Assembly: GCF_037975245.1 (NCBI RefSeq) | Contig: NC_092572.1 | Span: forward strand, 22,612,489 to 22,676,488 | From: Apostichopus japonicus | Taxonomy: Eukaryota; Echinodermata; Holothuroidea; Aspidochirotida; Stichopodidae | DNA: 64,000 nucleotides | Direction of reading: 5' to 3' | In this document: one piece after another, positions 1-64,000 of the stretch | How positions within the stretch are numbered: position 1 is the first letter of the stretch | Layout of the letters: each line of letters opens with the position of its first letter | Made by a program: the position numbers and the translations under genes | The notes under the pieces: generated by a model | Told to the model about the DNA's origin: nothing | The model's input: only the letters and a program-made list of their open reading frames with translations | Databases searched by the model: none

Positions 1-3000
1 AGACTAACACAACATCTTGTCAACGCTGCTTCTGAAACCGAACATTTTAAAGTTATTAAGTTAATATCTCTCTATTAACCTGGTTTGAAGAGTATAGAAA
101 ATGTATTGATACTTACAGCAGTAATTTAGACTAACTCACTACCACAAAACCGGAATGTTTAGCAATCCTTTCTTCAATCCTCTCTGCACTACTTAGCATA
201 TCATTAACCTAATTTGCGTCTGGTATAACACACATCGAACGCGTTATTCATATATATGTATTCAAAACGAAACCGGTGCAATGCACATAAAAGAATGTAT
301 TGTTGAAAGGGGAAAGTCCAATAGCTCCCAAATACATTTTGCCCTTTGAATTCTAGCAAGCACCGAAGCGCGTCACTTAAGGTTACCGACGACAAGTAAC
401 AAAAAAACGCTAGATTTGTCAAAATAAAACCTCAGAAAACGCTAGATATCAGTTTTCGCTTACCGGTACTTGTTTATTGTTTTCAATCATTAGTTTTGCC
501 CTTTGAACTCAATACCCTTAGTACTGCAAGCACCGAAGCGCGTCAAGGTTACCGACGACAAGTGACGCTAGATTTGTAAAAATAGAACCACAATGCATGA
601 ACATAGAGAAATAGTCAATGAAACGACGAAAAAGGGAAAGTCTAAAGCGTTCATTAAATACATTTTGCCCTTTGAAGTCGGTATCGTTCTAGCACTGCAA
701 GCACCGAATCGCATCAGCATTACATAGGCCTATGTATGGTGACTGTTTGCATTATGTATCCCTGCCTCCATCAGTAGTTTGGAATATTTGAATGCACATA
801 TGCCTGTGTTTACCTTTCTTGCTTCTTCAATATACCAGGAGCCAATCAAGAAGTGATGATCATATCGCATAAGTTTGAATTGACGTCACGTGACCAGCGC
901 CTAAGCGATGCCGGTTGTCCTCATGGGCAGTGAAAAGGTACTTAACGCCCTATTTCTTAAACTTTTCACGACTCGCATCCCTTAGCAGTTGACAAAAAAT
1001 CCTCTTTCCATCCTCTTTATCAAAGATCAACTGGAGGGGAAAGGATGAGGGGGAGGGGGTTGTGGAAACAACGCAATTTGGTAACATGTAGTGCAGAGAC
1101 ATCAGCGCCCGATTACAATAACATGCACAGATCCTTGTTTAAGCATTAGTAATAATTTGCAGAAAAATATACTGCCAATATTTGAAAAAGGATTCCAACC
1201 TCTACATGCTTATGATATATACATCACGTAAGTTCCTGAAGTATTAATTTTGGTCTTTTAGAGACATTCTTCAATTGGGAATAAGTTTGATACCTCCTCT
1301 ATTAAAGTGATCCGAATATTTTTCAAAAGATATAGGTTACTTTTATCGTTAGTAGACTAGTAAACTTACAGGAATATGTTAAGGCGTTGGTATAGATATG
1401 GATTTTTGTTTGTGGCTGTTCCAGAATGCGCAAAGATCTGTCGCAATTGTCCATTCAATGGAAAAATAATTGAAATTATTGGAATTTAACTATTTAAAAA
1501 AAATCCTTCACGAATTATTTTTATGATTATAGTTGTGCATCCGCTAGAGTGCATCTTCTCACCTCAACTGTGCGTCCAGCCCATACAGGCTACGAAAACA
1601 TCAACAAGAGCTTAATTTAACCAGACTTAAAATATAAATTATAGCTCAAAACTAATGTGTCAGATTTGGAGCATTAGTTACATTAATAATACTTAAATAA
1701 AATTATTACTTCCCTTTGTGGGCTACAGCGCCATCTGTTTAGCCTAGAAATCGATTGGTAACTGAAGCTTATATAAAAGACATTAACTTCATTTCGCTGT
1801 TGAAGCCTTCAATTTTAAAGTTTATTTTATTTTATTTAGAAATGTATGATGCGATTAATGCTATATCTCTTAATATTTTATTGATTCTATTAAGAATTAA
1901 AATAAGTGAACAACAAATATAAAATAACAACCCTTCACGTGGGTGGATTATATTCCATGTTAAAGAAACTTGCAAAGAAACACATACTAAACAACGGCCC
2001 AAGCTGTATGAAGCTGCTTGAATTTGTTAGTGTTATAAACTGAACAACGGCCCGAGCTGTATGAAACTGACTGAATTTTTAAGTGTTATAAACTAAACAA
2101 TGATCAGAGTTGCATGAAGCTGCTTGAATTTGTTAGTGTTAACAACTAAACAATGATCCGACCTGTATGAAGCTGACTGATATTGATAGTGTTATAAACT
2201 AAACAATGATCAGAGTTGCATGAAGCTGCTTGAATTCGTGAGTGTTATAAACTGAACAACGGCCCGAGCTGTATGAAGCTGACTGAATTTTTAAGTGTTA
2301 TAAACTAAACAATGATCAGAGTTGCATGAAGCTGCTTGAATTTGTTAGTGTTAACAACTAAACAATGATCCGACCTGTATGAAGCTGACTGATATTGATA
2401 GTGTTATAAACTAAACAATGATCAGAGTTGCATGAAGCTGCTTGAATTCGTGAGTGTTATAAACTGAACAACGGCCCGAGCTGTATGAAGCTGACTGATT
2501 TTGATAGTGTTATAAACTAAACAATGATCAGAGTTGCATGAAGCTGCTTGAATTTGTGAGTGTAATAAACTGAACAACGGCCCGAGCTGTATGAAACTGA
2601 CTGAATTTGATAGTGTTATAAACTAAACAATGATCAGAGTTGCATGAAGCTGCTTGAATTTGTGAGTGTAATAAACTGAACAACGGCCCGAGCTGTATGA
2701 AACTGACTGAATTTTTAAGTGTTATAAACTAAACAATGATCAGAGTTGCATGAAGCTGCTTGAATTTGTGAGTGTTATAAACTAAACAGCGATCCGACCT
2801 GTATGAAGCTGACTGATTTTGATAGTATTATAAACTAAACAATGATCCGAGTTGTACGAAGTTGACTCAATTTGTTAGTGTTATAAACTAAACAATGATC
2901 AGAGTTGCATGAAGCTGACTGAATTTGTTAGTATTATAAACTAAACGATTCTACTATCCAACCTAGTCAGCAACCGCCTGAATTGGTAAATTTAAACCTT

Positions 3001-3090
3001 TAAGTTTACTCATGTACATAGAAGTATACATAATAACCGAGCAGTCTGTATCACATATTCTAACAGTGTCAGTTTATCTAGTGTTGTGAA
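1..3090 (+). repeat. Segmental duplicate, copy A
   Basis: Matches 41990-49370 in the same orientation and order. 1-347 pairs with 41990-42376, 350-480 with 44790-44930, 840-2000 with 47925-49090, and 2995-3090 with 49297-49370. Shared landmarks include the aacgctgcttctgaaaccga block and the gcaagcaccgaagcgcgtca block. No gene is recognised in it. Copy A lacks the transposons found in copy B and so serves as the empty-site reference. Confidence 0.8.
1990..2950 (+). repeat. 53-bp satellite, about 17 copies, alternating subtypes
   Basis: Units run from aactaaacaa or aactgaacaa to tagtgttata. Two main subtypes alternate (cggcccgagctgtatgaa and tgatcagagttgcatgaa), so the higher-order period is about 106 bp. 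The paralogous position in copy B has only one unit. Confidence 0.85.
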
Positions 3091-4250
3091 ACTGCCTGCT
3101 CCACCGCCCTTGAACAAGAGATGCGTTAAATATGGTTGATTTAAATTTATTATAGGGACTAGTCGTTTCACGTTAACGAGTATTCCAATCCATACTATAC
3201 TGCATACTATCCATTCCAACTGTGTAAGTCACAAACTATATGGTATTTCCATGTTAACATTTAGTCATATCTTGGACTCATTTTCATTTACATACAAAAT
3301 GTCTTAAATCAAGGTATTATTTACCCGTTCAGGGGTTTGATTTCAAACTTATGGAAATATTGTATTAAAGGGATTCAAGTATTGACAAATATGATAGCCA
3401 TTGAGTTAATTCGAAGAGAAATATAAATATAGGAGTCATTCAATCACACTAGAAGGAATAATGGCTTTGTTAACTTCATGAATATTCAACACCAATTAAA
3501 GAGTTCATGGAGTATTCGTCTATTTTTAATGTCAACCGATTATCGTGAAAAGAACAAAAAGATATAATATATGATGTGTACAGGTACCATGTATTAAACT
3601 ATCATAAAAAACATTAGCAAGCGTGTGCATTATTTTGAATTAAAATCACACTAACGCTCTTTTTCATTTCCTACAGGATATGTGCAAAATGTTTACACCA
3701 AATGTACCAATATCTCAAATAAGAAGTTCAAACATCTGGGCATAATAGTCCTTGTTATAAGACAAAACAGTTCAGCTTGAAATATTGATTTCTTGGAATC
3801 AATAAGAGCTAAAATTAGTAACCATCTGGAAATCGCAGTCCTTGTCATAAGACAAGACTCGCGTTGAGAACGATCATGGCTTAATGGCTAAATGTCTAAA
3901 ATATTTCAAGGCAGAGCAAGTTATTAAATACAAACAACAGGTATGATTACTGTGTGTACATTGTTTTTGTTATATACAAATTAATCTTAGCCGTCGATCC
4001 ATGACACGCGGTATCGTTCTAAACGTAAGGTACGACTAGGTATCTACTTATGATATATACAAACTGAAAATGTAACACACAACAAAGGAAAACTGTTCAG
4101 TTAAACTGAGGTAATATAAACAACTACCAACGTATGTAGAGACAGCAAAACTAGCTGCTGCATGTGACGATATGATATTAAAATGAATTGTAGATAATGT
4201 AACATGTTGTACATAAAGTAACAGAGACAACATAGCGTACAAACTACTAA
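3091..4250. other. No gene seen
   Basis: AT-rich sequence downstream of the microexon receptor's stop codon. It probably includes that gene's 3' untranslated region. No coding exon, RNA gene or clear repeat is seen. Confidence 0.4.
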
Positions 4251-4325
4251 TTAACTAGATTTCACAGAATCATTCTTAAATTCTTCTAATAAATTTCTGA
4301 CTTGATTCAGTTGTGTTGCTACTTG
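4251..4325 (-). CDS. Terminal tail exon 37 with stop codon
   Basis: Entered in phase 0 from a TATATAG acceptor with a weak pyrimidine tract. Encodes [16 protein letters not shown] then KNDSVKSS and TAA at 4253-4251. The peptide is helical like its neighbours and the frame agrees, which supports it as the last coding exon. No convincing AATAAA close downstream was found, so the 3' end is unplaced. Confidence 0.65.
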   Translation of the reverse strand, partial: QVATQLNQVRNLLEEFKNDSVKSS

Positions 4326-7300
4326 CTATATAATTGTTGTTGCAGGACGAATAGCAAGGTAAGAGACGTTTGCTATAGGAAACGGAACGGATTATTGTCA
4401 AGCTGGTACATTTGTATTGCCTAGCAAATACATGTGACATCCTAACAATAAATATGCAACTTATCTTTCTGAATGAAGAATGCACGGCAGTTAATCTTGC
4501 AATTTCGTTACAAAGTCAATAAGTCAAAGTCAAAATAATGTACTTTATTATTTGTAACCAATCCACGATTTTATCTGGATGCGTTATGTTGACCGGCTAT
4601 CATTTTCCTTCACAAGTCTCCACATAGATGTCCATAGAATTCGTGGGGCGATTTCTTTCAATGAACTGTATTCCTGCCACGGCTCATCCTTTATGGTTTT
4701 TGTCCCAGTGCTCTTCATGGGAACTGAATATAAAAATAATAATTGTATTGCACATGATCAATGTGCACAACTTTTAGAGACATAAAACTAATAATCCCTT
4801 GTCATTTGCATTTGGAAAAAAAAAAGTCAGAATCCGAACGATCATTTTTTTTTTGTAAGGTACTTGTGAACTTTGTTCTAAAGATGAGGCTATCATGTTA
4901 GAGGAATGTTCATTGTATGAACTATTTCTTAACACACATGGATATGTCACATTATCGGTTTACTTACTTTCATTTTTTTAATAAGTTCCTCTCGAATGTT
5001 CTTTTCAATCTGCAATGAAAATGAAAACAAAGTCGATATTACCTGTTTCAATTCCGGTTACAATCATTTTATCCAAAATAGAAAGCCAAGAAATCATTAC
5101 AAGGAACAGAAACTCTTTTGGTCAGACAAGACTCGACCTTCACTAACTTTTTAAGTGGGACTTCCTTCCAAAGTTATAACATTGTAACTCTCTGTGTTGG
5201 ACATGCAAAGCATTCGCGACTGATTTATTGATATTTATTAAGTTCACACCACACACACACACACACACACAAAAAACGATTTTAGTGCAGTAATTGCATT
5301 CAGTTAACGTAAAATGATACTCACTTTCATATTAAGTTTCAACATTTTGTTTAAATCGTCTTTCTTCATCTGGGATAAGGTAAAAAGACGTTGATATTAA
5401 GATAAATTTTGTCAACATTTTATGATCACAAAGTTACATCTAGTGTCCACCAACCTAATCCATAATTATTACAGCGCCGGGCACATTTATACATGTTTAT
5501 GATGTTCTTAACGGCTATATAGCAATAGGAATGAGGTTATAAGTAGGCTGGGTTCAATTAAACAGGGATTGTTTATATTTCCTGTTTGTATCTACAAAAC
5601 CACTTATTTCTAAGACGCTGTGATCTACCTTATTTTTATACTTACTCCTTACGTGAATGTTACTGTAGCTTTGAAATTAACAACATTGTAAGCAGTCAAC
5701 TACATCAATTCCAAAAATTGTCAAACATGGTACAGCATCAATTTTTACAGAAATTGTGGTCTCAATTCGTGCCACATTTTGACGTATTTCTCACCAAGTC
5801 AGAAATTATCAACCATTAATTCTCATTAATGGAAAAATAATAATGGTTCCGTCTTCGTTTACGTCGATTGGCTCCATTAATCGATACATGCGTACTTTTA
5901 GTAGGTTGCATGCATGTAACGTAATGTAATGTAAATAAATTCTTAAAAGGCGCATTACATGTAAAAGCATCTCAACGCGTCGTACAACATATACATTGCA
6001 AGCAATGAAATAAAATTATTTCATTAAGCGGACGCATAGGCGTCCGTTTGCCCTTTTCTGTGTTTTTTTTTCTATCTGCGGAAGCCCGTGGTAGGATAGC
6101 AGTGAAGATAGTTTCTACAGTGTCCGAGTCAGTCGATCGGGTCTTTGTGAACATTCAAGACCTCCGTAGCGCTGTTAACATTCCATTATATAAGTTATAA
6201 TACTTTCAGTCGAAATTTAGTGAAGATAATCTCGTCCCCGAGTGTACAGAATGGTATTCTGAGAACATTCAACTGATAGATATATTACTTTACCTCATGG
6301 AACGTTACCACACACTGATACAATGTCGTCCTTGAACTTTTTCCGATCTAAAAGAAAACATACACGTCACATGAGGAAAGGAAGGTAATTTGCTTTCTTT
6401 TGAGCTTCGTCGGTAACAGCCCGGATTCAACACGTCTAGCATCACTCATGGATACCTCAGAGAGTGTCACTGAGCTTTCGTGACAACGTGAACATGATTA
6501 ACAACATCCAAGGTTTGTGAAGTTGCGGTTGCATAAAATATATTTTCTTGCTTTTGGCTACACGAAACTGGTTTGATTTAAATGGACGACGGTATCCACG
6601 TACATACAGTCACATCATAGGCCAATGACCTGTAGTTCTCTATATGAACACGTGTTTATGTGATAATTATCGCAATGTATATTTAAGGAGTGTATCCGAT
6701 CTTTTAATATTTCTGTTTCTGTCATTATTTACAATAATCTTATTGACAAAACTCATTTGCTACAGGTATGTATGTGCATGTGGGTTATCAGATTTACGTT
6801 AACTTAAAGTTTAAAAACGTATCATTGTTTTATTCAATGATCAATTAAGTTGCTTGTATGCTGCACAGGTCTCACCAAGTCTTCATTTGCAAGTTCCGTA
6901 ACGAATTTTATCCATCGGTCTCGGTCCCACTGAAGATAAAATTAAAGTTAACGTTCATGAAGCGACGTAAGAAAGTATCTTATAATATAATGCCATAAAT
7001 GTACTTACAGTAAATTAAATGTTCAGTGAGTTTCCTTCATTTTGTACAGTTTTCCTGATTCAGCCAAGTGATTTGATCAGTTCTACTCTTAATCTCACGA
7101 TATAAAAACTCCAACTAACATGTCAAGCCTTCATTTCACTACAGTATGACCTGTATTGCTCAAAGTAAAACTATTAGATGCCTGATCTTACTTCATATTC
7201 TGGTTTCGTAGTAAGGAACGTCTCACCCTGTAGAATGAAATATAAATAGCAATGCTGGTTAGCTGTACAGATACCCGCTGTATTCAAAAGATCTGTGCGG

Positions 7301-10300
7301 TTTTACCATGAGCTGGTTCAGTAAGTCTACAAAATGCGGTACACTACAGTAACGTATTTAAATATTTGAGAAAACTTAAAACGATATTTGACGAATCATA
7401 CAAGTTAATATACTTAATATATGACGTAATGATAACTTACGATCATGATTGAGAAGATAATAACGTGATTACTACAATATAAATTAAATAGCTAAATAAG
7501 TGAGAAACTTAAATCGACTTGTGAAGAATCATATAGGCTAATATATTTGATATATGACGTAACTTGAACATTACAGTATATTTACCTCCTCCGTTTTATG
7601 CTCCTTATTCTCCCTCTTCATCTTCTCCCTCTTCTTCTCTTTCTCCTGCCTCTTTTTCCCTTTCTCCTCCCTCTTCTTCTCTTTCTCCTCCCTCTTCTTC
7701 TCTTTCTCCTCCTCTTCCTTCTCTTTCTCCTCCCTCTTCTTCGCTGTCTCCTCCCTCTTCTTCTCTTTCTCCTCCCTCTTCTTCTTCTCTTTCTGTTCGT
7801 TAGATGTTATGACAGATAATTTGAGTAGATTTAGTGTTGGTCTGCATCTTTTTGTTATTGTCAGCATATATTCATTACCTGGAGGTCATAATATCTACAC
7901 TAACCTTCACAAGCATATAAAACTCAAAATACGCATGGTGTTAATATAAAGGGTTTGCATTTACTTCTTGTGTTGAATATTTACCTTTGTTTCTCCACCA
8001 TTGATAAGGTTGGTCACTTTCTGCTCAAAGCATCTATCTGACAGCTGTTAATGCAACAACAAAAAGTTTTACGACACATTTAGTTACATTATTCAAGTGT
8101 CGTTACAATACTTGAATACTTAGATACTATACACATACCAATTTCTGTCTGAGAAAGTCCTTCAATTTCCCCATGTATTCGTCAAACGTTATCTGTAGAA
8201 ACAAGAAGATGAATTTCATTTATATACGCACGTAATATTTATGTATCGTTCACAAATGATAATGTAAACAGTAAGACAGGTTTTTCTATTTGTATTCATT
8301 GCATAATTCCCTATCAAACCATGATCTCATGTAATACACATAACAAGTAGAGTACGCCACTAACCTTTCCTTTAGGAGTGACAAAATGCCACAATTCTTG
8401 GACAAAATACTCGTCAGATATCTGTCAAGTAATAATGAAAGCATTGTTAAGTACAAAGTGCATCTCATCACGGTACATATTTCATTTAAGCTTCCAATGA
8501 TCAGTCAATGGAAATATTCATTTCCGTTATTTCTATTAATACCCAGCTGTTACAATTTATTCTGTCAGTCTTTCACTACAACTGAGACGTACTCAAATAT
8601 CGCATAAATGTATTTATAGAACGCGTTGTTATTCACTTACCATCTTTCTCATTAAAGTTTGCTCCAGAATCTCTATGCCGTGGTCTGCTGAATCCTGCAT
8701 GAAATGTAAGGAATTTTGTTTCAAGCCGACCTTTTCATTATGCACTGAATGAACATGAAATATGTTCTAAGCGTGAAGATTTTATTAAACAGAAACAACA
8801 GAACTTAAAGATAACAAATAGTTCATAACCGATAGAAAAGGTAATTAAAACTATTATCTGTGATAAACATTACTACAGTGTATCAGATGGCAAAAAATTG
8901 ATAGTTCAATTAGTCAGAAAAGCCAATCGCATAGACACTCACCTGTGGATTATGTGTGTAAGAAGATACGTGTTGTTCAACCTCTTCTTGGGAAACCTGG
9001 TTATCGGTAGAACAGCAAGAAATATAGACCACGGCCATGAACACAATTTAAAAATTGAGAACATACAAATTAGTAAGAATGTGTCACTAACTTGGTGTTA
9101 CAATGAAGTCATCAGTCTAATTTATGTTACACAATCAACAATATAACCGTGTCTTTAAGTACCTTTGTATTCTGAATCATCTCCACGCATTTGTCAGTCT
9201 TGATCTGTGGAAGCAAAGGTGTTCAAAGTAATGATAGTAGTTGTACGGAGAGGTATACACCAACGGGCCTAGTAACTCATTCATGGTTGTATATTTCTTG
9301 ATCATGAATAAACAATAATAAACGTCACTAAAGATAAATCACAGCGCCAATATGTGTGCTGCTTCGTTGCATGTAACACGTTCAGCACTTTTCGCATTAT
9401 TCATTTGGTAAAACTAATTTTTAATATAACAAAGATAAAATAAATCAAATCTGAAACAGAGTACTTAATCCACATCAGTTGTCATCACTGTAATGATGTA
9501 ATTGTGTATTGTCATTCCAATTCTCGTCACACTCATACAGGTACAATACCAATATCTCCTTGCTATGTATAATGCAACAATTATTATGTTTCCCACAGCG
9601 AAAGTCAGAAAGTCCACTGACAGGACAATACACATAGACGTAGGAAGTGGTGGAGAGGGGAGGGGGGGGGGCGCTGGCGGGCTGCAGCCCCAACCAAATG
9701 TTTTTGTGAAAATTCGGGCTATATGCTGAGAATTTTTCGGGCACCTACTGAAAGAAAAATAAATTGCAATGATATAGCTTAACGAAGTCAATAGTTTAAC
9801 AAAAATCTCCTTGGTAATTAAAATAAAGTTCTAAGCTTGTCCGACTAATTCGTCATTACTAATGCCATTACTAAATGTCTCCAAACTTCTCAAAAAATGA
9901 TTACCAATATAGAAGGGTAATAACACGGCAAATGATTGTATGTAATTGGAATGCGATGTAATAACTGATGCATGCCTATGTAAATTAGCTATGTTATATT
10001 AATGTAAACTGACAATTCTATATTTCATGTTGACGATTTCATTTGCGAACTTGTTTAATTTTACCTTTTTCTCTCAACCTGGATTGCGTTATTACAAATA
10101 TTGACAGTTAGGTTTGACGAACATTTCAATTAGATGCATCTATGGTCTCAACTTACCATCTTAGCATCCATTGAGAAAATAAGCGCCTCGATGAGAGCTT
10201 GCTGTAATATCTGTAGAAAAGAATCAAAGTAGTAACGATATCCATCTCATTGATTGATCTCTCCACATCATTTCACCGTATGGTTATTCAGTTTACCTTA

Positions 10301-13300
10301 TTTAGGGCGTCTTTGTCAAATTTCTCGTCAGCCGAGTCTGTTAACTTGCGAGATCCAATCTGTTAAATTGAATGCAATTCAGAACAACAACTCAGTTTTT
10401 GTCGTTTTCATGATATACTATCCGATACCTACAAAATAAAAAAGCACAAAGCCTGTACCGATTTATAGAATGACAGATTGTGACATTTACACCTTACCAC
10501 AAGCCCCTATAACATTATTCATCACGAATATGGTTGTGAAGTGACGGATTCTATTTGTCTACATTTCCCAAATTATATCTAAGATGTCTATCGCTGGGTC
10601 TTGTTTCAAGAAAACCTTTTGTAGCAGTTGAGGGCGAGCGAATTGAAGTTACCTTCAAATTGCATTTTATCTCAACCTGTTATTCTATTAGTCTATATAT
10701 GCTATTTTGCTTTTCACGATTTGGCATATTTAATTCCAATACGATACATCTCTGAACTATTCTTTTTATAAAGTTGAACAAACTAAGGATCTGTATGGAA
10801 GTAATTCTTCATTAAGGGAAAATAAGTCAGTCGTAAGCTACACAATTTACATGCATGTGAAACCAAGGCAGGTTTTCAGATTAAAATGATTTTACTTTAC
10901 ATAGCTGAAAATAAAGAAAATACGTGAAATATATGTTTATATATTTAGTTTAACAATCGCCAAAGAAAACTAATCAGTTACTGGAGTTATCCTTTTGACA
11001 CACTAAAGTTTGATCCTACATAAATTAAGGATTGCTTTTCAAGGATATTTTCAACTGATTCAGACGTAATGCGTTCTTACTCTGTAGTGGTAGGCGTAAA
11101 GGTAAATTAAATTCGTCTACTGGCTACGTTACTAACCACAGCCCTTTCATATTTTTCAACCAATATGGTATAGCGATCATTAAAGATCGTGGCTGTTAAT
11201 TTATAGTTAATCATATTTATCTTATTTGACATTTGTTTCATTTCCCCAGATTCACCCATCACTGGCTGTTTTCTATCTGTTTAAGTTTAGTTTAAGTTAT
11301 GTTCAACATATAAGGATTATGTGCTGATAAATATTCATGACTTTTATTTGACAGCCATGATATAATATGAACACTGTCGTCATAGTCGTCTTTGTTTTGA
11401 CTTTCAATTAACTGATAACATATCAATCTCATTTTCTTCTTTTTGTCCCAACCTGGTGATCTTTCGATGGATTATTCTGTTTAGTTTTATGTGATTCTTT
11501 CCATCTTCCTGATGACAACTGTTTCGCTTAATTCCTCCTTGAGAAAGAAGATCTATGGAATTTCATTTTTTCTTTTGTAAATTCTATACTTCTCTTATAG
11601 CTATTTTCTAACTAGAAATAACTTTCAGTTCAAATTTCATAATAATGGTATCACATTATGTCTTTAACACGACAGAATTTTACAAAAACTCAGATCAGCT
11701 ATTACGTCATATGTATAACTGTAAAAGAGCATTTTCCATCGGAATATCTATTCAATCTACGGTAGATCTGAGGGATTTTTTATTCCTACTTTACCTTTTC
11801 AACAGAATTATTGTCAAGCTTGATGGGCATCTCAATAGTCTTAGCCTGGAAAAGTAAAACAATACGTTAAAACGTGTAATAATTGTGTAACTGGAGAAGC
11901 TCTTCGACTCGTTCGTTTCGTTACTAAAATAAAAGATCAAACACGTGCTTTCAGAAACTGCAATACTTACCATAAGGTTCTCCCAAACACTCTTGAAGAT
12001 ATTGCACAATCGATTTATTGACTGAGAATCGATTTTCTGTGGATAAAAAGAGATTTGAAAGTACAATATGGTAATGTCTTAGGAAAGAAAACTTGATCCA
12101 TATAACATTAATCAAATTTACACTTGTAAAACAGTTCCCGGTTTGCGACATTGTGTTATTGTACGTTACAGTTTGACACATCACAGTCAATATAGGCCTA
12201 TTTAACTGATACATTTAGCTACCATAGACTTACTTGCTGAAATTCCTGATATGTAGACTGAAGAAAATACGGTGTCATATACTAAAAATAGAAAAGTATA
12301 TGAGTAACGTTATACTCCGATCATTTCAACTCTTGAAAACATATCATCTTTTGATTCAGTTTAAGTATCTTTTGAATATTATAATACTAAACATTAAATA
12401 AATGTTGGAAGGAACATTATACAGTTTAATCGAAAACTGAGACGAGGAAGTAAACAAACAAAAACAAAATGTTTCAAAATTCCCACCAATTAATTCAAAA
12501 AGTCAAAAATGATTTTCCTAATCATATATTATACATGTATCACATACCATCAAATACTCCCACAATTTACAAATATCGGGTGTACTGCTGAAAGTTAATA
12601 CATTTTGTGGGTGTAGAAAACGTATTTTTATTCAGATTAAAATATTCCAAAAGCAATGTCCACAATGGATGACACTCACATGATAAGTCTCTGTTTCAGA
12701 AAATAATTCATTCATGATTATATCTTCGGAGATCTGAGGTAAGGGAAAGAACAAAGATAACGGTATACAGAAACGTATGACAATGAAGTGATAACTACAT
12801 CAACTCCAAAAATGTCAACCATTTATGACCGGAATATTATCCTGTCGTTGAACACGCTATTTTGATTCATAACATTTGGTATGTAACTGGTCCTGTCTAA
12901 ATGTAAAGTATCTCTAACAATAATGCAAATTAGGAAGTGAAATGGTTGTCTTACTTCTAATAAACTGACTTTAATGCATCGACCTATATCTGTCTAGGAA
13001 TGAGATATTCATTTCATCGTACCAACACATCGGTCGAACGCATGAGAAGCATAGCATAAATTGTGACATTGCAATTTGTTTTCCTAGTTTTTAATAGCGA
13101 TGTATATAATTTTACAGGAGGTGAGAGAAAACAACTTACGTAATTATTTAGATAGTATCGTAGTAATGTTGATAAGAAGTCTTCTTTTGAACACTGCAAA
13201 AACAAATCAGAGCTTCATTACAGTAATTTTGAAATGTTGGGTAATGTTGGGTTTTTGACTTTTAAATATATTAAAACCCAAATATTGTAAATGTTAAAGA

Positions 13301-16300
13301 ATACATTCATGGCAGTAATTAATCCAAATTATCAATCTGTAGATAGTAGAAATTTATTTTCAAAGTTCAAAGAATACCGATGTTTTTTTTTAATATTATG
13401 AGCTTGTAATCCTTAAAAGGCATAGCGGAAGCAAGCTATACTCACGTATTTCTTGTCAACCAAACCCTTTAGTTCGTTCATGATGAGATCAAATCCAGCC
13501 TGCCATCAAATGATTTATGAAGTTTAGTGAATTATATTTATCTCTTAATTTAACACTAAACGAATGTTATGTTATGTTACACTACACGAATCACCTGCAT
13601 GAAGTACTGTTCTTTCGCAGCCAAACCCATGTCTGTGTTATAAACTAGAAACTCTCTCACGCACTCTCCAATTCCATGTTAATTATGTTTTTTGTTTTCT
13701 AACTGCATATACCATTGCATTGTCCATCAGCTGACTAAGCACACAGCTGTTAACAAGGAGTCCTACAACACTGTTGTTTCTTTGAATGAATAAGGTTACG
13801 TCAAAGTACTTTCTGCCGACTTAGAGTGGAATCTTTAATGTAAGTAACATGCAGATGTTATATCATTAGCAACATGTAGATGTTATATCATTAGTGACAT
13901 GCAGATGTTATATCATTTACATGGGTAAAGTACTTTATACAGACTTAGACGGGAATCTATTATGTGAGTAACATGCAGATGTTATATCATTAGTAACATG
14001 TAGATGTTATATCATTAGTGACATGCAGATGTTATATCATTTACATGGGTAAAGTACTTTGTACAGACTTAGACGGGAATCTATTATGTGAGTAACATGC
14101 AGATGTTATATCATTAGCAACATGTAGATGTTATATCATTAGTGACATGCAGATGTTATATCATTTACATGGGTAAAGTACTTTGTACAGACTTAGACGG
14201 GAATCTATTATGTGAGTAACATGCAGATGTTATATCATTAGTAACATGTAGATGTTATATCATTAGTGACATACAGATGTTATATCATTTACATGGGTAA
14301 AGTACTTTGTACAGACTTAGACGGGAATCTATTATGTGAGTAACATGCAGATGTTATATCATTAGTAACATGTAGATGTTATATCATTAGTGACATGCAG
14401 ATGTTATATCATTTACATGGGTAAAGTACTTTGTACAGACTTAGACGGGAATCTATTATGTGAGTAACATGCAGATGTTATATCATTAGTAACATGTAGA
14501 TGTTATATCATTAGTGACATGCAGATGTTATATCATTTACATGGGTAAAGTACTTTGTACAGACTTAGACGGGAATCTATTATGTGAGTAACATTCAGAT
14601 GTTATATCATTAGTAACATGTAGATGTTATATCATTAGTGACATGCAGATGTTATATCATTTACAAGCGTTAAGTACTCTCTACCGACTGAGACGGGAAT
14701 CTTTTATGTAAGCAACATGCAGATGTTATATCATTAGCAACATGCAGATGTTATATCATTAGTGACATGCAGATGTTATATCATTTACATGCTTAAAGTA
14801 CTTTTTACCGACTTAGACGGGAATCTTTTATATAATTACATGCAGATATTATATTATTTACATGGGTACATGCATACGACAATCACTCTATCAATTTGAT
14901 TTTGTACTTTTAATCAGTAGTAAATAATTTCGCGTGATATACGTGATACGCTACAAACGTCTAAACGGGTAACTATCCAATCAATATAATTTGTTTATTA
15001 ATTCATTGATTTATTTTTTTGTTATTCATGATACTTACGATGGGTCAACATTGTAGCTATCATCATACTTACGATGTTATTTTATGCTATCATCATTTTT
15101 ACGATGGGTCATCTTTGTATGCTATGATCATACTTACGATGCTTTCGCTGAGCAAGGATCCTGATAACTCAACGTAACGTAATAATCCAATCTGAAGCAA
15201 TGACGCAGAACAGTGTATGGTTAGCACGGTATGCGTCTGGATTGTTTGTCATTTGAAATTATTGATATTAATAATGCCATTGTCTCGTGGATGCATGGTA
15301 TTTCGTTAATGAAATAATTTCATCACCTATTTTTTTAACGTTGTCTAGTGGCGTACGGCCATGGCCATTCACAAATCAGGATAGCGTTTAAGACGACGAC
15401 GACGATGATGATGATGATCATGATGATAATTTTGGCAATTCAGCAAACAATGTTATTGTTCCTTTGGCTATATTTTTCCTCCCCTCCATTCCTTCCTGTC
15501 TTTTTAATTGATTTTGTATAATTACATTTTACATTAGTCGAGCATTGGGTGATAATACTTACAACTCTTCTTTGAAGTAGTTTTCCTACCAGGGTGATGT
15601 AGTTAGTAGATGAAATCTGTTGATGAAAGTAAAACACGTACAGTGTCACAAATCTGCATTATGCATTAAACTATTCACGTTGTGTGAAGTTCACTCGAGT
15701 AAGAATACAAACTAGTATTTTATTACTACTAGCCCCTATGGACCGAAATAGAGGCTATTTAAATAAATAATAAAGCAAAATCACGTGAAGTCTCTTATTA
15801 TTTCGGATATTATTCGATTCCCACTTACCCGATTATGTCCAAGTAGTTCATCCAACATCTTAAGAAAGTGTCCAACCTACGCAAGAAACAAAATAGTTCA
15901 TTTTTAGTAAACTCTCTACATTTTCGATATAGGTTTTAAATCAATGTGATTCGATGTCACTTACCCAGTCATTTTGAAAGTTATCTACAACGAAGTGCAG
16001 AATTTTTAGTACTTCTTGCTGTGAAAAAAAGAAGACCAGTTTTACAACTAGACAGTTCTTGTGATCTTAGATTCCTAATTTTGTCATTTTCAAATCAGAG
16101 ACATTCTATTATCAAACTCACCTTACTTTGCATGCATCAATTAAATTACTATTAATCATAAAATAATTCCACAAACATTACTACGATGTATTTTTTTTTG
16201 GGGGGGGGGGGAGTGGCATTGCCATGCTGATACAAGAAAAAAAATAATCCCAAAGTAATCTTCTAAAGAAATGAAGTGGATGAGAAAACTTGTACCATAA

Positions 16301-19300
16301 CGATTCCATTGAAAATTCAAGCAGCTTATGCAAGGCAAAATGTCTTCATTCCGTCTGTATTATAATCATGATTCAGTGTGTTATTTCTGGTTTAGCGATT
16401 CAGAGAAAAACTAACATATTTGTCACTGACCTCGTTAGAAACATTTTGGTTCTTCAAAAATCCAGTCAGAAACGGTATTGGAATTGTAACCTGTTGAACA
16501 AGGCGAAGAGAACTTGAACTTAACACAGACGTAGACATGGTGATATTCACATGATTGCGTTATATAAAGATACTCGGTTCTAGTCTTATCCGATACTAAG
16601 AACTAAAGTTACATACTTCATGAACATATTTTGTTTATATCATACTCAAATATTTTGTACTTTTAAAAATTATTTCTGATAATATTGCCCGGGACAATTC
16701 CTTTCACATAAATGCTTTATATTGCAAATTTTTCTATTGGTCTGTGCTCACGACTTTCCACAAATATTTCGTCACACAAATGTGGTCATTAACGATTCAA
16801 GGACAATACTTATTATATCTTGTAATCATTGAGAAAACTACTGGCATATCTCATCAGTAGTTTTTCCAGGTTAGTGAATACATAATTTCTCCTTTCGAAA
16901 ATGTCATCAAAGCAATTAACACGTGCTCTATAATTTGAGTTGGAGTTGCTTACTTTATTATCAGTACAGAATGATTTCATCATTTCTTTGAATGCTTCTG
17001 GTGTCGTCTGAAAGAAGGTAAAATTAATCGGCCTTTTCATAAGTTTTCGTGACAGTGGTACCTTTATACAGGGAATATAATTTCTTAACGTAACCGTGAC
17101 TGCTTCACAGCATATCACGTCTAGTTAACGTGTGAGTGTGTGTATGGTAACTATTATTATCCTTATAACTTCACCAGGAATCAAAACTGATGGCAAAAAC
17201 TATTAAAAACTTTGAAGTTACAAAAAAGGATCGATTTTGTAGTGTTTGCTGAGAGAATCCAATCCTGAATATTTCTCCATGAGAATGTAATAGACTAAAT
17301 ATTTGTTTCAAAGTATCCTCTCCGACAGATAGCAACAGACGAATGTAAATGTTAAATGACAGATAATTCAACCCCACCATTACCAACCACACCCCACATC
17401 ACCCGCATCACCCTACCACGTTAGACCTCTCCATACAGCCGATTCACACAGAGATTACAGTAACTACTGTAAATCTTAAAGTTTTGTACCACAGTATATA
17501 CTGGATCGTGCTGACAAATGTGATAAATCGGTAGCATGTGCCATTAAGTTTACAGTAAGAACTGAGGATATTTGTAATTCCAACAAATCCCAAACAACTG
17601 GATTTGTTGGAATTATACACATAACCTCAGTTCTTACTGCAACCCTAAAAGCACACGCTACCGATTTATAGCACGATCCAGTTTTAACTGTGGTACAAAA
17701 CTGTAAGATTTACAGTAGTAACTGTGTTCTCTGTGTATATCGGGTGCTCCATTCCACCTACGACACCAAAACAAATGCACAGGACTGAATTTAATACAAT
17801 GTGTAGGTACTTATGTGCACTTAATGACTTTGAATGATCCTACCGATTCTGCGATAATTCCGGAGAAAATCGGTTGGAAAGAATTGTTAAATTTATTCTG
17901 AAATGGAAATATAAGAAAGTCGGTATTATTTTTGTATTTATTACCATACCCAGGTTATGTAAGCGCTTATTAACGGTAAAACAGTCTAACATAGCTGTTT
18001 TAGCCTGTAATTGTGGTGTGGATTCTTAAGTGACTTGGCACATGATATATTTGTCAGTTTATTGGCTCTAAGCGTACACCTTCATAGTATCGAGAGCAAT
18101 TATATTGAATCTTCTATACTATATGTGATATCACACATCCATGTAATGCCGTTCATGCTTTAAGACAAAGGTCGTTTGACAGTGTTTAATGTTAAACTTA
18201 AAAACCCCGTCCAGTATAGAATACTGCACTTCCCCTAGAAAATAAAACTTATACTGGACATACAATGTTACCGCCAAGGAAGTACATGTAACACTTTAAA
18301 CGTCGAGAAAAAAAGTATCAAATGTTGGATTGTCCTTTGTCATTCAGTCGAGTAAGTTAGTAGAATTCGAGGCTTTATGATTCAACGTATTTTAGCAAAT
18401 CCTTAAAATACGGTTGCAACAGTTTCCAGCTTGGTACCTTCACCAAATGATGGGATACTATAGGGACGCACACTTTTGAAGAAAAGAAAGTTGTAGTATT
18501 TAACTTTAGCATTCCTTCCTAATTGATGTATAATTTCAACATAATAACATGACCTTTCACGCTATAACACAGATATATGTAATTACCTGCAAACTATTGG
18601 TCTCCGCTTCACTTGTAAGTTCGTTTTCAATGGTAGGAATTGGCTAGAAGTAATTACAAATATGAAAATAAGAATCTAAATGAACCTTTATCAATATAAC
18701 AATGACGTCACCTATTAAATAAATTCCTCAATCACAAGAACTCGATTGGCAGAAACTCCTTTCGCGTCATTTCCAACAGTTTACATACCAGACTTACCGA
18801 GACGATTGTTATTATATTTGTAAAATTAAAGTAAACATTACAATACTGTGAATGGTATACTATATGTACAAATCCTTTGTAAGAAACAATGCTAACGATC
18901 GATAGTATCGTTACATGGTACATCTAATTGCACAATAACTTTACGTGAACATTTAAGCCTGAACTTGACCTTTTCAAGTACAAACTTTACCAATATTTGC
19001 TTGACCTAACTCTCATCAGTATAAAATTCCTCAACCACTTTATGTGACATATAAGTCATGACGTTTAGCCTCATTTTTGTCAGTTATATTTTCATTTAAA
19101 GTTATTGCAACTATCTCCAGGCTCGGTACTTACCTCGTGTTTTCCTAACTTCATGGGGTAATTGATCTTTTCGTCAGCATCCTGGAAAAACACAAAATAA
19201 AATTAATAATATTTTTGTAAATCACCTGTTCAATCAACAAACAATGGTTGCTCAAATATGTTTGAGCAACCGAGTATTTGTGTGTCTGTTTCATAGCTAT

Positions 19301-22300
19301 CAATAATCCAATCGATCAGCGTGGAGAGACATAACCTATAAATATGCATTGCATGTACCGTCTGCTTCCTATGCCACCCTCTCCAACTCAAAGTTACTTC
19401 ATGATTTATACTGAATGTTAACAATGTCCTTATTCACAATCTTGGGAATGGAAATGAACTAAAATAGAATTTAGTTTTTCTATTTGAACTTTGTTGTTTC
19501 CAAAGTCTCTCGTAGATTTGGTCACGTCATTTCAACTTTTCTCATCATTTCATTTGGAGTTTGTATCTAAGCGTAAGCTTTGAAATTCGTTGCACATATT
19601 ACTTTATACGATTGGTATTAACCATGTACAATGTTAGATCTTCCACATCCTGTCTTGATAGCCTGCATGCTTATAATTGCGATTGCATGGCAATTCTAGC
19701 GTATTATTTGTAAATTAATGATTAACCGTTTTAGATATTTGTCCTAATTCTTGGTCTCCCGTTTGTCCCCTCGTAGTAATTTGTAGATATTGAGGCAGCT
19801 TGCTTAAAACTGAAAGGAACAAGAACATAGAAATAATTATACTCAATTTCCAATCGGTCAGGCAACGTGTGTTTGTGGTGTTTTGAATTTTTAATAGATA
19901 ATATATCGTTTAGGAAATGCGTTTTTCTTCATCTGAATCATATTATTTACAACTGAAGCAATACACCATGTCTCTTGATAGTAAAGTTAAAGACGTTTCC
20001 AAGAGTACAACTGTTTTGCATGCATAAACCTGAACGGATGCAGACTATAAATAGAACAACAAAAGGTAAGGTGTGAAATCATGTGGTAAAAGTCTTCTGT
20101 CAATTGAATATACATACTCATTCATCTGAAAACTGAAGCCTCATGTATTGTATGAGAATGTGTATTGTAATTTAACATTAGATAATTAAATAAAAACCAC
20201 CATCTTCCACTCACTATATTCACGTTTCCAGTAAAACACAATAATCACAATAATCACTAGGAAGAGAAAGAACAAGACGAGAAAAACCACTAGTCCTGGC
20301 CGTCCACCGCTTTCTTCGCCACAACCGCTAGTAGCTGAAAGAAAACAAGAAATATGTTAACATCCAGATGAATTATAGTAACAATTAACTGATTGATACA
20401 TTTTAATTGCAGGATCCTGTGGCATACACGAGTTGCAAGGAAAGCAAGTTGTTGCGTAGGCTAACTTTGAATGTCATATTAATATATTCTCGGCAATGTT
20501 ACTTAGTTTCACTGCTGCCATCTATTTTGAAAGCTCGGGGAGATTCGATCCGTGATGAACTAACCTAAGATCATGGAAAAGACAACAGGGTTTATTTATC
20601 TTAATTATGTATGCAGTCCTATATACTTCGGCGTTCTTTGTAAAATATTGAATTGATCCATGCCTCTCTCATATGTCATCAGATCAAAAGGTGTTGTATA
20701 CAGGTTAACATAAATATTACATACTTTATGATTAATGAAAAATAATTATAGCAAATGATTAACATAAAAATTTGATTGATCTCGATTACTATTTATAAGA
20801 ACAAGTTAACTATCCTCACCTGTTATTAAATTAAATTAAATATTTATAAGAACATTCTCAGAAAATGTTAACTATCCTCACCTGTTATTAAGTTCACAAC
20901 AGACTTGTTAATGTTGTCTTCGTGTTCGTTTTTACCTGGTGTGCATTCTATGCTAACTACCTCACTGCAGTCTGGTATAGTATACTCAACATATAGTTTA
21001 GTATCAAAGGTACCGGGTTGAGTTGACTCCTTTTCGGAATACGTATGGCCGAATATAAAGACTTCTATATCTGTAACTGTGGTATCTAATGTGATTAAAG
21101 GTTTAATGGACGGTCTTGATCCAAAAATAAAGCACTCCAAAGATCCCTCATTTGCCACATTTAGTTCACAGTTATCGAGGTCTTCACATCCTTTGATTAC
21201 GGTTTTCATGAGCGGTGGTGATACTGTGAACAGTAAAGTAAGCATTTCTCTACAAATTTAATTACATTTTTGTCGCCATCATTCCATGAGACGGGAAGTC
21301 AAACATTAAAGTGCCGTTAAATTCTTAAAAAAAGAAAAGAAAAAATTGAAGGAAGCTCCCACTTCTCCAGTTATTGGAAGAAAACCTTGTTAAGTATTAA
21401 TAATAAAGCTACCCGTACTTCGAACGTGGATTCTGAATGCTGTAGATTGTAATATTTGATACTATACCTTATAAACAGAATAATGTAACACATAATAATG
21501 TTCCATTACGAGCCTACATTCATTTCTCTCTTGTTAAACTACTTCATGAAACTGTTTTATTAACACCTGTTTGCGGACTCACCGTGAACTTCCACAGGAT
21601 TTTCAACGATCCTATCAGACTGACCAGTCCAGGAAAAGCACATATAATGGCCCTCATCTCTAAATGTTACTTTATTTACTACGAGCGTCCCATCTTCCTC
21701 TACTTCACATCTATCAGTATCCAAACACGAACCTCCTTCATACTCTGGGTATTTCCTCCACAACAAGTCATATGTTCCATTCGGGTAACGGACCCCCCAT
21801 TCACCTAGTTCACTCTTTGGACATTCCAGGATCAGATCTGATCCACTTTTGAGAAACTGGACCTCTTGTTTAACGACACCATCTTCATTAGATCCTTTAA
21901 CAAACATTCCCACAGGTCTCGGCTCTTGGACGGCCCTGTCTGTTACATCGCAAGTGAAATATTCTAAGTTAAAGTCCTTTGGGTTGTACTCCAGTAATGA
22001 GGTTGATGTGTACAAGCTTGTTGTTATATTCAGAGTATTATTATACCACGATTGTTGTTCTTCTCCGTTAAATGCATTCCACGTAATGTTTACAGGTGGC
22101 CGAGTTTCTTCTGCGATACATAACAGTGTGTTTTGAAGTTTGCTTTCTTCAATACTTCGGCAGATTTCATGACTTGATGAAGCACATGCCTCTATGCTTG
22201 GGTTACTTCTTAGTGAAACTGTGAAATGAAAGTCAGATATTTTTTTTTAAATTCGTATTCAAACATGCATTCGAGTTAATGATGTTTGCCTCCAAATGCC

Positions 22301-24302
22301 ATTTCTAGCCGGTCACTAGTTTAGCTATAAACTTCATATATATATATCTTAAATGTGGTATTATATTTGTCATATAAAGATGTATTTACCTTGCACATAG
22401 ATAGATACTGTCTTATCAAATGGATTTCCGTTGTTGTCTAGATATCTAACAAAGTATGATCCTTCGTGCTCAACTTGAAGTTCATTTATTACCATCGCTC
22501 CTTCATCTGTAATATCATACCCTTCTTCATTAATTGTCTTTGAACCACCGTCAATGCGTAGTATTAATTGTCCATTGTCTACGTCTGTACCACGGTACCA
22601 GAAAAGCGCGAGGAACCCTACCGTAATGTCACATTGTACTTCTAATCGACTTCCACGTTCACTATAAATTGTTTCTCCCTGGCAAGTGTCTGATACAGAC
22701 TCGGCAAAACCTGTATAGAGAAAACACAGAAGAACACGTGTATACATTGTCTATGCAAGGCATTATATGCATTTTGTACAATAAAAAGAGACAGATATAC
22801 GATAGAAATTCAAGTTATTCTTATTTACTGCTTATTTTTGTTTGATTTAGTCAATGCTGACATTCGTAAGTTGTGAGACTAGTCTTGTTGTCTAATGACA
22901 GTATTTAGAATGATTGATGGATGGATGGATGGATGGATGGATGGATGGATGGATGGATGGATGGATGGATGGATGGATGGATGGATGGATGGATGGATGG
23001 ATGGATGGATGGATGGATGGATGGATGGATGGATGGATGGATGGATGGATGGATGGATGGATGGATGGATGGATGGATGGATGGATGGATGGATGGATGG
23101 ATGGATGGATGGATGGATGGATGGATGGATGGATGGATGGATGGATGGATGGATGGATGGATGGATGGATGGATGGATGGATGGATGGATGGATGGATGG
23201 ATGGATGGATGGATGGATGGATGGATGGATGGATGGATGGATGGATGGATGGATGGATGGATGGATGGATGGATGGATGGATGGATGGATGGATGGATGG
23301 ATGGATGGATGGATGGATGGATGGATGGATGGATGGATGGATGGATGGATGGATGGATGGATGGATGGATGGATGGATGGATGGATGGATGGATGGATGG
23401 ATGGATGGATGGATGGATGGATGGATGGATGGATGGATGGATGGATGGATGGATGGATGGATGGATGGATGGATGGATGGATGGATGGATGGATGGATGG
23501 ATGGATGGATGGATGGATGGATGGATGGATGGATGGATGGATGGATGGATGGATGGATGGATGGATGGATGGATGGATGGATGGATGGATGGATGGATGG
23601 ATGGATGGATGGATGGATGGATGGATGGATGGATGGATGGATGGATGGATGGATGGATAAATAGATTGGAACATTGTAATGGTTTCCTTTAAAGCCCTTT
23701 CTATTTGAGATCTTTGAAGGAAATCAAAACACTCGAAGACTCGAAATACTTTTACGATAACGCCGGTAGTCCAGGCACAGTTATATACATGAAAAAAGCA
23801 AACACTAGTCTCGTAAGATGATTGGCGATAACGTTGAATCGCCAATGTTGCTTTTAATGTATGATTTTGCCCCTTCAGTATGATGTATTGTGCTTGTGAG
23901 AGCTGTCATTGTTGGTCAACCGTTCATTCATATCTTTTTTATTTATTTATTTTTACATTTTTACATTTACCATGTTATTTACTCTAGTATTAATTAACTA
24001 AATCTCCCATTTTGATGTAGAGATAGTTAGATGATATAGCATACCTTTCATGTTTTTCAAGGGTATTATTTGCGCTGACATTACGCTTTAAATGTGTTCT
24101 CTATCCAGCGCCATCATCACTATCAAGCACTATATAAGGTACGTTTGTTCCAACTACACGACTCATGTATTCCTGGCCACCTTTATACGTAAGGAATGGT
24201 AGTAACATATGGAAGGTCAATGTAAGTGTTAAGTGTTAGTTTATACTTACCAACAGTTAAGATGGTGATGACCAGTGCCAGGAAACATGTACATGACGCC
24301 AT
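4251..24302 (-). CDS. Ig-superfamily transmembrane receptor with microexon-encoded cytoplasmic tail (37-exon model)
   Basis: Assembled by reading GT/AG sites and frame on the minus strand. Exons 1-6 (24251-24302, 22390-22710, 21583-22218, 20882-21223, 20215-20334, 19727-19809) encode signal peptide, four Ig-like domains, a transmembrane helix and the first cytoplasmic segment. Junctions 1-5 are all phase 1, the usual phase for Ig-domain exons; exon 6 converts phase 1 to phase 0. Exons 7-37 (19181 down to 4251) all start in phase 0 and stay open. Total coding length is 3354 bp, about 1117 residues: signal 1-20, Ig region to about 450, membrane 465-485, tail 486-1117. Extracellular ligand binding is inferred from architecture. 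The tail matches no domain I know. The model is one continuous reading of all exons; real transcripts may skip many. It could also be two genes, with the tail exons belonging to a separate unit, but frame continuity from exon 6 onward and the absence of any other start argue against this. Confidence 0.8.
4968..5009 (-). CDS. Tail microexon 36 (42 bp)
   Basis: Encodes [14 protein letters not shown], helical and charged. Acceptor TTGCAG, donor GTAAGT. Confidence 0.75.
5325..5369 (-). CDS. Tail microexon 35 (45 bp)
   Basis: Encodes [15 protein letters not shown]. Acceptor TTATCCCAG, donor GTGAGT. Confidence 0.75.
6294..6347 (-). CDS. Tail microexon 34 (54 bp)
   Basis: Encodes [18 protein letters not shown]. 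Acceptor TTCTTTTAG, donor GTAAAG. Confidence 0.7.
6733..6759 (-). CDS. Candidate 27-bp tail microexon
   Basis: CTGTAG acceptor and GTAAAT donor enclose QMSFVNKII, phase 0-0 and open. The pyrimidine tract is poor, so this is a candidate only and is not counted in the 37-exon model. Confidence 0.3.
6876..6929 (-). CDS. Tail microexon 33 (54 bp)
   Basis: Encodes [18 protein letters not shown]. Acceptor ATCTTCAG, donor GTGAGA. Confidence 0.75.
7192..7227 (-). CDS. Tail microexon 32 (36 bp)
   Basis: Encodes [12 protein letters not shown], the shortest exon in the main model. Acceptor TTCTACAG, donor GTAAGA. Confidence 0.65.
7586..7792 (-). CDS. Tail exon 31 (207 bp): Lys/Arg/Glu repeat helix
   Basis: The only large tail exon: 69 residues built on KEKKREE-type repeats and ending [15 protein letters not shown]. 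Such i/i+4 charge patterning is typical of coiled coils or of ER/K single alpha-helices that act as rigid spacers. At about residues 948-1016 it sits late in the tail. Acceptor GAACAG, donor GTAAAT, phase 0-0. The DNA is an almost pure purine tract (GAGGAGAAAGAGAAGAAGAG on the coding strand), which could expand by slippage and act as a splicing enhancer. Confidence 0.75.
7985..8044 (-). CDS. Tail microexon 30 (60 bp)
   Basis: Encodes [20 protein letters not shown]. Acceptor TTAACAG, donor GTAAAT. A second CAG eight bases inside the exon would shift frame to a stop, so the outer acceptor is used. Confidence 0.75.
8139..8192 (-). CDS. Tail microexon 29 (54 bp)
   Basis: Encodes [18 protein letters not shown]. 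Acceptor TTCTACAG, donor GTATGT. Confidence 0.8.
8365..8421 (-). CDS. Tail microexon 28 (57 bp)
   Basis: Encodes [19 protein letters not shown]. Acceptor TTGACAG, donor GTTAGT. Confidence 0.75.
8641..8694 (-). CDS. Tail microexon 27 (54 bp)
   Basis: Encodes [18 protein letters not shown]. Acceptor CATGCAG, donor GTAAGT. Confidence 0.8.
8943..8996 (-). CDS. Tail microexon 26 (54 bp)
   Basis: Encodes [18 protein letters not shown]. Acceptor AACCAG, donor GTGAGT. Confidence 0.8.
9163..9204 (-). CDS. Tail microexon 25 (42 bp)
   Basis: Encodes [14 protein letters not shown]. Acceptor TTCCACAG, donor GTACTT (weak). Confidence 0.7.
9640..10050 (-). mobile_element. Fragment of a mobile element also present at 29880-30180
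   Basis: The poly-G block, the aaaattcgggc segment and the cggcaaatgattgtatgtaa segment recur in inverse orientation at 29880-30180 (tacatcgcatgccaataaca, atcatttgccgtgttataac). It lies in the intron between tail exons 24 and 25. No coding capacity. Confidence 0.55.
10157..10210 (-). CDS. Tail microexon 24 (54 bp)
   Basis: Encodes [18 protein letters not shown], strongly amphipathic. Acceptor CTACAG, donor GTAAGT. The intron from exon 23 is 86 bp. Confidence 0.8.
10297..10359 (-). CDS. Tail microexon 23 (63 bp)
   Basis: Encodes 21 residues, [12 protein letters not shown] then KFDKDALNK; highly charged. Acceptor TTAACAG, donor GTAAAC. The 1.4-kb intron before it shows no further convincing exon. 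Confidence 0.75.
11795..11845 (-). CDS. Tail microexon 22 (51 bp)
   Basis: Encodes [17 protein letters not shown]. Acceptor TTTTCCAG, donor GTAAAG. Confidence 0.75.
11971..12036 (-). CDS. Tail microexon 21 (66 bp)
   Basis: Encodes 22 residues beginning [10 protein letters not shown] and ending FKSVWENLM. Acceptor CCACAG, donor GTAAGT. Confidence 0.8.
12234..12281 (-). CDS. Tail microexon 20 (48 bp)
   Basis: Encodes [16 protein letters not shown]; Tyr- and Gln-rich. Acceptor ATTTTTAG, donor GTAAGT. Confidence 0.75.
12548..12587 (-). pseudogene. Possible out-of-frame (poison or decayed) tail microexon between 19 and 20
   Basis: A TTTCAGCAG acceptor and a GTATGT donor enclose 40 or 37 bp. Read back from the donor in phase 0 it gives [13 protein letters not shown], which resembles the end of exon 21 ([14 protein letters not shown]). 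But both available AGs leave it one base out of frame, and phase-0 entry gives a TAA after six codons. Either the exon has decayed, or its inclusion triggers termination. It is left out of the main model. Confidence 0.45.
12680..12733 (-). CDS. Tail microexon 19 (54 bp)
   Basis: Encodes [18 protein letters not shown]. Acceptor CCTCAG, donor GTGAGT. Confidence 0.8.
12955..12993 (-). CDS. Tail microexon 18 (39 bp)
   Basis: Encodes [13 protein letters not shown]. Acceptor CATTCCTAG, donor GTAAGA. A CAG four bases further in would break frame and hit a stop, so the TAG acceptor is chosen. Confidence 0.65.
13140..13193 (-). CDS. Tail microexon 17 (54 bp)
   Basis: Encodes [18 protein letters not shown]. 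Acceptor TTTTTGCAG, donor GTAAGT. Confidence 0.8.
13446..13499 (-). CDS. Tail microexon 16 (54 bp)
   Basis: Encodes [18 protein letters not shown]. Acceptor GGCAG, donor GTGAGT. Separated from exon 15 by the 1.6-kb intron holding the 123-bp satellite. Confidence 0.8.
13840..14880 (+). repeat. 123-bp higher-order satellite in a tail intron
   Basis: About eight copies of a 123-bp unit. Each holds three approximately 25-bp subunits of the acatgcagatgttatatcat type plus a spacer with tactttgtacagacttagac. Central copies are nearly identical and outer copies diverge, a sign of recent unequal exchange. It lies between tail exons 15 and 16. Confidence 0.9.
15015..15140 (-). repeat. Repeated splice-donor-like units after tail exon 15
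   Basis: The exon 15 donor context ATC|GTAAGTATGA and its flank recur about four times downstream, roughly every 35-55 bp, some with intact GTAAGT. No decoy keeps an open frame from the exon. Confidence 0.6.
15138..15191 (-). CDS. Tail microexon 15 (54 bp), contains an ITIM-consensus LRYVEL
   Basis: Encodes [24 protein letters not shown] fits the ITIM consensus [SIVL]xYxx[IVL]. Acceptor CTTCAG, donor GTAAGT. The donor motif with its flank is repeated several times just downstream (15020-15140). Confidence 0.8.
15563..15616 (-). CDS. Tail microexon 14 (54 bp), contains YITL
   Basis: Encodes [18 protein letters not shown]. Acceptor CAACAG, donor GTAAGT. The tyrosine sits in a YxxL context (NYITL). 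Confidence 0.8.
15829..15876 (-). CDS. Tail microexon 13 (48 bp)
   Basis: Encodes [16 protein letters not shown]. Acceptor GCGTAG, donor GTAAGT. The intron between exons 12 and 13 is only 88 bp. Confidence 0.8.
15965..16018 (-). CDS. Tail microexon 12 (54 bp)
   Basis: Encodes [18 protein letters not shown], an amphipathic-looking segment. Strong pyrimidine tract plus CACAG acceptor; GTAAGT donor. Confidence 0.8.
16431..16490 (-). CDS. Tail microexon 11 (60 bp)
   Basis: Encodes [20 protein letters not shown]. Acceptor CAACAG, donor GTCAGT (unusual at +3). Phase 0-0. Confidence 0.75.
16954..17007 (-). CDS. Tail microexon 10 (54 bp), open into the following intron
   Basis: Encodes [18 protein letters not shown]. 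Acceptor CTTTCAG, donor GTAAGC. If the donor is skipped, the frame stays open for 46 further codons, including [18 protein letters not shown], to a TAA at 16813. That retained-intron form would be a truncated tail; whether it is used is unknown. Confidence 0.75.
17420..17755. mobile_element. Foldback (MITE-like) element 1
   Basis: Long inverted arms: cacagagattacagtaacta on the left pair with tagtaactgtgttctctgtg on the right, and further in ggatcgtgct pairs with agcacgatcc. No coding. The right border reads tatcgggtgctc, the same as foldback element 2 at 49873-50265, so they are probably one family. It lies in the intron between tail exons 9 and 10. Confidence 0.8.
17844..17897 (-). CDS. Tail microexon 9 (54 bp)
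   Basis: Encodes [18 protein letters not shown]. Acceptor TTTCAG, donor GTAGGA. Lies just downstream (in transcription, upstream) of the foldback element at 17420-17755. Confidence 0.75.
18587..18643 (-). CDS. Tail microexon 8 (57 bp)
   Basis: Encodes [19 protein letters not shown]. Acceptor CTTCTAG, donor GTAATT. Phase 0-0, Glu/Thr/Ser-rich. Confidence 0.75.
19134..19181 (-). CDS. Tail microexon 7 (48 bp)
   Basis: Encodes [16 protein letters not shown] between a TTTTTCCAG acceptor and a GTAAGT donor. First fully symmetric phase 0-0 tail exon. Confidence 0.8.
19727..19809 (-). CDS. Receptor exon 6: first cytoplasmic segment, phase 1 to phase 0
   Basis: An 83-bp exon entered at TTTCAG. It encodes [20 protein letters not shown] followed by eight more residues ending ISKT. 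The donor GTTAAT is weak. If it is not used, the frame runs only three more codons (VNH) to a TAA. So splicing here could switch between a short-tailed receptor of about 521 residues and the long microexon tail; this switch is inference. It is the only tail exon whose length is not a multiple of three. Confidence 0.75.
20215..20334 (-). CDS. Receptor exon 5: juxtamembrane and transmembrane segment
   Basis: A 120-bp phase 1-1 exon entered from TTTCAG and left at GTGAGT. It encodes a short Gly/Ser-rich stalk ([13 protein letters not shown]), then the hydrophobic run [20 protein letters not shown], then YWKREY. The basic residues after the helix follow the positive-inside rule, which puts everything downstream in the cytoplasm. 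Confidence 0.85.
20882..21223 (-). CDS. Receptor exon 4: Ig-like domain 4, membrane-proximal
   Basis: A 342-bp phase 1-1 exon. It carries six cysteines, including GSLEC and SIEC as the likely core pair, separated by about 60 residues. There is no clear core Trp after the first Cys (it reads [12 protein letters not shown]), so it is a divergent C2-like domain or an Ig-like stalk. It ends [11 protein letters not shown] at a GTGAGG donor. The donor neighbourhood is duplicated about 60 bp downstream in the intron. Confidence 0.75.
21583..22218 (-). CDS. Receptor exon 3: Ig-like domains 2 and 3 in one exon
   Basis: A 636-bp phase 1-1 exon holding two Ig units without an intron between them. The first has TLLC, ITW and YFTC as core Cys-Trp-Cys with several N-glycosylation sequons (NITW, NNT, NIT). 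The second is V-like: [17 protein letters not shown], and DEGHYMC, plus two extra cysteines in SCLDTDRC that may form a second disulphide. The open stretch starts upstream of the first in-frame Met because it is entered from an acceptor at 22219-22220. A diverged copy of the second domain lies at 24849-24940 on the other strand. Confidence 0.85.
22390..22710 (-). CDS. Receptor exon 2: Ig-like domain 1 (V-like, second core Cys missing)
   Basis: A 321-bp phase 1-1 exon. It shows the V-set landmarks LEVQC, the core Trp in LFWYRG, and the E-strand-to-F-strand stretch HEGSYFVRY. In a standard Ig fold the last motif reads D/E-x-G-x-Y-x-C; here the Cys position is Val, so the usual intradomain disulphide cannot form. 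An extra Cys occurs near the N-terminus (DTCQG) and could substitute. The acceptor is a good pyrimidine tract plus CAG, and the donor is GTAAAT. Confidence 0.85.
22915..23658 (+). repeat. Giant pure (GGAT)n microsatellite
   Basis: About 745 bp of uninterrupted GGAT tetranucleotide (about 186 copies) in intron 1 of the microexon receptor. It stays open in several frames on both strands purely because of its composition and is not coding. Confidence 0.97.
24251..24302 (-). CDS. Receptor exon 1: start codon and signal peptide
   Basis: Encodes [17 protein letters not shown] and ends in phase 1 at a GTAAGT donor. Spliced to exon 2 the sequence continues G-FAES, giving a typical hydrophobic signal peptide with cleavage probably near the SES/VSD region. 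The ATG at 24302 is followed directly by this hydrophobic run, which supports the start. Intron 1 is about 1.54 kb and contains the giant GGAT microsatellite. Confidence 0.85.
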
Positions 24303-24848
24303 GGTGTGATTTCAATTACTCTTCGTGATTAAACTATATCTTCTCTATCTATGCTGTTTCAATCATCGCATCTGAATAACTGAAAGAAATTCAAGCTGTA
24401 AAAAATGAAAAAGCATATATTTTGAATCGTCCTTGGTTCTTTAATCAGATATGTTCTTTCAAAGCAGCCTTTCCAATATTTGTTTACAGCTGATGGTGCT
24501 TGGGTAATCCCCCCTCTTCTTCCCAGCCCCCTTTTGCGCTCGCCATTGCTAAGAGTATACATTCCGTTTTTATTGGTGTATTTAGGGGCACGATGGAGCT
24601 CGTTTAGCCCGCAATTATTACCATTTTCTTGAAGTGATAGGGACAGTGGTGTAACATATAGAGCACATTATATTTTTTAATTAACCAAATAAAAAGAGAA
24701 CACATCGTAATGTTTACGATAATACATTCAGAAACTAGATAGAATACCTATAGCATTTCATAATCGGGTGATCAAAAACCTTACAGTTTTCTCACAAGTT
24801 ATTCACAAGTTATTCTGCAAATAAGGCGAATTATTATCATTTCTTTTT

Positions 24849-24940
24849 AATTTGCTGTGGAGAAAACACCCAGGTTATGAAGGAGGTTCGTGTTCGGATA
24901 CTGATAGATGTGAAGCACGGAAAGATGGGACGCTCATTTT
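24849..24940 (+). pseudogene. Relic of an Ig domain related to receptor exon 3
   Basis: Read on the plus strand it gives NLLWRKHPGYEGGSCSDT then DRCEARKDGTLIF. This matches [28 protein letters not shown] of receptor exon 3 almost position for position. The flanks do not continue as a clean Ig exon, so it is a broken copy. It lies about 550 bp upstream of the receptor start, in the opposite orientation. Confidence 0.75.
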
Positions 24941-25362
24941 CTATGTAGTTTCATACAGTTTTAATAATTAAAACCGTTGCTCCCTTAGCTCGCCGAGTCT
25001 GTGTGCAATATTATCTGCTAACCCGAGCTGCAAATTCATGTCTTTGAACTTACAACCCTAACCAACCACAACCCTATCTACCCTGCCCTCCCCCTCCATA
25101 CATTCCTGACCCTGACTTCCATAAAGATTTTCCAGTGAGTTGCTATCAAAACTTTACGACGTTCTTTTAGTTCATCTGAGTAGAAGTGTTTCACATGAGG
25201 TGAAATTTTACTTGGTTTTTCGAGCATACGTCTTTTTATAGCAATCCGTATCTTTGGCATTTTTGTTTCCCTAAAGAATGTGGGTCTTTTATACCAATCT
25301 TGCCAGATTATGAGGAAGACTGTGGATTTCAAAGACAGCAATGCCTAAAACACGGATCGCAG

Positions 25363-25791
25363 TCGGTTATGGCAAGCCATGTGGGACAAACACCGCATAA
25401 TATATCCGCGTATTAATTCGAATATATACGCGTATTAATTCGAATATTATATGTGTTGTACATGTGTAAAGTTTCGCTTCATGAAGCGATCTCGCGAGCC
25501 CGCCAAAACATTTTTCGTTGGTATATGTACACAGCAAGAGTGGAAATGTGTTTTCGTGTATATTCCAATTAATCCGTGCATATATTGGATTTAATCCCCA
25601 TATGTATTCTATTTAATACGTGTATATATTCGAATTAATACGTGTATATATTCGAATTAATACGTGGATATATTTGGGCCAAATGATTGGCTAATAATAT
25701 ATACGCGTATATATTCCAATTTATACGCGTATAAATTACGATTACGCTGATATAGTATGCAGTGTTTGTCCCACATGGCTTGCCATAGTCG
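25363..25791. mobile_element. Foldback (MITE-like) element with TATGGCAAGCCATGTGGGAC ends
   Basis: Left arm ttatggcaagccatgtggga at 25363 and right arm gtcccacatggcttgccata ending at about 25790 are inverted copies, about 35 bp with few mismatches. gtcgg flanks both sides as a possible target duplication. The interior holds repeated acgcgtattaattcgaata motifs. Confidence 0.75.
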
Positions 25792-25799
25792 GTAAGTAG

Positions 25800-28700
25800 A
25801 TTCGTCCAACATGGTAACATGCAGACGCGATGTACTCAAAGGGGAGGTTTCGTTGGTATAAATCCTTTGGCCAGCGACGGAAGACCATCATATATCAGAA
25901 AAGGTTGATATTACTATAAACTCATAGGGTCTGCACAGTTTGTCAATGTTAGACGAAAGCATTCAACCGGTAGAATAAAATTATCAAAGGAACATTAAAA
26001 CTGTACTTGGTACAACTAATAAACTAGTAACTAGTGATTATATTATAGAGTTAACATGTCCTTTCCATGTTAAAAACAAGTTATGTCTGATGCAGAAATT
26101 GGTAACCCCCTATATAATATAGTCCTTATACCTAAAGCAATGGTTAGTACCATTATGTTGATAGGGGTAACGTAATGTGAGCTTTAAATACAAACAAAAG
26201 TGGAAAAATATATGCATAATGAAAATAACTGCTTGGACAGCAGCAGACGATACAATGAAGGCACTGAATTGTTATGTATTCTGTATTAAAGTTCTCGGTC
26301 GACTTTTCAAAAATGTATATTACGCTTAACGTGTAGAACCCCTGTGCCAAATCTTGCGCGGCACAAGTAGGAACTCCTGCAATATTATATGCTTATTAAT
26401 CCGGAGTCGATGCATGCTAAATTCTTCAATTCTGCTCTCAATTCCTTTCGGAAGTTTAGTTTAGTTTAGCTTTGTTTTTGGTTTCCTGAAAGGGAAAACT
26501 TTATTGAGTCACGTCCTATAGCAAACTTGTGAGTAGCACCACGGATTGCAAAGTCAGCAGTGACTATAACGCAATGTCCGTTATTACTATTGCGGTTAGT
26601 CTGGTCAGATTCGTCCAATACGGCAGCGTACAGAAACGCTGTAGTCAAAGCCGAAGCCAAAGTGAACTAGAACGACTGTAGTTGTATACAGATACGTGTC
26701 ATTGTAGTGCACGGTGAAGGTGAAAGTTAAGTTAGTCTTGTTTATATTCAGGGGTCTTTGTTGCTGGAATCCCCTTTGAAGTTATTTCGGTCACGAAGAA
26801 GCCAGTCCGGCGTTTGGTCCTTTAACGTAGACCAAAGCTAGGCTATATTGTTTTAAAACAGTACTCTAGCTAGCATGCGCCTACAATATAAACGAAGAAG
26901 TGACTAAAATCATCAAAGAGTAACCTGAAAAACAGGCTGTCAATCACGAATCACGTCTGTTCCGGACATGACCGAGAATACACATAGTCCTGGACACTGA
27001 TTGGTCAAATTGAACAACATGTTAACGTTACTGTATCCTCAGCTGCTACATTGCAAAATTGTACGAACATACGTTAGTTTGCACCGTAGGACTAATGCAT
27101 TATTAATCTAAGGAATAAAATGCACATTTCTAGTCTATATCATTGCACCATGGAGTTAGAAGACTCCATGATTGCATAATGTAACTCCTCGGTCTATTAA
27201 AAACTGCTTAGTCGATTCCTGGCACTGGTTGATCATCCAAAACACGTAATATAGGCTATGCAAAACATGGGCAACCATGTACGTACATTAATAAACGTTA
27301 CAAATGCCTGTATTGCAAGAGCTGAATTAGAACGCCGAGTCGTGGCGGATAAATAAGATTAAAATTTGTTGCTTGCAACTTTTTTGCAGGAAGTTGTTAA
27401 CTCAAATGCCGCGATCAAATGTTATCTGTCTTGTTCAATTCGAGAATAACAAACCATAAGTAGAGAATTGTACGTATTGTTTTGAAGATGTATGCTATAT
27501 TCAAGGAAACTATTATATTTACATGTGCATAATTAACTGTCCGCCGCAAAAATTCTTTGCAAATCTGGGCCTGGACTTTTACTTGCGTAGCTGACCTGTG
27601 AATTTGAGATTGCTATGAAGTGTGTATGTTCAGCTGGGAATCACAGGCCAGCCATGTAGATGATTGAGCGGGCTAGTAATCACGATAATGAAGCGCATGC
27701 GCACATAATAGCGAATCAGGCCACACATTCGGAGTCCATGTATACTTAGTTCTTCAATACCGTCATTATTACCTTTACTGTAGTTTTGAATTATTTATTC
27801 TTGCTCATTTTAGACGTTTCAAAATAGTGATGGGCTCTCCAAGACCTTTTCTTGTTAAGACCCTAATATGAACAGCCTATAGGGAACCTTTCTTTATTTT
27901 CCCGTATCTATTTGCTGTACTGCCCAGAGAACGCCCGCGGCAACGCTTTAGATTGATTTGTATCGGACAGATCCTAGGGCATGTAAAATAAAGTGGGCAA
28001 GCACATTCGTGGCCGGTACGCCGAAACTGACTCTGGGGCATGTACAGTTTGCACTCGAGAAAAATACTATTACAAACGACTTGGTCAATACCATCCAAGA
28101 CCTAGTGACGTGTATATTGCACAGTGAAGTAATATGTCAAGTTATAGTTGATAAAATGGAATATGTACCAGATGAGCTATATAGGACAATCGGTTAATGA
28201 TGGAGTAAGTTACTGTGACCTTATGTGGTAGCAAACTGTAGCGTAACATAAGTTGCTACCTACTGTACCATAATATGTTTGCTGTTCTTTGACTGCTACA
28301 GTCCCTTATACTGTGGAGACTTGTAGACTGAAGTCACCCTGGAACCTTCGTCAGTATTATTTGGCAGTGGAATGAATAGTTGCATAGTCCTAATTCAAAC
28401 TAAACAATACTCTGGTCTGAGTCAAACTATATTGGTACAACAGTGTGTGCCTATAGTTTATCATATATAGTTCACACACAACCAGTATTCATGTGCAGTA
28501 GAGCGGCGAATAGAGTACAGGTCGATGTGTGCTCAATAGATGTAAAGTCTGTAAAGTGTGTAAAGATATGTAAAGTATGTAAACTAGATAGGCCTATGTA
28601 AAGATAATATGGTCATATTGTGAGAAAAACAATAGTTAGAGCGTAGCACTAGGTCTTTGGAGATATAGGGCATTACATTGGTTAAGATATAAGTATAGGC

Positions 28701-29250
28701 ATACTGAGTGAAACGATGATCGCATTCCATTAGGCCCAAACACAAGTTACTCAAGGTACGTTGTTGTTTGGCACTTAATAACTGCTAACAATGAGTAACA
28801 ATAGACAACTGCAATGTGCGTAAAATACTCTCATACTTAGCCATACATAACTTGAACTTTGAACCCGCCATGTTTCAAAACGAAAGAAAAATATGTTGTC
28901 TGATAAACGCTACGAGCAGGTGGTGTATTCCAAGATAAGCGTATAGGAGAATTAAGTCCAAAGTTTAAAAAAGATTCTTGTTAACGAAAAAGGTGTCTGA
29001 AGTAATAGGGCATGATGTAATAATCGTTGCGTTGGAAGCGTGCAAACCATGCAAGCAACCAGTTATGACAACTGGCTCGGCTCAAATGGAATGTTGAGGA
29101 ACTCTTAATATAATAATAAATATCCTTATGAGTTGAAGCCTTCGTCAGTTCGTCAATGTAAAATGTACGGTAGCCTAAAGAATTTTCACAATATACTGAA
29201 ATTCTTAACAATCTGTTTTGATCCTCTTCTCAACTCAGCTGGCCTACTCC
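25800..29250. other. No gene recognised
   Basis: About 3.4 kb between the foldback element and a tandem repeat. Short open frames exist (such as 27958-28197) but none has recognisable domains, a signal peptide or supporting splice structure. Confidence 0.4.
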
Positions 29251-29513
29251 TGACCGTCAGGTTACTGACGTTGTATAACATAATCCTACTGGTTCACTTA
29301 GTGTATACCATTATTTTACCAATTTGCTTTACTAAATAACTCATTACCGTTCAGTCACTGATAGACCAAGTACGGTAGGCTACTTAATGAGCCTACTGGT
29401 TCACTAAGTTTTAATTATTTTACCAATTTGCTTTACTAAATGACTCCTTACTGTTCAGTCACTGATAGACCAAGTACGGGAGGCTACATAATGTGCCTAC
29501 TCGTTCACTTAGT

Positions 29514-30794
29514 CAGAGCTCCCAACTGACCCGCATTTTGCGGGTTGGACCCGCATTCTAACACCCAAACCCGCTGACCCGCGCAAGCGTCCGAAAAACC
29601 CGCATTGTAATTGTCAAGTATACATAAAAAAATTGCATCAAATTTTGACTTAGCAACCATCATTTCTTTAGCATTTAGCATAATAGAGTAAAAAACCTCC
29701 TTTACAGCCAAGGGCGGCGGAACCGGGGGGGCACAGGGGGCACGTGCCCCCCCACTTATCCTCAGATTAAAAATGTGCCCTTTTTCTACATAAACATTTC
29801 GAAATAAAAAAAGAGTTTACAAAGCGAAACCCACGTCGAATGAAATATTTCGGGAAGTTTTAAATGTTTACTACCACAGGCGTAGGAGCCCAATTTGATT
29901 TGGGGGGGGGGGGGCTGTAACGACTTGCCCGAAAAATATTACCAAAATTTTTCGCGCGCTACGCGCGCGTTCAACATGTTAATGTGCATATCATATAGGC
30001 ATGCAAAGGTTATTACATCGCATGCCAATAACATGCAATCATTTGCCGTGTTATAACCCTTCCAAATTGGATATACTTATTGGGAAAGTCGTTACAATAA
30101 TAATGATCATAATAATATCAGTTTAACCATTGAAAAACACATAGAAAATTACTTTTCTTTCAGTATTTTCACATATTTCATTTGCTTTCATGCATGTATC
30201 GATCGCGTGTGCAGGGACTTGGACTTTATAATGATTTCACCTCATTTTGTCTTTTTCCTTGTTTCCCAAGTTGAACATTAGATACTGCAGTGCTAGTATG
30301 CATTGTTTCCTTGAGGGGGGGGGGGGGAGGGGGGTGGCGTTGATGGAGTGATGTGTATACGCAAATAAGATAATACAATAAGAGTTATAAAGGGTACTAA
30401 ATATCAGGCTGCATCAGTCCAATCGAATTTCTGCAAAGTGCCCTTCGACGTTGGTGCCCCCCCAGATTAAAAGTGCTTCCGCCGCCCTTGTTTACAGCAT
30501 CATTTGAACCTCAAATTAGCCTATATTTCTTTTCATTGGGGCGAGCAGCGAACATTTTCATGCCACGGGAAAGAATTAATTATCACCTACTATTAAATTT
30601 ATTTATGTTACACACAAAAAAAATGCATATTTCTCAGAAAATATTGGGTGACAAAAGCCTTTCTAAGTGCCACCATTTTACATGTAGGCATCACCAGGAT
30701 TCCAAAAAAAATCCCCCTCCCCTTATACCCCTCCCCTAGGAGGGCGATTCGTGGCATGGACCAGCATTTGCCTTCTCAAGAGTTGGGAGCTATG
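29514..30794. mobile_element. Outer inverted-repeat DNA transposon (non-autonomous)
   Basis: Ends cagagctcccaact on the left and agttgggagctatg on the right form 14-bp terminal inverted repeats with two mismatches. cttagt flanks both sides (29508-29513 and 30795-30800). Without the nested insert it is about 490 bp and has no coding capacity. Confidence 0.8.
29709..30490. mobile_element. Nested hAT-like element with 8-bp target duplication
   Basis: Terminal inverted repeats CAAGGGCGGCGGAA (left) and its complement (right), flanked by perfect 8-bp duplications tttacagc at 29701-29708 and 30491-30498. An 8-bp duplication and ends starting CA are typical of the hAT superfamily. 782 bp, no transposase. 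It is inserted inside the outer element. Confidence 0.88.
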
Positions 30795-31195
30795 CTTAGT
30801 GTTTATTATTTTACCAATTTGCTTTACTAAATGACTGATTACTGTTTAGTCACTGGCCGTAGGCGACTTATTGTGTTACTGGTTAACCTAGTAGGCATAT
30901 AGGCCTACCTGTTTGTTGACCTACTGGATGACCTGGTACTTGCTTATTTTCTAGATCACCAAGTGCTCATTGGTAATTACTGGTTCACCCAGTGCTTATA
31001 TCAGTACTGAGCTCCTGGTTACACAGTAGCATACTAATTGACCCACCAGTATAGTAACAAAATATGTTGGTTGACCCTTTACTTTTACCCCAATGGTTGG
31101 CACGACAACACATTTGACTTTATTGTTTGGAGAATTATTCGTCGATCTATATGGTTGATAAATGTGTCAGGATCCTATGTGACTTGTGAGATACA

Positions 31196-31565
31196 TACAT
31201 ACATGCATATTAGACACTTATATAGCGCTGCTACATCGAGATCGTAGCGCTTTACAAAAAGAAAGCTAATTCTTAGAATATAGATAAGTTTTCAGAGCTT
31301 TCTTGAAAATGGACAAAGAACGAGAACTCCTAATGCTAACAGGTAGGCTATTCCACATGCGTGGGGCAACAAAAAAATAAAGATTTGCCCTCCGCTGACC
31401 TGAGGGTCCTGATGGTATTGGGTTCAGTGAGGAGTGTGGTGTCACAAGCAGAGCGTAAGTTTGATCTACCAGAGCAGTAACGAGAGAGACAAGCACATAA
31501 GTATGCGGGGCGGTACTGCTTATACACTTATAAACTAGAACCATAACTTTGAAAATAATTGTCAC
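31196..31565 (-). mobile_element. 3' end of a CR1/L2-like LINE
   Basis: The minus-strand frame ends ...FFVAPRMWNSLPVSIRSSRS, then FKKALKTYLYSKN and a stop. The pattern WNSLPxxIR...SLxxFKKxLKTYLF is the known C-terminal tail of CR1/L2-type reverse transcriptase ORFs. It is 5'-truncated, followed by a short 3' sequence with agcgctttacaaaaagaaag-type ends. Confidence 0.8.
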
Positions 31566-31899
31566 TTCGACAGGAAGCCAATGCAGTTTATGTTAATAAT
31601 AATATGTAACAAGCATAAAATCAAAATGATGTAGTGAAACCAAACTATTGTCCGGAACGATTCGTTATCATTACAATCAACGGTGCTACATTTCTGCGCG
31701 TTAATTGGCATATAAATATGATTATGGTGCGATCATCCGTTAATACGATATTCTTCTTTATAGGTCATTAATTAACGTATACCGTACTCATAAATAACAT
31801 GTATATATAATAAGCAATATGGATGTATCAGATGTCAATCAATACTCTGGAAATAAATTCTTAGCAAACAAACAACAACACACTCAAGTTTCAAGTTTC

Positions 31900-32275
31900 A
31901 GGTTTACAATCTTGTTTCAGGGCCAAGGCCTTCTCACACGACTTTACAACTTAACCCTGGTCATTGGTAACTTGTCACACCTACACACCAAAGTGTGCAC
32001 AATCCAATCAATCTCTCCTGGGGCACCACAGTGCACCACAACCACGTGTCCCCCGGGGGACTTCTCATAGGGTGCAGCCACAAACCGGCCCAGACAACTA
32101 TTTTTACAAGTTACCTCGCAAGTCCCCATTTATACACCTGGGTGAAGAGAGGCAATGGAGATAAAGCGCCTCGCCAAAGGACACAACGTAATGATCTGGC
32201 CAGGGCTCGAACCTGTAATCCTTATATCACAAGTCCACTGCCTTAACCACTTGACCACAACGCCCTCACACTACA
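31900..32275 (-). mobile_element. tRNA-derived SINE, copy 1
   Basis: On the minus strand it starts GTTGTGGTCAAGTGGTTAAGG (A-box) and has GGTTCGAGCCC (B-box), then a conserved body shared with 47455-47735 and 62468-62705. The tRNA-like head resembles tRNA-Leu/Ser but is not a complete cloverleaf, so it is a SINE head and not a tRNA gene. Confidence 0.88.
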
Positions 32276-35200
32276 CAACCCTACATACAAAAAATAATGA
32301 CAGGAACCTCCCCACACCCACCCACAGCCCCCTCCCCACAGTCCCCCTCACCCGCCGGCATTAACATTGTTCATTTGTTACGCTCCCCCTGATCCTCCTA
32401 CACTACGCATATCATATCAAAGGAGATAGAGGGGGACAGGGGGGCAGGGGGAGAGAGGGTGGGGGAAGATTGGAGAGGGGTCAAACCTATTCTGTTCTTC
32501 TTTAATGGTCTTAATCCCTGACAGATGGGATGTTAAATGTCTTTTAGATTCTTTCATAAACGTTAGTTGTCGTAATGAAGCAGACACGTGAGCTGACTTG
32601 AGAGTGAATATGTCATGTGACTTGCTTCTTCGTTAGCTTGGCATAACTTGTCTAGCAAAAGTTAAGGTTGATGACACGCTCGATAAAAACATTACATATA
32701 AGTGCATATGTATGGCTTAACATGCATACTAGATAACATTAACTATTTTAAGAAATCACAACTCGAACGCCCTTTTATCCCAAACAGTGATAATGTTACT
32801 CAATATTATTAGTTATAGTTAAATTTGTAAGAATTTTCCAATTACATCGACTTGACTTGATGCTACACTCCCTCCTTGAGACTTCTTGTAGCTATATGTA
32901 TCTCCTCTGTAATAACAAGCTGATTGGACACCAGTCACAGCACGGTGGATGTTTGCATTTTTTACACTGTAAATTTTAATTAGTCATATACACATGCCAA
33001 AATGGTCAAATGACTAATTTTGCATTAGTCAGAATTTTTGACTAATTTCATCAGTTATGCGACTAATTAAAATGGCTAAAGACCAATGAAAGTTAGTCAT
33101 TGTCCAAAATAGTGACGAAGCATAATTAGTCAATTGGGAATCACGAAATTTGATTTCAAAGCTTTATTTGTTATTTTTGGTCTTCAAGGTTTTTTGTTAT
33201 TTACTTACAAACAACTTCCGCGCCACAATATGGATGAATATTAAAAAAATGTTTATAAAATCACCAATAATTAAAAACCCAAGGAATAATGGATATGCTA
33301 TATAACAATTTTCGGTTAAGTGTAAACTCTAAGACGTCATAAGAAAAATTTCCACACATTTTTGGGGGAAATTGATAATTACTTATAGCAAAAACTTAAT
33401 TAGGTTAAGGCGATATTCCAGCACCTGTACTAAAACGTCTTAGTCACTTGACTAATTTAGAATTCACAAATGACGTCAGATATACGTAGCCGCGCGTGCG
33501 CACTCTGCAGGCGCCAGGCCTCTAGCTCTCGATGATTCCGACGCCATGTTTGATACTGCAGTAAGAAATTCTGGAGCCGAGAAATGTCTGCAATCGCAAG
33601 GTGGGTGTATCTTATAACTTTACTAAATTGTGATTTAATTGCAAGTTATTCTTTATTTAGTATTTTTGGAATAGATAGTTAAATTGATGACAAGTAAATT
33701 ACCAGTTTTAGTTCTGCTTAGCAACAACGAACGTTCGTCGTTCTAGCCTAACGTTATGCCATATGCATGATATGTGCAGGATACCTCATACTCATAGGCC
33801 TAACGTGATTCAATAGGCTATGATGTGCACAAAAATTTATCTTTGTTTATTTTTGTAAAGTTCATTCTCAGAACCATTAAATGTTAACCAGAGTAGGGCT
33901 TAGCTTATTTACTGTTCAAATCGATGAAATTGTCAGGCTGAAAGTAACGGTGAACAGCGTTATAACTACGGTGGTCGGCACTGGGCGGGCCCGACCAGCA
34001 CGGAGGATTTTCGCCCACCACTCTGGATGAAAAACACTGCTTCCGACCGGCACTAATTTCACATAAAAAAAAACTGCTTAAAACGTAACTATTTGTGAAT
34101 AAAAGTGTTACTTGCATTAATATATCCGTCCTTAATCGTGTTTTATTTGCAATTGTACAAGAATCATGTTTTGCAAGGACAATTTTCCTGAATGTTTGAC
34201 ATTTAAAAATCTAAAAAAACTGAAACCAAATCACAATCTAACTTCTTGTACACGTGCACATTAGCGTGAACCAGAGCCTAAACATACAGGAAGGCTATAA
34301 TCCTACTTATGGAGAACAGGACCTAAACTCCCTAGCTAGGTGGAAAAAAATCGGTTTGCTGTAGGGCAATTTTCGCACTCCGGCGGATCTGTACTTTTTT
34401 TTAGCCAGCTAGATAGTAAACATCCCATTTCATATCATGTATCACTGGATTGGGGGTTTACAGCATTTGGTCAAGTTTTCTCGAAAGGGTGTATTACAAT
34501 AACGTTTCTGGAAAAGTTTGTCCAGTACACGTGTCATGATCATACCGGGGCTGAGCTATACAGCAGCTTGAAGGTCCTCTGCTTCATACACTGCAATATG
34601 ATGTGGTGAATTGAACTGAAACTGTTTCGCAAATAAGCTTGCATAAAATTTTCACCGAATAGTCACTTATATCTCTAACCCTATGGCAGCCGAACAACAC
34701 ACTAAGTCAATGGGGGAAATCAAGCCTAACCATATGTTTATTCGCTGAACCTGTGACGCAGTAGGCTGGCACTAAAATTATCCATGGTTTAGAGGGCTGT
34801 ACTACTATTATGCAAATATTAACGTTACGGTCAATGGTCTTTGTAGTTAGCATATATGTGTGGCGTAGCTTAATTGTTTAGTTTGACTTTTGGTATGTCA
34901 ACATGGGTTTTCTGTAGTTCTTGGGGGCATATTTTTAATGCAAATGGCTAATTCCCATTTTCAGTTGTAGTTGCGTACCACTCGTTGAACAAGGCTAACA
35001 ATGTACAAGGCGCAGGTAAAGGCTATACTTATGTGCTGTTTTTATCAGACTTTCGAGTAGCCCATTGTCACTATCATTGATAAGTGACTAAGAAATTTTA
35101 CTTATGAGGTTTGATAACGAGGAAGATTTGCAAGAATTATATATAGTATTGACTCTCGGACAGTTGGTAGTGGCGGATTTTAGTGTATAAGGCAATTGTA

Positions 35201-35961
35201 TTAATGTTTAGAGGGAGATAAAATTGGACTATATTTCATTAAAAATGCCAGATTTCTACAGTTTCGAGTGAAATTCAATTAACCTATGCGAATTGTATCC
35301 ATCGATATTTGGATTAGTCTCATTCTGTTGGTGTATGTAAGAAACAAAAAGTGAATTCATCAATCCCATTAACACATTTGAAAATCAAGGGCACTACGGT
35401 CAATGGCAGGTTGTTCCTACTAGGCAGAAACTGTACTGAGCCCTATATTTGTTATCCAAAATTTAAATTCTTTTAAAGTATTATACTTTTTTGGGTCAAC
35501 TATGCTCTTTATTCTTTTTTTGGCAATTGCACTTTTTATGCCAATTAAGATCTCTAGTGATGTCAAGAGTGAAGAATTCCTAAACACTTCCTGATAAATT
35601 TGAATTTGTTAGTGATTTTTCAGAATGCTGTTGGGTGTGATCATGTTGAGTGCCAAATCATGCCACAGTAATGACTGTTTCTGCCTTCATGATATTGTGG
35701 GGAAATGTCAATGATGTAATGGCTTCAAATAAGGAGAAATTACATGACTGAACAGCATTGGCAATTTAGCACTCAGCCTGTGACACCCCAGAAATATTGA
35801 AATTTTAGCTGCTCCTGCACTAACACCCACTAGAAGTAACCTTTATATTCAACTTGATTTTTTCCCTCACAACCAATAATATAAATATCAGTGAATGGTG
35901 TGCAAGTAGGTTTATTTGTCAAACCCTGAAATTGATATTTCTGTATATTTATTTCCAACAG

Positions 35962-38900
35962 GTATGCAAAGAAGAGGGCATCCATGATTTGTTTATAGCT
36001 CCATGGTTGTAGGAAGGTCTTATGAAGTATGGAAAATCTGTACTACTTAAGGTGTGCCAGTCGATGAAGAGAAAGGATGAGGTCTTTTCCTGGGCAGTTG
36101 ATGAGATGCAAGGGCAACGAGATGAGCAGAGTAAGAAGGGTACATTCCATTATTTGGTTATTTATTAATATTCAGTGAGGAAGTGTTGAATGACTTATCT
36201 CTTTGATTTAATAGAGCCCAAGTCGGGAATGGTTTAAAGATTCAGGTAACATGGAGTTAGAGGAGGGACTTAACCTTAGATGTAATGTTGCACAGTAAAC
36301 CAGTATATGAAAAAATATTGGTAATTACCAGTTCAAGCAAGGTACGATACCACAAAAATGAAAGGACCGAAGTACCATCAGTGGCTATACTTATGAAATA
36401 GTGTAACTGGTGATAGCATGTATTACACATACCCTATATCACATAGTTCTGAAGACAAAGTAAAGTATGTTGCTTATTTATCTTTTTTTGGGAACCCAAG
36501 TATTTCTGTGAAAACACTGTATTATCGGGTGCCATTTTTGTCAGTTCAACTAGTACTTGTTTTCAACAGTACCATGCAATTTCACTCAGATGGGTTCATC
36601 AGCACGAAAGCAAGCATCAAATAGTGGATCCTAAATAATTGAAGCAGACATTTTGCCTGTCATGTTTATGACACACATGTTTATGATTGCTTGTGTGGTG
36701 CTTCCCGGGTCAGTACTAAAAAGGAATCCTGATCAATGAAGGGAGACTATTTTGCTGTCATTTTGTACAGGTTATATCAGCAGAGCTCTGACAAGGTTTA
36801 TAATAGTTACATTGTTATGAATTGCAATAAAGTCCTGGTGAGAAGGAGCCATGTTATGAATTCGTATGAAGTCCACGAAGCGGCTATCCTGAGGTTTGTC
36901 CGATTTAACAAGAACACAAGGTGCTGCAGAACAATAAAGACGAAGCGTTATTCAGAAACATTAAAATTTCAATGTATAAGAGAAGTAACCGACTTTATGT
37001 GGGTATCATTGTCATTGTACACATCTAATTATAACTCTTATTTATTTTGTCAACAGATGCCACTGCTGTTGCTGCTGTGCTTGGTATTCCATTGCTGTTG
37101 AAGGAGAAAATAAAAAGCTTCCTGATATTTGCTGATGAAAGTGTAAGGACATATTAACCCTTCAAGTCCCATGGGATCTTGTCATAATTGATTTGCAAGT
37201 GCACTTTTCAAAAAATTAAAACTAGACTTTACCATTTCGCTACGTTACAGGACTGTTGGTGTCATTCGAAAGAGCTAATCTTTTTTCAGAAAATGACACT
37301 TATTTATTGGGGGGGGGGGATATTGAATACTGCCCTCCACCACACAAGGGCAGTCCGGACAAAGGAGGAAAAGTTCCCCTTTACAGTGTTGGATATATAT
37401 ATATATTTCACTTGGGAACAATGGCAGTTTTTTGACTAAATATGAATGAAAATTAGACAAAATTGGCATAAAATCCAACAAAGTTTGCTTGAAATTCTGA
37501 TGTAACCTCAAAAGCCAAAAAAGGGTCAAGTACCAAAAAAAAAAATCGAAATTTTGAAAAACAAGTCTCTAGGATCAAGGGCATGTAGTGTGGGAGAAAC
37601 TTCTGCCAGCCATGTTAAGTCCGCCATACAGTGGGGTGGGGTGCTGGGGAACTGTATGAGGTTCTTGTTGTATTTGCCATTGTGTGCCCTTTTTCAACAC
37701 AAAGTGCCCCTTTTGTGGGGATTTGTCCCCTGCCCTATTCCCATGTAGGCGTCCCTGTTTGTACATTCTTTTACCAAAAGAATATATGTGGATGCCTTTA
37801 TGATCTGTAGATAGCTCCTAATGTTTTTATTAGTGATATATATGGTCAATTCCATTTAAACTTAGCATGGTGGCGTTGGTATAAACATTTGCCATTTTAA
37901 TTTGTTCAGATTAATTTTCATGAGTGGACAGGGACAGCAATGAATTTCCTACAAAACGCTTGTAAATCTCATGAGAAGTAATGTGATGGGTGTTAAACCA
38001 AAATTAATAGCCAGTTTGAATTTCATCTTGAAAGCAAATGTTTTTTCATGGTATTTGGAAACAACAGTTGGCACTAACTGAAGGTGAAGAGTTGGTCTCT
38101 GAAAATGTAGGCCATGTGACCATACCTTTGACGCATAAGGAACAGCTGTGCAAAAAATATGACCTGTAAAACTGTTCATAATCTAAGCACATTAGTATTA
38201 TAATTTTCTTATCAATATATGTGTAGAGTGTATGGTTTTGGCAGATAGTTTTGTGATTTTATTGTTACTTTTGAATTGTCCAGGGTTAGTGTTAGAACTA
38301 ATTTTTAACAGAGAAAATAAATTTTCCAAACTTAAATGCAGCTTGATTGGTTGGGATTTATTTTACTTGTCGTGAAACTGCATGCAGCTAGACAACAGCC
38401 ATTTTGCTTAAAATCACACTTGAATGGGAATTTAAAAAAAGTGGTGTAGAAAGCCAAATTATTTCAGGTTCAAGTAGGGTGACTAAAAGCCACATTGATA
38501 CCAATAATCACCTGTACCATACCATACCATGTAAAATATTATGGTGTATTTTCTTGCTTATAGAATGAAGACCCCCAAGCCTCTACATCAGGGGAAATGG
38601 TGCCACTTATGGAGAATCAACCTGCTTTACAATATTTGTTGATGGGGAAGAAGTTGGATCTTGCAGTCTGCTGATTTCGGATTTGTCTTCATACATTGCA
38701 TCGTTTTACGTTTTCGACTTCGCTTACCCCACTATTTGAAAGAAGACCATGGTATTCATTCAGAAAATCATCTTAAGCATTAATGACAATTTTAAGTTAG
38801 ACCTCTCCATTCTAAGTGTGTTGGAGAGGGTTAATCAAAACCTCTAGGTGTAAAAACAAGAATAGACCTCTGACTGTTGTCGTTTGTCTGCTGTTAAAAC

Positions 38901-39180
38901 GAAATTATCATACTTTTTAACTAGTTGATACTTAAAATGTAATTCATAATAAGATTTAAATATTTAGCCCTCTACATCAAGGGAAATGGTCCCACTTGTG
39001 CAGAATAAACCCACTTTACAATATTTGATGGGGAAGAAGTTGGCTCTAGCAGTTGGTTGATTTCAGCTCTGTCAGCATACATAGCATCATACTATGTTTT
39101 CAACTTGGCTTATCCCACTGTTTGTAAGAAGACCATGGTCTTCATCCAGAAAATCATCCAGTATTTTCTGGTCAACTTCA
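35962..39180 (+). pseudogene. Decayed SAMD3-like gene (multi-exon, stops and frameshifts)
   Basis: Three exon-like blocks. 35962-36130 (acceptor CAACAG) encodes CKEEGIHDLFIAPWL, a stop, then EGLMKYGKSVLLKVCQSMKR. 37057-37142 encodes ATAVAAVLGIPLLLKEKIKS. 38566-38785 encodes, after a frameshift, FTIFVDGEEVGSCSLLISDL then SSYIASFYVFDFAYPTI and a stop. The LGIPLLL and YYVFN.xYP motifs match my memory of the multicopy SAMD3-like proteins of fish and invertebrates. The last block is repeated at 38970-39180. Stops and frameshifts make it non-functional. Confidence 0.6.
38560..39180 (+). repeat. Tandem duplication of the SAMD3-like C-terminal exon
   Basis: 38572-38790 and 38965-39165 are about 85-90% alike by eye. 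The second copy keeps a longer open end: YIASYYVFNLAYPTVCKKTM then VFIQKIIQYFLVNFTLVV and a stop. It retains the consensus Asn in YVFN that the first copy has lost. Confidence 0.7.
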
Positions 39181-40195
39181 CACTTGTTGTGTAGCAGTAC
39201 ATTTTAAAGCAAGGATTTGAGTCATGACATGACATGTTTTTAATAGAACTTTGACTTTTCAGTTCTTATTAAAATGTATTTGTCCATTATGTATGAGTGG
39301 ACATACTGCTGTATAATTTTTATATCAATATATTGTATTTTCAATCCTCTGACACAATTTGGTGATTGGGACAGCCATTTGGGACCAACTTGTTTATAAT
39401 ATTTGCATCCCTTGAAACAGTTCTCTGAAAATATTGGCTTAATCTGACAAAGTTTTTTTTAATGATTGAACCATGGGAGAAATATCACCCCATTCTAGCT
39501 GTAACACTCCTATTGAGGCTTTTCATGTGTACTTTTCAAGGTATGTTATAGCAATAAATGAGTCTGGTAAAATAAAGCCATGATTTCTGTATTTTTTATT
39601 CAAACATACCTTTTCAACCTTGCAATAGGATTTCCTTCATTTACCCCACAAGATTGCCCAATTTGTTTGTTTTTTTTCTGGGAGGGGGGGGGGAGGGGGT
39701 CGGATTGTATTAGCAACAGCCAGCAGGAACCCTGAGTGAAACTTACAGATTTTATGCACACGAAGATCTCCACACAAACTGGAGGCCCAAAACATCCGCT
39801 AAAGTGAAATCAAAATCGTGATGGAAGGCGCATTAGTCTGATGACTAATGAATAACAGGTCAAGTGCTGTGCAGGACTAATTTTGGAAGTCACCAGACTA
39901 AATGAATGGTCATATGACTATGATATATTAGTCACTTGACTAGTTTAGCTAATTAGTCATACGACTAATCTTTGCTGGTTAGTCATTTGACTAATTTTAA
40001 TTAGGCGTACGAAGCACTGTGCAGGACTAATTTTAATTAGTCAATTTGACTAACTTAGATTAACAGTGTAGGGGCTTATAGGGGGTACGCTTTGCACAAA
40101 CCGGTGCTGTGGATAAAGGCAGTGGCATTTGAAGCAATGAGGCTTAGCAATCGGGAGGTTCAGGCCTCAATATCCGACAGGGTCATAGTAAGGTG

Positions 40196-41608
40196 CACTG
40201 TAAACAATTACCCGTAAATTTTACAGTAAATTACTGGCAGCAGAGTTGCCAGTAATTTACTGTAAATTTTACGGTAAAACACCTCTTGCTGTAAAATATA
40301 TCTACAGTACTATACTGTAAAATGTTACAGTAATAAAATCAATTACTGTAGATCAATTATTGTAGAAAACAGTACATTACTGTAAAATGATACAGTAATA
40401 AAATCAATTACTGTAAATCGATTATTGTAGGAAACAGTATTTTACTGTAAATGATAAATATAAAATTGTTTGCTACTGTAAACTTTAAGGGGAAAACAGT
40501 AGTTCTCTGCTATTATTACTATCACTTTACAACCGATAGAGTTTTCTATGAAGAAAGTACCAATTCAATCAAACCCTAACTGAAAAAAATCCCATATGCA
40601 GCTGAAAGCTATTAATACGCAATTTCTTGCCTTCCAAAGAAGGTTGCATATACAACATGTGTGTTATTAAATTAAGAAAACAAAAACTTACTAAAAAAAA
40701 GATAAGAAAAAAAAGACATCAACTTATAAAAGTTGATTTCACATATTCCCATTATTTTAATGTTTGTCTTCACGCAAAACAGCTTCTAACACACTATAAG
40801 GTATTGAAATAAAGAAATGTATTTATACAAACTGGGCCATAGGGCTAATAATTTATCAGAAAAGCTAGTATCATAGAATCGATCCGAGTAATATAACGTA
40901 GAGATAGGGCCAACGCGTAGGTCTCCTTGTGACAAACTTCCAAGTTCTACCACGGTGTACGCGTAAGCCTAGCGTTGTCTGTATTAGGCCTAGCCTACGT
41001 TACGTTAGGTCCTTTGTCATGTAGACCTACCGAGCAACCGCCGTTATGAACCATATATTTTGAGAATTACAGATAGTGCCAGTCAATTTATTTTTCATAT
41101 TAACGATCCTTACAACTGTCAACATTCAATGATCACCAACAATGTACGTAGGTAGGTCTGAGGCGCGCAAACTGCAACAAGCAAATTATTCAGCCAGTCA
41201 ATTTATTTTTCATATTAACGATCCTTACAACTGTCAACATTCAATGATCACCAACAATGTACGTAGGTAGGTCTGAGGCGCGCAAACTGCAACAAGCAAA
41301 TTATTCAGCTGAACTTCTTCCCTGACTGCATGACCACTAGCACACTGTTACAGACTGGCAGTGTTAGTGTAGAGATCAGTGCACCAGCACCGTACCAGTT
41401 GCCACATAATTTATACAATGCATTGTGGGAGTCAAGTCGAGTCCAAAATACAGTAATGATGTAGGCCTACTGTAGGTTTCTGAATCTATTCCTGACATTT
41501 CATAAGTGGCAAGAAACGACAGTAAATTACTGTAAACTCAACTTACAGTACGCTGCTGTAGAAAAGCACGGTAAAATACCGTCAAATTTACAGTCGTTTC
41601 TTACAGTG
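40196..41608. mobile_element. Inverted-repeat element with CACTGTAA ends
   Basis: Begins cactgtaaacaattacccgt and ends with the complement of cactgtaagaaacgactgta. The interior is rich in ttacagtaa motifs in both orientations. No transposase. It contains a perfect 115-bp tandem duplication at 41079-41308. It lies 125 bp from the end of the 7.1-kb element, whose ends also read acactgtaa. Confidence 0.7.
41079..41308 (+). repeat. Perfect 115-bp tandem duplication
   Basis: Two adjacent copies starting ccagtcaatttatttttcat appear identical base for base, which implies a very recent event or an assembly artefact. Confidence 0.9.
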
Positions 41609-42376
41609 TGGGTTTTTAATCCAAGAGCAATCTACGGTTCTCCCATCTGAAATCCCTCTCTAAATTGAAAATATTCCAAATTTGAGTCAAAATGTTGCAT
41701 TGGAAGCCAACCGAGCTGTAAGTTGTAGTCCATACGCCCTTGTGGGTTTCTCCCACATTATTTTGTGGTCGCCTAGGCGTCGTAAAAATTAACTGCTGAC
41801 TATTATAATCATTATAGTAAACCGACTCGTCATGCCTTCCTTTCGTTATGCCTTCCTTTCCATATAAGTAGGCCTACAATGTCACAACTATTTTACCTCA
41901 GATGGTTAAATTTTTATTTTGTACCCAGCCAGCTCACTACGCCATACACAGCAAAGACATCAACATGACGTATGTGGTATCAAAATAGACTACTACACAA
42001 CATATTGTGAACGCTGCTTCTGAAACCGAACATTTTAACATTATTAAGTTAATATCTCTCTATTTAACCTGATTTAAAGAGTATAGAGAATACATTGATA
42101 CTTACAGCAGTTAGCCTAAGATAACTAACTCACTACTACAAGACCGAAATATTTAGCAATCCTTTCTTTAATCCTCTCTATATATTAAGCATATCATAAT
42201 TCTGATGTGCGTCTGGAATAGTACACATCGTAGGCGTTATTCATATACATATATTCAAAACGAAACCTGTGCAATGCATGTTTACACAAGTCGTCCATTA
42301 AAGAATGTATTGTTGGCAAAAGGGGAAAGTCCAATAGCTTCCCAAATACCAGTTTTGACCTCTTGAACTATAGCAA

Positions 42377-44781
42377 CCTGTTTGAACGTAGCAGCCACTA
42401 AGAGCAGCCACTAAGAGCAGCCAATAGTGTATACATCAACGTTACACGCCGTTGGCCACTGATGTTTGTACACTGTGACGAGCGCTGGGTACGCTGTGGC
42501 GGGAAAGTGGATCCCCAGCAGCCACTAAGGGCAGCCTAAATTAGCGGACAATAACAAGACTGCTACTTTTTCGTACCTGTTTTAAAGCGATAATAATTAA
42601 CGATATGAATACTGTAAAATGCCAATAATTGCACCATATGAGAGGTGAGTTGTTGCTCTCTCATGTAATATAATTTAGAATTTTTTAATGGTGGACGATT
42701 TCTGCATCCATATTGAACTGAAACTTGTGATCCTACCAAATCTTGTGGAGAAGGCGTAAATTGCGGCAATTTTTATACCATTTTTTTCTTCTTTTTTTTC
42801 AAATGTCTAAACAATTAATTTATGAGAATATGCAACAGTCAAGAGGGGTACAGTGACGATGATAAGTTATTACTCTTACACGTGGTATGAAAAAACAGCC
42901 AGTAACACTTTGATTTATTGAAATTCGATGGCTACAAACCGTTCGATCCTAACAGGAGTGGGATGCAAATGGGAAAATTAGCTCCAAACGCGCGGTAATG
43001 TTTTATGATCCAAACGTATTATTATTTCAAAATCGATTAATTTGAGTTATCAACCTAGTTAGGAGGTCCGGTTAGCATCACATCAAAGAAAACAATTTCT
43101 TCTTTCACGTGTTATACCTACTATCGGTAACAAAGCCGATTTTTTTTTACCAAAAGTGGCCTAAACGTTTAAAAATATTGAGAATTTTGTTTTCTTCTTC
43201 AAAATCAATTAATTTTAGTTATGGAGCCTTCTGGCATGTCTGGTTAGCACCACATTAAAGTAGACAGGTTCCTCTTTCACGTGATATGCCTCTACTATCG
43301 GTAACAAAAATGATTTCTTGACCAAAAGTGGCCTTAAAGTTTTAACCCCGATATACGGACATCTCTAAACGCGCTGTATATCTAATGTGTAATGATCAGA
43401 AAAATGATTTTTTTTCTTCAAAATCGATTAACTTTAGTTATGGAGTCTATTGGCATGTCCGGTTAGCACCACATTAAAGTAGAAAGGTTTCTCTTTCACG
43501 TGGTATACCTCTACTATCGGTAACAAAAATGATTTCTTGACCAAAAGTGACCTTAAAGTTTTAACCCCGATACAGACCTTTCTCTAAACGGGTTAAAATT
43601 TTAAGGCCACTTTTGGTCAAGAAATCATTTTTGTTACCGATAGTAGAGGTATACCACGTGAAAGAGAAACCTTTCTACTTTAATGTGGTGCTAACCGGAC
43701 ATGCTAGTAGGCTCCATAACTAAAGTAAATCGATTTTGAAAAAAAAAGAAATTCTGATCATTACACATAACGTATATACAGCGCGTTTAGAGATGTCCGT
43801 ATCGGGGTTAAAATTTTAAGGTCACTTTTGGTCAAGAAATCATTTTTGTTACCGATAGTAGAGGTATACCACGTGAAAGAGGAACCTTACTACTTTAATG
43901 TGGTCCTATTCGGACATCCCAGTAGGCTCCATAACTAAAGTTAATCGATTTAAAAAAAGTCATTTTTAGGATCATTAAACATTATTAATTTAGATATACA
44001 GCGCGTTTAGAGATGTCCGTATCGGGGTTAACACTTTGAGGCCACTTTTGGTCCAGAAATCATTTTTGTTACCGATAGTAGAAGTATACCACGTGAAAGA
44101 GAAACCTTTCTACTTTAATGTGATGCTAACCGGACATGCTAGTAGGCTCCATAACTAAAGTTAATCGATTTTGAAGAAAAAAAAGAAATTCTGATCATTA
44201 CACATAAAGTATATACAGCGCGTTTAGAGAGGGGTCTGTATCGGGATTAAAACTTTAAGGTCACTTTTGGTCAAGAAATCATTTTTGTTACCGATAGTAG
44301 AGGTATACCACGTGAAAGAGGAACCTTTCTACTTTAATGTGGTCCTATTCGGACATCCTAGTAGGCTCCATAACTAAAGTTAATCGATTTTGAAAAAAAG
44401 TCATTTTTAGGATCATTACACATTAGATATACAGCGCGTTTAGAGATGTCCGTATCGGGGTTAACACTTTGAGGCCACTTTTGGTCGAGAAATCATTTTT
44501 GTTACCGATAGTAGAGGTATACCACGTAAAAGAGGAAACTTTCTACTTTAATGTGGTGCTAACTGGACATCCTAGTAGGCTCCATAGATTAAATTAATTG
44601 ATTTTGAAAAAAAAAACGTTCTTATTTAAGCACTAATTGAACAACACACTCGACCGCAGCGTCAGTTATAACAAACACACACGACCGCAGTTGTAGTACT
44701 GTGTGTCATGTCTTACTGTCCTGTTTTTCTTAGTGGCTGCTGTTAGTGTCTGCTCTTAGTGGCTGCTACCTTCAATGAGGC
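42377..44781. mobile_element. 2.4-kb foldback DNA element with satellite interior
   Basis: Ends: cctgtttgaacgtagcagcc on the left against the complement of ggctgctaccttcaatgagg on the right. Flanks are actatagcaa at 42367-42376 and 44782-44791, a 10-bp target duplication. Copy A of the segmental duplicate keeps the uninterrupted site (gaattctagcaagcaccg near 342-360). A 9-10-bp duplication with long inverted ends suggests a MULE-like foldback element. There is no coding; the interior is about eight copies of a roughly 210-bp unit in both orientations. Confidence 0.85.
43060..44620. repeat. About 210-bp units arranged head-to-head
   Basis: Three units in one orientation (43060-43590, with ctactatcggtaacaaaaat) meet five in the other (43590-44620, with atttttgttaccgatagtag). 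Each includes ccacgtgaaagagaaacctt or its complement and a gatgtccgtatcggggttaa segment. The palindrome centre is near 43590. Confidence 0.85.
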
Positions 44782-45446
44782 ACTATAGCAAGCACCGAAG
44801 CGCGTCACTCAAGGTTACCGACGACAAGTGACAAAAAAACGCTAGATTTGTCAAAATAAATCCCCAGAAAACGCTAGATATCAGTTTTCGCTTACCGGTA
44901 ATTATTTATTGTTTTCAATCATTCTTTGCACAGATTCATATGATAGGCAGTCTAGTAATCATTTTTAACAACAAGTTAAAAACGGTTTATCATAATCAGG
45001 TAATAGTATAAGAAAATTAACTGTGGACTTAACAAACGGACTGATTCAGGCCTTATAAAATCCCCAAGTATGTAAAGTATCTCGTGAATAAAGTTTACGC
45101 GGTAGTATAGCGTAAAAGCCACGAAAAACCTATAAATAGATTTTATTGGGATGTCAAGTGGTAATTTGGTCTCGAAAGTACAAGAAAACAAGTAATTATT
45201 TTGTGAATTATCATTTTTGGGCAAAAAACGCTAGATTCCGCCAAATTTAATAAAAGCGTACACTGAACCTTAGAAAAATTTAAAAAAAAACGCTAGATCT
45301 AGTTTAAAAACGCTAAACGCTAACAATTGTTCAGCGTTACATATTTGTGGTGATCGTTTGCTTTATGTTTGTCTGATCGGTATGGGCTGCCAAACTCGAG
45401 GGGAAAATAGGCCACTTTTAAAGTTCCAACACAAGGAAGATACAAT

Positions 45447-45773
45447 CAGGCGCGTAGCCAAGGGGGGGGGGCGAAGGGGGCAGCCGCCCCCCCCCCCCCT
45501 TGAGCATATTTAAAAAAAAAAATTTTTCAATGTTTTTATAATAACGCTAGTAATTTCAAAAGAGAAAATGCTAAGATGTAATTTACAAGGCCTGCATGGG
45601 AAGTGCCATTATACCAGCGATCTGGGAGGCATTTTCAGCCAAAATTTTCTTGTACGCTTCGCGCCAACTCATGGTGGCGTTACGCTTAGATAGTTTGCAA
45701 TGCCGTGTCTACGGCTCTGATAGTTTGCCTACATTTTCGCCCCTCCCTTGGCAAATTGCTGGCTACGCACCTG
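45447..45773. mobile_element. hAT-like MITE with perfect 8-bp target duplication
   Basis: Ends caggcgcgtagcc (left) and ggctacgcacctg (right) are inverted repeats, flanked by gatacaat at 45439-45446 and 45774-45781. 327 bp, no transposase. It carries long G and C homopolymers next to the left end. Confidence 0.9.
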
Positions 45774-47454
45774 GATACAATCGGCCAGATTTGAGATAAA
45801 AATTCATGTCAAAAATATTGATGTAAGTAGACCTCGGCAGGCTCGGCTACTTCAAAATAAAAATCTATCGGGGAAAGTACTATGAAACTCGAAGATCGTA
45901 AAACTGTTTGAGTAAGCAAAATCTGCAGTTGTTCTAATTAATATTGTGTGCGTATTCCGTGGGTGGACAGATGGAGGATATAAAAAATCCCACTTTCACA
46001 TAAGGTTTGCAATAAACATGCCGGATATAAATAATGAAATAGATGTAGGGTCAACAGACTAGTGGACTTCCTAATAAAATTTTAGTTATTCTACTTTGCC
46101 CAGTTAGACTATATATTTTAGTCAATATTTCAGTTCTTTATATATGGACTCACTCACAACTTTTCACTCTCCCTTCACACTAGGTATCGCCTCCGCTAGC
46201 CAACACAACGAACGTAAAATTAATTCAAAACACTTCCCGCCCCTCCCCAACCCTTTTTTTTTTTACCAGGTGATTTATGTGTTGAGTTTAAGCGTAGCCG
46301 ACATGTTTTCATAGCGGCATTTCAAGTTTGAAGTAGTGCTAATGCCGAGTTTAGGAATGACTTGCCTTCGGAGTAACTTCTGATCGAACGTATAGGCTTG
46401 CTGGCAGTCCTGAGTGTATTGACCCCTATGACGGACGTCATTCTTCCCTCGGATTCCGTTGACCAGACTTTAGCATGCCGATATTAACCCCCAAAAAACA
46501 AAATATACCAGATCTTAAAGTCATCAAAATCAATTAAAATAAGCCCTTTTTGGTCAAAAGCTAATGGCATATTGTCTTCGAAAACAATCGGACAAGAACA
46601 TTTAAAAAATGTTAGCCCCTTTTCTGCCAAAACGCATGTCCTATATTGGATTATAAAAAAGGCCTTTTTGTTTTTATTCTGTGGCCAAAAATAAGTCGTT
46701 GGTAGCCCTGGTTCAAAGAATAGCCAGAAGAAAATTGATCTTGATTCAAGCGAGAAACATTTTTTAATTGACATTAAATTGCAATCAGTGTCTACATGGC
46801 GTTCTCGATATTTTCACACTGTAAGTGAACTTGAAACTTAACTGGTGTGATGTTGAGAGCAAATGTTTTGTTTTGTGTTATGTTGTTCTTAACTTGGATT
46901 GGATAGGGTTCCAAGTTTACCTAAGCAGATGTGTAGTTAACAATTTGCAAAGAACGCATAGATGTTTGTTATGGCCAAGTGGGATTTCCGAAACAGCCCG
47001 CGACACTCATTTCAATAAATATCGTTAACGATAGAAACTGCCGTTACGGAAGTCGAATTTCCCCTTGGGTATATGAGTGACTCTTAGCGAAAGTAAAATG
47101 ATTGTTTACGCTAATTCGCACTAGTACCCATACATATAGGCCTCATATATATATATATTTAATTAACGTCAATAATATGAGCACGAGTAGGCCTAATGGT
47201 AAGGTGACATTTTGGAGGTTTTGGGACGAGTACATGGTACGCTATACTTTGATGAAATACTATAATAGTCTGTTTATTAGTCATATATGAAACATCAAAT
47301 GAATAAATTACCTCGATATCGCTCATAGCTGTACTGTATGTTTTGCAATGTGTCGGTTTCTATCTCTTAACTTTTTGTACAATTGGCTTATATGAAGACA
47401 GTTGATACAAGAGAAAATGTGATTTGGATATACTGACCAGACTAGTATCACTAC

Positions 47455-47735
47455 GCCCGTGTGGGCGTTGTGGTCAAGTGGTTAAGGCAGTGACTGGTGA
47501 TCTAAGGATTACAGGTTCGAGCCCTGGCCAGATCATTGCGTTGTGTCCTTGGGCAAGGCACTTTATCTCCATTGCACTCTTCACCCAGGTGTATAAATGG
47601 GGACTTGCGAGGTAACTTGTAAATATAGTTGCGTGCGCCGGTTAGTGGCTGCACCCTATGGGAAGACCCCCGGGGACACGTCGTTGTGGTGCACTGTGGT
47701 GCCCCAGGAGAGATTGACGCCCATTATACTCCGTG
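47455..47735 (+). mobile_element. tRNA-derived SINE, copy 2 (most complete)
   Basis: Head ttgtggtcaagtggttaagg (A-box), ggttcgagccctgg (B-box), then the body with ggcactttatctccattgca, gtataaatggggacttgcga and ggtgcactgtggtgccccag. The body shared with the two other copies defines the family. Confidence 0.9.
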
Positions 47736-49872
47736 TCTAATTCGCACTGTTTAGGTTATGGTCAATGTTCCACAGCCCATCCCTTCCTGTTCCGTACATC
47801 TGCCTCAGTCAACTTTGTGTCCTTCCCTTCATCGGAAGTTTTGGATTATTTGAAGCTCTATCTCACTCATATATAGAATACGTAAATAAGTGTTTAAAAT
47901 GTCTTTCTTGTCCATATGCCACCAGAAGCAGAACAAGAATTATTGAAGAGCATATCGCATTGGTAAAATGAACAAAATATTGACGTCATGCGACCCTGAG
48001 CGCCATAAGCAATGACGGCAGTCCTCGTGGACTGTAAAAAGGTATTTAACGCCCTAGTTTGTTATTACTTTAACCTTTTCACGACTCGCCGCCCATATCA
48101 GTTGACAACAAAATCCTCTTTTCACCCTCTTTACCAAAGAGCTACTTGAGGGTGCGGCGGTGGTGGAGGGAGGGGGGAGGGGTTTGGGGGAAACAATATA
48201 GTTTGGTACCATGTAGGGCAGAGACATCAGCACCCGATTACCATAACATGCAAAAATGTTTGTGTTAGGATTAGTAATAATTTGTAAACAATATACTGCC
48301 AATATTTAGGAGAGGATTCCAAACTCTATATGCTTATTATACATCACGCAAGTTCCTGAAGTAGTAATTTTGGCCAGTAAGAGACATTTTTCAATTGTGA
48401 ATAAGTTTGTTAAGCCCTCTATTAAGGTGATCAGAAAAGGTTTCAAAAGAAATAGGTTACTTTCATCGTTAGTTGACTAGTTAATTTTCAGGAATAGGGA
48501 CGTCTGTATATAGATATGGATTCTTTTTAGTGGGTGTTCCAGTTTGCGAAAAGATCTTTCGCAATTTTCCACTAAATGTAAACATTATTGAAATGATTGG
48601 AAATTAATTATTTTTAAAAAAGCTTTAGGATTTATTTTTAAATGTTTTTAGTTGTGCATCCGCTAGAGTGCATCGTCTCGACTTAGTTGTGCGTCCACCT
48701 CATTCATGCATACATGCAAGACAATATCGACAATGTGTAAGATTTCCTTGCAGTATTAGTTACATAAATAATACATGCATATAATTGTTACTATCTTTTA
48801 ATTGACTATAGCGCCATCTATTTAGTCTTTAAATCGATTAGTAAATGAGGCTTATCAAAAAAGATGATAGATTCTTCCGCTGTTGACCCAGACTTTAGAG
48901 TTTAAATTTAATTTTATATGTTCATAGCTTTATAATTTTTGATGCCATTCATGTTAAATATCTTATTAGTTTTAATCGATGCTATGAGGATTTGAAGTAA
49001 GTGAAATTACCAAAAAAATAAAGTAACAACCCTTCACAGAGGTGGATTATATTCCATGTGATATAACTATATCAGATTTCAAGAAAACACACACTAAACG
49101 AACTAAACAACGGCCCGAGCTGCATGAGGCTGACTGAGTTTGTTAGAGTTTTTTTCTGACTTCTCCGATTGTGACGTCATATCTCATTACGAGTAGCGAA
49201 CTACTTGGTTACTTGTCTTTATCAATCCAATCGAAACCTTCAGACTATTCAGACTATAGTCAACAAACTGCCTTAAATATTAAAAGTTAAATGTTTAAGT
49301 TTACTCACTTACATATAGATTTATTCATAATAACCGGGCAGGTCTGTATCACATATTCTAACATTGTTTGTTGTTGTTTCTTCAATAGGCGTTTGATAGA
49401 TTGCTCCATATGTACATTGCATGCCCATGGAACCTATTTTGTGTTATTTCATGTGGACTTCCAGTGCTTCTTAACAATCGATGCCCTTATTATCTTTACC
49501 ATGCATTATTTATAATGACTGGCGATATATTGTATTGTGTTAACCAATCCTATTATATACAACATATAAGCAATATGATGTTGAAGATAGCATATCATAA
49601 AGCATGCCAATGGTTGAAATATACCCCCCCCCCCCACTTCCCTCTTTTAACCTCTCCCCTGTCCCCCAAACAAGCCGATAATATTTGACAGGTGCTCGGA
49701 ACGGGACAGAATTATTTGTTAAGGACCTTTATCACTTTTCTGACCCAATGTTTTGCAATGCTGCAGCATGTAGCTTTCCTGTACCCGACAGTAACAGTTT
49801 TATTAGACAGTTCTATTTCTCACCTAAGATTGTGTTGTTGTTGTTGAGGTATTTGTCTCTCTTTTCAGCCAA

Positions 49873-50265
49873 CACTCATAGCATATACAGTAACTACACT
49901 GTTCATGTTCAACAACCGTGCATCAGTAACTACTGCGCTGTGCTCGTAACACGGCAACATGTATTAGAGGTGACACAGTAAATACTGAAAGTTTTTTCTT
50001 ACCGCAATTTAAAAGTTTAAAATTAATTTAATTTAAAAAAAAATTTAAATTTAAAAAATTTAAAAAATTTAGTTTAAAAAAAAAAAATTAATTACTGCAA
50101 ATTTTCACCTGTCGGACTCGTAGTTCAATGTGTAACAGCTTTACAGTAATTACTTTGCCAACAGTAACACATGTAACCGTGTTGCGAACACAGCGCAGTA
50201 GTTACTGATGCACTGTTGTGGAACATTAACAGTATAGTTACTGTACAGTACTAGCTATGAGTATC
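49873..50265. mobile_element. Foldback (MITE-like) element 2
   Basis: Left arm catagcatatacagtaacta and catcagtaactactgcgctg pair with cagcgcagtagttactgatg and tagttactgtacagtactag on the right. The spacer is an A/T-only stretch at 50015-50090. The right border tatcgggtgctc is shared with foldback element 1. Confidence 0.85.
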
Positions 50266-50291
50266 GGGTGCTCTTTCCGTCTGTATGGATT

Positions 50292-50543
50292 TCATTCCGT
50301 TTGCTTTGGAGCCAATCGACAAAGTCCGGTGCATGTGGGGTCCTCCCTCGGTTGGTGTTTGGCGATCTCAGTGGCGCTGAATGCAAAGAGTTTCCATGCA
50401 CAAGTTTGAGCGTTCTCTCGAATTTTCTCTTTATGATATACATTCCAACCTTCGTCAAGAAGATCTTTCGTAGATCGAAGAAGGAGTAGAACCCTTTTAA
50501 ATTTATGAGTGTCTTTTGAGTTGCGATAGAGGAACTCCCTCAT
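50292..50543 (-). other. Open frame of unknown meaning (83 codons)
   Basis: Starts MREFLYRNSKDTHKFKRVLL and ends GLCRLAPKQTE. It is adjacent to foldback element 2 and has no recognised domain. It could be a fragment of a mobile-element protein or chance; a codon-bias test would decide. Confidence 0.2.
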
Positions 50544-50859
50544 GTCAGTGTGCTAATATTCCATCCGTTGACGATAACAGAGCAAGAGAGGCAAGTAATT
50601 GACGCATTGGTATTTCGGAGTAAAACGAATTTGTTCCATGTCTGAAGACAAGATGATGAAAATAAAACTTCATGTAAGTAAGAAAAACGCAAAAAAATAA
50701 TCCAAGATTTTGGAGAGGATTGAAACTAATTACAATCGAATGTGAGATAAAACAATACTGCAGAGCTGCAAGATTTCTTTCTATTAGTTTTTAGTTGGAC
50801 TTTATCAAGTCTGAGGGAATTAGGTTAGTCTCTGCTTTGTTGTTACTGTTTGAATACTT

Positions 50860-51140
50860 GCTAACCGCACTATATATGATAGTTTGATAAGAATACTTGC
50901 TCACCTGACTATATATTATCATTTGATAAGAATACTTTAATTTGATAAGAATTCTTGCTTACCGGACTATATTATCATTTGATAAGAATACTTTAATTTG
51001 ATAGAATTCTTGCTTACCGGACTATATTATCATTTGATAAGAATACTTTAATTTGATAATAATTCTTGCTTACCGGACTATATTATCATTTGATAAGAAT
51101 ACTTTAATTTGATAGAATTCTTGCCCACCGCACTATATTA
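50860..51140 (+). repeat. About 60-bp AT-rich tandem repeat, 4-5 copies
   Basis: Units contain attatcatttgataagaata and gaattcttgcttaccggact. No coding. Confidence 0.85.
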
Positions 51141-52079
51141 TAATTTTCTCATTTTGCACCTACACCTACTTCTACACCTACTTACTAGCGTTCTTCTCTG
51201 TTAGTAAAATAATTAATGCATCGCCTTGTTATATATTGAAATGAATTAAGTATATACAAGTACCTTTTACATAATGAAAAAATCTAAAATTCGCTGAAAG
51301 CTTTAAACGATCTTTGATAACGATAGTAATACCATTGGTTATTGATGTTTAATGATATTAATCAGTATTCACAATGAAATAAAAGTCATCTATTTACCTT
51401 GCATAGTTTGTACTGAACTAAAACTACTGATTTGAAAGTGGAAGTGATAAAACCTCTTTCTGGGTCACTTAACTTTGCTATAATACTAATAATAAAAATC
51501 ACGCAGGCAGTTACTATAATCATTTTTTTCTCTCGAGGAGATGGTAATTTTGAACACAGGCCTCTTCAATAAAGTACACTTAACATTTGAACAGTGTCAA
51601 CTATTTGTAATGTCTCGGATACAGTTGGTCTGTATCAAATCTTATTGCAGGATTGGAATACGTAACTAACTTCATCAGGATCTTGAGAGCGATTTTTTTT
51701 TGATGATGGCAGACTTTAATTATATACTTGCAACTTACACAGGTAATGCTATCATAAAAGTCGTGTTTTCCTTTTTTGAAGGTATTTATCACTGTTTCGT
51801 TTTATTCGTATAACCGTTTTATTAATATATTCTCAAGCTTCATCAGTCCAAAGCAGTTAGACGAGCTATCACCTGCAGGCTGCAGTGATGTATACTAACT
51901 TCTCTGTGAGAATGCAGCATTTGAAATGCTCAGTGTGGTTACTTTTAATTTGGAAGAGTGAAATTTATTGTCAAATTTCTCTCTAAAAACTAGTAAATTT
52001 TTGGCTCTACAAGAGCTGAGTTTTCTAGTATCAATCTGAGAAGAACAAAATCCCTCCGTGGCCGACAGCTATTGGAATA

Positions 52080-54740
52080 GGTGCATTTATACTTGAAATG
52101 GGGGACAGTGATTGGAATAGGTGCATTTATACTTGAAATGGGGGACAGTGATTGGAATAGGTGCATTTATACTTGAAGTGGGGGGACAGTGATTGGAATA
52201 GGTGCATTTATACTTGAAATGGGGGACAGTGATTGGAATAGGTGCATTTATACTTGAAATGGGGGACAGTGATTGGAATAGGTACATGTATACTTGACGT
52301 GGGGACAGTGATTGGAATAGGTGCAAGTATACTTGAAATGGGGACAGTGATTGGAATAGGTGCATTTATACTTGAAGTGGGGGGACAGTGATTGGAATAG
52401 GTGCATTTATACTTGAAATGGGGGACAGTGATTGGAATAGGTGCATTTATACTTGAAATGGGGGACAGTGATTGGAATAGGTGCATTTATACTTGAAATG
52501 GGGGACAGTGATTGAAATAGGTGCATTTATACTTGAAATGGGGGACAGTGATTGGAATAGGTACATGTATACTTGACGTGGGGACAGTGATTGGAATAGG
52601 TGCAAGTATACTTGAAATGGGGACAGTGATTGGAATAGGTGCAAGTATACTTGAAATGGGGGACAGTGATTGGAATAGGTGCATTTATACTTGAAATGGG
52701 GACAGTGATTGGAATAGGTGCAAGTATACTTGAAATGGGGATAGTGATTGGAATAGGTGCAAGTATACTTGAAATGGGGGACAGTGATTGGAATAGGTGC
52801 ATTTATACTTGAAATGGGGGACAGTGATTGGAATAGGTGCATTTATACTTGACGTGGGGGACAGTGATTGGAATAGGTACATGTATACTTGACGTGGGGG
52901 ACAGCTATTGGAATAGGTGCATTTATACTTGAAATGGGGGACAGTGATTGGAATAGGTGCATTTATACTTGAAATGGGGGACAGCTATTGGAATAGGTGC
53001 ATTTATACTTGAAATGGGGGACAGCTATTGGAATAGGTGCATTTATACTTGAAATGGGGGACAGCTATTGGAATAGGTGCATTTATACTTGAAATGGGGG
53101 ACAGCTATTGGAATAGGTGCATTTATACTTGAAATGGGGGACAGCTATTGGAATAGGTGCATTTATACTTGAAATGGGGGACAGCTATTGGAATAGGTGC
53201 ATTTATACTTGAAATGGGGGACAGCTATTGGAATAGGTGCATTTATACTTGAAATGGGGGACAGCTATTGGAATAGGTGCATTTATACTTGAAATGGGGG
53301 ACAGTGATTGGAATAGGTGCATTTATACTTGAAATGGGGGACAGTGATTGGAATAGGTACATGTATACTTGACGTGGGGGACAGTGATTGGAATAGGTGC
53401 ATTTATACTTGAAATGGGGGACAGTGATTGGAATAGGTGCATTTATACTTGAAATGGGGGACAGCTATTGGAATAGGTGCATTTATACTTGAAATGGGGG
53501 ACAGCTATTGGAATAGGTGCATTTATACTTGAAATGGGGGACAGCTATTGGAATAGGTGCATTTATACTTGAAATGGGGGACAGCTATTGGAATAGGTGC
53601 ATTTATACTTGAAATGGGGGACAGCTATTGGAATAGGTGCATTTATACTTGAAATGGGGGACAGCTATTGGAATAGGTGCATTTATACTTGAAATGGGGG
53701 ACAGCTATTGGAATAGGTGCATTTATACTTGAAATGGGGGACAGCTATTGGAATAGGTGCATTTATACTTGAAATGGGGGACAGTGATTGGAATAGGTGC
53801 ATTTATACTTGAAATGGGGGACAGTGATTGGAATAGGTACATGTATACTTGACGTGGGGGTCAGTAATTGGAATAGGTGCATTTATACTTGAAATGGGGG
53901 ACAGTGATTGGAATAGGTGCATTTATACTTGAAATGGGGGACAGTGATTGGAATAGGTGCATTTATACTTAAAATGGGGGACAGTGATTGGAATAGGTGC
54001 ATTTATACTTGAAATGGGGGGACAGTGATTGGAATAGGTGCATTTATACTTGAATTGGGGGACAGCGATTGGAATAGGTTCATGTATACTTGAAGTGTGG
54101 GACAGTGATTGGAATAGGTACATGTATACTTGAAGTGTGGGACAGCGATTGGAATAGGTGCATTTATACTTGAATTGGGGGACAGTGATTGGAATAGGTA
54201 CATGTATACTTGAAGTGTGGGACAGCGATTGGAATAGGTGCATTTATACTTGAATTGGGGGACAGTGATTGGAATAGATGCATGCATACTTGAAATGGGG
54301 GACAGCAATTGGAATAGGTGCATGCATACTTGATGTGGGGACATTGATTGGAATAGGTGCATGCATACTTGAAATGGGGGACAGCAATTGGAATAGGTGC
54401 ATGCATACTTGATGTGGGGACATTGATTGGAATAGGTGCATGTATATACTTAAAGTGGGGGACAGTGATTCGAATAGGTGCATGTATACTTGAAGTGGGG
54501 GACAGTGATTGGAATAGGTGCATGCATACTTGAAATGGGGGACAGCAATTGGAATAGGTGCATGCATACTTGATGTGGGGACATTGATTGGAATAGGTGC
54601 ATGTATATACTTAAAGTGGGGGACAGTGATTCGAATAGGTGCATGTATACTTGAAGTGGGGGACAGTGATTGGAATAGGTGCATGTATACTTGAAGTGGG
54701 GGACAGTGATTGGAATAGGTGCATGTATGTATTCTTGAAG
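52080..54740 (+). repeat. 40-bp minisatellite upstream of receptor 2
   Basis: Roughly 65 copies of acagtgattggaataggtgc plus atttatacttgaaatggggg. Variants (agctattgg, gtacatgtatacttgacgtg, agcaattgg with gcatgcatac) occur in blocks, showing higher-order amplification. The array ends about 180 bp before the start codon of receptor 2, so it probably abuts or overlaps the promoter. Open frames within it are composition artefacts. Confidence 0.95.
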
Positions 54741-54922
54741 TGGGGCTTTATGGGGAGTTTACGTCGATAAAGCTACCTTATTGCACTAATGGCTTGGTAT
54801 ACAAGAGTAATTATGAAGTTATTTACATATGTACTTATAACTCCGTACATTTGCAACGTGCCTAGCTGTAGGCATACATGCTGAATATTCCACGATGAAC
54901 AACATATTATAAGTGAAGAACA

Positions 54923-55289
54923 ATGTGCATTTTTTGGGCTTTGTTATTGTTTTCAACAGCGTTCATTAGTTTGATGCCAGTGGTCGAAGGAGTTCAAATC
55001 CGTCCCACGAACTTAACTGTAATGCTCGGTGGATCTGTGTGTTTAGTGTGCCCAGTGCCCTCACAGAGAACTGGACTATTATGGATATTGTCGCCAGATA
55101 CAACACTATACCGAGATAACACTAACGTGGGAGGACACAAAATGAAATCAGAATTAAATAATAAATCATGTCATGTAAGTAATTATTCTATCCAAATTAA
55201 GAACATTACCAGATCCAGAGGAGATGGCGAATATCAGTGTAAGGAACATAGGATGGTCGTGGCTACATTTCGGGTTACCATTAACTACG
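54923..55289 (+). CDS. Receptor 2 exon 1: signal peptide and V-like Ig domain
   Basis: Begins MCIFWALLLFSTAFISLMPV with likely cleavage before VQIRP. The Ig landmarks are VCLVC, LLWIL and DGEYQC, a complete Cys-Trp-Cys core. Several N-glycosylation sequons are present (NLT, NKS, NYS, NIT). Unlike the minus-strand gene, signal peptide and Ig domain share one exon. Donor GTAAGG, phase 1. Confidence 0.85.
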
Positions 55290-58200
55290 GTAAGGATTGG
55301 TTCTTACTATTTATTTAATTAAAAACTATTAATATAACAAATCCTGTTTTCATAATGCTAGCATAGGCTAAATAAAGCAAGTTGTTATGATACCCCGGAT
55401 TCAGGATGTTGAAAACAAAGCATATTATTTCGGTCTCATATAATGTAGTACTTCTCAAATTTCCAATCAATGCTATAAGCTGTGTGACATAGCTAATGAT
55501 TTCATCATGGCTTGCATTTTGTCGATATGAAAATCAGTTTTTTTTTTCTAAGTTGAAATATAGATTAGTTATAAGTAAATGTCTAAACACGTACATCGCA
55601 TGATGATAAATAAAAATAAAAACCATATATTAAAGTGCTGTTATCATAAAATAAAACATGCTCAAGAGCACTGTACAAAAGAACCGATACCTGGAATATA
55701 AAATTACCAAAAAGTAATAACAACAGCAATAAAAGTAAAAATGATATAAGACAGGGTTATAAAGCACAATAAAGAACATAAAAATAAAAATATACATAAA
55801 AATGGGCACAGTAATGTGAATAAAACAACGAATAAGATTAATGCCTATACTCAAGCCTAAAAAGATAAGTGTTCAAATGCTTCTTAAAAGTGTCAATAGA
55901 TGTGATATTTCCCAAGTGATGAGGAAGAGAATTCCAGAGTTTAGGACCTGCTGCACTGAACGAACAATATCCATATGTGACTTTGTTAGTACGAGGAATG
56001 ACTAGAGAAAGATGACTTTGGGACCATAATGCCCTAGCTGGAGTGTAGCGTGATCCCCTTCCAACCACCCTCCCCGCCGTTACCCCCCCCCCTAACCTCC
56101 CCCAAACTCTCTCGTTATCTCTCTATCTACACGGCTCCCTCAGCTTCTTGAAGAACACGCTGCCATCAACGTTAAGAATTATTAGTGTTCAAAACTCATT
56201 ATTGGTGTCTTTTGTATACTCACAATAAACATCACAGCATTATACATGGCACAGAATGGCATCTGCAGTCTGCAGGGTTGTTGGTTCGAGGGTGTGGGGT
56301 CCTACATTTATTCAGTTAGTATATCAATTTAGTAGTTAAATTTGCTGTTGAGTTCTGTGAAGAATATATCTTATCCAAACACTGGGCGATTTCTTACTTA
56401 TATTTACACTTTTGCACAACACGGTAATTGAAGGACTGTAGATAATAGTTTGCTGAAATATCGTCACAAAACTGAACCGTTTTTAAACTTCATGTTTCTT
56501 AATGTACCTAACAATGTTCAGGGTCTATTCATGTTTCGTAGACTACTTTACAATGTTCAGGGTCTATTCATGTTTCTTAATGTACCTTCCAATGTTCATG
56601 GTCTATTTATGTTTCTTAATGTACCTAACACTGTTCAGGGTCTATTCATGTTTCGTAGAGTACCTTACAATGTTCAGGGTCTATTCATGTTTCTTAATGT
56701 ACCTTCCAATGTTCATGGTCTATTTATGTTTCTTAATGTACCTTAAAATGTTCATGGTATATTCATGTTTCAATGTACCATTCAATGTACAGGGTCTATT
56801 CATGTTTTTTCAAGGTACCTTACAATGTTCATGGTATGTTCATGTTTCTTAATGTACCTTACAATGTTCAGGGTCTGTTCATGATTCTTAATGTACCTTC
56901 CAATATTCAGGGTATATTCCTGTGTCTAGAGTACCTAACACTGTTCAGGGTTTGGTCATGTTTCTTAATGTACCTTACAATGTTCAGGGTCTATTCATGT
57001 TTCTTAGAGTTCCTTTCACTGTTCATGGTCGATCCATGTTTCTTATAGTACCTTACACTGTTCATGGTCTATTCATGTTTCTTATAGTACCTTACACTGT
57101 TCAGGGTCTAGACCACCTTACAATGTTCATGGTCTATGATTTTCTTTTATTTTACAGACTCATCATTGGAGATTGTCTGGCAAGGCAATGTTCTAACGGA
57201 ACATTTACTTCGGCGTAGTGGAGAGTTAGAATGTCGCGGGTATGGTCTTATTTCACCGGTGACACTCAGATGGCTTGTAGATGGCAACGAAATTAAGTCA
57301 AAGGTGTTTAACGAATCACGTGGTACAGCAGTCAATGTGACGATACGTCTTTACGTAGCAAATCTCAAAGTTTTAAACAAGAACATCACTTGTATTGGAT
57401 CCGGCCACATGCAAGCAGACTTGATCAATACGCTCCCGATAATCGATCAACGATTGGAATCAACGACAACAAATTCCACACAAAGTAAGCCACTTACAAA
57501 AATTTCATTCTAGCCTACCTCCATGTGTGGGGGTCTACCACTGATAAAGTTTGGTCCATACGAGTAGCTCTAAACTCAAGATTGTGCTAATAAATTAGAA
57601 TGAACTCCAAAAGTCCCCGACAGATTTAGGGAGAGACCTGAATCTGTATGTGGCCGGAAGGGGGAGGGGGGTGGGCAGGTGTGAATGTCAGAATGTAAGA
57701 TTTTATATTAAATGGGGAGTTGCCCTTGGGGTTATTGTCGCCGTCTCCTATGTAGAAGGTTGGGGTCCTCTCTCGGAAAAGAATTAAATTTTAGACGTCA
57801 AATGGTGCAATCTGGTGCATATTAAGACCATATAATTTAGGTTATTAAGTGTAGTTCTAACCGGGATAGGTTGAGTCTGTAGAAGTAGCCCTAAACGCAA
57901 GGTTTTGCTAAATAGTACTTAGTGTGAAGTTGTTAAAAAAAGGAGGGAGAGGGTACACCCGTAGTAGTAGTCCTATTCTTCCCGACTGCAGAACCATTTC
58001 ACTCTAACTGACAATCGGAAGCGGGGCCATTGTCACATCCCCACACACTCCCACATCCCTTTTCGCATGCCACTGAAAACAAATAATATATTTCTTAGCT
58101 TATTATTAATATTATTAGCCATTAATAATCTAATATTGATCACTTTCGATATTCAGCTGGTGATAACCGATCGGAATTGCGAAATATATTGAGAGATTTA

Positions 58201-58818
58201 CTACTACTCTGTGCAGCCTTTGCAATGTTCGTGTTCTCCTTCAGTATCTTCACTTTAATACGTTCCCATAGTAGAAGACACACTGAGAGATATGAAAGTT
58301 ACTTTAGTATATTGAGAGGGCGAATGGGAACATTGGAGCCATCGAGTACAATAACAAGGGGACCGTCGATAACGGGACCATCGAGTACAATACCAAGGGG
58401 ACCATCGACTACAATAACAAGGGGGCCATCGAGTACAATAACAAGTGGACCACCGAGAACAGGACCACCAAGTACAATAACAAGGGGACCATCGAGTACA
58501 ATAACAAGGGGACCATCGAGAACGGGACCAACGAGTACGATAACAAGGGGACCACCGAGTACGATAACAAGGGCACCATCTAGTACAATAACAAGGGGAC
58601 CATCTAGTACAATAACAAGTGGACCATCGATAATGGGAACAATGGAACCATTCAGAACAGGAACAAGACCAGTGTTGAATGGAACAACGATGGAATTACG
58701 TCATTACTCGCCGCCTCGTCCCTTGCCGATACCCCCACGTGTGGAAGAAAGACTAGGAAGTGAGGGAGATTACGTAATCATGAAAAGAGTTGTCAATATC
58801 GAGCAGCAGAAGGATTAA
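54923..58818 (+). CDS. Second Ig-superfamily transmembrane receptor (3 exons)
   Basis: Exons 54923-55289, 57158-57484 and 58157-58818, joined in phase 1 twice, give 451 residues. Residues 1-23 are a signal peptide, followed by a V-like Ig domain, a C-like Ig domain (about 123-232), a transmembrane helix (246-266), a Ser/Thr/Pro-rich repeat tail and a C-terminal YVIM motif at Tyr437. It shares the signal-Ig-Ig-TM plan and phase-1 junctions with the minus-strand receptor, but has a compact single-exon tail with no microexons. A membrane receptor role is inferred. The start ATG is supported by the immediate hydrophobic signal sequence. A 40-bp minisatellite ends about 180 bp upstream. Confidence 0.85.
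55620..56068 (-). mobile_element. 3' end of a second CR1/L2-like LINE in receptor 2 intron 1
   Basis: Minus-strand frame ends FSAAGPKLWNSLPHHLGNIT then SIDTFKKHLNTYLFRLEYRH. LWNSLPxxL...xxFKKxLxTYLF is the reverse-transcriptase ORF tail. It is followed by AT-rich 3' sequence. It differs enough from the 31196-31565 copy to be another family. Confidence 0.8.
56500..57120 (+). repeat. About 37-bp tandem repeat in receptor 2 intron 1
   Basis: Units of the type atgttcagggtctattcatg ttcttaatgtaccttaca, roughly 16 copies, ending 37 bp before the exon 2 acceptor. Open frames across it are repeat artefacts. Confidence 0.85.
57158..57484 (+). CDS. Receptor 2 exon 2: Ig-like domain 2
   Basis: A 327-bp phase 1-1 exon entered at TTTTACAG and left at GTAAGC. 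Core residues GELEC, LRWLVDG and NITC give a C-like Ig domain, followed by a Thr/Ser-rich stalk ending TTTNSTQ. The intron before it carries a tandem repeat at 56500-57120. Confidence 0.85.
58157..58818 (+). CDS. Receptor 2 exon 3: transmembrane helix, repeat tail, YVIM motif
   Basis: Entered at ATTCAG. Hydrophobic run LLLLCAAFAMFVFSFSIF, then basic RSHSRRHTER, giving a cytoplasmic C-terminus. The tail contains about twelve imperfect copies of an 8-residue unit TITRGPSS, from a 24-bp DNA repeat. The last residues contain GDYVIMKR; YxxM is the known binding motif for the SH2 domains of PI3-kinase p85, so signalling through PI3K is a reasonable inference. An upstream SYFSIL is a weaker Tyr motif. 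Confidence 0.8.
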
Positions 58819-59980
58819 TCTAGGGTGGTCTTCTTGGGTACTGATCTAGTGCTCCAGATTGAATCACACAAAAACAGGTTCATGGACATAACAAGTGAAC
58901 TTAAAAGCATCGAAAACTCGCACCAAACAGCGTGCGGCCATCTAGAAAAGTTAGCTTTCTGTTGCTTACAAGTGACGTTTTGTTCGTGTCGCTACAAAAA
59001 TGCAGACAGTAATGAAACGTGGTACCTTGTTATCTTTAGCTGGACCTGAGATGTCCATCGCTGTATCGTTTATACACTATGCTGTGGGTATTGGCCGCAG
59101 CTGTATGTAGGCTACTGACTGTACACTAGTGTCTAATTACCGACGGTAGCCAGCTGTGTGTGTATTTTCTGGGATCGATGGTGGTGTCTTACACTTCTGT
59201 TACACCTCATTCGAAACTAGGTCAGATTACCGGCATTATTTTCATTTCATTAACATAAAGTCTGTTCAAAGCATCTCTTTCGAGATCCGGCTTTAGATGA
59301 TTTTCGAGTTGGTTAGCATCATGTTTGATATCAAGAGTAAGGCAACATTGCCAAAATATGTCACCAAAATAGAACTCATATTGTTCGATACAGATGGCAT
59401 CTGTTTATCGTGGAATTACGACCTTCCTAACCGGCTTAGAACCGCTGGATATACAATCAGCGTCCATAGCCTTGTTGGTTTGGGTGTCTGCATATAAAGC
59501 TGGAGGACCGCGTTCGAGACCCGGTGGAGCCATGAAGTTTTTTCATTGATTTGGATTTTCCAACTCACAACAATTTCATTTTTTCTTTAAAAAATGGCGG
59601 TTATGAGAGTGCGAGGTAAGGGGATTATAATTAGAATTGTGATATGTGAGAAGAAAGAAAGGAGGTAATTAAAAATATTTTAGTGTATTTTTTCTGTCTT
59701 ACATGTATGTCTGTGCACGGGAGGGTGGGGAGGGGAGGGGAGGGCGAAAATATCTGCAAGTGCTGCAGCTTACTTACATCATGCTTTTCCTTTCAAGTTC
59801 TACCCTACCCCGCTACCATGGACCTCATTAGAACTGTACGCGATACATTACGAAGAAATTGAAGAGTACTCCATGTCGTTTGGACTTCTATGATTGTGCT
59901 TGAAAATTCCTACGAGAATAAGAAATATGCTTTCTTAAGATGTCGCAGCATTGCAGGCACCGCAGCCGAGTCTATAGGCC
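58819..59980 (+). other. Downstream of receptor 2, no further gene seen
   Basis: Probably includes the 3' untranslated region of receptor 2. No clear AATAAA follows closely. Open frames at 58825-59049 and 59297-59497 have no recognised domain. Confidence 0.35.
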
Positions 59981-60422
59981 CTATATGTTATATCCTAATA
60001 TTCAATAAACCCCCAAAACAGGTGTCCATTTGTTAACTGGAATACATTTGACAGTATCTAGGTTTACATAATCTATCCCTTGCCACTTATTAGATTGAAA
60101 TCGTACATCTAACATTACTCCCTTACCACAGATGCATGAAAATGATGTCGTATTTCTAGCCTCAATCCCAATTACCACTGCTTGAATTTTGTACAGCTCT
60201 GTAATCATTGCTCTATTACCATCGATTATGAGCTCGATTTACGATTTCATTCTGCTCAGTGAAAGGACAAATTGAGTAATAGATAAGAGGTTATGATGTC
60301 AACTTTAATTGGATGATCTAGGGATAGATTATGTAAACCCATTGTCAACTTAATTTTTCCAGTTAACAAATGGACACCTGGTTTGGGGGTTTATTGAATA
60401 TTAGGATAAGCTATAACATATA
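59980..60422. mobile_element. Foldback (MITE-like) element 3
   Basis: Left arm ctatatgttatatcctaata followed by aaacccccaaaacaggtgtc pairs with gacacctggtttgggggttt and tattaggataagctataaca on the right. Arms are about 100 bp with few mismatches. The right arm has a 4-5-bp insertion near its tip. Confidence 0.8.
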
Positions 60423-60429
60423 GAAAAAG

Positions 60430-62460
60430 CCAAGGTATTCCAAAGAATTTCCGATTCTGATTGCGTACTATGTTTTCCAACGTGAATTGTGCCTGAAACT
60501 TTCTACGGAGGAAAATGTCTAAGATATCAGCAACACCCCGGCCACCTACTTTCCTTCCCATACCACAAACCCGACCTCTTTTATAATTTGGATCCCACTA
60601 TAGGTGAATCACAAAAATTCAGTTTTCTTGGACGTGTGGTACACCAGGGAGTTGTTCCGTTCCATAACAACTCCATGGGTACCGTACACTGTTCGTGTGC
60701 GATCCGATGGCGCTGTATAATAACACATAACTACACACAAGCCTAACGTTAGGCAATGTTATGTTGTTATGAGGAACCATTTGTCAACCTCAGAATTCCA
60801 GAACGATAAACTTTCTTCATTATTTCTCCATGACGATGACAGTAGAGCACAATGCCTTTCCTCAAGGTGCTGTTAAGGTGGGTCAAATTTTTTGAATGGT
60901 TTGAAACCCGTTCATTACAAATTTTGCTTAATTTTCTTCAGAAAATATTAGATGCTCGGGTTTTACTTTAGACTAGTTATCTACTTGACTGTAATGCTGT
61001 ATGTACGTTTCGGTACTGTATGTCAAAGCTAGCCTAAGTTTAGTGACTTCTGTCTTACTTTGGCTGAGGATTCTTAGAACGCAACATGAAGTAATGAATA
61101 TTTGAACATGTATCTCAGCACAAAATAACATTTAATTGCACAAAAGTTATCAGCGATTTTAAATCGTATAGTTTAGGTAGCCCCATTGTTCACACTTATG
61201 ATCATAACCAACCGAACCAAAACAATAACAGCTACTGTATATCAAAGGCCCAGTTCCACGAAACAATATTTCATGTGCGCGTAAGAAAGTGTAAACATAG
61301 CCTGGAGTCCTGGACCTACGGTGTATCATGGTGGGTCCAATTATGACTTACTTAAAAACTTTAAAGTGGGAAATTTTTTATAATGGTGAATAAAGTTTTT
61401 TTCATTTTTCATTGTTTTCACCACTTGCTCAACATAAGTTTACAATTTCAAGGCAATTTCCATAGCATCTTTGCAAATGATAGCACTGTATCAATACTGT
61501 AACTGAGTAGTATTGCACAGTCTACTTTGATTGCAACTGGAGTTCTCTTGATACACAAATGAAATAAAATACTGTACTAATACAGTCCAATTAAGTAAAG
61601 ATCTAGGCTAGCCTAGAAAGATTAATTTACATTGGACATAAATACTTTGCCGTTTGAGCTGATTCTGTCACATATCAGGTTCTTTTATTTGGGTACAGTA
61701 TTAAACAACAAATAGACGAAACTAATGCAGTAGACTTTATTTCTTAAATCAGATGTACAATAACTAGGATTTGCCAAGTGTGCAATAATAGAACAAATAA
61801 TCATAGAATGCCAATTGTGCCATATTTATCAACTCGCCACTAATAAATCAAAAGTAGTTTCTTTTACTAAAATCATAATTAAACATATAAATGTTGATCA
61901 ACTTTACTCATAACTATAGTTACTTTCTTTTGGTATTGGGGGGGGGGGAGGGGGGAGGAAGGCGATGAAGATCCTATGCACCCCCATGTAATAATTATTA
62001 ATAACGTGACTTTAATGGTTATGGAAATTTCTTTGTGACTTTTGTACAAGTTTGTAAGAATTCTAACTCACACATAAATAATACATACATGTATACTGAT
62101 CATGATGTAGAATCTGTATACAAAAGGAAAATAGCTTCTTTGGTTTAATTCTATTAGACCTTCTGATTCTCTTGGATATATTGCCCTGTTCAAATCTCTT
62201 TTGTGTTTTTTATTGGTGTTGAGGCAGATTTTATATGATTTTATACAGTAGGGGTAAATATTTACCATTCGTGATGACAACTTTGTACTTCATTCTCCTC
62301 CTAGCTACTGTACGAATGATTTTTTCAACATGTCTTCTCTACATGTGGGAATTTACTTATATATATACTTAATGGACCCTATCTGCCTACAATTATTCCT
62401 GGCAACCATTTTGTTTGTTTGCATGTATTGCCTAAGTATATACCAGTATTAATATTATTT
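60430..62460. other. No gene recognised
   Basis: Short open frames only; poly-G tract at 61939-61957. Nothing supported. Confidence 0.35.
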
Positions 62461-62467
62461 TATTATT

Positions 62468-62705
62468 TAGGTTTGCAGTCTTGTTCAAGGCCAAGGCTCT
62501 TTCACACGACTTTACAACTTAACCCTGGTCATTGGTAACTTGTCACACCTACACACCAAAGTATGCACAATTCAATCAATCTCTCCTGGGGCACCACAGT
62601 GCACCACAACCACATGTCCTGGGGGGACTTCCTATAGGGTGCAGCCACAAACCGGCGCACGCAACTACTGTATATTTACAAGTTACCTCGCAAGTTCCCA
62701 TGAAC
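62468..62705 (-). mobile_element. tRNA-derived SINE, copy 3 (5'-truncated)
   Basis: Matches the body of the SINE at 31900-32130 closely but stops before the tRNA-like head, so no A- or B-box is present. A typical 5' truncation. Confidence 0.85.
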
Positions 62706-62814
62706 ATTTTAGGATTTTGGCCTGTCACTGAGTGTGTGGCATGTCTTGTTTAAATACTTTTGTCTGTGCTATTCCCCATGATGTTTCACACCTACATCTT
62801 GCAGTGGAACTTAA

Positions 62815-63760
62815 TCAGTTGTAAGACCTACTGTACAGTAATGTTACAGTCTTTGAAGGTGGTGTGAGTGTTTAACTGTCAGAATTAATATGTTGTTGAG
62901 CAGTATATTATGAAGGTGGCCTCAATTGGTTGGAAGACCTACTGTACAGTAATGTTACAGTATGTGAAGGTGGTCTGAATGTTTAAATGTCAGAATTAAT
63001 ATGTTGGTGACCAGAAAAACTTATAATATGAATCTCCTTAATTGGTTGTAAGACCTACAGTATTCTTGAGCGATTGTCAAGGATGTCAATTTTTCACGCA
63101 ACTTTTTTCGAACTCACTTGATTGAGGGGCCCCGCTCCATTGCCGGGCCCAGGGCCCGGTGATCTCTTAAGACGGCCCTGGGCTTAGGAGTCATTCATTG
63201 ATGTTGAGTTTACCGACTCTTTTCTGCCTCACAGTTTATTCTAACCCATAGAAGCTCTGCTATATAAAACGGCTGAGAATACCCTACGTTTACAGATTAT
63301 ACGAGATTGTACGTCTTTACGCGCGTATAATCCCTATTCAGGTGCACTGAAGCGAAGCCCTAAGCCGCGTAGACACGGCGTAGACACCGCGTAGACACCG
63401 CGTAGAAAGTCGCGTACAGAAACGTATAACAAAGTATAAACTCGTATAATCGCGTAGATAAACGTAGAGTATACGTCTACGCGGAGTTATACGTGAGCGG
63501 TACTGTACAGTAATGTCACAGTCTTTGAATGTTGTCTGAGTGTGTTATACTGTCAGAACTAATATTTTTGGTGACCAACTGGTATAATAAAGGTGGCCTA
63601 AATATGTTGTAAGACCTCTAGTAATGTTACAGTCTTTGAATATTGTCTGAGTGTGTAAATGTCAGAATTCATATGTTGGTGACTAGTATATGAAGGTTTC
63701 CTCAATTGGTTGTAAGAGTACTGTTACAGAGATTGAAGGTGGTCTGAGTTTAAATGTGAG
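62815..63760 (+). repeat. About 115-bp satellite interrupted by an insertion
   Basis: Units contain taagacctactgtacagtaa, gttacagtctttgaaggtgg and tgtcagaattaatatgttgg. Two lie at 62815-63055 and about two at 63495-63760. The 440-bp interruption carries repeated cgcgtagacac units and palindromic acgtctacgcgg-type sequence. Confidence 0.8.
63070..63495. mobile_element. Unclassified insertion with cgcgtaga repeats
   Basis: GC-richer than its surroundings. Contains ccgcgtagacaccgcgtaga repeats and inverted tacgcgcgtata / tatacg segments. Borders and class are unresolved. Confidence 0.4.
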
Positions 63761-64000
63761 ACCTACCGTAACACTGGTTGATTATATGCAGACTTCATGA
63801 AAAATGAATTTGGTCAGATGAATTTTATGTATTGCAAGACAGATCTGTACATACTGTAGACCAAATTTAGCTACTGTAGGAAGGCTCAAGTTGACCAAAA
63901 CAAGTGAAGACGTACAGTACCTGAGTACCAGTGAGAAATTCATCCACATTTATGAGTTATGTAGGATGGGTTCATGCATGTAACTTTCCTAGGTCAGTGC

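Follow-up and report, generated by a model that had tools for sequence, protein, structure and literature searches.

The window, a 64,000-nt stretch of Apostichopus japonicus DNA analyzed as a whole and to whose positions all coordinates below refer, contains a frame-neutral array of small exons that encodes the cytoplasmic tail of a membrane Ig receptor, beyond anything expected by chance. The reading we favor, with good though incomplete confidence, is that of a type I Ig-receptor family with a long tail of phase 0-0 exons, one helix each, that diversifies mainly in evolution. The window gene lies on the minus strand, and its first six exons, 29 tail exons (exons 7 to 35, spanning 19181-4968) and short last exon encode P0001, an A. 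japonicus protein of 1082 aa, letter for letter. The tail exons join in frame to the six that carry the hydrophobic leader, the Ig domains, and the transmembrane segment (TM); all 29 start and end in phase 0, lack in-frame stops, and lie between AG and GT, and they contribute 1686 of the 3249 coding bases, or 562 residues. The layout is that of a type I Ig-superfamily receptor (signal peptide, Ig domains, one TM, cytoplasmic tail), with the leader and TM assigned by eye from sequence and the ectodomain matching Pfam V-set (E 6e-9) and C2-set_2 (E 2e-6) above cut-offs. The features are listed below; all 29 tail exons are found in both the spliced model and the tandem paralog.

24251..24302, minus strand: exon 1, hydrophobic leader (signal peptide by eye)
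22390..22710, minus strand: exon 2, V-set Ig domain, phase 1-1
21583..22218, minus strand: exon 3, Ig-like domains, phase 1-1
20882..21223, minus strand: exon 4, remainder of ectodomain, phase 1-1
20215..20334, minus strand: exon 5, transmembrane segment by eye, phase 1-1
19727..19809, minus strand: exon 6, juxtamembrane, phase 1 to 0; donor with the lowest score in the gene
19134..19181, minus strand: exon 7, 48 bp, phase 0-0
18587..18643, minus strand: exon 8, 57 bp, phase 0-0
17844..17897, minus strand: exon 9, 54 bp, phase 0-0
16954..17007, minus strand: exon 10, 54 bp, phase 0-0
16431..16490, minus strand: exon 11, 60 bp, phase 0-0
15965..16018, minus strand: exon 12, 54 bp, phase 0-0
15829..15876, minus strand: exon 13, 48 bp, phase 0-0
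15563..15616, minus strand: exon 14, 54 bp, phase 0-0
15138..15191, minus strand: exon 15, 54 bp, phase 0-0
13446..13499, minus strand: exon 16, 54 bp, phase 0-0
13140..13193, minus strand: exon 17, 54 bp, phase 0-0
12955..12993, minus strand: 39 bp, deduced extra exon of the original prediction, probably no exon; weak sites, absent from P0001
12680..12733, minus strand: exon 18, 54 bp, phase 0-0
12234..12281, minus strand: exon 19, 48 bp, phase 0-0; equal-length counterparts in C20_3077 and C20_2994
11971..12036, minus strand: exon 20, 66 bp, phase 0-0
11795..11845, minus strand: exon 21, 51 bp, phase 0-0
11221..11276, minus strand: dead exon 21b, 56 nt, without GT donor; paralog counterpart 57 bp, phase 0-0, AG/GT
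10297..10359, minus strand: exon 22, 63 bp, phase 0-0
10157..10210, minus strand: exon 23, 54 bp, phase 0-0
9163..9204, minus strand: exon 24, 42 bp, phase 0-0
8943..8996, minus strand: exon 25, 54 bp, phase 0-0
8641..8694, minus strand: exon 26, 54 bp, phase 0-0
8365..8421, minus strand: exon 27, 57 bp, phase 0-0
8139..8192, minus strand: exon 28, 54 bp, phase 0-0
7985..8044, minus strand: exon 29, 60 bp, phase 0-0
7586..7792, minus strand: exon 30, phase 0-0, 207 bp versus 54 bp in the paralog; a 21-bp minisatellite rich in K/E
7192..7227, minus strand: exon 31, 36 bp, phase 0-0
6876..6929, minus strand: exon 32, 54 bp, phase 0-0; starts with W-x4-W-(I/V)-(K/R)
6294..6347, minus strand: exon 33, 54 bp, phase 0-0
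5325..5369, minus strand: exon 34, 45 bp, phase 0-0
4968..5009, minus strand: exon 35, 42 bp, phase 0-0
4544..4723, minus strand: last exon, FP-stop (4723-4715) and 3' UTR to AATAAA at 4549 (putative 3' end)
4251..4325, minus strand: deduced last exon of the original prediction, probably no exon; acceptor -7.6, beyond AATAAA, not in P0001

The original prediction counted 31 open phase-0 exons encoding about 599 residues. The 29 exons and 562 residues that match P0001 stand; the remainder, which, judged by the number of residues and by where the prediction ends, we deduced to be 12993-12955 (13 residues; splice-site scores -0.4 and 2.5) and 4325-4251 (24 residues), is missing from that protein. 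Fourteen of the 29 tail exons are exactly 54 bp, as had been stated, and P0001 confirms the proposed joining of the array to exons 1 to 6. The term “microexons” is loose, since none of the 29 is ≤27 nt, one is ≤36 nt, and eight are ≤51 nt. The view that chance was a very unlikely explanation agrees with a ranking of AG..GT pairs (30-75 nt, gene strand, 19726-4200) by splice signal, blind to frame: the top 10 of 2325 pairs all belong to the exon set, as do 16 of the top 20, versus 2 symmetric and open pairs among the top 20 in the same ranking of the opposite strand. Several exons have weak splice sites (ranks 34-72), and no AG-led stretch of the window outside the set, as a candidate hidden exon, scored above the highest control (7.9 versus 8.3).

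An adjoining tandem paralog, recorded as P0002, has all 29 exons in the same order, with AG/GT and whole codons, and one exon more, whose window counterpart, 21b, is dead. The two genes diverge by 8.9% in exons and 13.5% in introns. Excluding 21b and exon 30 (a K/E repeat) from the indel and dN/dS counts, we found no indel in 28 exons (1479 bases), versus 16.5 predicted from introns (Poisson P 7e-8; intron 21 and 3 of 27 compared introns, at <75% identity, excluded from the rate). Chance or a pseudogene was rejected in view of the identity to P0001, the recurrence in the paralog, and the zero indels. More broadly, the array could be noncoding, a pseudogene, or a separate gene unjoined to the receptor, which would fit the dead exon and a tail dN/dS of 0.75 between the paralogs, not significantly <1 (bootstrap 0.50-1.12, an interval that includes 1). 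We consider this extremely improbable against the joining of array and receptor in both P0001 and P0002, the intact exon lengths, and the conserved gene layout of distant relatives.

These relatives are Ig-receptor genes of the same genome. Such arrays, of 16-30 predicted exons, were present in 8/8 genes examined on contig C20 (of about 11 there), and an array was absent within 20 kb of 2/2 ectodomain relatives examined among the 13 places on contig C16; the survey was confined to these ten, with further places on C12 and C7. With a splice model trained on the window gene and its paralog only, so that the C20 exon chains are predictions, the gene strands of the eight C20 relatives yielded 175 non-overlapping candidates, of which 151 were symmetric, 134 symmetric and open, and 92 of 54 bp. 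The corresponding counts were 27, 11, 5, and 1 for the C20 antisense control and 8, 3, 2, and 0 for the two C16 relatives, and false modules numbered 0-2 per 20 kb on antisense strands and at C16 loci. A phase 1-1 TM exon lies ahead of the array in seven of the eight, which have the order ectodomain-TM-array; in C20_25368 a convincing TM exon was not found. Exon order is collinear with the window gene in two of the eight (P 0.003; the other six, P 0.07-0.20), and the start of exon 32 is common to exons of C20_3077, C20_2994, and C20_25831. We propose a helix-exon receptor family, defined by an Ig ectodomain, a TM, and an array of ~54-bp phase 0-0 exons with a common motif, that comprises the window gene, its tandem paralog, and all eight C20 relatives (TM in 7/8). 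Tail exons are also seen in C20 gene 25468k, outside the eight surveyed.

In searches of protein records, all of which miss relatives sharing no 5-residue words, the tail of the full-length protein matched P0001 and P0002 only, a query of 444 residues confined to the tail matched no protein at E ≤1, and the ectodomain had P0003, a partial A. japonicus protein, as its sole match. The protein searches returned no protein of the C20 genes.

The tail exons have a common 18-residue pattern, hydrophobic at positions 1, 6, 7, 10, 13, and 14, which looks like one amphipathic helix per exon. In a leave-one-out test, from which exons 7, 21, 22, 30, and 31 were excluded, 12 of 24 window exons matched the motif at P <0.05 (Fisher 1e-11), and the other 12 misfit individually. 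Trained on the window, the motif recognized 129 C20 exons with z = 16 (5 of 134 fell outside 14-22 residues and were excluded), the terminal residues of these exons being not fully independent of it, because the splice model covers 2-3 exon bases at each end. Hydropathy profiles of window and C20 exons correlate at r = 0.94 (rotations, ≤0.34). Two AF2 models are of poor confidence (mean pLDDT, 37.5 and 32.2). In the first, the only one used for this test, 6 of 26 exon boundaries fall inside helices versus 13.0-13.6 expected (P 0.01-0.02; 2 of 28 boundaries excluded); in the second, helix 646-671 crosses the boundary of exons 14 and 15. Membership in a known helical-repeat family was rejected, as neither the window tail nor any of three C20 tails reached the cut-off of a Pfam family, and a PDB sequence search gave no match up to E 10 for the window tail and one chain at E 2.1 for one C20 tail. 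Below the cut-off, the three C20 tails match unrelated Pfam families, the best being B-block_TFIIIC at 20.7 bits (E 4e-4; cut-off, 22).

The predicted arrays evolve by duplication or loss of entire exons, and exon number varies demonstrably between paralogs. Recent tandem duplications of exon plus intron occur in C20_25766 and C20_25506; two-exon units on C20, spaced by 1198 bp, share 98.5% identity across 550 bp, intron included; and one module is present as six and five copies in two C20 genes. Two close paralogs whose common exons are 80% identical are set apart by an unbroken run of nine modules, which is predicted for just one of the two. The exons might instead not be duplicated modules at all, if an old helical protein had been split by many intron gains at its loops. 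Most exon pairs of the window gene are little alike and its DNA self-comparison found no duplicated tail exon, as such a history would have it, but the recent duplications disfavor it for the C20 genes and the motif shares its register with the exon starts, making it unlikely overall.

A very large set of spliced tails had also been claimed, which is not supported: P0001, the one member sequence recorded for the window gene, includes all 29 exons. If cells did pick different subsets of these frame-neutral exons, very many signaling tails would result. Skipping of any internal tail exon would neither shift the frame nor introduce a stop, several of these exons have weak sites, and read-through past the low-scoring exon 6 donor ends at a stop three codons on. 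For the paralog, some isoforms seem to be on record, since P0002 is an “isoform X2” with 5 member sequences, and the excerpts consulted describe variable splicing of Dscam and FcoR tails. However, phase 0-0 is equally expected under exon duplication, which needs symmetric exons, and the collinear order in two of eight relatives (not significant in the other six), together with helix-like exons, leans towards constitutive inclusion. We rate free combination as improbable. A constitutive core with a few cassettes, similar to the Dscam tail, is a good deal more plausible, if still short of probable; it draws on the same skippable exons, weak sites, exon 6 donor, and Dscam/FcoR precedent in those excerpts, and on the name of P0002.

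In the evolutionary reading that we prefer, each ~54-bp phase 0-0 exon would encode one short amphipathic helix, and the helices may pack together as a scaffold, elongated or bundled and devoid of enzyme activity, that would recruit cytoplasmic partners. Most transcripts would include most tail exons, with skipping possible, and the tail would diversify mainly in evolution by whole-exon duplication or loss, because each gain or loss of an exon with its intron changes the tail by one helix and leaves the frame intact. A more tentative idea, on the doubtful side, is a length-adjustable helix array with single-exon gain and loss in both genome and transcripts, such that the signaling and ligand-binding parts are both diversified; the genomic number of modules would then possibly be a copy-number polymorphism between individuals.

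Studies of receptor diversification in animals usually look to the half that binds the ligand. In this genome, several Ig receptors have an intracellular half of apparent one-helix exons, which are duplicated and lost without disturbing the frame; they offer a natural system for asking how a repeat protein arises by exon duplication and what scaffold length does to signaling. Module copies 98.5% identical through their intron are recent enough to catch duplication under way. Among the open-literature matches listed, judged by title and start of abstract and with subscription papers mostly outside, we found no description of a family-wide cytoplasmic array with one helix per exon, which would be the new element; Ig-receptor tail diversification, of which the original prediction knew no description, is already known as tail splicing in Dscam and FcoR.

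Fibrillar collagen genes have many 54-bp phase 0-0 exons, but the window tail lacks the Gly-X-Y repeat. Alpha-solenoid repeats (HEAT, ARM, TPR) are tandem short amphipathic helices and resemble the array by analogy; the 18-residue single-helix unit and the Pfam result set it apart from them. Like schistosome micro-exon genes (MEGs), whose products are secreted or membrane anchored, the window gene encodes a membrane receptor from many short symmetric exons, skippable in frame. In the excerpt of PMC5825161, MEG exons are symmetric, of 6-36 bp, and ~80% of the coding region, whereas one of 29 window tail exons is ≤36 bp, the tail makes up about half of the coding bases, and the array is cytoplasmic with helix-like exons. 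The suggested trematode comparison thus fails on exon size, and MEG membership was rejected on size and coding fraction.

Arthropod Dscam is likewise an Ig receptor with small tail exons, some included or skipped; in shrimp PmDscam, with evidence from transcripts, 7 of the tail exons are non-constitutive and the tail forms are calculated at 384 or more, and the consulted part of the source mentions no repeated helix module (PMC6851185). Assignment to a Dscam-type receptor with tandem near-identical alternative ectodomain exons was rejected, as self-comparison of the gene showed no such duplicates but merely a repeat of 35 bp surrounding the donor of exon 4; the rest of the window adds a single duplicated piece, 84 bp of exon 3. 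In Botryllus FcoR, as excerpted, alternative splicing swaps ITIM and hemITAM in the tails (PMC12065747). Unlike FcoR, the window tail has no ITAM, and its single ITIM-like match, found in P0001, has no equivalent in P0002 of the paralog (shuffling predicts 0.9), so that ITIM/ITAM signaling was rejected; against this, TNYITL (TxYxxL) is conserved in P0001 and P0002, and P0001 has two such matches versus 0.2 expected. Botryllus fester/FcoR and the window receptor are nonetheless all deuterostome Ig-superfamily receptors, and FcoR resembles it further in being type I with a long tail, which in FcoR is alternatively spliced.

The window gene lies on the minus strand, and its spliced model, once translated, equals P0001, its database protein, over 1082 residues (an "uncharacterized protein" of Apostichopus japonicus; sources NCBI and UniRef). 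The ectodomain matches V-set (E 6e-9) and C2-set_2 (E 2e-6) Ig domains, the introns among exons 1 to 6 are in phase 1, and the phase is 0 at the end of exon 6. All 29 tail exons are in phase 0-0, open and bounded by AG/GT. Their lengths are 54 bp (14 exons), 48 bp (three), 57, 60 and 42 bp (two each), and 66, 63, 51, 45, 36 and 207 bp (one each).

Features of the receptor gene
24302-19727, minus strand: exons 1 to 6, with hydrophobic leader, Ig domains and transmembrane segment
19181-4968, minus strand: the 29 tail exons
4723, minus strand: start of the terminal exon, which codes for FP-stop; AATAAA at 4549
7586-7792: exon 30, a K/E-rich 21-bp minisatellite that codes for 69 residues (just 18 in the paralog)
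13803-14858: 124-bp repeat, 8.5 copies, in intron 15, the longest of the array
22912-23658: GATG, 187 copies, in intron 1
20894-20860 and 20832-20798, minus strand: 35-bp repeat (91%), the exon 4 donor region duplicated within intron 4, a possible candidate for an alternative donor

The original prediction had counted 31 in-frame exons, coding for 599 residues, as far as position 4251. Twenty-nine of these (562 residues) stand; the stretches that we take to be the other two have poor splice scores and are absent from P0001. We deduced their identity from the residue count: adding 13 residues from a 39-bp AG..GT stretch (12993-12955) and 24 from an open stretch (4325-4251) to the 562 gives exactly 599. 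The first has splice scores of -0.4 and 2.5 and the second an acceptor score of -7.6, and both are probably not exons. If this deduction is right, 29 of the 31 predicted exons are valid.

The accompanying claim that such an array is very unlikely to arise by chance was borne out. We ranked all 2325 AG..GT pairs of 30 to 75 nt on the gene strand of 19726-4200 with a generic, frame-blind splice model. The tail set supplied all of the top 10 pairs, 16 of the top 20 and 24 of the first 40, and each of its 28 short exons ranked 100th or better. The opposite strand had 2 symmetric and open candidates in its top 20. Under stricter per-site cutoffs, every one of the 13 candidates on the gene strand belonged to the tail set, compared with 0 of 2 that were symmetric and open on the other strand.

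The fourteen 18-residue exons share a common hydropathy profile with peaks at positions 1, 6, 7, 10, 13 and 14; neither 20,000 shuffles nor 20,000 rotations ever equalled its position-to-position variance. A leave-one-out motif reached P < 0.05 in 12 of 24 window exons (Fisher 1e-11). We then applied the window-trained motif to 129 exons of contig C20 of the same genome, which had been chosen by their splice signals only; it scored 16 SD higher than in shuffles. Between the window and 88 C20 exons of 18 residues, hydropathy profiles correlated at 0.94 (best rotation, 0.34). Because the splice model extends 2 to 3 bases into the exon, the terminal residues of the C20 exons are not fully independent of the motif. 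The commonest residues are, roughly, I-[TS]-x-[ED]-[ED]-[FY]-[LI]-x-x-L-x-x-[LC]-[LI], which we take to be a single amphipathic helix preceded by a hydrophobic staple and a capping box. AF2 models built from one or three sequences (pLDDT 37.5 and 32.2) were too poor to give a fold. In the first model, on which alone boundaries were counted, a helix was interrupted by 6 of 26 tested exon boundaries versus 13.0 to 13.6 expected (P 0.01 to 0.02); in the second, one helix spans the boundary of exons 14 and 15. No Pfam family scored above the cutoff for the tails of the window gene and of three C20 genes (best subthreshold E 4e-4), and no PDB chain fell below E 2 for those of the window gene and of one C20 gene.

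The window corresponds to C12:22612489-22676488, and a tandem paralog, whose protein P0002 is 83% identical to P0001, lies just outside its left end. All 29 tail exons recur in its tail DNA (22604624-22589603) in the same order and with AG/GT, 28 of them with identical lengths, the exception being exon 30 (54 bp in the paralog versus 207 bp). Across these 28 exons (1479 bp) the two genes diverge by 8.9% without a single indel, while the introns (7794 aligned bp from 24 of the 27 compared) diverge by 13.5% with 87 indels, a rate that predicts 16.5 in the exons (P 7e-8). The dN/dS ratio of the tail is 0.75 (exon bootstrap, 0.50 to 1.12), with a minimum of 0.54 in exons 12 to 20 and a value of 1.15 in exons 7 to 11. 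Protein identity is 80/106 in Ig exon 2, 147/162 in exons 12 to 20 and 19/43 in exons 6 and 7. As judged from these alignments, the reading frame of the tail is preserved while its residues evolve fast.

The paralog carries one additional phase 0-0 exon of 57 bp, 21b. In window intron 21 a counterpart of it aligns with a score of 51, against maxima of 40 in 300 shuffles and 26 in the other introns, but this stretch is one base out of frame and has no GT donor, so that a module present in one gene is dead in the other, with both frames intact. From this two-gene comparison, the difference is more probably due to a loss in the window gene than to a gain in its paralog. The incomplete protein P0003 (A. 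japonicus BSL78_12770), whose ectodomain shows 86% identity to P0001 and 87% to P0002, could represent either a divergent allele or a third gene copy. Just upstream of the receptor gene, an inverted 84-bp fragment (24852-24935, plus strand), 88% identical to receptor exon 3, is a remnant of another copy.

A genome search with P0002 yielded 43 matches, on contigs C20, C16, C12 and C7. We scanned stretches of 20 kb at two C16 genes and at eight of the roughly eleven genes on C20, using a splice model trained on the window and its paralog only and counting nonoverlapping short candidates. The gene strands of the eight C20 loci held 175 candidates; 151 of them were symmetric, 134 were open as well, and 92 had a length of exactly 54 bp, compared with 27, 11, 5 and 1 on the antisense strands and 8, 3, 2 and 0 in the two C16 loci. 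With a generic splice model and overlapping candidates counted, the corresponding numbers (our own sums) were 201, 157 and 135 versus 48, 16 and 7. Predicted chains comprise 16 to 30 modules per C20 locus versus 0 to 2 on antisense strands and in C16 loci; several C20 chains extend to the limit of the 20 kb, and individual modules may be false. A search for a phase 1-1 hydrophobic exon ahead of the array gave one in seven of the eight C20 loci; in the 20 kb of the remaining one, C20_25368, no convincing exon of this kind was found. A ninth C20 gene (25468k) showed tail exon matches in the genome search. Within the window, a second Ig-type gene was recognized by eye on the plus strand (54917-58818), with a weak V-set match below the cutoff (E 7e-4), an apparent TM and a tail encoded by a GPSSTITR-like minisatellite with the C-terminal end ...GDYVIMKRVVNIEQQKD; a 40-bp satellite of 67 copies (52064-54728) lies between the two Ig genes.

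Exon order in two C20 relatives, C20_3077 and C20_2994, is collinear with that of the window gene (P 0.003 for both, the lowest value attainable with 300 shuffles); in this comparison, window exon 19 pairs with IPYPYFLQSIHNKFQG and window exon 32 with WTKEKWIKLVCELQDEKL. Collinearity was not significant in the other six C20 relatives (P 0.07 to 0.20). In C20_25766, variants of one module (around VDKES-F..MSL-KED) occupy six exons, and over 550 bp, intron included, copies that lie two positions (1198 bp) from each other show 98.5% identity; C20_25506 has five copies of this type. The two genes share 17 paired exons (245/306 residues identical), and nine consecutive modules predicted in C20_25506 are absent from C20_25766, where the flanking exons lie about 310 bp apart. 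We infer that exon order is partly conserved and that one block varies in copy number. Two-exon tandem duplications are located at L017-L018 (C20:25765800-25785799), at about 12200-15900, and are so recent, at 98.5% identity, that copy number may vary among individuals.

Phase 0-0 in all tail exons is what growth of the array by exon duplication would produce, because a copied exon leaves the frame intact only if it is symmetric; by itself, this phase pattern is no argument for exon skipping. Gene structure, frame, module pattern, family and exon differences between paralogs are established. The cytosolic part of the receptor is most likely a helical scaffold, in which each exon would supply one helix, the helices would pack together and bind partners, and splicing would be mostly constitutive. 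No ITAM was found in the tail, and the single ITIM-like match of the window protein is gone in the paralog; TNYITL is common to the P0001 and P0002 tails.

Among the matches listed, and as judged from the listings, we found no description of cytoplasmic arrays with one helix per exon across a whole receptor family; the word immunoglobulin is absent from the main text of PMC13228809. The proposed likeness to trematode micro-exon genes did not hold, since schistosome MEGs, as described in PMC5825161, differ from the window gene in exon size and in the share of the coding region. Variable tails of Ig receptors, of which the original prediction was aware of no description, are already known in Dscam (PMC6851185) and in FcoR (PMC12065747).
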